NCBI GenBank assembly: GCA_030248215.1
Contig: JASANG010002880.1
Coordinates: 1-64,000 of the forward strand
Direction of reading: 5' to 3'
DNA length: 64,000 nucleotides
DNA from: Enoplolaimus lenunculus
Taxonomy: Eukaryota; Nematoda; Enoplea; Enoplida; Thoracostomopsidae
Below are positions 1 to 64,000 of this stretch, piece after piece. Numbering within the stretch: the stretch's first letter is position 1; every line of letters begins with the position of its first letter. The notes beneath the pieces are model-generated. The model saw only the letters and a list, made by a program, of their open reading frames with translations, ran no database searches and was not told the origin of the DNA. The translations under genes and the position numbers were made by a program.

Positions 1-112
1 AAGCCTAAGCCTAAGCGTTGCAAAAATGTGTTCCTAAGCCTAAGCCTAAGCCTAAGCGTTGCAAAAATGTGTTCCTAAGCCTAAGCCTAAGTCTAAGCTT
101 GAGCAAAAAATG
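1..112. repeat. MITE family A fragment with TTAGGC runs, cut by window edge
   Basis: Runs of CCTAAG (complement of the TTAGGC hexamer) alternate with a short GTTGCAAAAATGTGTT spacer, and the run-plus-spacer unit is repeated. The same run and spacer, followed by an AAAAAATGTAAT stretch, occur inside complete family A elements at 4140-4283 and 24326-24505. This is therefore read as a truncated element and not as a telomere. Its left part lies outside the window. Confidence 0.6.
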
Positions 113-784
113 TAATACACTCAGAATAATTTCTGATCTTTAAGAAAAAATTTCTGACATATAAGAAATATTATTAGCAAGGTGCACTTGAAAAGTGTTT
201 CTGTTATGACAGAAAACTTTTCAAAAAAGTTTTGAAATAAAGTCTAAAAATATACGTCTTCCAGTTATTTTTAGAAAAATTGCCTTAAGTATCTGAAAAA
301 TTTTCAGATTTGCCACAGAAAACACTTTTCTGAATAAATTCAGAAATACTTTTTGTGTTTGTAAAATCTTTCGTTTTCTTTGGAATTTGTAAATTCGAAG
401 CTGCCGAAATATTTGTTAAAATAGGCTTCAAAAGTTTACAAAATTTGCAAATAAAATTGATTCGTCACTTTTTTTAATCCACATCGCACTGGCATTGTAC
501 GCACGATAAAACCACTACTGCTGGCTGTAACCGAAGGTGACGATGCTTCAAAGTGACGTAAACATCAAGTACAAAATCTTACGTAACACAATTTAATTGG
601 TTTATTTTTACAGCAAAGTCCTCAAAGTTTTGTAACAATTTTGTGAATGGAACATCCGGTCCTTTTGCTATTTCTATACAATTCATACAACCTACGTATA
701 TATACTGCAATCAGTATATACAGCATGGCGTGGCCAAGATTTATTTTCAAGAGGGTACGCATAATTTTGTTGTTCTAAAGCGTA

Positions 785-959
785 CACTTTAAAAATAGAG
801 TGAGTCAAATTGACTTTCTCGGAAACAGGCTTTTCCTGACTACACAAACTGAGTCAAAATTCGAACTACACAAATTGAGTCAAAATTTGACTCCACCAGA
901 GTCAATCAGGAAAAGCCTGTTTCCGAGAGAGTCAATTTGACTCACCATTTTTTACAGCG
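785..959. mobile_element. Foldback MITE family E, copy 1
   Basis: The element is nearly a full inverted repeat: one arm carries GAGTCAAATTGACT followed by a GAAACAGGCTTTTCC block, and the other arm is its reverse complement. It is flanked by TA on both sides (783-784 and 960-961), as expected of Tc1/mariner-type insertion. Two further copies lie at 26325-26534 and 60125-60337. There is no coding capacity. Confidence 0.75.
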
Positions 960-3237
960 TACAAAAGTGCTCTTTTGGTCGTCGTTCCTGAGAAATATCA
1001 GCTAAGAATATCTCCTGTGTTTGTATGCGATCATGAAGTGTAGTGAATTATTATTGCAGCAATAATAGCAATGGTTATTTATTTGTGACATTAAGTATTT
1101 TTGCGAAGTTTATGCGCAGTGCCTTCGCTTTTAAATAGTGATATGTTTTTTGAGATATCGCTTGCGACAGCACGACAATGTTAACACAAAAACGGCAGCA
1201 ATTTATTGTTTGAAGAGAAATTGCAATAAATTTGTCAGCATAAAGGTTGTTATATCTGGCCAGGCCACGCTGCAGCTACGAAGTGCAAGAAGCGCATTCT
1301 TTATGGTCATATTTTTCCGTTTAGGCAAACAATTTTCGACACGAGCAATTACCTGCACATGGTGGTAATGAATTGCAGTAGTATACGGTCGCTAAGTTTT
1401 AAAGTTTTTTTCGGGTATGATGATAACCAGTGCCGGAGCATGCTAGGGTGACCCGTTCAAAATTCCGTGGCGAGTGCACCTGGTGATGATCAACATATTT
1501 TTAAAAATTTTTGTTTAAAATCTTGTTTAGAATGTGGGGCCCCTTTTTGGGGCGGGCCCCCCAAATGGGTGGTATGGGGGTGGCTGCTTCGGCTTTGTAA
1601 AGATAACACACACATAATTATAATAAGGGAAGAACTTTATATGTTAATTTCTTACAACCAAAATTCGAAAAGTTTGACAATCTGAAAGCGAAAAAGTACA
1701 TTTTGTAATTTGTCGTTCGTCATAGAACGTTTTAAGATAATTCAACTTTTTAAATTCAAACAAGATGTCGTTCGCAATAGAATTTTAAGCAATTATGTCT
1801 TAGGGATTTGTACACTGCAAATATTGTATAGTCAATTTAATTTACATTTAGACCCGTTAGCTTAATAGCAGAACCAAATTATAAGAGACATCTGCATAAG
1901 TTTCGCGCAAAGATTTTTGCAGGAAATCAACATCCTCATTTCTAGAAAGAAACTATACTTCTTTCAGGCGTTTTTAGCAACAGGTTCTGTGCCATTGTGC
2001 GAGGTCTCGGGTTATGTTTACCGAGATAAACTATCTGTTCTAAATTAAAATTTATGGTCAAATTTTTTAAATTATCATTTGAAACAAATCATTTCCAAAC
2101 GTCTTAATATTAGAAGTAAAACTGTCGTATGCTTTGTAACAATTTATCAGACGACTCTAAAAACGTTTTAAAAACTCGACATGAGCTATATTTATGGGGA
2201 CACCGTGGGAATCTTCGCCCACTCATGGACATATCAACCCGCACTAAATATGGCTCAAAAAATATTTAAACACCATTCTACGGTTGGAAAATTTACCTTA
2301 CCTTCGCTGGACATCTCCTGCCCCCCGTTGACTACCAATGCCTGGTTTCGGGCGCTGTTTGAAAATCGACGTGAAATGCGTAAAGTTCAACCAATTTTTT
2401 GCCGTGTATACTCAAAAGTATGTTTCTTCCCGTATAACACGCTTTCTTGTCTTCTCTTGTACTGCCTCTGACGTTTGTTTTGTTGAGAAATTTTTTTATT
2501 TTAAAGCAATATGCTTACAGTGTTTTTTCGGACATTTTATGTTGCGTTTTTTTCATCTTTTGTTTATAGCTTGGCCTATATTTAAATGTTTTAGGCCTCT
2601 TGAGAAAAAAAGATTCAAAAAGTCTAAGTTTTCAAAAGAGATTAAGTTTACTTGTTATAGCGGCATCATCAACTCTATATTACATGTTTCCGGTACTCGC
2701 TGGTTGGTTGCTTTCGGTTAACTTCCGCCTGTCAGCTTCAGGCCCGTAGCCAGCTCATCTTTTGTTGGAGTGTGAAAGGCTAAAAATTTTTCAGGAAGGG
2801 CATTTAAGGGTTTTCGGCAGCTTCAAGCAATTTTCTAAAATGGTGCAAATTCCGCATAAGTAGTGAACAACAAATTGGTGCCTGTTCCACGCCAGATAAA
2901 TCTTAGGAAGTCCAGTAACTGTTCGTAAAAACGCGGTAAGGAATGGTTGATCTTGTCTCAGATTCATCGTCAAAGTTGTTAGCATGCAGCAACTGACTTG
3001 CTTGAACTAGAACGCTAACGAACCGATAATACTAGAAAATTTCGGTCAAAAATACTGGATATAATACTGGAATCGAAATAGTGAAAAATGCCGAAATTCC
3101 CTACAGGAACAGTCGTTCCAGTTGCAACCACATCATTTCTATTTTAGCTTATAATATATTTATATTTTAATTTTTTTATTTTAGTTTCTATTATATTTAT
3201 ATTTTCTTTTTTACTCTTTTTCTTGGTTCGTTACGAT
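960..3237. other. No recognisable gene; dispersed repeat debris
   Basis: No conserved protein was recognised on either strand. A G-rich block at about 1430-1600 resembles blocks at 14930-15120 and 54870-55015. A block at about 2745-2850 resembles 55440-55560 and, inverted, 4735-4865. Both look like old dispersed repeats. An open frame at 2181-2471 (+) matched no family I know. Confidence 0.5.
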
Positions 3238-6200
3238 ATGATCACAACACGCTGCGTAGTTTCGCTCTTTTTCGGGATTTTTACTATTCTCTGCCAGGTA
3301 CAGGCCGAAATAAACCGTATTGTAATCTGTTTGTAGTACCAAGACTGTATGATGTCCTGTTTTTGTACAAGAGTGTACAACTGGGTACATTTTTGTGTAC
3401 AAAAGAATGTTCCGAGCGCACGTTGCGTTTTTGACCTACCCCTTGTTTAGGAGGGTAAACGTTGCAGGTTTCTTGAACTTACGCCTGTTGGGTGAATTCA
3501 AGCAGATTAGTTCCTCCTCTTATAATCTGCTACCCCCTCCCCTCAAATTGAGGGGTATGTCGAAAAAAATTACAACGCGTGTTGGTACATTTTGTACCAG
3601 CGTAAAAATTGCATGTTTTTGTCCATAGAGTCACCATGGACTGTTAGTAGTACCAAGAGTGGACGATGTGTTCTGAACAAAAGTATGCAACATGCTAAAT
3701 AGCGCACGTGTTTTTACCCTCCCGGAAACACTTTAGGCTGCTGAAGGTTCGATGTAACCGGGAATATAGATAAAGTTGCAATGAAGGTGTCTCAGTTTAT
3801 GTGCGGAATTTCCTAATTAAAACCGTGCTAATTTCAGCTTACCGGCCTGACGAGAGCTGAACAAATTACAATTTCAAGTACAGAATGTGGCAATTATAAA
3901 AGCTGTTGGTTTGAGCCACACGGGTGCGCAACCGGAACCACAGGTGACACCTCAAAGTGTGACTACGGGGTTACTTGGATTAACGACAATGAAGGTGGAA
4001 TTGTTTTTGAGTTGCTTGCCAATGTAACAGGGCTTACTGAAACAGCGTTTTATCCATCCAATTGGGGGTTCTACGTGTCAATTGGTTTTTCTAATGATGA
4101 ATTTATGGTACGTTTGTATCATCGTTCCATTCAAATTTTGGCCAATGTTACTTTTAGGGGCGTAACAGTAGATTAAGCGTATTCCTAAGCCTAAGCCTAA
4201 GCAAAAAATTGTAATCTAGGATCAATACCCACTGTTTTATAGACCCATCAGAAACCTTTATGCCCCTTAAAGTAACATGGGCCCAAATTGGTATGACAAA
4301 CAGCAAACAGCATGTTTGCTTAGTTAGCTGTATAATACATAGAGCCAATTTATAGAACAGGGCCGTAACAATACTATATATAAACATATTTCTAAGTCCA
4401 AGCCTAAGCCTACGCGAAAGAAAGAGCTTACATCTAAGCCTAAGCCTAAGCTTACGCAAAACTGTAGTCTAAAGTTTAATGTTACATTATCGCAGTCCCA
4501 CAGAAAAACGTTCCGCCCCTAATCGTTACATGGGCCGTAGTTAGCAAAGCTCACGCCTAAGGGGCTTGGCTGTACACTGTGGCTGTTTCTAGCGTATAAG
4601 GGCGTGGTTTGGATGATCCACTCGTTGTTGATCCTTTGCCGGTTATATGGATCGACTTTATTCATTCATTATGTAGCAATCTTTACCATAGTTACTTTAA
4701 TATATAATGGAACATGCAGAATTTCGCCCCCATCTCTAGAAAATTTTCAACCTTGCTTGTAAATCATCGAAAACCCTTCAACACCCCCTTCGAAAAAAAT
4801 TTTAGCCTCTCCCACCCCATCTCCTTACAAGATGAGCTGACTACGAGCCTGAGCTGGCCAGGTGCGGATCCAGGCTGCCCTAGGGAAGTATATCTTGCTT
4901 TGCATGGCATCCGAACAGTTTTGCGATGCTGATAGTTGATTTCGTGCTTACAATAAGTTTTCTAGGAAAATCGGTGAAAAATGTTTCAAGCTTATAATAT
5001 AAAATTCAAATATTGTCTGTCTTTGACGCAATATTTTATTTTGAAATAAAGAAAACTTTGCTAAAAACGCGTCTTAAATCTGTTAAAATTCGGAATACAA
5101 AAATGGATCCCTCCCCACATTGAAAAATTGTGAATCTGCAACTGCTTCTAGCTATGTTGTCTAAACGGTAAATATATTCGTTGATGTTTTTGGTAACTTT
5201 ACCGCTTTCTGGTTTGTAATTTATACTGTCTGGTTTTATTTATCTAGCGTGCATACACAATTGCTAATTGCAGGGTGAAGATTCCGTAATTGACTGCGTG
5301 CAATCGCAAACTGGTCCAGTGAAAGCGTTCATTTCGTTTAATGATGATACCGATAACGAAAGGATATACGATGTAAGATGTCTATCATACATAAGCATGG
5401 TCTCATGTTACTTTTATGGCCGTCCCGGTTTCTGATAGGTCTGCAAAACAGTAGGTTTAGATTCTAGACTACATTTTTTGTTTCATATATTCTAGACTAC
5501 ATTTTTTGTTTCTTATATTCTAGACTACATTTTTTGTTTCCCATATTCTAGACTACATTTTTTGCTTAGGCTTAGGCCTAGGTTTACTTTAAGAATACAC
5601 TTTTTTCAACGCTTCGGCCTTTAGGCTTAGGCTTAGGAAGATGATTGCTGAATTAGTGCAAATTTTTAAATGTGTTCGTTTAAAATTTAAAGGTAAAACA
5701 CTGTTTTCTCAGTTAAATTGTTGTAAAATAATGTGATAATCAGATTATAAATGAATAAGAAATAGTGTACTTGAATGGATTCTGAATAAAGCTCTGCCAT
5801 CAGTTTAGGCTTCATTCAAAATGCTGAGTCCGTACCCAAGCAATGATTCGTTAATCGGTGGTTTGTATGATAACCAGCTCCGTTGCCGTGTTAGACGCGT
5901 AATAGCTCCACCTGACGACTTGTCAGACAAGAGCAAAGTATTTCATCTTGACAAACCGTATCGGTTAATGATGGCAAAGGGTGTTGCTGAATCAGCAAGT
6001 AAGCGTTCGTTTACAACGATTTTGAAGCTGCAACTTGGTCGTGCAATAAAGAGAGAATTGGGTGTGACTTATTTTTGTCCATGGATTTTTAATAACATTT
6101 TGAAGTTGGTAGCGCAGTAATTGCTATTGGAAATTTTTGTAGGACGTAACCCTGTGCCGTTTCCAAAATACTGCAGGCTATGTCGCCCGACTGTTGGATA

Positions 6201-9200
6201 GTTGTTTATGACTTCTTGTTATTCACTTTGAGTATAAACGAGTAATTCATAAAGTTTGGAATATACCTGAGTTGGACTGCATGATCCGATCACTGCCGGT
6301 GCAAATTGAACCACACCTGAGTATACTCTGAACGAGGACCGAAACCAAACATTTGTGTCAGGATTTAGTACTAAAATTGCACTCGGATCAGCGTCCACTT
6401 CGGTCGCGAGCTTTTTCCAGTATTATATATTGCGGACCCTGGCATAAACTTAGATTCTCCACCGGTTAATCACTGCCGAATCCATAAATTAACAGTTAGG
6501 TAACTTGTTTAATTTGCATATGACGTTAGCGGGATCCGTGCAAAAGCTAGCGATCCATTTTTGAATTATAAAGGTTAATATTAGTTACGATAGAATAGAC
6601 TCTAAACAACGAGGTAGATTTTCAAATCTCTGATTGAGCTTAGACCCGTCTTCGTTGTCGGTTTTTGTGTTTATGCAAATTTCACAGTATTATGCGTACA
6701 CCAGGTGACTTTTGAGACGGTAGTTTGATGGACACTGATGCTTTTTTTGGCTTCAGTGGTCATTTGCCTCAAAGTCACCTAGTGTACGCATGATATTGTG
6801 AAAATTGCATTATAATAAACGATTTTAAAATATTCAAATTTTCTTTGCCCTCAGAAATATTCATGTACACTTGGTTTGCGGCTTATAGTTTAAAGTAGCA
6901 ATTTTACGACTGACAAAATTAACGTTTTTGACGATATTAAATGAATTCTAGCAAAAATGTTTCTAGCCTCCTTCAAAAATCTTCGCTAACAGTAATATTA
7001 GCAGCGCTTAGTTTTAGGGGCTGGGTGCAGTTTACCACGGCTGCAACACATCAATATCAACGTACAAAACGATAATATATTATTTGGGTAACGGCAATTT
7101 ATTTCCGTCGACATCTGCGGACAAAAATAACGTTTTTGACAGTATTAAAATAATTTTATATTAGCAAAATATCCTTTGTCTTTGCAGGAAACTCTATGGG
7201 GTCCGCTCATTAACAGCTCCTATAGTCTTCTGTGCTGACTGCAGTTATTAATTGTGGTTGCAGAAACATAGCAATTTTAGCATACAAAACGCAAATGCAT
7301 TATTTGGGTGACGGAAATCTATTTCCGTGGACATCCGCGAACAAAATAAACATTGCAGATGGTGCAATATTTCGTATCATCGAAGCGAGTGATCATTATG
7401 TGCTCGGAATTCCACGATCTGTTCAATATTCATTGATTGCTTGGCACGGTAAAAAGCGTATTAACCTTGTAAAAGTTTCAAGGGTGGATACAGAAATTTT
7501 TTTATAAAGTGGGGTCTTAAATTATTGTATAGAACATATTGATATATATTATAGGGTACAACTGAAATTATATAATACCGGAATTGGAACCGGCGCCGCA
7601 ACCGGATAACAAAAAGCACTTGCTACCAAAAAATCGTTTTAAAGCTATTTTATTGCTTTTAATGCTGTAAACACACTATTTAGAACGCCAAAATCCGGAA
7701 ACAAATGCAGTAGCTGCGAAGCGTATAATAAAGTATGGAGTATAACACAAATTTAAAATTTTGGCAATATGCGCTCAGATCATTATTTAAAAAAACTAAT
7801 TAGAATAATATTACCAATTTTCTATAATTTTCGAATAGCAAAAATTTTCAAAGCCAAAAATACCGGAAAACTTCGGTGAAAAAATACTGGATTTATTACC
7901 GGAACCGGATAGGGAAAAATACCGGATTTCCCTACCGGAACCTGATTTCGAGTTGTTTATGCTTGCACTAGTGCTTAAATAGACGTCACTAAAATACAAA
8001 AAATATGTAAATGAGATTTATATTTATCGAACAAAAATGTTGAGATTAAATGGGCCTCATTTCCACACTGCTTTTGAGAAATACCATTCTTGTTCGATAA
8101 ATATAAATCTCATTTACTATTTTTTGTATTTTAGTGACGTCTTTTTAAGCACTAAAATATAAAAATATGTAAATGAGATTTATATTTGTCGAACAAAAAT
8201 GTTGAGATTAAATGGGCCTCATTTCCACACTGCTTTTGAGAAATACCATTTTTGCGTGGAATTTTTAGTTTTTAATTCGATACCTACGTTAGTTGTTTTT
8301 CTTTCGATTTTTTTAAAACTATTGTTAAATTTGGTCCATTTAATCTCAACATTTTTGTGCGATAAGATAAAAAAATCTCATTTGCTAATTTTTTTTTCGT
8401 ATTTTAATGGCGACATTTTAGCACCAATGCCAGCATTGACGTTTTAGGAATATTGATGGTGCTTGCGTGGTGGTTTTTTGGTGCAATCGGAATGCTTTTA
8501 TCGCGTCATTTCAAGAAAAGTTGGCCTGGACGAACAATCTTGGGCGAACAAGTTTGGTTCCAAGTAAGATTTTATATGTTTTAATGCAGCGTTGACAGCA
8601 ACTGTTTCCAGCTGTGCAACAAAAACGTCATTTGGTAAGGTTAACGATGACGTTGTTGGTGCACAGCTGGAAAAAGTGATTGTGACCGCTGCATAAGCCA
8701 CTAATGCTTGATTGAAAATACCTCATGATTGATTTCTTTGGATATAGGGTTTGAATAGGTGTCGCAAATTTTAAATATTTTACATTAAATATATTGCGCT
8801 ATTGTAATTGCAACAAATCGTGTTTCAAGTTGCCAAGCGTTATGCATGGAATAATATTGCACAAATTAGCTAAAATGATGTCCAAATTACATACCGCGGG
8901 TGTTTCAACTCTGAGAAAAATATAAATTTGTTTATATGTTGCATTCAAGGCCCATGTAATGACCAGGGGCGGAACGTTGTTCTGTGGGACTGCGATAGTG
9001 TACGCTTAAGCTTTGGACTTTTTTGCTTGGCTTAGGTTTAGGCTTAGGCTTAGGCTTAGGAATATGATCATTCTTAGGCTTAGTCTTAGGCTTAGGCTTA
9101 GTCTTAGGCTTAGTCTTAGGCTTAGGAATATGATCATTCTTAAGCTTAGTCTTGGGCGGCATAGGCTTAGAAATATGCTTTATAATACTGTTCCGCCCCT

Positions 9201-12200
9201 GTTCTTTATATTCGTCGCATTTAAGAGCATGTAGAGAATGTGTTAAAGCTCAAATTGAAAACTATTTTTACACTGTTTCAGCTACATCGAGGACTATTTA
9301 TAGTATCGGCAATAATTCAAGTCGTTGCATTTGTGTTGGCATTTGTCCAAAACGGCGGGTGGCTTGGAGTATGCTCACGTGCTTGCAGTCGCTCGGTAAA
9401 CAAATGTCATTTTTTTAAACACAGATTTTAGCTGAAGCGGGGTATGATAGGGTTCTGGCGGTCCGTTTATTTTGTCTTGGCATTTTTCAAAACGGCGGAT
9501 GGCTTGGAGTATGCTCACGTGCTTGCAGTCGCTCGGTAATCAAATGTCATTGTGTTAAACACAGATTTTAGTTGAAGTGGGGTATGATAGGACTCTGACG
9601 GTCCGTATATTTTTCACCGTACAGGCTTAAGCTTAGATTAGGTTATGGTTAAAGCGAAAGTTTCGGAAGAGAGTTACCTAGGCTAGTCAGTGCATAGAAG
9701 AGGGTCAGATCATTTTCAGTGGGAGTTAAACTTCAACTTTAGATTAAGTTTTTGTTGAGGCTTCGGATTAGGTTTTAAAATATGCTTGTTCTTACGCTGA
9801 ACCTTTCGCTTGGGCTTACGCTTAAGGGTAGGAATATGATTATATATTGCTACGGCACTCATCTGTACGCTCGTCTTTAAGCCTAAACCTAACCATATTA
9901 AGCCTTACCCTTAAATGTGGTGTGAAACTGTACAAGAACCGCTACAACTTTGTAACAATGATGTAAAACCCAATTCACACGTGCAAGTTTTTGCAGTGAG
10001 AACTCGTAGTGTCAATTTGCACGAAATACTTGCAGCTGCAAGTATTTTCAAAGGAACATTTCGATTGACCAATCAAACTGCAGATGCAACACAATTCAAG
10101 CTACTTGCAACTGCGTTCACCAGCGCGAATTAAATTCAATAGCATGAATTCCAGTGAATAATTTACAACTGCAAGAACTTCAAAGCTGCTTGGCGACCAA
10201 ACTTGCACATGCAATGTGAATATGGTTGTACTCAGGTTTTCGGCAATCACAAAACAGTCTGGCTGAGATATTAAAACAAGCATTTGAATTTTGAAGTTAC
10301 ATAATTTTGTTTAGATTTGAAAAAATTCTTTGAGAACGTTATTCTTAAGTATACCGATTTTACGTTCATTTTGAGTATTTGAATTTCAACGTTTTGAACT
10401 CAGAGTACGTACGATGAACGTTTTACGCATTGAGTATACTATGAATAACATATCGCAAAGTATGTAACTTAAGCGTTACGCTGTTTAGTTGTGCATGTGG
10501 TGATGATAAATGCCAACAAATTATATACTTAAACCAATTTCAAAACAGCCAAATTTCTATATACTTTTCGCTTTTATGCTTTCAGAAAAACATAAGCTAA
10601 TAGTTCAAACAGAGAATCAATTTCAATATTTATTGTTACAGGACAACATCAAACGCGTTCATACCTGGATTGGACTGGCATGCACTGTTGCTGCTGTTTT
10701 GCAAGTAATCATTTATTTGTCAACTAAACGCATATATTGCATTTATATATAGTGTTTGTATCGAGATTCCAGAAGGCAGCAGGAAGCTGCAATTACACTT
10801 TTGCAATTTACCCCGACCACAAATAGCGCATGCGATAACTGAGGGCCGCAGCAGAACAATAAGCATATTTCTAATACCAAGAGTGCATGATACCCTTTAA
10901 CAAGAGTATGCAACTGGGTACATTCTATGTTGAAAAAATGTACCCAGCGCGCGTTGCATTTTTGGCTTACCCCCCTTATTTTGGAGGGTGTGTGTCAAAA
11001 TCTTCATAAATGCTGAAATTCATGTGCTGTTTTAATATACTGAAAAGTGGTTCGGTTATATTTTCGGTGTTGTCTGGCGGATGCACGTGTAATGAACGTA
11101 AAATTGACCCCCCTAAAAGGAGGGGGGTAGGACCAAAACGCAACGAGTGCTGGTAGATTTAGTTCCATGCAAAACAAGGCGTTTTGCATACTCTTGTTTA
11201 AGGGATCATCCACTCTTGCTAATACTAAGCTTCTAAACCTGAAGTCTAAGTCGACACTTAACTCAAAGCAAAACATTTCCACTGTGGTTAGAACTGCAAA
11301 ACTGCCGGTTTGCCGGCGTTAGGATATTGGGTCTTTTTTGTTATCCCCAGCCCGCGTTTGCCTAAATATGGTTTGATTTTGAAAGTTTTGAATATTTGAG
11401 CTTCTTATAAGAACCTCCCCTGAACATTCCACGCATGAAATTGAATTTTTAAAAAATTTGTTTTTAAGCATCGAATGGTATATAATTTATCTACTTTTTT
11501 AAAAAACTGAATTTTTCAAAAATTCAAATTTCGGCGTGGAATGATCAGTGGAGGTCATGAGAACCTCAAATATGCAAAAATTTTCAAAATTGAACCATTT
11601 TGGGCAAACTCGTGCTGGGGGAGGATAATGGAAAAGACAGCATATTCGTCCCCCCAAACTGGGATCCGACGGGTCCCCCCAATTAAATGTTTCACAGCTC
11701 TATAACTTCATGGCCCGCGAAAAATATATAATTTTCATGTTGGAGCACCCAGGGGTCGGAGGCACCCCACTTCCGGGGTTTGGGGGCGCGTCCATTGGCA
11801 TTGATGTTAAGAGGGCACAAAAGTGTGTGAATGCAAGCACAATGTAATGTTTTCAAAAAACAATTGTATGAGACACTGACGTAATTTTCGTTTGGGAACA
11901 TGTGTTCGCTCAGTGTGTTAGAAACAAAAGTGGAATCCGCCTCATAAACTCTCTCAGTTTTGTTTCCAAATGCCGACAGAAGTCTTGGAAAGTAGCCAGC
12001 CAGGAAATTTTTGGAGAACGGCGCCAGGAAGGTTTTGGCAGTTTATAATTTTGAAGTCAAGCTTGAGTGAGAGACACCATGATTTCAGGTTCCGGTTGCT
12101 TTACTACGACCGCCGGCAACGCATCGCCTACGACCGCTGTTCAATATTGGTCATTGGTTCGTCGGGATGGGATCATTTTTACTAGCCAGTTAGTTGGTCT

Positions 12201-15200
12201 AATCTAGAGTGGATGATCACTGTTTGTAACAAGAGTGTGCAACTGGGCACATTCTGTGTATTAAAGAATGTACCAGCACGCGTTGCAGTTTTGTTCGACC
12301 CCCCCCTCAATCAGGGCAGGGGTTTAAGCAGGAGATTAACAGTATGCTTCAGTACACCTACCCCCCCTTAAACAAGGGGATTACAATTTCCTCCTTTACT
12401 ACGATATAAAATTGCATAAAGACCCCACAAAACAAGGGGGGTAGGCCAGAAACGCAACGCGTGCCGGGTACATTGTTTAATACACAGAATGTACCCAGTG
12501 GCACAGTCTTGTTATAAAGAGTGATCATCCACACTTGGTCTAATTAACATTTTTGAGCCTTCTTGGTTCTAAAATTTTTCTAAATTCGTCCTATGTAACT
12601 AATGTTTTAGCTTTTTTCAAAACGTTTATTATTGTCAAACAGCTAAGTGTTAAAATTTGCCTAAAACAGGTCGATGGATATATTTAGTTAAACTGAGAGC
12701 CGATAATGAATTTAACCCTTTCTGACATGAATATTTTCAATTTCCCCTGAGACCTACTTTTATGCTAGGATTCGAACTCCAGTGACTGGAGTGGGAGGCG
12801 TATACCATCACCACTCAGCTATAGGAGCTTGACGCTCGAACCCGAGGGCGCTCTCACGTCTCGTGGTGATTTAGTATTATGTATACGTGTTGCAATTGTT
12901 AAACACGGTGCGATATATACTATTTAACGTATATACACTGCGCTGAGTTGCCTACATGCAACTCAATGTGAGAAGGGGTTAAGACAAAAGTATGCAAGCT
13001 GACAAATGTCATGCGGTACCAAATGTGGTGTTGTTGTTGCCCGACACCTACTTTTTGAGGTATGTTTAGCCCATATTACCAGAAATAGGAGATCCTGCAG
13101 GTGTCCAGTTGCATTTTTTAATCGTAAAAGTACGATATGCCTTTGGTTAAACCAAAAGTGAATAATCACTGAGAGTGTGCAACTTGGTACATTGTAAACC
13201 AAGGGTATATCATACTTTGGTGATAAGAATATACAACTGGGTACGTTGTATCAAGGTAAGAATGTACTCAGTGCGCGTTGCGTTTTTGGCCTACCCCTCT
13301 CTTTCATGTGGACGGGTGATGAAATTTGTTCAAACGGAGAATATACACATCATTCTAGTCACGAAAAAGACATTCGTTTGTATTCTTTAATATGCATTGT
13401 TTCTGTATTCATTTAAAGAAAGCGTTTTGCACGTGCCATGGAACTCTGGGCTCGTATTCTCAAATCCGAATAGCATCTATAACTGGTTAGCGATAGGTTT
13501 TCAAACTGATGAACCTCTGCAGCTGTGAATCTCAAAATTGGTACAGAAGTACGACAAATCAAATGCGAAAATCGTGCTGAATTTCGAGCCTGGTCATACG
13601 GTGATTTGAAAGTTACAAGACCTATCACTAACTGGTAATGAGTGCTAGACCATTTGAGAATACGGGCCCTGAAGTGAGGTGATAGGGCCAAAACGCAAAG
13701 CGTACTGGTACATTGTGTACCGCGTAAAATTATGCAAAGTTGCATTTGTTTCTTCAAGCAGTCATCATCGACTCATGGTTAAACAGATATTCAGCGTAAA
13801 TCAAAAGTTCAAAGTGTTTCAGGTGTCGCCATGTTCACTTCAATAGTACTCGGCAAAAGCGGGCTTTTGTTCCGGTGGACCGGATATGAAATTGATTCGG
13901 TGATGGGCGGATACGTAGCATTTTATATTTTGATTGCAATCCTACTTGAAATATTGACAATGCTTGCTGAAAGGAAAAATAAAGCAACAATTAGTAAGTT
14001 AACAGTTTACTAGTGGGTTGCAATACGCAGCGTGAGGCCTGGCTTCAGCTCTGGCAATAAATTGGATCATTTCCATATCTAGACCTAAGTGACCCGAATA
14101 AGAGGGGGGACTGATATTTATTTGGCTTCTCCAGAGGGTACCCCCCTTGTTATTCGGTTACGGAGTGGTATTTATTTTTAACCCACGCTCCGCCGCCCTT
14201 CGTTACTGATATATCCGGTACTGCAATTATCCGTTGAATTAAACGTTTATTTGTCTTGTGTCAATAGCTTGAGCGACAATACAAGGTTATACTTAGGAAT
14301 GTTTTTTCAAAATTAACGTACGCTTGAAAGTTTCAAACTCAAATTATTTGGTTCCTGGAGTCATTTACGCGCTACAGTTAGGGCTAATTGACATTTATGG
14401 ACTCTAATTAGGGCTTAGGGACTCTATCCACTTACGGACACTTATTAGGGATACGGACTCCTATTGATTCGGACTCAAAATGGTGACCCCCTCTTATTAC
14501 CCCCTCTTATTCGGGTCAATACAGTAGTAAATTTATTGAAATAGACCCACCTATATTCTAATTAATTTGATCAAAACTTGACCAATTTATCTGTTTCCCT
14601 TGTAGTTTGTCTTCAGCGAAAATGCGTGAAGAGGTTAATGCTAGGGCGTATAGCCAGGAAAAGGTTTTTAGGTGTCAAACCCCTTTTGCGATTTCTTTAC
14701 AGGGTCGCGTAGACGCAGTTTCAGTTTGCAACACAAGAAAACACACTTTGAAATTTTTACAAAACTTAACGTCACTTTCCCAATTCCTTGGCTACGCCAA
14801 TAGCTTCATCTATTTCTTTTGTCATTTCAGGACCGGATGATCCGCTAGGATTACTAAGCGGTCCTGTGAGCATGAGGCAAAAATCAGAAAAGAATGCAGT
14901 AAGTGACCCTATAGGTTGTATTGAATGCAGATCCGGGCAGGGGCCGGAACAGGCTAGGGTACCCTTCCTTCCAAAATATCGGGATGATGGCTCCTTGCGA
15001 TGATCAAAATATTTTAAAAAGTTCTGTTTAAAATCTTGTTAGGGTCGGGCTTTTACTTTGAGGTGGGACCCCCAAACGGGGGGGGGGGGCACGGGGGGTG
15101 GCTGCTCCGGCCCTGGATCCAGGTAAGGTATCACATACGTTTTTGGTAATTGTTTTACGTTTCACAATTTACGTCAAGTAAACTGTGTGTAATAGATTCA

Positions 15201-18200
15201 AGTCTGTAGTGGGTCCAACATAGTAAACGGTTGCTAAACAGTTTCGCAGTAGAGTTATGTTCTATCGATCTCTAGCATCGCGAACTCAAAACTTTCCCTG
15301 GGTTCCAAATTTTTCAAGGCAAGTTCAGGCCACCCCTGTCGCTTACCCACGGACCCGTCTCTAGGTTTGTTTTGATTTTCAGTGGTCAACGCTACCTGTA
15401 CCGGTTGCCATAACGACCAGCTCAAAATCAATTTTCTCAGCGGCCAAAACAGCTTCAGAGGGTGAGCAAAATGGAAAAATTACTGCGTCGAATGATACTA
15501 ATTCAATTGAATTGAACGCAGTTGTTGCTAACGGAAGCGCAACTCAACAAAATCATACAACAACAGCAACAACAGCAACAGCTGCCGGAACAAAATTGAA
15601 GCAATACACAAAAGCAGAAGTTGGAAAACACAACTCCGACGATGACTGCTGGGTGATACTGTACGATCGAGTGTATGATGTCACTAAATTTCTTGATGAG
15701 GTGACCAGTGAATATTAGCGTCATAATTATGACGTAATGTTAATTTATTATATATGAAATTTGAATGAGACCCGAATTAAGAGCACAGTGATTGTTGAGA
15801 GCGACTTGTAATTTAAACTTGTGGTATAAGCTAATTTGCCGATATTTTAAAATCTGGAATGTCTGCGACTCGTAATATGTCCGTTGTTCACCTAATTTTT
15901 CTGCTTACAATGCCGTTTAAAAAGAGTTAATAACTGTAAATATTAGCTCGCTCTGAGCTGACTTAATTCCAGTTGAGTTGATGAATTAACTCACAATGAG
16001 TTAAACCAATTCAGAATGAATTCTGAAAAACCTAATTCAGAGCTCGGACTTCTGAGTGAATTTAACTTACTCTAAGTAATATCAACTCAGTGGAATTTAT
16101 AGTGTAGTGAAACTGTTAACTTAGTCATAAAATGTCAACATATTATTGGTTTTATTTTCAGCATCCTGGCGGAGGCGAAGCAATCGTAGACTATGCAGGT
16201 AAATCACTTAAAATTGATGTTGTAAAATGTACAAGAACCACTGTTTTATAGTTAACTATTTTAGATTAATGTAAGTATATGCTTATAGGAATACACACAA
16301 TTAACATTTTAGCAGAATTATGATTTTGCAGGCTTTTTCGGCAAAGCATATACTTCTATTATTTTTGTTTCAGGGTCCGATGGAACACGAGGATTCGAAG
16401 ACTTTGATCATTCTGACTATGCGGCAGAATTAAAAGAAAAATATGTTATTGGAGAAATTGTCGATGTAAGTACTTTGTATTTTATATTGGAAAGGTAATG
16501 TAACTTTTTTATTACCGAATTAATGTGTTCTTGTTGCCTTACTACACACTTAGTAACCGTACTGTAGTTACCCGAATAAGCGGGGGTAATAAAAGGAGGG
16601 TCCCCATTTTGAGTCCCAATCAATAAGAGTCTGTATCTTTAAAAAGAGTCCGTATGCGGATAGAGTCTTTAAACCCTAGTTAGAGTTCATAAATGTCAAT
16701 TATCTCTAATTATAGTGCATAAATGACTGCACCTTGCATTGTCGCTCAAGGTTTTGATACAAGACAAATAAGCGTTTAATTCAACCGATAGTAGCAATAT
16801 CAGATATATATCGGTAACGAAGGGTGGCTGAAGGCGGGTTACAATAAATAACGGTCCCTAGCCAAATAACGCGACGGGTTCCCTCTAGAGAGGCAAAATA
16901 AATCAGTATCCCCCTTTTATTCGGGTCACTACAAGATCAGAAGTATTACGGTAGTGTTATACTTGTCGTACGTTACCGTGCTCCGCTGTCCGTCGCCAAG
17001 TATAGTAAACTAAAACTACTCGCGTACGATACCGCACGGAAACGCATACTGACGCACGGTGAAGTACGGCACCGCGTTTAGTCGTAGAGATTTTCAGATA
17101 CATTAGACGCACCACCCTGTAAATTACAATGAGTTGATTAATCAACTTAGGAAGCGGGTTAGTAAATTTTGGTAATTTTTAAGTTAATAACAATAAATAT
17201 TAATTCACTCTGAATTTTAATTAAATAAATCAAAATCAGTTCAATGAATTCAGAATTCTGAGTTCTGAAAGACCAAATTCAGAAATTAGGTCTTTTTAAG
17301 AACTCCACATTCTGAGTTGATTCAACTCATTCTAAGTTAATTAAACAACTAACACGGAATTAAATCAATCTAGAGTGAATTAATACTTACTTTTATTAAC
17401 TTTACAAATAAAACCAGAAATACAAATAACTTGTTGTCTTTCTAAGTTGATTAATCACGACGCTGTAATTTACAGCGAGCTATGGGAAAAATTTTACATA
17501 CTAAATAGCGCACAGTTAAAACGGAGCTTTAAGAGACTACCACTAAAGACTAACGTTAAATAAAGCCCAATTCACACGTGCAAGTTTTTGCTGCCAGAAT
17601 TCGCAGCTGCAACTTACACTTGCAGGTTTTGTTCGAAACCCAGTTCGAAAAACTTGCAGCTGCAAATAATTCATAAAAAATCGTAGCTATGAATTTAGTT
17701 CAAATGTGTTAACAACCATGTATGTTCACTGAATTTATTGCAGCCGCTTTCTCATTGGCTGATGAAAAAAATGCAAGATCTGCGTGCAATTTGCAGCTGC
17801 AAGTTCTCGCTGCAAAAACTTGCATATGTGAATAGGGCTTTACAATCGACCATGATGTAGTCTTGTAGGCAATATGTAGAATGCAACTGACTCGTCTTTA
17901 AATTAAGTTTGATCAAAACTAAAAGAAATTAGGCTAGTATACTTTGTGGCATTTCAGGCGGAAAAGAAGAATATTAATACCTCAGCGTTTTCCACAATAT
18001 CGCAAGTAAGTTGTTTACTTAAAAAATTTTCAAGTTAAAATTAAAACAATATTTGGGCAATGCTTAATTCTTTGTGCATATGCTATTTGGGTAATATTTA
18101 TAGTTCACTAAAATCTCGTGATGTAATAATGACTTCTTTGCATCAGGCGGCTGCACTGGATTAACCATTGTATATTATTTTCAGTGTACACTTGGCACTC

Positions 18201-20158
18201 AGTTCCTCATAATATTCGTTAAGCGAAAAAATTTAGGCCAATGTGAAGAACAAGGGTGGAACAGTATTATAGGCATATTCCTAAGCCTAAGCCTAAGTGT
18301 AAGAATGAACAAATTGCTAAACCGCTTGTGCTAAACAACTTTAAAGTTCCAATTGTAGGGGCTCCCTGAATTTTCTGCCGACGCCACTTGGTTCCGCGCT
18401 ACATTTTACTCTTAAATGTTGATACAGAAATATTCAACGCGATGGGTGTCAGTGAAATAATGCACAATGTACTGTGTATTACTATAATATAGGTACTACG
18501 TATGACGAAAGATCTATATTTACACTTATATATTGAGGCATATTCGAGACCTCGATTGGTGCCAAGAATTGGCCAAAAGTATCCTTTTAAACACCAAGCG
18601 GGACAAAAGACCGGATACGTTTATCACAGTCATCGGACGTTTGTCGTAGTTTTTCTATCGGATAACTTAATTCTTGGATAGCAACCAACGCCTAAATATG
18701 AGCAAATATGGCCCTTTGTTATGAAACCGTTCTGTGGGGGTTTCTATAAAGCTACATTGTAATTCGCCCAAGGCCAAGCGGATACCGGATATCGTTCAAT
18801 TTACACTACCAGGCTCATCAACTGGAATGTTTTTAGATAATTTATCTTTTATCTGCGTCAGACAACGTTATATTTTGGCGTATCGCACTTTCAAATGAAT
18901 CCCATACTGTACTAACCCAAATAAGAGGGGGTAATAAGAGTGGGTGAGACTCAAGTAATCGGAGTCTGTATTCCTAATAAAAGGCCGTAAGCTGATAGAG
19001 GCCCTAGACCCTAATTAGTCCATAAAATGTCAGTTATTTCAAATCGTAGTGCATGAATGACTACAGCACCAAATACAGTTGAGTTGCAAAGTTTAAAGCA
19101 CACTTAAGTTTTGAAAGTACATTCCTAAGTATAACTTTGCATTATCACTCATGGATTTGATACAAGACAAGTAAACGTATATTTCAACGGATACTTGCAA
19201 TACCGTATATCAGTAACGAGGGCGGGTTTAAAATAAATAACAGTCCGTAACCGAATAACAAGGGGTACCAACTGGAGAGTCGAAATAAATACCAGTCCCC
19301 CCTTTATTGGGGTCACTACAGTACACTCTGAATATCAAGTGGGTTGCCGTCAATCATAATAGCATAGGTTTTTTCTCTGATCCCCCAAACTACGCGTATA
19401 TACAGTATTAAATCTCCACAATGCGTCACAGCTCTCTCGGTCTCAAGCGCCAAGCTCCTATAGCTGAGTGCTGCTGGTAAACACCTTCCACTCGTGAGGC
19501 TACAATACGAGTCCTGGCTTGAAATTATATTTCACACAAAATAAAAAATATTCATGTAAGAGAGGGTCTACGGTGCTAATTTTGAAATTTTAAACCGTAT
19601 CTAATTGATTTCAAAGTTCCGCTTTTAATTTTAGGAACAGAACATTCAAAGAAACACTAGAAGCAATGTGGTAAGTTATATTGCTGAGTATAGGTTAAAT
19701 AATTTCATTAACGCGACATTTTCAAACTGAAAACTGGCAATAGGCATAAAATCTTTAAAAAACTTAAAATGTCAGGAATTCTTTTAATGTTTTTGGTAAT
19801 GGTCAGTTTAGTTACAAGTTCGGAGCAAAAATTTATTCTTAATTAGGCCTGTATATCATTAAAGTCAGGGGATAATTTTTTCTTCCGTGTTCCAGTTTTT
19901 TTATTTTGACTTTTTTCAGGTTTTTTATAAAATTTTTTACTTCTTTTGGTTTTTCAGTTATATTATTATTATTTTTGTTGTTGTTGTTGTTACTTATTTT
20001 TTAAATTTTGTTGTCAGTTTTCATTTTGGTTTGAATTTTTTCATTTGTGTTTTCAGTTTTCAACCTTGAAAATTGTGCTTTTGGCGTTGTTCACTGCTGG
20101 CTCGTTTGCATTTTGCGCTGCGTTATCGTTTATGATTGATGTTTCAAGACATCACTAG
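3238..20158 (+). CDS. DOMON - cytochrome b561 - cytochrome b5 membrane protein (FRRS1/CYBDOM-like), 17 exons, 674 aa
   Basis: Predicted trans-membrane ferric or ascorbate-type reductase. Exons: 3238-3297, 3838-4107, 5274-5372, 5809-5998, 7281-7448, 8448-8563, 9282-9368, 10642-10704, 12089-12188, 13823-13993, 14831-14898, 15383-15700, 16162-16198, 16374-16465, 17958-18005, 19635-19670, 20057-20158. All junctions are in phase and sum to 675 codons. Residues 1-20 are a hydrophobic signal peptide; the DOMON domain spans about 21-235. The b561 core follows, with candidate heme histidines H262 (HGILM), H303 (LHRGLF), H337 (VHTWIGL) and H373 (FNIGHWFVG). A fifth helix lies near 414-433, then a Thr/Ala-rich linker. 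The cytochrome b5 domain (about 535-613) has HPGG H571 and DHSDY H595, 24 residues apart as in b5. A last helix (646-667) ends in DVSRHH. The exon 5 acceptor could instead be at 7272 (same frame). Donors after exons 9 (GTTAGT) and 12 (GTGACC) are weak. FRRS1 relatives that I know lack the b5 domain. Confidence 0.88.
3334..3670. mobile_element. MITE family D, copy 1 (intron 1 of the DOMON gene)
   Basis: The inverted termini carry AGTACCAAGAGTGGA-like and TACAACTGGGTACATT-like blocks, and the middle carries paired CCTACCCC / GGGGTA blocks. Right of it, 3645-3730 looks like a second, truncated copy joined head to tail. Relatives lie at 10872-11224, 12200-12545 and 13150-13790. Non-coding. Confidence 0.6.
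4140..4283. mobile_element. MITE family A, copy with both ends
   Basis: The left end reads GGCCAATGTTACTTTTAGG and the right end is its near reverse complement (CCTTAAAGTAACATGGGCC). Flanks CAAATTTT and CAAATTGG look like a slightly decayed 8-bp target duplication, which suggests hAT-type transposition. The interior holds CCTAAG runs. The element begins about 30 bp after exon 2 of the DOMON gene. Confidence 0.75.
4342..4536. mobile_element. MITE family B, copy 1
   Basis: The termini pair as AGCCAATTTATAGAACAGGG against CCGCCCCTAATCGTTACATG followed by GGCC, and the interior holds TTAGGC-type runs. It is a distinct family from A, with a CAGGGGCGGAAC inner block, but has the same design. It lies 60 bp from a family A copy, in intron 2 of the DOMON gene. 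Confidence 0.6.
5399..5640. mobile_element. MITE family A, truncated, with internal tandem amplification
   Basis: The terminus (TCATGTTACTTTTATGGCC) is recognisable at the left. The interior unit TTCTAGACTACATTTTTTG is repeated four times with a period near 29 bp (about 5459-5563), followed by TTAGGC runs. The other terminus was not found. It starts about 26 bp after exon 3 of the DOMON gene. Confidence 0.6.
6675..6808. mobile_element. Short foldback element, intron 4 of the DOMON gene
   Basis: Arms of about 40 bp pair across a short loop: GCAAATTTCACAGTATTATG on the left matches the reverse complement of CATGATATTGTGAAAATTGC on the right, and both arms carry a GTACACCAGGTGACTTTGAG-type block. 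Only one copy was seen here. Confidence 0.6.
7560..7950. repeat. ACCGGA-rich degenerate repeat
   Basis: Many copies of ACCGGA/TCCGGT-like words occur at both ends of this stretch. The composition resembles the hAT-type element at 35683-36101, which is also built of CCGGAATT/AATTCCGG words. Clear termini and a target duplication were not found, so it may be a decayed relative. Confidence 0.35.
7975..8410. repeat. Nested inverted and direct repeat block, intron 5 of the DOMON gene
   Basis: A segment with TAAATGAGATTTATATTT and a GTTGAGATTAAATGGGCCTC block appears at about 8007-8080 and again at 8172-8252. Inverted copies of its arms lie at about 8091-8140 and 8335-8395. The layout suggests a foldback element that was tandemly copied. 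The block ends about 40 bp before exon 6. Confidence 0.5.
8949..9216. mobile_element. MITE family B, copy 2, with the longest TTAGGC runs
   Basis: The left end is GGCCCATGTAATGACCAGGG followed by CGGAAC; the right inner end is GTTCCGCCCCTGTTCTTTAT. Between them lie two long TTAGGC-type arrays separated by AATATGATCATTC, apparently one array duplicated. The element lies just upstream of exon 7 of the DOMON gene. Confidence 0.65.
9330..9612 (+). repeat. Tandem duplication (~141 bp) of an exon end and its donor
   Basis: The last ~35 bp of DOMON-gene exon 7, its 5' splice site and about 100 bp of intron are repeated once, with a period of 141-142 bp. The second copy has point differences and one base fewer in the coding part, so its copy of the exon end is out of frame. 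The first copy is contiguous with the rest of exon 7 and is taken as functional. Confidence 0.8.
9964..10230. mobile_element. MITE family F, copy 1
   Basis: The termini pair as TAAAACCCAATTCACACGTG against the diverged reverse complement at the right (TTGCACATGCAATGTGAATA). The interior is rich in CAGCTGCAAG words. Related copies: 17561-17842 and 58463-58740. Located in intron 7 of the DOMON gene. Confidence 0.6.
10872..11224. mobile_element. MITE family D, copy 2
   Basis: The long inverted termini (about 100 bp) start TAATACCAAGAGTGCATGAT and end with the reverse complement ATCATCCACTCTTGCTAATA. Inner blocks GGCTTACCCCCCTTATTTTG and its inverted partner are present. Located in intron 8 of the DOMON gene. 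Confidence 0.65.
11331..11639. mobile_element. Foldback MITE family G, copy 1
   Basis: GTCTTTTTTGTTATCCCCAG at the left pairs with CTGGGGGAGGATAATGGAAA followed by AGAC at the right. The arms also share a TTTTGAAAGTTTTGAATATT block and the AGAACCTC block. A very short derivative lies at 62807-62889 and a partial one near 53925-54010. Confidence 0.6.
12200..12545. mobile_element. MITE family D, copy 3
   Basis: Inverted termini with AGAGTGGATGATCACTGTTT at the left and GAGTGATCATCCACACTTGG at the right, plus AAGAGTGTGCAACTGGGCAC and its inverted partner. It begins about 12 bp downstream of exon 9 of the DOMON gene, next to a weak (GTTAGT) donor. Confidence 0.65.
12714..12894 (-). mobile_element. 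tRNA-derived SINE, copy 1
   Basis: Read on the - strand, the head is AAGCTCCTATAGCTGAGTGG (pol III A box type), followed by a B box (GAGTTCGAATCCTAG). The tail has a GAAAATATTCATG block and AAAGGGTTAA. The same order is seen at 19405-19568 and 61135-61281, and in diverged form at 53592-53720. Confidence 0.6.
13150..13790. mobile_element. MITE family D, copy 4, with a second foldback inserted
   Basis: Family D ends (GAGTGTGCAACTTGGTACAT at the left; inverted GTACATTGTGTACC near 13710 at the right) enclose a separate foldback at about 13449-13671. Its arms are GGGCTCGTATTCTCAAAT and ATTTGAGAATACGGGCCC. A single arm of that inner family recurs near 44698. The block ends about 35 bp before exon 10 of the DOMON gene. 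Confidence 0.5.
14083..14526. mobile_element. MITE family C, copy 1
   Basis: The left end AAGTGACCCGAATAAGAGGG pairs with CCCTCTTATTCGGGTCAATA followed by CAGTA at the right. The interior carries CGCCGCCCTTCGTTACTGAT and TTGTCTTGTGTCAATAGCTT blocks shared with five more copies in the window. The left tip has diverged. Intron 10 of the DOMON gene. Confidence 0.7.
14930..15120. repeat. G-rich dispersed repeat
   Basis: The stretch has a GATGATCAAAATATTTTAAA block, a GTTTAAAATCTTGTTAGG block and a G run followed by GGTGGCTGCTCCGGCCCTGG. The same order is seen at about 1430-1600 and partly at 54870-55015. No termini were identified. Confidence 0.45.
15930..16110. repeat. GAGTTAA/TTAACTC-rich degenerate repeat
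   Basis: Short words such as GAGTTAA, GAATTAACTCA and CAGAATGAATTC recur on both strands. The word set resembles 17114-17480. It occupies intron 12, inside the cytochrome b5-coding part of the DOMON gene. Confidence 0.4.
16562..16933. mobile_element. MITE family C, copy 2
   Basis: The left end TA|CTGTAGTTACCCGAATAA pairs with the right end TTTTATTCGGGTCACTACA. Interior blocks are shared with 29065-29495 in the same orientation (opposite to 14083-14526). Intron 14 of the DOMON gene. Confidence 0.7.
17114..17480. repeat. Inverted-repeat element with TTGATTAATCAACTT ends
   Basis: The ends carry CTGTAAATTACAATGAGTTG and, inverted, AATCACGACGCTGTAATTTA followed by CAG. The interior is made of AACTCA/TGAGTT-like words. 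It has a TIR-like layout and no coding content. Confidence 0.45.
17561..17842. mobile_element. MITE family F, copy 2 (best preserved)
   Basis: The left end TAAAGCCCAATTCACACGTG followed by CAAGTTTTTGC pairs with GCAAAAACTTGCATATGTGA followed by ATAGGGCTTTA. CAGCTGCAAG words occur along both arms. Intron 14 of the DOMON gene, about 115 bp before exon 15. Confidence 0.7.
18242..18310. repeat. Truncated family B fragment with TTAGGC run
   Basis: GAACAAGGGTGGAACAGTAT is followed by an ATATTCCTAAGCCTAAGCC-type run. This resembles one end of the family B elements; the other end is missing. Confidence 0.45.
18907..19321. mobile_element. MITE family C, copy 3
   Basis: The left end TA|CTGTACTAACCCAAATAA pairs with the right end TTTATTGGGGTCACTACAG|TA, leaving TA at both flanks (18905-18906 and 19322-19323). 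The interior matches the other copies. Length 415 bp, intron 15 of the DOMON gene. Confidence 0.75.
19405..19568 (+). mobile_element. tRNA-derived SINE, copy 2
   Basis: The head AAGCTCCTATAGCTGAGTGC has a B-box-like region (ATACGAGTCCTGG) and the same AATATTCATGTAAGAGAGGG tail as the copies at 12714-12894 and 61135-61281. It lies in intron 15 of the DOMON gene, about 67 bp before exon 16. Confidence 0.55.
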
Positions 20159-20725
20159 TGAAAGAACGGTTTCTCAGTTTTAATTCAAAGGGGTTGGCGG
20201 TTTTGAAACGGGTTCAGTGTAAAATGTGTATTAAAATATGTTTAATATATTTGTGATAATTTTTAACCTATGAATGAATCCATATGCTTCACATTAATTA
20301 ATAGCCGGGGTACGTATTTTCAACTTTATGTATAGTACGAGATACAATGTCAGGTTCTGTAAGTTGGAATTAATTTTTCATCACTTAAGAACCTTCACAA
20401 CAGGATTTTCTAGTGTCTAGAAATATGTGTTATTCTGGTTGCAACCAGAACTTATTGTCCGGCTCCGGCTTCGATAGAATTTGTGCCAGAAGTTTCGGCA
20501 ATTTGAGTAGTTAAATACAGTTGTATGATTGCCAGTAAAACGTCATACGTAAGTATGCTCTGTACTTACTCGAAACACAGTAAAGGATGGACTGTTGGCG
20601 AAACGGCACGCTTGCCTCAAAAATCTTTTTTGTTTACAAAATGTACCCAATTTCTTGATTCATACAATAAAAAATTTACTTTCAAATCTCAATAAATTTA
20701 AGTAAAAAATCAAAAATGTTGAATT
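20159..20725. other. Convergent 3' intergenic spacer
   Basis: The spacer separates the stop codons of the DOMON-b561-b5 gene (+) and the SELENBP1 gene (-). It must hold both 3' UTRs. A weak AATAAA lies near 20668 on the + strand. No other feature was recognised. Confidence 0.5.
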
Positions 20726-23700
20726 TTAAATTTTGCTCGGACAACAATTTCCGCTCAACCAAATGTCGGAAGTACAATCGCCACCCGGATATCGCATCTC
20801 GTGAGCAAGTGCTGGTCCATCTGGTTCCGTACTGAAATCGACCAAAAAGTTCCGGTCCAGCTTCATTCCACCCAAAACTGTATCTATATCAAGCTTGAGC
20901 AACGACGACCCGTATCTGACGTATTAAAAACCAATTTATACTAATTCGGATGTAACCAAAAGTGGAAGAACAGGAACCGGAAACCAACTAATTTTACCGG
21001 GACTGTCGGAACATCGGCTAGAGATGAAGCAAAAATTTGCTTTTATATTCCTAATCCAAAGCCTACGCGTCAACCTCAGCGAACGGGTATGTAAACTTAA
21101 GTATAACGCCTAACCCTAAGCATAAAATTAGTCTGATGCTTAAGCTTATATACTCTATTAAATTCCCATGGAAAAACTGTTCGCCCTAAGCGCTGTATTA
21201 CTATACTTACTTATAGGCAAGAATGTGGTAATTTTGACACATTATCGTCATATATAATGCTATTAATTAAAAAGAAAAAAACAAGGACGGGTAACGGTAA
21301 AGGAATTTTGCGCGGGTAAAGGCGGGTAACGGGTAAAGAAATTTTGTGCTGTATACCCACGATTAAAAATATAATTTCCGCTTGTTAATGCGCAGCGCGG
21401 GTGAAAAACTCTTTACTCACTTACACATCTCTGCTGCCAATGTACCTATAGAACACGGCTGCGACAGTGGTATAAGCATTTTTCTAAGCCTAAGCCTAAA
21501 AACCTCAGCGTATAGAAATGAGCTTGTATATACTCATGCCTAAAGCCTAGGTCTAAGCTTAGGCAAAAAATTAGTCTAAAGCTGAAGCTTACACTGTTGC
21601 AGTCGGCAACAAAACGTTCCGAAATTCATCTTTGCATTAGCCCATATATTAAGCATATACCAGTGCAAAAAATCTAGTGAAAAATATTTTTGTGGCTAGC
21701 CAAATGCAGGTACAGTGTACGAAATATCTATATAACTGTTGTAAAACTAATTAAGCTGGCTGAAAAAATGTCGATTTTGAGGAAGTTCTCTGTGAAAACT
21801 ACAGCCTCCAAAGCTAACTGTCCAGCAATTATGCTCAGTGGCCAATGTTTTAAAACCGGCAGCCAAAATTAGGTTCAACAATGCTTGCTGAGAAAACCGT
21901 TTTTGGTGTTTAGACTTACTTTGGAAGGTTAGAATAAAACTGGTTGTCCCAAACTGAAAACAACGAATTGGTAACGTATAAACGTTTGCCGTCCAAGCTT
22001 AACTGAAGCATTTGTGGCCCGCCGTGTATTTTGTTGCCTTTCACGTAAAGTTCATCTGGTTGAGCCTAAAAAGATAATTTAACGTTTGACAAATCTGAAA
22101 TTAATATTTATCCCAATAACACATTTAGGATTGCATTATACTGTGCGTCTTGTGTCTGTACAAAGTGCAGTTGAAGCTGCCTTCGGATGCTGTGATGATC
22201 TGACTAAGAGTGAGGACTGATATAAATTTTGCTTATCCAGAGGGAACCCCCGTCTGTTATTCGATTACGGACTGTTATTTTTAAATTCACCTCATGTTAG
22301 TTCGGTTCAAAACCCTTCGTTCTCCTATTTTGGGCAGAAGTGACATGCTCAGAAGCATTTTTGCTGACTGCCATGTCTGTTAAACTTTTTGTTTATTTAG
22401 CAATGTTTATGCTTGTAGCCTGAGTGCATGTTACATATTTGAGCCGCCTATGTTTTTCTTCTGGTTTGGTTTCTTTTATGGACTCTAATTAGCAGTTAAG
22501 AAAACTATCCACCACCGGACACTCAAATTTGGTTTACAATCTAATATTCATTACTTCTCAAAATGGGGACCCTTTTATTACACCCCTCTCTTTTTATTTG
22601 GGTCTCTGTAGTAAAAACACTAATGTCAGAAAACGTGGCATAACCCTAGCTCAGCAAGGCAAAAAGCTATAGTTTATTCGTATATACAATAATTTTTTTA
22701 AATTTACCTTATTAAAGTGGGGTATATAAAAAATTAGAAACAGTGTTCGTCTCGCGGGTTACTTCGTAAAATACTTACCATTAATTCTGGATCCCTGGTT
22801 ACGGTAACTCCTGAATTTTTGCATAAACTTCCGCCAATAAAAACCTAAACAATGAAATACATGAAGATGCAAGAATTTATACCCGGATCTCTATCCGATT
22901 GTTGTCTAATTGTGGACAAAAGATCAATTATGATTTGCTGAAAAGTGTAAGGATTTTAGTTAAAACTAAAGCGTACTGTATTTCCGTTTTCTCGGAAAGC
23001 CTGAATTTATTTCCTACATAACATAGAAATACGGAAAGTAAACACTGCACTTTTGTAGCTCCTTCACAGTGGAACAGTCCACTCCTCCACAAATGGCCCA
23101 GCGTCTTAACAGTATCATAAGCATATTTCTATACGCTAAACCTTTTTGAAATCAAATCCGAAAATCATTGCATTAAAACAAACAAACAAACGTTTTCCCG
23201 TTATTTGTTGAAAATTGTCTTAAATATCAAAAAAGCGCTTCATTTTTGCCGCTGAAAATACTTTTCTGAATAAATTCAAAAATACTTTTTTGTGTTGTTA
23301 TCTAAAAGAAATGCTAAGTTTCAGAGCTCGACAGTAATATTTGCATTAATACTCACGAGCACGAATATTAATATTAGCAAATTCCAAGTTCCTGCGGTAC
23401 GGTGTTCAACTCTAGTATCGGTACCGGTATCTTAATATCGGTATATCAGCATTTTACAAGATCGGTTCAACACTAATGTACAAATATTACACCGGAAATG
23501 AATCTATGGGCCACGTGCCTATTAGTAACATATTATATACCTAAATTTCTAAATAAAATACTCTATATATAGAAGAATTAATCTGCTGTTGTTTAATAGA
23601 AGATACCTACTTTTATTGTTTAAAATTTTGACGTATAGGTTGTTAAATGTAACACAAAAATTGCAAATATTTTAGAAACGTTTGAGGAAATAAATAATAA

Positions 23701-26700
23701 ATGTTTTATTTGCGAAAACCCACTTGACCAACAAGTTTGGGATGAAACGGGTCTGAAATGTCATATTGCCGAATATCTCCATGGACCCAACAACTGAAGT
23801 ATAAATATTTATCGTCCATCGAAATTAGAATATCCGTAATCACACCTGAAACAGACCAGAAAATTTAAGCATAAAATTAACGTTCAAATCATTAAAAAAT
23901 TTAATTTGTCTGATTTCGTCAGTGATCATGTACTGAAAACATCTTTGAGTACCGCACACTGTCTAGGGCAGTGCATCAGGGCGGAAACAACGCAAGAACA
24001 ATGAAGCGTGTCTCCCTTTAGTAATCTGTGCTGGTTTCATAGGCGCCGTGTGCAGGGGGGGGGGGGGCACATGTCACCACAATACTCAGATTTTGACCAC
24101 AGGATGTAACTTTTTTATCTTTTTGATCATTTTTTTGTTGTAGATTTGTGAAAATATATCAAAATAACTGTGATAAAAAATATTGTATGCTTTTATTTTT
24201 ATTGCATGTTTGTTACTACGTCAAGTGTTCCGAACTGACCGAAAATCAGTCGAATATATTGTGAGAAAGGATTGGCAAATTTTTTCAAGCCTCTGCTGAA
24301 ATTTAATGGTGTTCATACAATTTTGAGCCAAAGTTACTTTAAGGGGCGTAACAGTAGATTAAGCGTATTTCTAAAACCTAAACCTAAGCCCAAGTGTTAC
24401 AAAAATGAGTCCCTAAGCCTAAGCAAAAAATGTAATCCAGAATCTAAACTTACTCTTTTAAAGACCCACCAGAAACCTCGACGCCCCTTTAAAGTAACAT
24501 TGGCCCAATTTTGTTTATTATTTTAATGCCTGTTATGCTGTTTAAATACCACCAAACATTTCCCCTGCGGCGATATTAATATTGTGTCATGTGTGATTAT
24601 AAATATTAAGCCAGCAGAGTTGCAATGGGTCAGCAAGGTTTACCTAAGCATAGATTTACACCAATGAGATTGGCAAAACAATTTTTGTATACAGGTTGAC
24701 GCGAAAAAGGCGAAACAAAAAAAATATTGATGTATGAATCCAAGCTTCAAATACTTTTAGTGAATTCAATGTTAACCTGGCATTTCAGGCATAGCCCATC
24801 CTTTGACCTGTTTCGGTTGAATTTCGATGACTTTTTCAGCGACCCATTTGCTCTGAATTAAATTGAAAATTAAAAAATAAACTTTGAAAATTTTTTCCAT
24901 TTCAGAAATACGTTTTTTGAAAAGAATGTGCAATACAAGCCAACAAACAATTAAACCTGTTTTTCGATCGGTTTGTCTTAAATTTCAGTAAAAAGCTATG
25001 TAACACCATTCGCTGGAGGCATACTGACAATGAACGTAAGACTTGCAAGCCGTCTCAAGCTTAGTTTTACGCTAGGATACCTAGCTATAATATTAATTTA
25101 TATATCACGCAATTATAAATTGAAATAGATAGATCAAGCTTGACAAGTAACAAAGATTTTGTGAACGTTCTAAAATTATTATTGTTTACAAAAAAACAAC
25201 ACTAAAGTAAAATTCATTTATACAAGCTTGCAAGTCCAGCATGTAAAAGCGAAACTTACCTCTTTTCGGTAGAAATGATAAATCGCTGAACCGACAGCGG
25301 AACCAACGTAACCATGGACTGATTCGGGATTGTGCATAAATCGCACTTCTAACGGCATGCAACTCCCGCTGCCAAGCTCCCGTAAATCGAGCGTTTGCTC
25401 TAAAGTCCGGTTTTTCCACGACCAAACATGCAAACAGTGTCCGTAGTCTCCTGAACATTGAATCTCAACCCTTTTAGCCCAGTTTATATTTTATCTGAAA
25501 TCTAACTTCAAGCAGATTCGAAACACTGACTCTGATATGACAGGCTTGTATCATCGTTGCTTGTTCAATATAGTCTAGGCGGAAATGGTTTAAAAGAGCT
25601 TACAATGCAGATTTGCCAAATTTGCACTATAGCGCTGTTCATATTTAAGAATGTTTTTCGTTGAAAATACTTTAAAATATAGAGTCGTACTTCTGGTAAA
25701 ACATTGGTGAGACACAAGGTCTTTGTCTATTATGTACCAATTTCACACGGTTTTAGACCAGTAGAAGGTCAACGATTCATTGATCTATAAGCCATCAAGC
25801 ATTCCGTCTTTTGCGGCTATTAAGTGTGTGGCCCATGTTACTTTTAGGGCGGTCCGGTTTCTGGTTGGTATGTAAAAGAGTAGGCTGAGATTACAGACTA
25901 CATTTTTGGTTAAGCTTAGGCATAGGCTATACTTGGGCTTAGGCTTTAGGAACACGCTTAATGTACTGTTACGGCCCTAAAAGTAACACTGGCTAAAATT
26001 GTTGACACACGGCAGCATACGGAAATCGTGTGTGACATGGTGTACGCAAGTTGTTGTGGAACATGCATTAAATGATCTAACCAGTCTCGACATCTTTTGG
26101 ACTAAATCCATTGTTTATTTTGTTCGGCGTTCCCCATTCAGAACTGATCATTACATCATAAAAAGGTTGGTACCAGTAGTCGTAGCCGAACTTCGTATCT
26201 GTCTGCGTCCATTTCCCTGTCACAGTCCAAGTTTTTGAATCAATAAGAACAAAGTTTCCTGTAAAAATTTAAAATTTAATTTTGTCATTTTGTTTCGCAA
26301 AATTCTGTCGTTAGCCATCTGGTACACTGCAAAAAATGATGAGTCAAATTGACTCTCTCCGAAATAGGCTTTTCGGGACTACACAAACTCAGTCAAATTC
26401 GACTCCGCCAGAGTCAAACGTGCAACTCAGTGAATCGAATTTGACTGTGCCGGAGTCGAATTTTGACTCAATTTGTGTAGTCCCGAAAAGCCGATTTCGG
26501 AGAGAGTCAATTGGACTCACCATTTTTTGCAGTGTAGTACCAAGTTCTTGTCTCGAGTATATTGTGCAAAAATTTCCTAAACCATCGAATGCATTAATTT
26601 AAGAATTTTTAATTTTGTTTGGATTGATTTTTCAAGCAATCATTGTTGAACTTGAACTTAGGTTCAATCACAAATGCCATAGTGGGACTGTATACCCGTG

Positions 26701-29700
26701 GGTCGGGTAAATAATTTAATGGCGAATATACTCGCGGGTACAGATTTGTATCGCGCGGGTTAAAACAAATGGACAGTTTTTACAGCCAAAAAATGCATGC
26801 GTCAGTTAATGTCATGGTTTCTTACCTTTTCCGTTTCCATTTTCATCTCCAAGGGTACTGATTAATACTTGACCGTTTGGCAGACAATGTGTTGTATGCG
26901 GCATTGACAGGCCAATCCGTTTAAGCTCGTGTGGTTCAACAGTCTAAAACAAAAAAAAATACATAAAAAATATTTCAAGACCAATCCCCAGATTTTCAAA
27001 AAGACTAGATAGTGTTTGAGTGGGACGAAAACTGATCCTTGGTATTACAATCAAAAAATGTTTTCAAACTAGCAATAATAATACCGACGCTTCTGTGCAG
27101 GGCCAGGGATTTTGCCACGATGACATTTCGGAAGGTATATATATTCCCACTAAACATTCTCACGACCAGAGTTGGACATCCCTCTAGAGTCAAAAATTTG
27201 TATCACTCGGGTAAAAAATTGGCCGTTGTTAATACCCGCGCCAACCTTTTATTGTTAACGTGCAAATCATACGCTAGTAACTAATGTAGTGACCCGAATA
27301 TAAGCGGGAAACTGACATTTATTTGGGCCTCTCCAGAGGGTAACCCACTGTTATTCGGTTACGACTGTTATTTATTTTTAACCCGCCCACCGCCGCCCTT
27401 CGTTACTTATATATGTACAGTATTGCAACTAACGGAAACGAACACCAATTTTTCCGCAAACGAAAATGCATATCCGGTTACACCCTGCAAATAGTCGTCA
27501 GATATTCATACTATACAAATATACCACTGTTCCGCCTCTGTTCTATACATACATTGGCTCAACTCTGCCGCAGATAGTTATTAAGCTTAAGTATACGGTT
27601 GCGATTTAATGTTGTTTGTACGATGTGATCTGTGAAAAGCCATAAATATAGCTACATGACTAAAATTCTTTATTACAAATCAGTGTGACCTTCGGCCTAA
27701 ATCGACAAAAGGCCCAAAACGATCAAAACGTTGGCCATTAAGCGTGTTTGTAAGCCGAAGCCGAAGCCTAAGCCTAAGCAAAAAAATGTAATCTAGAATC
27801 TAGCCATAAATATAGCTACATGACTAAAATTCTTTATTACAAATCAGTGTGACCTTCGGCCTAAATCGACAAAAGGCCCAAAACGATCAAAACGTTGGCC
27901 ATTAAGCGTGTTTGTAAGCCGAAGCCGAAGCCTAAGCCTAAGCAAAAAAATGTAATCTAGAATCTAAACGTACTCTTATATAGACCCACCAGAAACCTGC
28001 AAGCGTGGGCCAAAATGTTTCCTACTGATCGAATTTTGACTTCTAGCGCCAGAAAATCGACAAATTTTGAATTTTTCACATTAAAAATGAGTTTTCTCTT
28101 CTTACCGCATGTAACCTCGGCGCTCTAGGGTTAGTTTCAGTGTCAACTACGTACACCCTCGACGAAAGCAGACACGGTAGTACAAGGTGGGATCGTATTG
28201 AGCCTGGACAACTGGCGCATGAGTTCCAACCCATATGATGTACTTCGTCACCAACGTTTGGCATAACGGTTCGTTGAATTACCTGAAAAATAAAGTCGAA
28301 AACAATTCCAAGAATTTAAGTAAAATTCTGTTTTAACTGAATCTACGACAATTCGTCGCCGCAACAATTTGTCGGTCAACAGTGTCCAGAGTCCAACTCA
28401 TTAATTTAATCACAATGCAATTAATTGTAATCCTATGTCTAGCGTGAGCATTAAATAGCAATAGTCGATGAATTGTCGAGTCGATGATATTTCGAATTAC
28501 ACGTTGTCGGTCGATGAGTTGTCGGGTGACGAATTGCAGTATTTAGATTTTGAATTCCACATTATAATATGAGTCACAAACGTTTGGAAATTAAGTTTGT
28601 TTGGATTACCTGAAAAATGAAACACAAACTTTATTTTGAGAATTCGGTCAACTTTGTTAATTTACTTAAGCTTTTTTTACTTGAACCTCACTGAAAAAAA
28701 GCGTACAGCCGCTGCAACCGACTTGTACGAGATTATCGTATCCAATGTGAAATTTGTCAAAGTAGCTTGTTGCATAGAAATTAAGATGGATTATAAAACG
28801 TTTAGTGTAAATGGCTGGCACAGAATAATGTGAACTAGGTTTGTAAAATTTTTTTGAGTTTATCAAATTTTTAGCTAAAAACAGCAGGGACGATAGCGTA
28901 AATTATATGTGTATTATAGACGTTTCAGCTTCAAGAATTTAAATTGAATAAGTTAAAAAAGACCGTATGAAATAAGTATGTGAGTATGATACGTTACTTA
29001 ACAAACCGATTTTGAAGTTATCTGGCAAAACGCCGGAAGTCAACAAAATTTTTCGAAGCCCGTACTGTATTGACCCGAAAGAGAGGGGGGTAATAAGAGG
29101 GGGTGTCCCCATTTTGAGTCCAAATCAATAGGAGTCCGTATATCTAATAAGAGTGCGCAAACAGATAGCGTCCCTAAACTTTAATTAGAGTCCATAAATG
29201 TCAATTAGCCCTTAATTGTAGCGCATAAATGACTCCAGGACCAAATAATTTGAGTGCGAAACTTTAAAGCAAAAGTACATTCATAATTATAACCTTGTAT
29301 TATCGCTCAAGCTATTGACACAAGAGAAATAAATGTTTGATTCAACGGAGAATGGCAGTACCGGATATTTATCAGTAACGAAGGGCGGCGGAGCGTGGGT
29401 TAAAAATAAATAACAGTCCGTAACCGAATAACAGGGGGTACCTCTGGAGAGGCCCAATAAATATCAGTCTCCCCATCTTATTCGGGTCAATACAGTAGGT
29501 AAAACCGACGGTTAGCCGAAATTACCTAATTAAAAACAGGTTTAATTTGCCAATTTTAACAAAATATATATCTGCAAGGTCTTGTAACGTGTTTTGTAAC
29601 GTGTTTATGTTTGATGCAATTGATAATTGTGAGCGAGGGATTTATTACTTTTTGAAACGTTGGAGACCTTGGATCAACGTCAACAGTTGCCAAAAAATCT

Positions 29701-29801
29701 GGCTTAGTTGGTTGATGTCGAGTGCAAGTGACATACAGCAGTTCTTCGCGAGGACCATTCGCAACTGCGTCCAAAGGTGACTTTAGGTTTACTACAGGCA
29801 T
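20726..29801 (-). CDS. SELENBP1: Selenium-binding protein 1 / methanethiol oxidase, 10 exons, 471 aa
   Basis: Members of this family are methanethiol oxidases, turning methanethiol into formaldehyde, hydrogen sulfide and hydrogen peroxide. Exons in transcript order: 29801-29649, 28282-28106, 26943-26826, 26258-26082, 25450-25260, 24852-24777, 23845-23724, 22844-22779, 22065-21920, 20915-20726. All phases agree and total 472 codons; the human protein has 472 residues. Landmarks: [135 protein letters not shown]. The DIW motif usually ends the protein; here ten residues ([10 protein letters not shown]) follow. The start at 29801 gives [12 protein letters not shown] and lacks the usual CGPGY segment, so a short upstream first exon may have been missed. 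The donor after exon 7 (GTGGGT) is weak. Confidence 0.92.
21436..21652. mobile_element. MITE family B, copy 3, diverged
   Basis: Ends resembling CCAATGTACCTATAGAACAC and AACGTTCCGAAATTCATCTT flank TTAGGC-type runs. Both ends have drifted from the other copies. It lies in the last intron of SELENBP1. A further fragment of the family is visible at about 21095-21200. Confidence 0.5.
22197..22612. mobile_element. MITE family C, copy 4, diverged
   Basis: Weakly matching ends (CTGACTAAGAGTGAGGACTG at the left; TTTTTATTTGGGTCTCTGTA at the right) enclose the family C order of blocks, including ATCCAGAGGGAACCCCCG and GGACTCTAATTAGCAG-like words. SELENBP1 intron 8. Confidence 0.5.
24326..24505. mobile_element. 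MITE family A, copy with a perfect 8-bp target duplication
   Basis: The left end AGCCAAAGTTACTTTAAGGG pairs with the right end CCCTTTAAAGTAACATTGGC. The flanks 24318-24325 and 24506-24513 both read CAATTTTG, an exact 8-bp duplication. That points to hAT-type insertion. TTAGGC-type runs lie inside. SELENBP1 intron 6. Confidence 0.85.
25830..25994. mobile_element. MITE family A, inverted copy with both ends
   Basis: GGCCCATGTTACTTTTAGGG at the left pairs with CCCTAAAAGTAACACTGGCT at the right, and TTAGGC-type runs lie inside. The flanks show no matching duplication. SELENBP1 intron 4, close to exon 4. Confidence 0.7.
26325..26534. mobile_element. Foldback MITE family E, copy 2 (best preserved)
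   Basis: It starts CACTGCAAAAAATGATGAGT and ends with the inverted CTCACCATTTTTTGCAGTG; almost the whole 210 bp folds into one hairpin. TA flanks both sides (26323-26324, 26535-26536). SELENBP1 intron 3, 67 bp from exon 4. Confidence 0.8.
27286..27425. repeat. MITE family C, 5' fragment
   Basis: GTAGTGACCCGAATATAAGC followed by the CTCCAGAGGGTAACCC and CCGCCGCCCTTCGTTACT blocks matches the left third of 14083-14526. The rest is missing; different sequence begins near 27430. Confidence 0.6.
27638..28010. repeat. 164-bp tandem duplication holding a family A part
   Basis: Positions 27638-27801 are repeated almost without change at 27802-27965, followed by the family A right part (GACCCACCAGAAACC). 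Each unit contains a GTTGGCCATTAAGCGTG block and a CCTAAGCCTAAGC run. The near-identity suggests a recent duplication or an assembly artefact. SELENBP1 intron 2. Confidence 0.8.
28335..28550. repeat. GTCG/CGAC-rich dispersed repeat, copy 1
   Basis: Words such as ACGACAATTCGTCG, TTGTCGGTC and GATGAGTTGTCGG recur on both strands, and a related block lies at about 30965-31145. The pattern looks like a degraded inverted-repeat element. SELENBP1 intron 1. Confidence 0.4.
29065..29495. mobile_element. MITE family C, copy 6, complete with TA flanks
   Basis: It begins CTGTATTGACCCGAAAGAGA and ends TCTTATTCGGGTCAATACAG; TA flanks both sides (29063-29064, 29496-29497). Length 431 bp, without coding content. 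The TA flank and the CTGTATTGACCCG end suggest Tc1/mariner-type movement. SELENBP1 intron 1. Confidence 0.82.
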
Positions 29802-32800
29802 TATATTTAATACGATTTTAGAACGCAATGGAGCAGATTAAACGTTTGCTTTAAACACCTGCAACAGCCATCATTTAACGCTAGACATGGCATGGCGTGG
29901 AAGAAGATGTGCGTTTTTTGAGAGAACAGAAAATTCAAACTAAGTATGAGTTATCTACGTTATAATGTTTACGAAGATTTAAATAAATTGTTCCACCTTT
30001 CTGGAGCCCCACCTTTTGAATAAACAAATAGTAGATAGTATTTTTTATATATTTTAATGTTTCATTACTAAGCACTTTCAACGCCGTGCGTAAGCTTTAA
30101 GTAGCCCGCCGACCCAAAACTGAATTCCGGAACGTTTAGCTCTGGAGAATGAAGGGGTTTTGCTCGGAGGATCCAAATTCCTAAGCCTAAGCCTAAACCT
30201 AAGCAAATAAATTAGTCTAAAGCTTAAACTGATTCTATTATAGCCCCTCCAGGAAACGATCCGGTCCTGTTCTATGCAGAGGCCAACAAAATTATAGTTT
30301 GCTTGGATTTGGTGCGGGATTCGAACCTAGAATTGCCCTCATTCTATAATCTTCAGATAGAAATGTACATTTTCATTTAGTTGACGTTTTTGTACGAGCA
30401 CTACACGTAACTGGGTGATTTCGCGAGCAAAGCGGGTGAGAAACAAGACGCGTTTTTGTATTACAATCGTCTCAAAAAGTCTGTTTTTGAATCCAGTATA
30501 TAGTTTTTAAAGTTGACTTTCGTTTCCAACGCTGGGCCTTATTTCGGTCGGCCTCTCCGGCAGGTGAGTTGAATGTTGCTAAGCACAGCGCTGAGTACTT
30601 TGAATTGAACTCGTCAAAGCAATTACAATTGCTACATCACTCTAGTAAGCAAAATACGCGACCAGAATTATAGAGGCGTATGTAAAAAATTTCTGCCGGG
30701 GGGAGCGCGCTGGCAAATGTAAACCTAAGCAAAAAATTTAGTATAAAGCTTAAACTGACTCTATTATAGCCTTCTGGAAAACGATCCGGTCCTGTTCTAT
30801 ACATGGGCCGGTATATGCATCAAGAATTTGGTACCAGTTTAAAGATGGCTCTTAATAACATTTTAAGAATTAATCAAAAAATGTGAAAAAATTGTTTAAA
30901 AATTTTCATTTCAAAAAACATACAAATCCTCAAACCTGCATGTCCATTAAACGCCGCCTGCATATATAGAACGATATTTGTCGTGTGACAACTCGTCGAC
31001 CGATAACCTCAAATCTGAATTCACGTCGGGACACCTTATTATTAGGTTTATGCTCACCCCCCACAGGATTATACGCTTGTTTAGGTTTTAACTTAAACAG
31101 CTGTCGCACGACAAACTGTCCGGCGACGAATTATCGTAGATTCATAACATCAAATTCCTAGCGAAATATACAAATGATAGTCCACGTAAGTATTAAACTC
31201 TAAGTCAATTTATTTAGGCCTCCAACTTTCAACGGCGGATCCAGAAATTTCTGACTCGAGCGGACGAGCTGGCCAAATTTTGAAACATCCGTACCTGCGT
31301 CGTGTACGCATATTTTGCGGGTAAATGCGAATATTTTGTGAAACAATAAAAATACCCTAAAGTTTTACAACTTTTTAATCAAAAAGTATTTAAACAAGGA
31401 GATATACAGTATATACGTGTCATCTCAAGCTTCACCAAACAGTTAAAACGAAGAAATTGCGTCATTAAAAAGCAAATTCACTATAATATATATGGTCTTG
31501 CAGTGCTATTTTGTTTGAAACGATTGTGCGTATATCAGCAATTATGCATATGCATTTATGTAAACAAAATACAACTGAACAATGTAAATATAAGCTTATC
31601 GCAGTTGCATCTGCAAACTTTGTCCCGCATCTTGCATGCACTTATTCGATATCGGATGATGGGGTTGTAGTAGTACTACAAGTATTGAAATTAGGTCAAC
31701 TAAGCAATAAACACCAATTTTCTTAGTGAAATATTGACCGGTTGCAGGAAACAGGCCGGCGGCGGTCTCAATGTGGATATAGCAAACCGGACTACATACA
31801 GCTAAACCGGAGTGATTGTCAGTATGCAGCTAATCGGTTTGCTTATGGTAAATGACCAATGATCCGGGTCGCAAGTCAGCGTTGTCGTCAATGACTTTTG
31901 TTATAATAGATTGCAATCTGATTTTTTAGTCTGCAATCATTAAAGTTTGATGAGAAAAAAAATTACTTTCGACTTTTAGGAAACGTAAACATTTCGGTTT
32001 TAGCGCAAAAATTCGTGTCTGAAATAAAGAAAATATAAAATTTCTTCTAATCGACACAAACTTTATTTGAAATAGATAAAACTATAGCTTTCTTAATATC
32101 TAAAGCAAAATTTCGCAGGTGTAGTATGCTTTCGGTTTGAATGACACATTTCGGCAGCGTCAGTTTAAATTGACATCAGCAAGATGTGGGTAAAAGTTTT
32201 TCATCAACAGAAAATGACAAAACATATTTTTAGTACGCGCCTACTATTAAAATAAGCAATTAGAGTAAAAGTGAGTACACCTTAGTGAGAGACAAAACAG
32301 TTTCCTAGATGTCCCATGGACAACACGTGCCTTTGAAATTGAAAGTTTTTAGAATAAATTACTGAACACGGGATTGAAAACTGCTGTTTAGTTCACTATC
32401 ATATTTAATGTAAGTCTGCCAGTATACAAGAGTTGAACTTTGCTGCTGGAAAATGCAAGAGCAATTACGCATGATATTACACACCTTTGAACTACGATAG
32501 AAACATCACCGATAACCTTTTTGCTCTTATTTCACTTTGTATAGAATGAATGTCTAGCAATATACTTGCCAAAATAGGCTGTTTTCATCATTTAGAATAT
32601 ATAGATTAGAAGCTCAGTTTGATTACTACTTTAAAGGCGATGCGCAGGATTTGCTATAAGAAACAACCTATGTTTATTACGAAAATGCGTTGTTGAGCAG
32701 CATCGTAAATGCCATTATAAGGTTTTTAATATTGTGCAAAATTCAGAGAAACGGAAAAATCAAGAAAACTTTGCAACGCTGTTTCTTGTGCTTCCCATAG

Positions 32801-33644
32801 CAGTTCTTGTTAACCCTGTCATGCTCAAAAATTGAATAGCAGCGGAAGAATTTTTATTTAAGTTAAAACACACAAGATAATAGTAGTGAAACCGCGTAGA
32901 ATTATTAAAACCTTGTATTGCTTGTTAAGTACTGTATAATGTCTCATATTTACCCGCTGGGCATCCACAGTTGCATTTCAGACAAATATAGCAACACCTA
33001 AGCATATGCTCTTAGGTATATTCTGTGATACAAGCGTGTCAGAATTTCACTTGAAGTGCAAAAATGTATTTATTGACCATGGAATGTATTTTAACCATCA
33101 ATTGTTCTTTATGAAATTGTCGCTTACGCAGTATCAATAGACTTAATATACAGAAACGGCTGAAAAGAAAAAATCGACGCAATTCGAAGGTTGACCAAGT
33201 AAAGTTTCTGCAACCAGAAATTGTATTTTAAAGAAGCTTTCCTTTGAAAAAATATTCTAGTTTTAGGAACACATTTCACTTTTGTCGCTGAGAATACTAT
33301 TCTGAATGTCAAATAGAAGATGTTGTAATATAGGCAATGTCCGAAGAAAAGAGCTGACAGCGGTTCCAGTGATGGACAACGAATGCACTAGAAAGTTTTT
33401 AATAGGTCATCCACGTCATACAACCTCCGTTCCTGTGAAAAAGTGTACCCACATGCAAGTCCCGAAGTTCGTATTAACTGGAGTGTTTCCAAATTAGACA
33501 TCCAAAAGTCATCCACATCCGGTGTACACCCACCAGACAAATGTTTTATCCTGAGTCTCACACAGAAAGGACTCCGCTTTTATTGCAAATATAGAACTTT
33601 CCTATAAAGGACTCTGTTTGGCGATTATGGATCCTCCATGTCAT
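29802..33644. other. Gene-poor spacer with MITE fragments
   Basis: No conserved coding exon was recognised. Family B right-end fragments with TTAGGC runs lie at about 30175-30293 and 30720-30812, both ending GATCCGGTCCTGTTCTAT-. The GTCG/CGAC repeat recurs at 30965-31145. A B-box-like GGTTCGAATCCCGCACC lies near 30310-30330 on the - strand, without a convincing cloverleaf. If SELENBP1 has an unseen first exon, it may lie here. Confidence 0.5.
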
Positions 33645-33785
33645 GGCCAATGTTACTTTTAGGGCCGTAACTTTATATTAAGCGTATTCCTAAGCCTAAA
33701 CATAAGCATAGCGTTGCAAAAACGTATTATTAAGCCTAAAGCTAAGCCTAAGCAAAAAAATGTAGTCTAGAATGTAAGCCTCAAT
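33645..33785. mobile_element. MITE family A, right-truncated
   Basis: GGCCAATGTTACTTTTAGGG starts the element, and two CCTAAG-type runs and a AAAAAAATGTAGTCTAGAAT block follow. The right terminus was not found. Confidence 0.6.
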
Positions 33786-33840
33786 ACCTGCGCTAACGTA
33801 AAAATTTGTCTAACCACCCGGTATTACGTTCATGCTATAA

Positions 33841-34195
33841 TGTCTCGACACCGTCCGAAGGGAGGAGGACAAAAGGTAAAAATTAAGCAGCATTGTATGT
33901 ATGGGTTTGAGTTGCTGCTATGTTTGCGATGCTGTAAAACGCCGATCGATAAGTCTTTACGTCCTCGCTAGGAACTACCGTACTTTATAGTGGTCTCTTT
34001 TTAGAGTTTTTGAAACGACGTCGGGCTCAAACCCAGAATTTGTTTTGCAATCCCACTGCGCAGTATAGTTGGATGCCCATACGAAAGCTGTCAAGAGGAA
34101 CGCTAATATTGTACACTGTGTTCAAACAGTGTCTCATTATCTCCACTCCGGCGAAAGGGCAATCGCCCAAAGTTAAATTTAAATCTCAAATCTGA
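33841..34195 (+). other. Candidate small two-exon gene, unproven
   Basis: An ATG at 33841 starts MSRHRPKGGGQK and ends at a GTAAAA donor (AAG|GTAAAA). An exon starting after TTTTTAGAG at about 34007 keeps the frame and runs to a TGA at 34193-34195, giving a basic product of about 74 residues. I recognise no family, and an open stretch of this size can arise by chance. The acceptor is weak. Confidence 0.2.
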
Positions 34196-34718
34196 GCAAA
34201 ACGTTTCTTTATAATCAATCAATGAAAGCACCATCTGAGTATGGATTTGCAAGTTTTGCTGTGAGAAGACGAAAGGCGTCTCAAACTTGTAGTTTTATGT
34301 GTAGTTATTGTCTCTGCGCAGGAGAAATACTTAGCTAGTAGAGGTGGGGAGTTTTCAATTGTAATTGTTAGCTGATTGCTTTACAAATATAGGTACTGTG
34401 AATCCATAATCATTTAATTAGTTGGCTATCAACCAAAACGATTACTTTGAAGAGTTGTTAGTGAAAACTTCGTACCTCTTGCACTAGAATCAACCGTGCT
34501 AACACTATAACACGCGGTTTATTGCAGAGCACATCTATGGCAACCTATGTTTTACATTTATATACACTTATCGTGCACATACACCGACACAAATGTGAAC
34601 TTACTGCGACTTTGGTTTGAGTTTCATAACAGAAATGGCTGATGTTTTTGAAAAATGTTGAGTCTGCTCATACGTTCTTAATTTTGAACACACAAACAGA
34701 TGCATATAACTACCACAC

Positions 34719-34773
34719 CTTGTTGAATTAGATTTCAAACATTCTTCGACCTTAGCCTCATGTTTTGGCGGAC
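34719..34773 (-). other. Candidate isolated exon
   Basis: On the - strand, a good acceptor (CTGTTTCAG) is followed by one frame encoding PPKHEAKVEECLKSNSTR, and then a GTGTGG donor. The composition looks coding, but I could not place it in a family or join it to other exons. Confidence 0.2.
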
Positions 34774-34894
34774 CTGAAACAGAATCTGAAGTTTGTATTC
34801 ACTAATATATACAAGTGCGCCAATTACAAAATATTGTCAGACTAGGGGGAACCGGGACTTCCGACCTTTTTCCTAAGCAGCTCGAAAAGAAGGT

Positions 34895-34975
34895 TACGGG
34901 TGGTTTCGAAAATCGAAATACCGACCTTCTGCATGTCAGGCAGACGCTGTTACCACTGCGCTACGTATCTATGTT
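34895..34975 (-). other. tRNA-like sequence, possible SINE head or tRNA relic
   Basis: On the - strand, TAGCGCAGTGGTAACAGCG resembles a pol III A box and D arm. TCTGCCTGACATGCAGA forms a 5-bp stem with a 7-base loop (anticodon GAC if real). The B-box region (GGTATTTCGATTTTC) is poor and no acceptor stem closes. Probably a relic. Confidence 0.3.
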
Positions 34976-35222
34976 TTTAAACCTGGAACACCCCACATAC
35001 GCAATTTAGGCAGCATTCCAACCTTTAAGTTTGAATGTTTTGAATTTTGATACAAAGAAAAGTAAAGTGCCGATTTTTAAATATGTATAAAGAGGAATTG
35101 ATAAAAATAAAAATAAAAACGTTTCAAATGTTGCAACATCTTTAACTTGTTTGACTGTACGTATATACGTATTACGAGAAAAAGTCTAAAACAGTAATAT
35201 AGTCAACCGTTTTGGTCGGATT

Positions 35223-38200
35223 ATGACATCATTAACTGATTCCCAAAAGCAACGAATGGAAGCGAATAGATTAAAAGCTCTCGAAATTCGTAAACGAAAA
35301 CAAGTCAGCCAACTACGAAATGTGCGTTTGACTCCGCAACAGCCAAGCACCTCTTTGGCTGGTCAACAGACTCTTGCAGGCACTATAACAGAACCAGCAT
35401 CTCAGTCAAGGATTCTACCCAAAACGCTAATTTCTAAACTAGACGTTTCACACTCAGCTCGAATTTTGCCAAAAACTTTAACCAATTTGTCGCATAATTC
35501 AAGGCCGAGAGATATTAATACGAAAGACACTTTGGGTTCAGTGCAAAACAATCCTTCGAACAAATACGCAGAATTTCATATGACTTGTAAGCACTTACCT
35601 TAGTATATGTCCGTTTCAATGTTCATAGATTATGGTTTCGGTTATTTCTAAAGTGTGGGAATTAATTCAAAAATCAATAGGTCAGGGTGCACCCGGAATT
35701 CCGGTTTTGATTTCGGCATTTTTTTGCCTTCCGGCTCCGGTCCCGGTAATTTTTTACCGGAATTACCAATTCCGGTATTAAAATTTTGTCGCTGGAAATT
35801 AAGTTATTTTACTAAAAAATCACAATAAAAATTAAATAATTTCATTAGTATAGTATGCAACCTTTACTTACAATCGCCGAAAATAAACCATCGAAGGTAG
35901 TTTTCGCTTTCCTGGATTATGAACATCTAAAATAAAGCAGATAATGTGAATACTCATCTCCAACGATGGTTATTTCACCAATAATATTGCAAAAAAAGAA
36001 AATTAAGATGGATTTTTCGGTGGCATGTATTTTTCATTTTCCTTTTCCGTTTCCGGTAAATTTTTCAAATTCCGGTAAATTGTAATTCCGATTGCACCCT
36101 GCAATAGGTGGAGTGTGCCAACAGAAAACTTCAAATGCGACAGTTAACTGGGAAACTCTTCAGCAAATACAATTTGATTGCATAATGAAAATGTACAGCG
36201 AAACAACGTAGGATTTGTTACATTGGAACAAGTTGCTCGTAGTTATATACATCATATATACTTGGTTTGTTGCCAATTTGAAATTCCATTCGTTTCGGGT
36301 AATAGTAGCAATCCAACACGAGCGGTCAATTAATTTTTGAGTTGTTTCCCATTATAGCATCAGCAACAGGTGTTGAAATCACATTAGCACTTATTGCAAA
36401 GGACCGTGTACAAGTTAGTATGCCTTACAACTACGACGTGTTACAAGTTCTCAAAGCGATGCCTTCGAGGTACTATGGTAAGGAAATGGCTTTTGTCAGT
36501 TATATACACCTGTAGACCTTTTGTTTCCGAGGGAAGTTGCAAATCGCGTTTTAGCGTAATACGGATGTGTATAGGTACGTAATTACGTAGTACCTATATA
36601 TATTCATATATATATATATTGTGCATGTCGTTATGTTTTCAATCAAAATTAAATATATGAACATCATTTTCTCGTAAAGCGCTAGTATTTATGTCACTAG
36701 TGTATATTGCAGTGGCTGGTTAGTGGCTAAGTCTAGCTTTGTTGAAATTTGTTTCAGATCCGATCAACAAAAAATGGGATTTTCCGTTGAAAGATTATAC
36801 AGAGCTTTGTAAGAAAGTATTCACTTTTATTTCGTTTTATTTCGTATGGTGTGCGTTATTAAATTAATTGATATTCTTTCAATCTGTATCGTATTATGTT
36901 ATCGTGCTTTGTGTTGTCGCATGAAGTGCAAAGTAAGCTTAGCTGAAGTTGTGTCAATGCTATGTTTGATTTTATTGAGCGAAGCGAAACTCCGAGCGAA
37001 GCTCGGAGTTTCGCGAAGCGTTTTATGTTTTGTACTTGGGGGTCGAAAGGTGGATGTCCGTCCGCCCATCTGCCCGCCTGTCCGTCCGAAAAGAATCTCA
37101 GGAACGGCTGAACCGTTTTTGATAAACTTTTTTTTGTTTCAAAGCCAATATCCTGGGTGTTAACATTAAGCCGTTTATTAGCTGCAGGCTAATTTGCATA
37201 ATTAACTAAGCAGTTATTACAATTAGAAGCAAGCTAATTTTAGCATTAAAGGGTTTTGGGTGCGAGGAATTTGCGTAGACTGTTTACATACGTACCTACA
37301 AAACCGATAATTGAGCAGTTAGCTAATAAATAATTTGCATATTAGCATAGTTTATAAGCCTAAATTAGGACTTTTTGCAATATTTCACTTATTATTAAGG
37401 TTAAAAGCAATATACGTAATATCAGCACTAAAGGTTTTTAGGTGTGAGGAATATGAATAAATTGTTTACATACATCCAAAACCGATAATTGAATAGTTAG
37501 CTAATAGCTAATTTGCATATTAGCTTAATTGACAAGACAAAATTAGGACTTTTTAAATTATTCGCATAATTAGTGGGTGGCTGCAGGGTTTTTGGGTGCG
37601 AATAATCTGAGGAAATTGCTTTCAAACCTCCAAAACCGATAAATGAATAGTTAGCTAATAACTAATTTGCATATTACCTTGATTGCTTACGTGTGTTCGA
37701 TCTTCGCTCAATAAATGTAGTCCCACTACGACTGGTTTGATCTTGTATACGTATACAGTTTTGAATTTTGCAGTGAGCCTTCGCAGTCTTAGACGAAGTG
37801 TAAATAAGTATATATTCCATATTAATTTTAGTAGCAAAATTAGCGCCATTTCAAGACAAAGATTTTCAAATACACGAGCTCCCGTCTTATATTAAGAAGG
37901 AATTCGTAGCGGAGTTGAAAGGCGGCAAAGCAAACGATGAAATTCCAGATTTTGATTTGAGCATGCTTGATGCTGCGTTGACTCGCGCTTTGTTCCCATT
38001 TCAACGGACTGGTCTTTAGTAGGTTTTTCATGAGTTATCTTATATGTAGTAACCTAACCTTCAAAAAATGAGCAAAATCACGCTTTTTATTCCGTAAACA
38101 TACACCATTTTGTTCCGATGCGTACAGGTAGATAGTGATGATCCGCATTATATCTAGTTGTTTTTACCATGTTTGATGTGCTCAATTGCTTGAAAATTAC

Positions 38201-41200
38201 AAAAAATTTTATGGTTTTTTAGCGAACGATTCGTAAAAAATGAACAAATTTCGCTAAAAAATGAAAGGCAATGTTTAATGACGGAACTAGTATTGAATGA
38301 AGAAAACAAGAATATACCCAATTTTAGTGGTTCATGCATGTGCATTTACTCTATTATACGAGGAAGCATTGCTGCGTCCTTTCATCAACTCGGACAAGCT
38401 TAGCTAATAGCAATTATTGAGCGCTTTTTCACCTCTTCGGTCTCGATTTACAAACTGCCGATACTCAAGAAAAGCGAGACCGAGATCGAGACCGACATCA
38501 GCCAAATCTCGAGATTTGGCTAGACCGCTGGCTTCTCCACAGCTTGAAAATTTCCGCCGGGAGTTTCCTGGGGGCAGCTAATTTTGCGGGGGGGGGGCCA
38601 GATGATCTGGGGGGCAGGCTCAAAATTTTGCAAGCCGACTTTTTGGACCATTTTTTTATTCTAGATCGTGTTTCCAACTCAACTGAAGATTACTCATCGC
38701 TCAACATGACAAAAATTCCCCGCAAACGCTAATAATAATAATAATTTTAACTAATATTACTGACCACTTTACCAGAAGTTGAAAGAAGCACAATTATATA
38801 AAATATAGATAATCTATAATTGAAACTGTGATTAATATATATTTTGTATATTAGTCACAGCTTCAGTTTATCATAAGGCTCAGGCGGGTTGAACTTGCTG
38901 CTGCAAGGTACTTTCGAATGTTGTATGCCCTGAAACGGTCTTTATATAATTGTGCTTTTTTCAGTTCATTATTGAATTGTATTAGTTACTACGGGTATTT
39001 ATAAAGCTATTAAAAATTATGAGTACTTAGCATAATATAAAATCATATTTTGCAGAATGTCCGCCTCAAAAGAAGTCCAGGTCTTTACGTTTTAACATTG
39101 AAAATTTTTGACATAGAAACGTCCTGGGGGGGGCAGCAAAAAAATTTGCTGGGGGCATTTTGCTGGGGGCGGCCGAAAATTCGCCGGGGAGCCTATCCTG
39201 GGGGCGGCAAAATTTTCGCCGGGGGAAAATGAAAATTTCGAAAAGTGCTGCCCCCCCGACCCCCCGCTGTGGAGAAGCCAGGACCGAGACCGCCCATCCC
39301 TGGTCATCGGAAGATTCTTCGACCGGACCGGTGTCGGGTCGCAAAAAATGAACACATGAGTTTACTGCTGCGTACAGTAGTGGGAGTTATTGAGTTTATT
39401 TTTTCGAACTTTGTGGACGATTCTCTATAAACTGACATAAAGATGTTTGCAAGCAGACAAGTTGTGTTCATTTTTAAGTGATGGTGACTATATATGCATT
39501 GCAATCGAACTGTAATATTTTATTGTGGCCCAGTTTACAAATTTATTTATGATGAATGAAAACTGCATAAGGGAAAATAAAATAAACAATGTTTGTTATA
39601 TTCGCTAAATGAATTTGTATTTTTCTTTCTGAATTGGTCTGTGCGCATTTTAGTTTTGGTATTTCGAGACAAGGACGAGTGCTTTATGCCGACGAAATGG
39701 GACTTGGGAAAACTATTCAAGCGCTTGGGGTTGCGGCGTATTATCGGCACGAGTGGCCTCTACTGATCATTTGCCCTTCGTCTGTGCGATATAACTGGAT
39801 GGAAGTAAGCATGACGTCGGAAATTTGTATCCGGTTTCGGATTTTAAAAATCGCTGTAAATTTTCAGGAAATCGGTTATCTTGAGGTATTACAGAGTATC
39901 TATTTTGCAGCGAATATTCACTTTATAACCCATTCGGCTTGTGATGTATAATAATTGGTGAGCAGAAAACCTTGCACGTGCTGCGCAGTGCCAAAGTGTT
40001 GAATCAAAAGTTCTCTAATTTTGTTGAACAGTTACCAGGAATGTTATTGCTTGCCATATATATTATTTACGAACTCGTGAAGATGCACTCAAATGCAGCT
40101 GAAAATGTGGGTTTTGGCCCAGCGATAACATTGGCCGGGAATGTTTGAGATCAAGTGTCTGTCCTATCGTTTCGCTATCATTTCACATGAATTGTGTGAA
40201 AATAAGGCTTTGTAATTAATGGGACCCAGTCTAGTTTTGAGATATGTCATATTTTAGGCAATTAAACGTTGGTTGCCTTCCGTTTGTCCAGACAACGTTT
40301 ATGTTCTAACTACTGGCAAAGATATGTTCCCAAATTCGTCTCGTAAAAATTTTGTTGTGATCATTACTTATGATTTAATGGCGTCTAAAACTGCCGTCTT
40401 TCAAAAGGCTGATTTTGATGTTGTGATTATGGTATGTTGCATGAACTGGATTCCGGTGTAACAGGCCGTTTCCCCCTTCAGATCTCTCTCAACCGGAAAT
40501 ATACACTTAGGCGTAGCCAATCTTTGCCACCGTAAATATTTGCCCAGGCCGATTTTGCCACCCAATCATGGAAACATTTGCGTAGCCCAATATATTTTCT
40601 TTAGGCCGAATTCCCCTACTTTTACAAGGGTCGAGCTTTACCCTTGCCGATGTTTCCCCAAGTACTGCATACTTTTCGGTTTCCCTAGTTCTTTTGTTTG
40701 TTTGTTTATTTATTTTGTTTGTTTGCGTGCTTGGTTGGATCTTGTTCAACTTGTATAGTAACCAGCTATTTCAGCTATGTAATAATAATAGCAGATCTTT
40801 CAGGATGAATCTCATCATATCAAAAATTACAAAACTGCCAGATTCAAAGCTGCGGCGCCATTGTTAAAGGTAAAATATCGGTATATATAATTAATTTTCA
40901 AAAAATTTGTTGTAATTTCAAAAAGATTTCGGTGTCACAGGTTTTGATTGCATTACAGCATAGACCCGTTCTTAAATGACTACAGCACCTGGTACTGGTC
41001 AGAAATTTATGAATTCATTTCATAACTCATCGTGGAAACTTTGGTAGACATCTAAGAATACACAAAACAGCGATAGGTTTGAGCATCAGAAGTACTCTGG
41101 ACATTCGAATAAGAAATGTTACACAGTTGTATGAATAAATTCAACCTTCGAAACAAAAACATGTGTAATTTCGATTTCGGAGTTTATTTAGTTCAAAATC

Positions 41201-44200
41201 GCAAAACTTATCACCAGCTTCTAGTCGTAGGACTTGCATACTGATAATACGGGTCCAAAACAGTGCGTTATGTCGAATACATTTTTTTGCAAATATTGGT
41301 TATGTATGTGTTTAGAAAGCGAAACGAGTAATGCTATTGACTGGCACTCCTGCTTTGTCTCGTCCAGCTGAGCTATACAGTCAAATAGCTTGTGTGCGAC
41401 CGAAATTGTTTGCAAGTTTTAAAGAATTTGGCAATAGATACTGCGACGCGAAGCAGGTTAGTATTGTTAGGAGCGGTCCGTGAGGGGCTGGGCACCCCCT
41501 AATGTCTAGTAGATAGCTGAATTTTAAGTTGGAAATTTTTGAGTTTTATTCATGTCAAAACGCAGACAAGGTTGACTCTACGGAAAAAATCCTGGGACAA
41601 CTGATGTGAATTTAATTCAATTTTTGTTAACCTGTTGGTAAATGTAAGTTGATGCTCTATAGCTATCCAGTTTATGATAGGTTTTCGCTCAACCGAACTG
41701 TGGTCAAAAATATGATTTTAACCACTTTTGAGTAAAATTTTAGTTTAGTTTATTTTTTCGTTTAATATTCAGAATCCTTGGGGTATGGATTATTCCGGTG
41801 CATCAAATATGGACGAATTACGAGTTTTGCTCGAAAGAACGATAATGATACGGTATGCATTAATGTTAGAGGATATAAATAATGAATTTCAGTCGCTTTT
41901 GTCGCGAACCGTTTAGATATGCGTGAACTTTCTTATCGGATCATTCTGTAGTTAGCTAATTGACGATAAATGCTAATGCCGTGTCCAATGCGTTTCCCTG
42001 GCGTACGGAAACATTATTTGATTTTTAGCTAAACTATAAATTGCACTTGCGTTTTGTTGCATTGACTTAATTCAGAGGTTTTTAATAAAGAGTCGTATAT
42101 TGGTTGCCAAAATAATCAATGGCGGCTGCAACGTGTACTAATTTCCGACTTGTAGTTGTTATATTTTCAATGAGGTAATTGAAGGTTGCCCCTCAAGAGA
42201 TAATAAACAAGTCAAGTTTGAACGGATATCGGCGTACTACTGGCGACAGTTTTTTAATTTATGTATATTTCTTTAAATGGGGTGTTAAATGTCTAAAGCT
42301 ACAGTGGATTTTAGTCGAATGAAAAATGAAGTCCTCGATCAGTTACCTACGAAAACTCGCGATATGGTTGTTTTGGACAAAAGTTCAGTTAAACTCAACT
42401 TGAAATCGTTACAAAACGCCGCAAAAGAGTTCGAACGTGCAGATTTGAAAGGTTCATCGAAGCACGGTGTTTTGTTGAAATTCTACGCAGAAACTGCTCA
42501 GGCAAAACTCGATGCTGTACGGTAAGGCGTATTGTGTATGGTTTTGGGGGAGGTTGGATTTAATTCGTTTTTCTCTTACAAAATCAGGAAAGATTAACCT
42601 TAAAAACACACGCAAACCAAAATCGACATGTAAAACGCTTATTCATTTCTTTTTCGAGAATAAAAAACCTCTATATAGTACAGAGGATGGTTGACAAAAT
42701 ATGTCATTTATGTGCCGTTCACAATATAAATTTAAGAGTTGGCACAAAATATGCGATAAGGCAGGGTTAACACGTGACAAATTTTAAATTTGTCACGCGT
42801 GAACTTTATCCTAAGACTTTTTTCTGGTAACCTTGCCCTAACACTTGTCGCAAGTTGCTATCAAACGAGATTTGTTTGAATGTGTTTGGTGCTCTTGTAT
42901 TTTTTGGCCTCAATAAAGTTTTCGAGAACACATTCAAGCATAAAGCTAACTCATCCTAACACTATGTCTAAACCGTTGTAGGGTAACCAAACGTTAAACT
43001 TCAATTACATATAAATTCCAACTACGGAGTTCATATATAGAGGGAAAATTTTACGTTAACCTTACCCTAACGCTTGTCACAAAGTGCTCTGGAACAAGCG
43101 TTAAGGTAGGATTAACTAAAAAAAGTGTTAGGTTAGGGTTAGCAAATTTGTCACGCGTTAACCGTACCATATGACATTATTTCGTGGCAAGCTTTAAATT
43201 TATATTGTGAACGGCGCATTACAAGAATGTGAAAACGAAGCCAACCAACTCAGTTTCATAAGCTAACGCATATATTTATTATTTGAAAATCAGATATATT
43301 ACAAGTTTAGTTATACCTAACACAATGGTGATTGAAAATATATTGCCGTGAAATGATATTCTTATAGGAGTTATTTGACTGAAATACTTGAATCAACAGA
43401 AAACAAATTGCTAGTGTTTGCACATCATCGCATTATGATTGACGACATTTGCATGTTGTGCGATCGATTAAAAGTTGCATTTGTACGCATTGACGGACAG
43501 ACTGCACCGGAAGCCCGTAAGGAAGCAGTTGATGTGTTTCAAAGAGAAGACTCGTCGCGGGTGGCTGTGTTGAGCATTAAAGCGGCGAATACTGGTATTA
43601 CGATGACCGCAGCAAATTTGGTCGTATTTGCAGAGTTGTTTTGGAATCCTGGGGTAAGTTTCGCTGGAAGTATTTGCGCCAATTTTAGATAAAATCGTCC
43701 GTGTTTCTAAGGACTCCGCCGGAATTCGAGTTCTAGATGGCTTTCTGACAAAAGTATAGCAATTTGGTGATGGAAAGTACTTTACGTTTTGGTTTTTAAA
43801 AATATTTCGATAAAACTTTTGTTGTGAGTAATTTTGGCACATGTTAGTTATATGCGCGATGTCTCCCACTGGCCGGCGCCTATGACGAACATGGGTGGTG
43901 ATTTTAGTACCATGGTGGTCGGAATTTATGATTCGAGCAATGTTTGGTGTTCGACTGAGTCGAAAGGTTGGATTATATTGTGTAATGGAAGTGGCAACAT
44001 AGCATGCTTTTTCTAATGAAAAATGAAAAAACTTTAAGTGCAAAAGTATGCAACCAAGCTATTAACATTTCCAGGGTGTATATAAGCCAATATTCTAGGA
44101 CGAATATTGATTTGTTTTAGAGTCTGGTTCAAGCTGAAGATCGAGCTCACAGAGTTGGACAGGTTGATAACGTTCAAGTTCAATATTTAGTCGCAAAAGG

Positions 44201-45426
44201 CACCGCAGATGATTATTTGTGGTAATTTCAAGTGGTGTTTTGAACTTAATTTAGTTTGTCTGTCGCAAACTGTTGCAACCTGGTAAAGGCATAGTAAATT
44301 TAATGCTTATATTAGTTGCTGACCTGCTGTAGAGAATTAGTAGGACGTGCACATTTTGTTACTGTTATCGGACGTTTTTGTTATTCCAACGCTATTGGAT
44401 AAGGAATTTCAAAGTTCGTTAATGTTGGTTCGATAACAGTTCATTTCGTTTTTAGGCCTCTGATTCAAAAAAAATTGGGAATTTTGACACAAGTTGGACT
44501 CGGAAAAAACGATTTTAAAGACGCTGGAACAACTGTGATAACAGATACTGAGTCTGATGAAATGATTGCTGCTGCTTGTGGGTCTGAACCGAGCGAATCT
44601 GCCACTGGAAATCAGTCAAGTCAACTACAGACTAGTCTTATGCAATGGTTGGAAAGTATTGCGACTGGTGCTGATAAAGGTAAGATATCCATGGTTTTGG
44701 GCCCCATATTCTCAAATGCTCATGGCACCTATGACCAGCCGGCAGCTGGGGATCGCAAAACTTGCACAGTGGTCCAAGCATAGTCTGATAAATGTGCTCA
44801 TTTTCGAAGGTCGCCATTCGCTGATCCAAAAACTACATACAAGTCATATCACCAACTGGGAATACCTAGGTGCAACACACTTGACAATACGAGCTTTGAT
44901 GTCAGTATGTATATTATTTTAAAGCAGTTGTCGTAATGGGCGTACCTCGCTAATCGTTTCAGGTAATATCAGCGTTCGTTTAGGTTATGCCATTACCACA
45001 ACGTATGGGAAACGATGATGGTCATAGAGTGGGTGGCTTAGTGGGCATGCCTTGCCAGTGAACAAGGGCAGAACTTGTATTGATGCGTATATTTTTCAGT
45101 GTTTTATTTGGTGTGTTTTCAAAATTGTTGTTCTGTAAATGTTCGAATGAAGATAAAGCAAAACTGGGCTACGTTTTCAAATTGAACACTGTTTCCGTTA
45201 TTTTAATGAAATAAGGAAAAGATATGGAACGGGCTTGAGCTCGGATTTGGATCTGCGTTGTATGAGCTGAATATAGTCAATGTGAGTTTTCTGGCATTTT
45301 TGTTATTTGTTTGTCCTTTTAGTCCTTGAAGACTTGGACGATGATGCGGTGGTAGAACTTGAAAATAACCAAACCAATGACGATACGTTCTCAGGGCCAA
45401 GACAGAAAAGACTGAAATTATCTTGA
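35223..45426 (+). CDS. SMARCAL1: SMARCAL1/HARP annealing helicase, 14 exons, 751 aa
   Basis: ATP-driven annealing helicase that rewinds RPA-coated DNA at stalled forks, in the nucleus. Exons: 35223-35586, 36358-36477, 36758-36808, 37832-38018, 39654-39804, 40258-40431, 40804-40869, 41316-41456, 41773-41852, 42315-42521, 43368-43653, 44121-44221, 44456-44679, 45323-45426. All phases agree and total 752 codons. The N-terminus [20 protein letters not shown] matches the RPA-binding motif. One HARP domain is seen (about 137-178; [20 protein letters not shown], then [13 protein letters not shown]). SNF2 motifs: ADEMGLGKT (253-261), DESH (350-353), LLTGTPA (378-384), [19 protein letters not shown], and [11 protein letters not shown] (613-623). 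DESH rather than DEAH is normal for this family. The human protein is 954 residues with two HARP repeats; this one is shorter in the N-terminal region, with a single repeat. The donor after exon 4 (TTTA|GTAGGT) was chosen because it alone keeps the frame. Confidence 0.94.
35683..36101. mobile_element. hAT-type MITE with a perfect 8-bp target duplication
   Basis: It begins CAGGGTGCACCCGGAATTCC and ends with the inverted AATTCCGATTGCACCCTG. The flanks 35675-35682 and 36102-36109 both read CAATAGGT. The CAGGG end and 8-bp duplication are typical of hAT elements. The 419-bp interior is made of CCGGTAATT-like words and codes for nothing. SMARCAL1 intron 1. Confidence 0.88.
36960..37690. repeat. 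Hairpin-headed repeat with about three ~165-180 bp units
   Basis: It opens with a perfect hairpin, CGAAACTCCGAGC-GAA-GCTCGGAGTTTCG (about 36986-37014), followed by GTCCGTCCGCCC words and AAAGAATCTCAGGAACGGCT. Then a unit containing CAAAACCGATAATTGA.CAGT and TTAGCTAATA.CTAATTTGCA recurs at about 37300, 37483 and 37635. No inverted termini were identified, so the class is unknown. SMARCAL1 intron 3. Confidence 0.55.
38420..39345. repeat. Composite GC-rich repeat with partly inverted ends
   Basis: GGTCTCG-type words, a GCTGGCTTCTCCACAGC block and GCCGGGAGTTTCCTGGGGGC at the left reappear at the right as GCTGTGGAGAAGCCAGGACC and CGGGGAGCCTATCCTGGGGG. G runs of 7-9 bases break the AT-rich background. 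It looks like a decayed inverted-repeat element. SMARCAL1 intron 4. Confidence 0.4.
42706..43222. mobile_element. ~515-bp inverted-repeat element, SMARCAL1 intron 10
   Basis: Left arm GTGCCGTTCACAATATAAAT pairs with the right arm ATTTATATTGTGAACGGCGC. Inner arms share AAATTTGTCACGCGTGAAC-like and GGTTAGGGTTAG/CCTAACACTTGTCGC-like blocks. No coding content. Confidence 0.65.
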
Positions 45427-46297
45427 GCAAAGAATGCTATTTTCATAGGATGATTTTAGTTTTGATCTTTTGGCACTCAGTACCTATCACCAGTTGGTGA
45501 TAGGTCTAATTTTCGATCCAGTAAATGGATTTCAAAATTACGTGTGTTTATCGTATTTGCTTCGTCTTACTTGTGTGCCAATGTTAAGGACCGTGATTGC
45601 AGAAGTTTAAAATTTATTGCCGATTGGTGATAGGTGTTATATATGCATTTGCGATAGTATTTGTGTAGAATGTAAAGTAATGAAAAGCTATTCATAGTAA
45701 ATTCTACAAACTTAGTTCGTGAGCGCGTTAAGTTTTTATGCAGTGTAGGTGGGTCTGCCACTCTTAAACCTTATTTCAATCTAAATAAAATACAATCTAA
45801 AAACAAATACTTAAGCCACACCTTAAGGGAGTCCGTGGCTCCACCTAGTCTCTCGTAGAACTTAAGTTAGGCTTAGTCGTTGCTACAAAGAGGGAAAAGA
45901 TATAAATTATGCTATGGCGGCTACGTCCTAAATGTGGTGTCGGTCTGTATGCAAATTAGGTCGAGACCCACATGGGTAGCCGGGACCGGTATCAGTTACT
46001 TCAGAGCTGATTGCGATAGGTTGGTACGTGTCTATATATCTTGCGAGTTTTCTGTTATGAAATCTTTCAATAATTTACGCCGATTCAGTGGAAAGTTGTC
46101 TGGTATCGGGTAAGTAAGTGTTAAGTTGAAAGTAATCCTAGAAATTGCCACGGTGGCAATAATGTGAAGGAAACTCGAGGTCAAGTTGTTATCGGTATAA
46201 CGCAGGGCGCTTACGGAGTACCAGTAAATACTGGTGTTATGCGTTAATAGGGGCTTTGGGAAGGTATAAGGAAACCGGGGAAATTGCAGTTTAGTAA

Positions 46298-46452
46298 ATC
46301 TAACAGGGTTAAGTTTACTATTCTACACGGATTGGTCCATTCTAACGGGGTTAGATTGGTCGGAAATTTGGTGTAGGTATCTCTAACGGGGTTAGAGTGC
46401 ACGGTTAGAATTTTAGCAAAACTTGTGGTGTAATTCTAACGGGGTTAGGATT
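46298..46452. repeat. Four spaced CTAAC-GGG-GTTAG palindromes
   Basis: TCTAACAGGGTTAAG (about 46299) and three copies of TCTAACGGGGTTAG (about 46341, 46382 and 46435) stand 40-55 bp apart. Each is a short inverted repeat around GGG/CGG. The intervening sequence is only loosely similar (TTGGT or GCACGG follow). Confidence 0.65.
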
Positions 46453-46571
46453 GCACGGATTTCATAGAGAATTATAAAATATTGGTATTTATGAGCCAGT
46501 GGCTGGATTAAACGGATTCAGGCATATGTTCTAAGGATTCTGGTTCAGGTTGCAAATGGGGTGTTATCTTT

Positions 46572-46666
46572 ACATTTTTTTGCTTAGGCTTAGAAACACA
46601 TTTTTGCGACGCTTAGGCTTTGAATACGCATACTCTACTGTTACGCCCCATAAAGTAACATTGGCC
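46572..46666. mobile_element. MITE family A, truncated inverted copy
   Basis: TTAGGC-type words are followed by ACTGTTACGCCCCATAAAGT and AACATTGGCC, the family A terminus. The opposite terminus is absent. Confidence 0.55.
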
Positions 46667-46859
46667 AAAGTATTCGAATGGGGCAGTAAACTTTAACCGG
46701 CCGCGTCACTGAATCAGAGCGATACGCGTGCATCGGGAAAACAAAATTAGAGGTGTGATTCAGGGTCTAATAGTTTTCCAAAATCACGAGCTTCTCCCAT
46801 GCAGTGTGAACCAATGCCGGTAAAATCGGCACGTGCCAAAACGCAGCAAATTGCTGATA

Positions 46860-47030
46860 TCGGATATCATATGATATTCCAACCTTACAACGAATATCAT
46901 ATGATATTCCAACCTTACAACGAATATCATATGACATTCAACAGAACAGTGTAATCTTTGCGTGTTATAAATGAACGAATATCATATGACATTCAACAGA
47001 ACAGTGTAATCTTTGCGTGTTATAAATGAA
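46860..47030. repeat. Two adjoining tandem repeats sharing ATATCATATGA
   Basis: A unit with ATATCATATGATATTCCAAC followed by CTTACAACGA is present twice. Then a ~54-bp unit (ATATCATATGACATTCAACA, then GAACAGTGTAATC) is present twice. Both begin at the same ATATCATATGA palindrome. Confidence 0.7.
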
Positions 47031-47879
47031 TGGTCGGACGACAGAGGAACAGATAAACTTTAAAAAACCAGAAACACGCCGAAATTTTGTTTCCTATACA
47101 ATATCGCTCAGAACTACAGCGTCATCATTCAAAAATTTAAATTTCAAATTCTAGTTTTTGATATTCAACGGGGCAATTTGAGTATGTTACCTCAAGTATG
47201 CAGACGTTTGAAAGTAAATCATAATAATATTGAATAACAAAAGGTGACCTACGCATGATGATAGCAGCCCCTTTGTTATACGTTGTAGGTTGTTGCCCTA
47301 TGTGGTGTAATCTCTAGAATCACTAATTTATAGCGTTTTCCTTGCAAGATTTGATGAAATTAAAAAAGTATATATTTGATATTTTTGAATAGTACAAACG
47401 TGCTTTGGGAAGTCGATTAAAAGTATCAAAAACGCAAATTTTGGCGTTGTGTAAGGTAAGAGCGGTAAATGCTTCCGGAATATTCTCTCTTTATTGCAGA
47501 ACAGTTAAAAATCTATGGAGCATGGGTAAATTCGGAAGGTTTTGATGTTGAAGAAAACCGAAATAATGCTTGTCAATCGTTACCATTGGTTTGCATTGCA
47601 TACAAAATGTCCAGGCGTTTGTTAAAAGACTATGGTGTCCATTAAACGTTAACTGGACAAGCTATGCCGTCCGTGGTAGCCTGCATAGCTAGTAATAGAC
47701 GCCAGAGGATATATAAGAAACTATGTTCGGATATATAAATAAAACACGTTCGGACGCAAATATAAGATATCTGACATATATATTCGAAAACACGTTCGGA
47801 CGCAGATATGAGATATCTGACATATTCGCTGCAACAGAAACCTGGCAGTATATAATGCCTGTCTTTTCCACAGTGTTTT

Positions 47880-48165
47880 TAGCGGAAAAATTCAAACTTT
47901 GGCGGGAAATTCAAATTTTGGTGGTAAATTTAAGATTTAGCGTCAAAACTCATATCTGCTGGATAATTCAAATTTTGACAGGAAACTTCAAATTTACATT
48001 TTGGCGGAAAATTCAATATTTGGCGGGAAAACTGAAATTATGGCGGGAAATTCAAATTTTGGCGGCAAAATAAAACTTTGGCGAAAAAATTATCTTTTTG
48101 GCAGGAAACTGAAATTTTGGCGGAAAAATTCAAATTTTGGTACGAAAATCAAATTTTGGCCCGAA
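47880..48165. repeat. Degenerate minisatellite, AAATTCAAATTTTGGCGGG unit
   Basis: About ten imperfect copies of a 20-30 bp unit built from AAATTC, AATTTTGGCGGG and AAAACT. It stays open on the + strand by chance of the repeat phase; I do not read it as a gene. Upstream, 47720-47830 has a shorter direct repeat with ATATAAGATATCTGACATAT. Confidence 0.65.
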
Positions 48166-49489
48166 ATTTTTAATATAGCTTTTATTTTTGGTAGTGGACA
48201 TTTCGTGGAAAACGGGAAACTATGCATGGACGCGGTAGCTAGCTGACATTGCTGTTTGTGACCACTGAGTGTTTCTGCAATACTCTATTAGTGTCCACAG
48301 AAAAAATAAACAGGGTGGCAAGTCGTTTGCAAGCCAAACCAATGGTAACGTAGGACTGACATAAATACAAGAACGCAATACAACCGCTTGAAATCAAGGT
48401 TCCGCCTATTGGAATCTCATATGGGAAAGTACATTGTGCTATGAGTTATTTTCTTTGTATGTTTAATTTTATATGCTCAGTGGTTTCCCCAAATCAGGAG
48501 CTAATTGGTTATAAGCAGAAAAAGTTTTGAAACGATTTGTTTGGCACCCTTCTCGGCAAGAATAGTGAAGCACAGTGTTTTGAATGTTGCACCTATCGAA
48601 TGGTGGTATAAACTTGCCCAATAGCAAAATCAGACTAAAAGTAGATAGACTAATCTTCTATGTAAATATTTCTATTGAAATGTCGAACATTTTACTCAAA
48701 GACAAAGTAACTTGGCGATTACAAAGAAGTGAGATTGGCAATATTGAATAGTGGTTTTAGACGGGAAGAGGGATGCTGTTCGATTTTTGGACGCAATTTA
48801 ATATGAATAAATTATCACCCAAACTTATTTAGTTGCTGTGGATGGCGGAAACAAAAAGTATAAGTCTTTCTCAATAGGCAAATGTACTCAGTATGGATTC
48901 AGGTTATTTTTGCAAGTCATGGGAATGGGCTAAACCAAATTTTACAGAAGGAAGATCAGAAATTTACGCTATAAGCTTTCTGACAAAAAATTGTGCACAA
49001 ACCACAGTTTGTCAGAAATTGCAGACACACCAAACTTTGATTGTTTTTCATAGGAATAACAGTTGTTGAAGATAATGTCCAAGTGTTTTTGGAATGTCCT
49101 TGAGTGCTTGATTTTTGCGCTAAATTGACTTCAGCCTTACAACGAATCGCCCAGGTTCAAACACTTAAATGAAAACGGTAATTTTATGCCGAAAATTTAG
49201 TTCTAAATATACTGAAACATGCTTTATTTTATCAGTCAAACAGCGCAATTTGCGCTCTGGAAATCTTATCGTTTGTTAAAATTTGAGAGTATAAATGAGC
49301 CGCCGGAAAATTTTAAGTGAACTTGTTTTTAGAACTAGTAAGACTAAGCAAATTAACTTTCGACCGCTATTTTTCTAGCATAAATATTAACTAGAGAATC
49401 TCAATCAGTGATTGGTTTTCGGTTAGGCATTTTCTAGCAATCAGGGTATCGCATGTGTTGAGTTTTTAGTGTGAAGAATTGTTAACTTT

Positions 49490-49735
49490 TACACTAGGTA
49501 CAGAAATTTTTTTGTGTTAAAATGGTAAGGTCCCTCCCTACCTTACAATTTTTTACAATTTTTCCCGCAGAAGTTTTTTGTGATTAAATGGTAAAATTTC
49601 TTACTTACAATTTTTTACAATTTTTCCCGCAGAATTTTTTGTGATAAAGTGGTAAGGTACCTTACATTTTTCCTCAGCAAATTTTTTGGCGATAAAATGG
49701 TAAGATCTCTACCTTACAATTTTGCGTTTCATAGC
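49490..49735. repeat. Tandem repeat, about four units of 58-70 bp
   Basis: The recurring blocks are TTTTTTGTGATAAAATGGTA, CTACCTTACAATTTTTTAC and AATTTTTCCCGCAGAA. Units differ by substitutions and length, so it is not a fresh expansion. Confidence 0.65.
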
Positions 49736-50182
49736 ATTTGCCAGCCCGCCTCCCGTCAAAAATTTTTGGATCCGCCTCTGAACCTGTATTGGTTGTATTG
49801 TTTGTTATAATCTCCTTATGAGCGGTGGAGAAGTGTTACGGCGACTAGTAAACTTTCTTCTCTGTTTCGTATAAAATGGAAACTGATAAAGTTAGTGAGT
49901 GAGTGCTTGTGCGAGACAAAAATTTATACATGGAATGGTTTATTTGTTATCGCTATAAAATCATTCGCCCAAGAATTACATCAGAAAAATTTCATATGCT
50001 CGTTCTTGATGATGGCCTGAAATAGAACGCTGTGTGTTTTCACGTTAAACCGCAAGAGGCTCCAATTTGTACTTGGGGTCCCTAAAACTGGTTGTACAAA
50101 AGTTTACCCAATCTTTTGACGTTTTTTTCAGATGATTTTATTACCTCCATGCATTGTTTATATTTGTCACAAAGGACAACCT

Positions 50183-50667
50183 CAGCACGCCCGCCCCAAC
50201 ACCCCAACAAAAACCGCCCCAACCCAAGGAAAAAAAAGAACAAAGAAAAAAAGCAACAACAAAAAAAGAAAAAAAAAACAAAAAAAAAAAAACCCCCCAA
50301 AACCCCCAAAAACAAACCCCAGAAACAAAAAAAGAACAGAAAAAAGAACAAAAAAAAACACCCCACCACAAACACAACCCAAGAAAAAGCAAAAAAAAAA
50401 CAAAAGAAGAAAAAAAGCGAAAAAAAAAAACAATACACAAAAAAAAAAAAAACAACAAAAAAAAAAAACAAAACAAAACAACAAAAACAACAACAACACA
50501 CAAACAAAACACACACACACAAAAAAAGAACAAAAAAAAAAAAAAAAACGAAAAAAAAAAAAAAAAAAAACCCACAACAACAAACAAACCAAAGACCACC
50601 CCACAGCCCACACCCAAAAAAACCCAAAACCACACCAACCCCAACAATCCAACCACACCACCAAACA
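50183..50667. repeat. Almost T-free A/C low-complexity tract
   Basis: For about 480 bases the + strand is nearly all A and C with scattered G and only about two T residues. A runs reach well over ten. It is not a simple period. Long open frames on both strands here are composition artefacts (Lys/Asn/Thr/Pro on +, Phe/Val/Cys/Gly on -). It may be genuine simple sequence or an assembly or base-calling artefact. Confidence 0.7.
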
Positions 50668-50805
50668 CCTCCCTGATAGATTTCAGACATTAAAGACTTA
50701 TTGTAAACAATTTCTAAAATTGTATAAATATATTCTCCTATCTTCTAAGAATCATCATTAATTCTTGGTACTATATATTAGCAAGCTGTAAATGTTACAA
50801 ACATT

Positions 50806-50974
50806 GGCCCATGTAAAGATAACTGTCGAAACATTTTTTACGGGACTGTCATAAGAGTAACCTTAAGCTTAAAATATATTTTTTACTTAGGCTTAGGCTT
50901 AGGTATAAGCTCATTCTTACGCTTGAGCTTAGGAATATGCTTATGCTACTGTTTAAGCCTTGTTCTATAAGGCC
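50806..50974. mobile_element. MITE family B, copy 4
   Basis: GGCCCATGTAAAGATAACTG at the left pairs loosely with GCCTTGTTCTATAAGGCC at the right, and TTAGGC-type runs lie between. It lies just outside the last firm tetraspanin exon. Confidence 0.6.
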
Positions 50975-51008
50975 CATACAGTTACTTGAGTAGAACGGAA
51001 AAACAAAC

Positions 51009-54000
51009 CTCGAAACATCTTTGACTCGTTGAACTGAAATTTGTTTTTCAAAAGCAATTAGCGTAATTAAGCTAATGAACAATAGGAAACACTGAATAGC
51101 AATCAGGATTATCTGTATTCGAAATTTCGATTGTACAGTTTCTAAAAGTATAAGGTACATTTCACGGTGCTGCTATGCGCATGATTCGTTTTGTAGAAAA
51201 TTGAACTGACCGGAACAAATGGTTTTCCGGAAAAAATGAAAGGATGTACGAGTGCTTCAACAAATGCAAGGAGGTTAATGGACGCTATAAAGCAACGATC
51301 CAGTGGACTTCCGATTTCGGCTAAAATTCCGATAAAATTTGGGTTCCGATTCCGATTCTGACTGGCTGCTATTCCGATGCCGGAATTCCGAATTTTTGGT
51401 TGTAAGTTTTTTGGCGTGTTGGCATACGTGACGTAGCATTTGTATGCGCATAGTGTTAAGACACATACATACACGTGCACCTACGGTACTAGGGATAGTT
51501 ATGATATCGGCCGCGTGGTGTAATGGATAGCGCCCTTGACTCGCGAGCGAGGGGCCCGAGGTTCAATTCCTGACGTGGCAATATCTTTCGGAGAAATTAA
51601 GCAGAACAACCACATGTATTCGCAGTACTTCAGAAAAAGGGGTCGTCCCGACGGTGTAGTTCTAACAAGGCGATTGAACTAAGATTTTGCCTGTTGTTTC
51701 GTTCGTTTGCAAATCTGTATGTTCTTAGTAAGTATTCTCAGTTGTTACTTGAAGAGCATCTAGCAATGCGACTTATTCCGCTGATTATTGAAATGTAACT
51801 GCAATTGAAAACGTCAAGTTTTACCTTTAACGACTGACAAAATCTAAACATTAAAACTATTTCATAGTGGCAAGAAGTGATGTTATACCCTAACAAATTT
51901 TCAAATATAGATCGATATTAGGTTTAGCAGTATCCTTGCAGAGACAACGGCACTCTAAACAATTGGTTAATTTTCAAAAATTTGGTCTTGTTATTTATGG
52001 TTTCGTAGACTTCACATTAAAAGTTTTGAAGTGCTAAAAATGCTTAACTGCATTTAACGTTAATGCCTAACAGACTCAGCGTTCTGAGAATTAGCATACT
52101 GTTTTTACAATCAACAGGCCTCCATTAATATCACAAAAATTGCAGAGTCAGTAGGTCTCTAATACAATCAGCTATACAAGCAATTTTCACTGAAGCTGTG
52201 AATACTAACAGGTACTATATTTTTTACTTAGGCTTTCAGATTAACACTTCTTTCAATGATTGGTTAGGCAAGGGTATAGACATTTTTCAACGCCAAGATA
52301 GGCTTAAGAATATGCTTAATGTACAGTTACGGCCCTAAAAGTACTGGTGGCTGTAAACGTCTGTTCGCTCACCGATCAATTTATCTCTACAACCGGACGT
52401 GTTCCACCTATCGGTACTGCTCAGCGTGCTATCAGTGCCAGTATTTGAGCATTCGCTCTGAGAAATGTTTGATTTACAACACGAATTTGGTATTTTGACA
52501 ACGTTCCAAAGGAAATAGCCAACTCCAACTCTAGAATTGTATGAATTTGAATCCGTTTTCTAGAAAAAATGTTAAATAAACAGTTAATGTTATAATTAAC
52601 GGAGCACTTTTGGGTGACGGAAACGGCCGCCTCGTGTTAACAAATGAAAAATTACAAAAAATACTTGTTTATACTAAACTGTTTTACGCAATGACATTTC
52701 TGTCACTGACAATTTTCAAGGCAGGACAAAGCGTTTATTTGGATCGAAAGCAGCGATAAAATACACATTTAATACAAACGTTACAGCCAAGTTGTCATAA
52801 TCATTGAATATGTGCAATACACCCGGGCCAACGTACAAAGTGCCTATTGAAATGTGGTATAATTGGCGTTTCGACCAGTGCAGTTGCCAACTGGAACGAA
52901 TACGTGGTCAGATTACGTCAACACAAACCTGTAAATGATACGCAACGAATTCACGGCGATGTCCGCGTGCGTCGTCCAGAAACGTCATTGCTGTCAATTG
53001 ACAATCTTGTCTAAATTGTCCAGAATTGGTTTGAGGCAAATTAGTTCCACACCAGTCAACGTGACGCAACAAATGATTCCAATCGTGAAAACTTGACACG
53101 CCGCAACATTTGAATTCGGTTTGAAAATGGTCAATAAATAGTTGAATTTTTGTTCGTTTTCCAGAAATTGCGTCAATTTTGATTAATTTTGTTAAATTTG
53201 GATTAAAGTTCAAACGCGGCACGGTGTGAAAATGGTGATTTGGATCAGACGACGGTAGCGATAGTTTGTTGTAGTGTGAGAGACTTGTACTGAACAGTTC
53301 AACTGCTTGCAGTTCGGCGTTGGCTTGTGTCATTTTGAGCACTATCCCGAGTAGTATTGAGAATAGTAGAACAACGATTGTGTAGAGTGTCGCCGTTGTT
53401 GATATAACTGAAAATAAGGTATACAGAGAAACAGGCATCATCTGCCTTTAGGTTTCGCGAGGTGATGATAGTAACGCTCTGCATCAATTTCAAAATCGAG
53501 AAATTTGATAAATTTTTTGGAGCACATGTTCAAACGTTAGAATACCAGAAACTGTTTCTACGCATAATATAAAGCTCATATCTATTTTTTATTTCATGTA
53601 CCATCTCATTTTGAACCAGGATTCGACCCATAGCAGCGCTCTGATATTGAGCGTTCACCATCGCTCGACTATAAAAACTTGATCATCGAGCTGAACGTGG
53701 CTCTGCTCTCATGTCTTGCGGAAATTTTGCAATACGTAGGGTGTGTGAATTATTCAAAACTGCTTATGTGGACCCGTATAGGCAGAGGGGCGCCTAGTTT
53801 GGCTTAGCCCCCCCTAGAATAATTTTGCCGTCCTAGAAAATTTCCAACCTGTCTTGTAATTCGTCGGAAACCTCTGTATGGTTATCCTAAAAAATTTAAG
53901 GGCCCCTTTTTCAGTTATTTCCCCTGCTCGGGTTTGCCCAAAAATGGGTCGGTTTTGAAAATTTTTACATATTTGAGCTTCACATGACCTCTCCTGAATA

Positions 54001-54528
54001 TTCCATGCCTAAATTTGATGATTCGATTTTTTAAGGTCCAAAGGTCCCCCTCTGCACCCATAAAATTTTCGTCAATCAGTTTAACAAATTAGTCATTCGA
54101 CGTAGCTTACGGAGCTGAGTCGAATTGAGTAAATTGGTTAACGAGTTATTGTCAACCAGCTGTTTGGTGCCGTCCCAAACCGTTGGAAGCGCGCCAAGTT
54201 AGTTAATTGACAATAACTCGTTAACCAATCGTCTTATTGAGGAAAATTTAACACCATTCGACTCGGGGGACCTAGCGACCTCTTTAAAATCGAGGTTTTT
54301 TCATAGCATATATATCGATACCTTTGATCTTAGCTGTCACAGAAATACCAGTCAATAATGTTCCAACACATATTAAAAAGCAAACGACGATTTGTAGAAT
54401 GTGGACGTGAAAAAGAACGTAGAATCCACTCGCGGACTCTTCAAAGTCTGTATACAGGTTTTCGAAAATCAGAACATCCTTAGAATGTTGTTGAAATCTG
54501 TCGACAGCTGCTCGAATTACAATCGCAC
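51009..54528 (-). CDS. Tetraspanin-like membrane protein, first exon(s) not found
   Basis: Exons in transcript order: 54528-54322, 53407-52929, 52457-52373, 51141-51009, all in phase. The product begins mid-protein (AIVIRAAVDRFQQHSKD). It has two helices (VLFHVHILQIVVCFLICVGT and LYTIVVLLFSILLGIVL), then a long extracellular loop with the tetraspanin CCG motif (FKCCGVSSFHDWN), further cysteines (VDWCG, QDCQL, ECSNTG) and SGCRDKLI. A last helix follows (IQIILIAIQCFLLFISLITL). The helix-loop-helix order and the CCG fit a tetraspanin; the loop is long (about 160 residues). A tiny terminal exon at 50713-50698 would keep the frame and add RNCLQ before a stop, but this is weak. The helix 1 exon was not found upstream. 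Confidence 0.75.
51509..51580 (+). other. tRNA-like sequence (relic or SINE head)
   Basis: The 72 bases carry TGGTGTAATGGATAGCG (A box and D arm) and GGTTCAATTCC (a good B box). The acceptor arms GGCCGCG and CGTGGCA pair at six of seven positions. Two T-stem pairs fail, and the anticodon stem leaves a 9-base loop. So it is more likely a tRNA-derived SINE head or pseudo-tRNA than a working tRNA. It lies in the last intron of the tetraspanin gene, on the opposite strand. Confidence 0.45.
52214..52351. mobile_element. MITE family A, diverged copy
   Basis: The left part has TTTTTTACTTAGGCTTTC words; the right part AATGTACAGTTACGGCCCTA followed by AAAGTACTGGTGGC matches the inverted family A end. 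It abuts tetraspanin exon 52373-52457 by about 20 bp. Confidence 0.5.
53592..53720 (-). mobile_element. tRNA-derived SINE, diverged copy
   Basis: On the - strand, a GACATGAGAGCAGAGCCACG lead is followed by AAGTTTTTATAGTCGAGCGA (A-box position) and a GGGTCGAATCCTGG B box, the same order as the other SINE copies. The 3' tail is not recognisable. Confidence 0.45.
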
Positions 54529-57712
<3,184 letters not shown>

Positions 57713-58245
57713 AGTATGATGATAGGATTAGTTTAGTTCTTGTTGGAATTAGGCTACGATTGAACGCTGGGGTACTTCAAACAACTTAGCTGAATTTTTT
57801 TAAGTATCTCACCATTTATCTGTTCTATAATGTTGGGTTTTTGACATAGTATGTTCAAATAATATTTTAGTTCGTTTCTATTTAAGTTTTTCTGCTTTGC
57901 CGACTTGGTATCCTTTTCCAAAGTAACAAAACAATATTTGTAATTTATTCAAATTTAATCAGACATTTGTTGGCTTTCATTTGTAGATGCACAGATAACA
58001 GATTCACCATTTGCTCGCGAAGTTAACGGGTTTAATTGGCTTTTTATTCATGTTCATTCTTAGAATAAACCAAAATAATGTTCACTGACTGATTTCAAAT
58101 CACTACGCAGTTTGTACATGATTTTCAAAGAAAATTTTAGTTCATTTTAGACTATTATTGAGCTGCAAAAGGCAAGCTGGTTCAGTCGGAATCCAAAACT
58201 CTCATTCCAACGTAAATCAGTAAATTTATAGGCAACCTTAGTTTA
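57713..58245. other. SRP54 3' flank
   Basis: AT-rich sequence without recognisable coding content. No long A tail follows the SRP54 stop, so the usual mark of a recent retrocopy is absent or decayed. Confidence 0.4.
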
Positions 58246-58249
58246 CTCA

Positions 58250-59335
58250 CAGATTACAAGACAAACTCCAGTTAATTCGTTAAGTTCAAACCAAACACCA
58301 GTTCGTTCATAAATACCGAAATTAAGCTCCATTTCATTCATTAATTTCTAACCAAACTCCATATCATATTCAAAAATGTTGTTATAAATTTTACACCAAA
58401 CGTAAATCAAATTCCATTTCATTCATAAATTCCGCTCGGAACACCAATTCATTCATAACTTCTAAAGCCCTATTCACGCGTGCATGTTTTTGTTGCGAGA
58501 GGTTGCAGCTGCAAATTGCGCGCTGAACTTGCATTTCTTCATCAGCCAATGAGAAAGCGGATGCAACAAATTCATTGAACTTGCGTGGTTATTTACACAT
58601 GTGAAGTAAATTCCTAGCTTTGATTTTTAATGAATTGAAGCTGTAAGGTTTTCGAACTGGATTTTGGACAAAACTTGCAAGTGCTAGTTGCAGCTGCAAG
58701 TTCCCGCGGCAAAAACTTGCACGTGTGAATAGTGCTTTGATAAATTCCATTTCATTCATAGATTCTGCACCGAACTACAGGTTCATTTATAATTTGGAAA
58801 CCAAATTCCAATTCATTTATAAGTTCCAATCAAAGCTCTAGTTCATTCATAAACTTATATGCAAATCAATCCCATTTCATGAATTCCAAACCAAACTCCA
58901 GTTTATTTGTGACTTCTAAATCAAATTCGGTTTCATTCACAAATCCTACACCGAACTTAAAGTTCATTCATAACTTTAAGACAAAATTCCAATTCATTCA
59001 TATATTCTGAGCCAAACACCAGTTCATCCATAGTTTACAAATCAACCCTACTTCATCTATAAATTCCGCTCTGAACTCCAGTTCATTCATAACTTCTAAA
59101 TCAAATTCCATTTCATTCCGCACCGAACTTTAAGTTCATTCATAACTTGAAAACCAAATTTCAATTTATTTATATCTTACAAATCAACTCCATTTCATGG
59201 ATTCCAAACCAAACTCGAGTTAATTCATAACTTTCAAATCAAACTCCGTTTCATTCATAGATTCAGCACCGAAATTCAAGTTCATTCATAAATTTCAAAC
59301 AAAACTCAAGTTGTTTCATATTTTTAAATTGCCGT
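58250..59335. repeat. Minisatellite of TTCATTCATAA-ACCAAACTCCA units
   Basis: Dozens of degenerate copies of a unit of about 33-36 bp (CCAGTTCATTCATAAATTCC, then AAACCAAACT). A family F MITE (58463-58740) is inserted inside it, so the array predates that insertion. It ends about 40 bp before the stop codon of the receptor gene at 59373. Confidence 0.75.
58463..58740. mobile_element. MITE family F, copy 3, inside the minisatellite
   Basis: TAAAGCCCTATTCACGCGTG at the left pairs with CACGTGTGAATAGTGCTTTG at the right. The interior carries CAGCTGCAA words as in 17561-17842. Minisatellite units continue on both sides. Confidence 0.7.
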
Positions 59336-59372
59336 TGTTTACATTGCGCTCGAGAAAAAACTCCCAATTCAA

Positions 59373-62300
59373 TTAATGTTTTTCATCAAACAATCGTGTA
59401 GTTGCAATAGTCGCAAAACAGGCAATCGCCGATATTACCAAAACAACGCTGAAAGTACAAAAACAAACCAGATCCAACTTTGAACTGAACCTATGCCATT
59501 CGTCCGGGATATAGCGGCCGTGTTTACGACATTCAATGAGCGTTTCACAGACTTCTCGAAGCTCGGCGATTAATTTTTGAAGTGTTGAAGACAGCTTTTC
59601 ACGTTTATCGGCAACACTGCTCGATCTGTGGTCGCGGATTTCGTTTTGGTGCGAGCCGCCTTTCCGTTGAGTCCGAGTTCCGGTGTCGACGACCGGAAAC
59701 GATTGACGGTGTCGGTCTTTATTGTGACTTTGCTGAAAAATGTTAAAATCAATTAACGTCGGCCTTCTAAAATATTAATTAAAGTGTCCACCCTTCCAGG
59801 CATGTCATGCAACAAGAATTGTCAACTCCATTTCATCCCGTGAAAAGCTTTCGTGGGGATACCCAAGGAGATCGCCACCGTGCCAACTTCTGGGTGTACT
59901 GAATGTCTAGCACGGTATCACACAGATGCCCAGCGTCTATCGTAAACGAAACATGCACTAAGCTTTATTAAAAATGTCATGTCGCTTAATCCCGTCAATT
60001 ATTTTTGATAATTTTGGTTGTGCTTTGATTCTTTAAAGCATTTGAGGCTAAGTCAATCGTTGTCCGTAACAACGAATACTTGCATTTGTCCACGCTACGC
60101 ATGCATTTCTCTGTATGCGCTATACTCTGCAAAAAATGGTGAGTCAAATGGACTCTCTTGGAAATAGGCTTTTCCTGACTGCACAAATTGAGTCAAAATT
60201 CGACTCCACCAGAATCAAACAACGTGCGACATAGTGAATTGAATTTGACTCTGGTGGAGTCGAATTTGACTCAGTTTGTGTTGACAGGAAAAGCCTATTT
60301 CGGAGAGACTCAATTTGACTCACTATTGTTTACAGTGTATATGGGTGCACAATAGCATCCGCGGATACCTTAAACCGGAGAAAAAGCAAGTAACGCTTGG
60401 TAACGGCGCCTTTCTAACACTTTCGGAAGGTAAACATGTTCTGTAGTGTCTTGGTATTTCAAATAATTACCGGCGTACCGAAAATGAGATAGTTTCCTAC
60501 AAGGTTACGTGATGCTTGTGTAGTAGGGACACTGTTTGGTAGAACCATTACTAGCTAGTGTTTGTACTCTACGGCCTCAAATATGTGCCAACATTAGGTA
60601 AAATAGGTTATGATTAAACAAGGAAACATGTCTGATAAGCATGTGTTAACCGATTACGTGACCACAAAATTGTTGCACATTACCAAAACGATTAATTCTA
60701 ATACTTTGATACTCATATCATCATAATTTTGTTCAGAATGTCTACGATAACGTATCGTATACGTCATTTATTTATATCATGTGCTAAAATGAAATGCCTG
60801 AGACGAAATGATATCTGATCTATAGCGTCTCCGGCGTGTGAAATGCTATTAACAAATCTGTGAAAATGACGTTATGCTGCACGTCATGGGTAGTATGACG
60901 TACAACGATATATGATGTCATGTACGTTTCGACGAAACCATTTCGCAGCAAATAAAATTTTTTAACAATTTTTGCAGCATTGTTGGCGAAATTATAATGT
61001 GAACAGCACATATAACCCTTTCACTCATACAGTATGCTATGAGCAACTAAATACAATAATATACGAGCAATATCGACACTGTGAGCAGTGTTTAACAATT
61101 GTAACATATATGCGCAGAGCAAAATCTCCACAAGACGTGACAGCCACCTCGGGCTCGAGCTTCAAGCTCCTATAGCTCAGTGGCCATCGTCAACGCCTCC
61201 CAAGAGTGAGACTAGGGTTGGAATCTTACCTTGAAATTACGTCTCATTTGAAATTGAAAATATTCATGTGAGAAAGGGTTAATACTTACTGCAGACGAAT
61301 GAGATTCGCTATAATTTTCCATAACGTTCAAGTTCCATACGCTGCCTTGGCCGTACAACTGTGACGTTGCAGATTGTGCCAGACTGCGCTTTAAGCTCAT
61401 AAACTGAAAAAAAAACATTTTTTTGAGACAATGGAAATTTCGAGACCTGTAGTATAACTCATGGTAATATGGAGACCATTTCCGGCATAAATTTCAAAGC
61501 AGATTATTAATATAAACATAAAAACCTAAATTTACACTGATATAGTAACAATAAATATTTTTGTGATCTATTAAAAGCGGAACCGGAAACTAGTTTTTAT
61601 GGAACCGAAATCGGATATCCAGTTTAAATACTAAACATATTTTAAAAACTTTGACTATTTCGCGTTTAGCAAACTTTTTTAAAAACTTCGACTATTTCGC
61701 GTTTAGCAAACTTTTTTAAAAACTTCGACTATTTCGCGTTTAGCAAAGTTTTTTAAAAACTTCGACTATTTCGCGTTTAGCAAAGTTTTTTAAAAACTTC
61801 GACTATTTCGCGTTTAGCAAACTTTTTTAAAAACTTCGACTATTTCGCGTTTAGCAAAGTTTTTTAAAAACTTCGACTATTTCGCGTTTAGCAAACTTTT
61901 TTAAAAACTTCGACTATTTCGCGTTTAGCAAAGTTTTTTAAAAACTTCGACTATTTCGCGTTTGGCAAACTTTTTTAAAAACTTCGACTATTTCGCGTTT
62001 AGCAAAGTTTTTTAAAAACTTCGACTATTTCGCGTTTAGCAAACTTTTTTAAAAACTTCGACTATTTCGCGTTTAGCAAAGTTTTTTAAAAACTTCGACT
62101 ATTTCGCGTTTAGCAAACTTTTTTAAAAACTTCGACTATTTCGCGTTTAGCAAACTTTTTTAAAAACTTCGACTATTTCGCGTTTAGCAAAGTTTTTTAA
62201 AAACTTCGACTATTTCGCGTTTAGCAAACTTTTTTAAAAACTTCGACTATTTCGCGTTTAGCAAACTTTTTTAAAAACTTCGACTATTTCGCGTTTAGCA

Positions 62301-63954
62301 AAGTTTTTTAAAAACTTCGACTATTTCGCGTTTAGCAAAGTTTTTTAAAAACTTCGACTATTTCGCGTTTGGCAAACTTTTTTAAAAACTTCGACTATTT
62401 CGCGTTTAGCAAAGTTTTTTAAAAACTTCGACTATTTCGCGTTTAGCAAACTTTTTTAAAAACTTCGACTATTTCGCGTTTAGCAAAGTTTTTTAAAAAC
62501 TTCGACTATTTCGCGTTTAGCAAACTTTTTTAAAAACTTCGACTATTTCGCGTTTAGCAAACTTTTTTAAAAACTTCGACTATTTCGCGTTTAGCAAAGT
62601 TTTTTAAAAACTTCGACTATTTCGCGTTTAGCAAACTTTTTTAAAAACTTCGACTATTTCGCGTTTAGCAAACTTTTTTAAAAACTTCGACTATTTCGCG
62701 TTTAGCAAACTTTTTTAAAAACTTCGACTATTTCGCGTTTAGCAAACTTTTTTAAAAACTTCGACTATTTCGCGTTTAGCAAACTTTTTGAAACAAAGTT
62801 TGACAGGTCTTTTCGGTTATCCTCCCCAAGCCGGAGTTTGCTCAAAAATGGTTGGATTTTGAAAATTTTTTGCATTAACCGAAAAGACCCAGTTTGGCTT
62901 ACTGCATCCTGAGGAATAATCACAGGGTCCCTGTGTGGCGCTTTGTCTGCAATAAACGGTTTCAGCCAGTCTGGAAACGGCCGATTATAGATTGAGCGAC
63001 GTTCAAGAAGTAGTATCAGGGTTGACACAACGGTTCCAAGGCCGAGGATTGAAATTTGAAACAAGAAGAAAATTCCTGAAGTTTAATACTAAATTTTAGC
63101 CAATTCAGTATTAATATAAAAATTATAAACAGACATTTGTCTAGTTTTACGAGCGTCTCCAAACTTGCGTTGAATCTAACCGAACGGGGCAAAGAAACCG
63201 AGTCTTGTCGGAGCCAGGTTGACTATGTGAGAGAAAGATTTGCTCGTCTCTGAATTTTGTCTTCACTCCGAATTGAGTAAACGAATCCACAGTTGAATCA
63301 AATAACCAAGTTGAATTTGACCTATGCGAGTACAACTTAATTTGACTTTCTTAATGAATGCATACAGCCACAAGGGTCTGGGTGGTGTATACCCTTTCCA
63401 TAAACCAAGAAACGGTTTGCGCCAAGGAAGTCAATGTTGAAAATCCTTACTACTAGCCTGGTTTTGTATTAAGTTTGCATCAAAATGTTCACAAAGTATA
63501 AACTCACCGATCCTTGGAAACGTGCCAGCAGTTTTCGAAGTTGAACCAAGAAACGGTTTGCGCCAAGGAAGTCAATGTTGAAAATCCTTACTACTAGTCT
63601 GGTTTTGTATTAAGTCTGCAGCAAAATGTTCACAATGTATAAACTCACCGATCCTTGGAAACGTGCCAGCAGTTTTCGAAGTATACTCAGCCAACAGTAA
63701 CAAAAACACTGCCAGCGTAAGCATTACAGTCATACCAAACGTCACCTTTTCCCCGCGACACGCATCCGTTGAAGTCGGAGAAAATAGACCCAAAATTGCT
63801 AAAAACGATAGCATAAAACTAGGAAATACTAAATAACAATAGTAATAGTGAGGTTGACGGCGAAACTTTAAAGAATATATGACAACGCTGTGTTTTTCAT
63901 CGTTCGCTTCGGATTCGTGTATCAACGATCGGTTTATACGATGAACCCAACTGT
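59373..63954 (-). CDS. Nicotinic-type Cys-loop receptor subunit, 3' part (M1-M4), 5' end outside the window
   Basis: Exons in transcript order: 63954-63649, 63075-62903, 61403-61290, 59732-59373. All phases agree; the first needs one base from an upstream exon beyond the window. It begins at the end of the ligand-binding domain (SWVHRINRSLIHESE) and enters M1 at RRQPHYYYCYLVFPSFML. M2 is GEKVTFGMTVMLTLAVFLLL, then LAEYTSKTAGTFPRIG. M3 is FFLFQISILGLGTVVSTLIL. A loop of about 150 residues follows. The pre-M4 amphipathic helix (LREVCETLIECRKHGRY) leads to M4 (LDLVCFCTFSVVLVISAIAC) and ends DEKH. GEK before M2 and the Glu after it are typical of cation-selective acetylcholine receptor subunits. 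The short M1-M2 linker carries an insertion with a cysteine (STDACRGEK). The agonist cannot be told without the extracellular domain. Confidence 0.88.
60125..60337. mobile_element. Foldback MITE family E, copy 3
   Basis: CTCTGCAAAAAATGGTGAGT at the left pairs with CTCACTATTGTTTACAGTG at the right, and nearly the whole element forms a hairpin. TA flanks both sides (60123-60124, 60338-60339). Last intron of the receptor gene. Confidence 0.75.
61135..61281 (+). mobile_element. tRNA-derived SINE, copy 3, next to a splice donor
   Basis: The head AAGCTCCTATAGCTCAGTGG (A box), B-box-like AGGGTTGGAATCTTA and tail TGAAAATATTCATGTGAGAA followed by AGGGTTAA match the copy at 19405-19568. On the + strand it ends within a few bases of 61284-61289, the donor of the receptor exon 61403-61290 (- strand). 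Confidence 0.6.
61634..62790. repeat. 37-bp satellite, about 31 units, with an 11-unit higher-order repeat
   Basis: The unit is AAACTTTTTTAAAAACTTCG followed by ACTATTTCGCGTTTAGC. From 61671 to 62781 there are exactly 30 periods of 37 bp with no indel. Units vary mainly at one base (AAAC or AAAG after TAGC) plus a rare GGC for AGC. The two GGC units (61964 and 62371) lie 407 bp apart, exactly 11 units, and the C/G order after each is the same for nine units. The array lies in the receptor intron after the M3 exon. Confidence 0.95.
62807..62889. mobile_element. Internally deleted family G element
   Basis: GGTCTTTTCGGTTATCCTCC at the left and AACCGAAAAGACC at the right invert on each other; the middle matches the TTTTGAAAATTTTT part of 11331-11639. 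At 83 bp it is close to bare ends. It sits between the satellite and the M3 exon. Confidence 0.55.
63400..63681 (-). repeat. Tandem duplication (141 bp) of an exon end and its donor
   Basis: Positions 63541-63681, holding the last ~33 bases of the receptor M1-M2 exon, its donor and intron sequence, are repeated at 63400-63540 with few differences. The right copy is continuous with the exon. The left copy carries a second, decoy donor at 63502-63507. Confidence 0.85.
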
Positions 63955-64000
63955 CTGAAATTAAATAATTTTAAACAAATTTCGAAATCTCTTCTGTCAA

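Follow-up and report, generated by a model that had tools for sequence, protein, structure and literature searches.

Electron conduits of the CYBDOM class, which join a DOMON domain to a cytochrome b561 core, are already known. The plant protein HYP1 of Arabidopsis carries electrons from cytosolic ascorbate to ferric and cupric compounds outside the cell, with three b hemes as the proposed conduit. In animal CYBDOMs the number of helices is even, with a sixth helix past the b561 core (PMC10691727), and in the DOMONs of the Drosophila representative, CG8399, heme is probably bound by a methionine and a histidine, with a serine and two aspartates near the methionine (PMC10691727). The source of the electrons that pass through b561 proteins is debated: ascorbate is the standard donor, yet studies of redox potentials suggest that it is not sufficient to explain the supply in full, and in 2025 a protein donor, the cytochrome b5 Firewood, was proposed (PMC12218971), so that transfer from b5 to b561 in trans is now on record. 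In Drosophila, ferric reduction by the b561 proteins Fire and Fire-like rises about 1.5-fold with Firewood, provided that the heme histidines of Firewood, H39 and H63, are intact, and loss of firewood impairs iron reduction in the gut (PMC12218971); a cytosolic b5 donor for b561 is thus no longer purely hypothetical. Here we describe a locus, within a 64-kb stretch of DNA (the window), that probably represents one gene for a CYBDOM-type conduit, similar to FRRS1/SDR2 and CG8399, into which a complete b5 has been inserted between helices 5 and 6.

We built the gene model anew and independently from the DNA letters; an earlier, sequence-only reading served as a guide to its end coordinates and domains. 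Seventeen exons on the forward strand, all with GT/AG sites and matching phases, join into one open frame from 3238 to 20158, as that reading had proposed. Two starts are available for exon 5. With the start at 7281 the product has 674 aa and contains H262, H303, H337, H373, H571 and H595, exactly the six histidine numbers given previously, which identifies the earlier model as the 7281 version; with the start at 7359 it has 648 aa, and all residue numbers shift by 26. Among the 16 acceptors of the gene, 13 end in TTTCAG or TTTTAG, a form that we associate with nematodes.

The predicted protein opens with an N terminus that is signal-peptide-like by hydropathy, encoded with the ATG start codon in exon 1 (3238-3297; MITTRCVVSLFFGIFTILCQ, hydrophobic core, donor CAG/GTACAG). 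Exons 2 (3838-4107; TTTCAG acceptor, phase 0), 3 (5274-5372; phase 0 in and out) and 4 (5809-5998; phase 0 to 1) encode the first, middle and last parts of the DOMON, which Pfam places at residues 95-201. The match (24.5-26.9 bits, E 3e-5 to 6e-6) falls under the 32.7-bit cut-off; it lies at the expected place, upstream of the b561 core, and reaches the end of the profile. The earlier assignment of a signal peptide and a DOMON is thereby upheld, with a hydrophobic N terminus and a weak, sub-cut-off domain match. By sequence the DOMON has no match among solved structures, and Pfam finds no reeler domain in this protein, a domain of some animal CYBDOMs that is not general to the class. Exon 2 ends at M110 within the motif SNDEFM/GED, whose residues S105, D107, M110 and D113 reproduce the S-x-D-x-x-M-x-x-D arrangement of CG8399 and the S/D/M/D motif of CYBDOM DOMONs. 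Together with a candidate heme histidine further on, H213 (in TQMH), this motif makes heme binding by the DOMON likely.

That histidine exists only if exon 5 (7281-7448, encoding the end of the DOMON and the start of helix 1) begins at 7281; from 7359, the ligand region of the DOMON holds no histidine. H213 lies 103 residues past M110 and 49 ahead of H262, the first b561 histidine, and the equivalent distances, derived from published residue numbers, are 93 and 30 in CG8399 (PMC10691727) and 84 and 37 in HYP1. The acceptor at 7281 scores 9.5 bits against 3.4 bits for 7359 under a matrix that counts 7281 itself among its 14 training acceptors, and 7.1 under a matrix trained on the 7359 model. 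The stronger acceptor and the DOMON histidine lead us to prefer 7281, but only tentatively, the segment 7281-7354 being duplicated DNA: 7045-7134 and 7265-7354 form a tandem duplication, 79% identical at an offset of 220, which adjoins the 5' part of exon 5 and may extend over it. The duplication could be a decayed exon copy.

The b561 core is matched by Pfam at 41.4 bits (Cytochrom_B561; cut-off 23). Its four histidines, H262, H303, H337 and H373, align with residues 50, 86, 120 and 159 of the human Dcytb chain (5zle), positions that we take to be the ligands of its two hemes, and alignment and hydropathy locate them in TM1-TM4; all four candidate ligands named in the sequence-only reading therefore align with ligand positions of Dcytb. 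H262 is encoded in exon 5, H303 in helix 2 (exon 7, 9282-9368), H337 in helix 3 (exon 8, 10642-10704) and H373 in helix 4 (exon 9, 12089-12188, which also encodes the second cytosolic loop). The last 39 nt of exon 7 (9330-9368) have a second copy, about 90% alike, in the next intron at 9471-9508. The spacing of the histidines, 41/34/36, is near 41/30/36, the spacing in CG8399 as calculated from the residue numbers that PMC10691727 gives. Exon 6 (8448-8563), placed by its phases, completes helix 1 and supplies the first cytosolic loop with R282, K285, W299 and F300, residues that match CG8399 and HYP1; with R358, P359, R366 and N370 of the second loop, these CYBDOM signature residues are all kept. 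Relative to the heme histidines (H1-H4), the signature comprises W/F at H2-4/-3, R-P at H3+21/+22, N at H4-3 and basic residues at H1+23 and H4-7, positions characteristic of CG8399-type proteins (PMC10691727), which assigns the core to the CYBDOM class and not to the single-domain b561 proteins; unlike the CYBDOM signature, H3+24 is A and not P. In the model of HYP1, several of these positions belong to the ascorbate pocket, and the ascorbate-site residues K285, R358, R366 and N370 are kept. Viral and prokaryotic contigs yielded no relatives of the core, as expected for an animal gene.

Downstream of the core, in the Pfam order DOMON, Cytochrom_B561, Cyt-b5, lies a b5 domain of about 75 aa that matches its profile at 87.4 bits (E 7e-25; cut-off 23.7). 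It begins in exon 12 (15383-15700), after a low-complexity linker of about 70 aa, the match starting at residue 514 of the 648-aa model; exon 13 (16162-16198) encodes the HPGG motif with H571, and exon 14 (16374-16465) the second heme ligand, H595, and the end of the domain. Alignment to solved b5 structures agrees with Pfam in giving the domain both heme histidines, as previously described. It is of the typical microsomal type, and the solved structures closest to it are ordinary cytochromes b5, the best match being 2ibj, which we take to be housefly b5. Linkers of about 95 residues before it and about 30 after it flank the domain, the latter including exons 15 (17958-18005; TTTCAG/GTAAGT, phase 0) and 16 (19635-19670; TTTTAG/GTAAGT, phase 0). 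Exon 17 (20057-20158; TTTCAG acceptor) encodes a sixth membrane helix (hydropathy peak 2.16), a short tail and the stop codon. This helix presumably resembles the C-terminal helix of human FRRS1, a likeness that is not counted as evidence here.

By hydropathy, the b561 part has five helices and a single further one follows b5, the count first proposed for this protein, and the even number of animal CYBDOMs holds here as well. The accompanying statement that FRRS1-type proteins stop after b561 has to be corrected, since animal CYBDOMs carry a sixth helix beyond the core (PMC10691727). Because the only sixth helix here is found past b5, b5 would be inserted in the cytosolic TM5-TM6 loop, a position that strengthens the case for one gene. 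With the DOMON outside, helices 1 to 5 would place b5 in the cytosol and helix 6 would return the chain to the outside; loops 1-2 and 3-4 are the more positively charged, as expected of cytosolic loops, which fits the cytosolic b5 of the sequence-only reading.

Whether b561 and b5 belong to one transcript turns on exons 10 and 11. Exon 10 (13823-13993) encodes the remainder of helix 4, helix 5 and the start of the cytosolic loop, and ends in a perfect donor, TTA/GTAAGT. The acceptor of exon 11 (14831-14898), the exon that encodes the link RPDDPLGLLSGPVSMRQKSEKNA between b561 and b5, outscores all others in the window, both strands included (128 kb scanned), under a matrix trained without it. 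The exon is open, its entry phase of 1 and exit phase of 0 are those that exons 10 and 12 demand, and it ends in a GTAAGT donor. Of 1000 gaps simulated with a Markov model, none contained an equally good bridge, and 36 contained some bridge that passed the weakest real sites; among 77 real pieces of non-gene DNA the counts were 0 and 1. Exon 11 is a real exon, beyond chance. A direct join from exon 10 to 15441 would keep the phase, but the acceptor there is weak (5.2 bits). A single transcript is very probably the source of both parts, in one chain with or without an additional short form, as judged from the letters of the locus.

Two neighbouring genes are unlikely. Such an arrangement would have a CYBDOM ending just past exon 10, where the frame runs on through KATISKLTVY to a TAG at 14011 and a polyadenylation signal at 14056, followed by a tail-anchored b5 starting from the in-frame ATG at 14872 in exon 11, perhaps after spliced-leader trans-splicing; exon 11's acceptor could receive a spliced leader without conflict with the bridge simulations. 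That ATG is the sole plausible separate start, the b5 exons having no in-frame ATG from 15364 until inside the last helix and other first exons scoring poorly. The AATAAA lies 43 nt past the stop, a chance of about 5-6% given 72 occurrences on the strand in 64 kb, and a b5 with one helix has the build of a tail-anchored b5. Two genes would, however, leave the perfect donor of exon 10 useless; GTAAGT occurs only 16 times on this strand in 64 kb, five times as a donor of this gene, which puts at about 1% the chance of finding one no more than some 60 nt from a terminal stop. They would also make the phase match and openness of exon 11 a matter of luck, give the CYBDOM five helices against the even number in animals, equip b5 with about 80 extra N-terminal residues, which is unusual, and require that two redox genes linked in function be neighbours by coincidence or as an operon. 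Equally improbable in our estimate is one gene with two forms, in which splicing of intron 10 yields the fusion and its retention a short CYBDOM without b5 and the sixth helix (possible alternative end 14011-14061, forward strand, with TAG at 14011-14013 and AATAAA at 14056): the frame is open into the intron up to these signals, but such a form would go without helix 6.

In the single-chain fusion that we favour, the best-supported reading of the domains, ligands and bridge and the one first proposed for this locus, electrons would run from b5 through b561 to the DOMON. The DOMON would lie outside the cell or in a lumen, and the b561 core would carry two hemes across the membrane. On its linkers in the cytosol, b5, most likely reduced by cytosolic NADH-cytochrome b5 reductase, would swing to the cytosolic b561 heme and pass on its electron, which would then move to the outer b561 heme, the DOMON heme and finally ferric iron or another outside acceptor. 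The b5/b561 partnership would so be brought into one chain, with a fourth heme at the cytosolic end of a CYBDOM. Typical redox potentials place NADH below b5, and b5 (near 0 mV) below the b561 and DOMON hemes, which favours outward flow from b5. Since the ascorbate pocket is intact, the protein may use both donors, and b5 may not be the main one. It is rather unlikely that b5 is not the donor at all, ascorbate reducing b561 while b5 draws off electrons for the cytosol or acts as a heme-dependent switch: retention of K285, R358, R366 and N370 and the use of cytosolic ascorbate by HYP1 speak for that arrangement, whereas the typical potentials and the role of Firewood as a donor in flies (PMC12218971) speak for b5.

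The surroundings of the gene limit its extent. Downstream, on the opposite strand, lies a selenium-binding protein homologue (SBP56 matches, 21916-29837), which confines the end of the gene to the interval from 20158 to about 21.9 kb. Pfam searches with single exons further identified an SNF2/helicase (39613-43689, forward), a tetraspanin just under the cut-off (52911-53447, reverse), SRP54 (56603-57709, forward) and a neurotransmitter-gated channel (63575-63970, reverse). A long purine-rich low-complexity tract at 50085-50758 carries open frames on both strands, the longest of 220 aa. A MITE-like repeat family of about 0.44 kb, with copies 70-86% alike in both orientations and ACCCGAATAAGAGGGGG-like ends, occurs at 14088-14526, 16557-16933, 18902-19323, 29055-29497 and 27282-27435; several copies lie in introns of the fusion gene and explain part of their length.

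A literature search that reached a minority of subscription papers found no description of a DOMON-b561-b5 fusion; nematode databases may well contain relatives that are not annotated. Tentatively, and with rather more doubt than confidence, the protein may represent an undescribed class of animal reductase, a b561-DOMON conduit with its own cytosolic b5 donor that couples NADH directly to extracellular metal reduction and bypasses ascorbate. If so, a natural fusion would provide independent evolutionary evidence for b5 as a general electron donor of b561, the presence of b5 within a b561-DOMON loop suggesting that the two work jointly. It would also place donor and conduit in one expressible protein, in which a two-residue mutant would separate the route through b5 from that through ascorbate; should the DNA come from a parasitic nematode, the finding may also bear on iron acquisition by such worms.

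Among known systems, FRRS1/SDR2 and CG8399 share with this protein the signal peptide, the DOMON methionine motif, the b561 signature residues of TM1-TM4, the sixth helix and predicted extracellular ends, and differ in that here a b5 of about 75 aa with long linkers occupies the TM5-TM6 loop and a reeler domain was not found. In the plant CYBDOMs HYP1 and CRR, too, three hemes would lead from the cytosol through b561 to the DOMON, and the ascorbate-pocket residues are the same, but HYP1 is modelled with five helices and no b5, and its demonstrated donor is ascorbate. FRE-type reductases with a DOMON, from Naegleria and oomycetes, likewise fuse a transmembrane heme reductase to an extracellular DOMON, although theirs is a ferric reductase domain of the FRE/NOX superfamily and not b561, and b5 is not reported in them (PMC3591440). 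The b5 part resembles microsomal and tail-anchored b5 in its fold, both heme histidines and the C-terminal helix that follows, whereas here a linker without methionine and five more helices precede it in the same frame. As with Firewood and its partners, b5 would supply electrons to a b561 ferric reductase; unlike here, Firewood, Fire and Fire-like are separate proteins, and neither Fire nor Fire-like is the fly's CYBDOM, which is CG8399.
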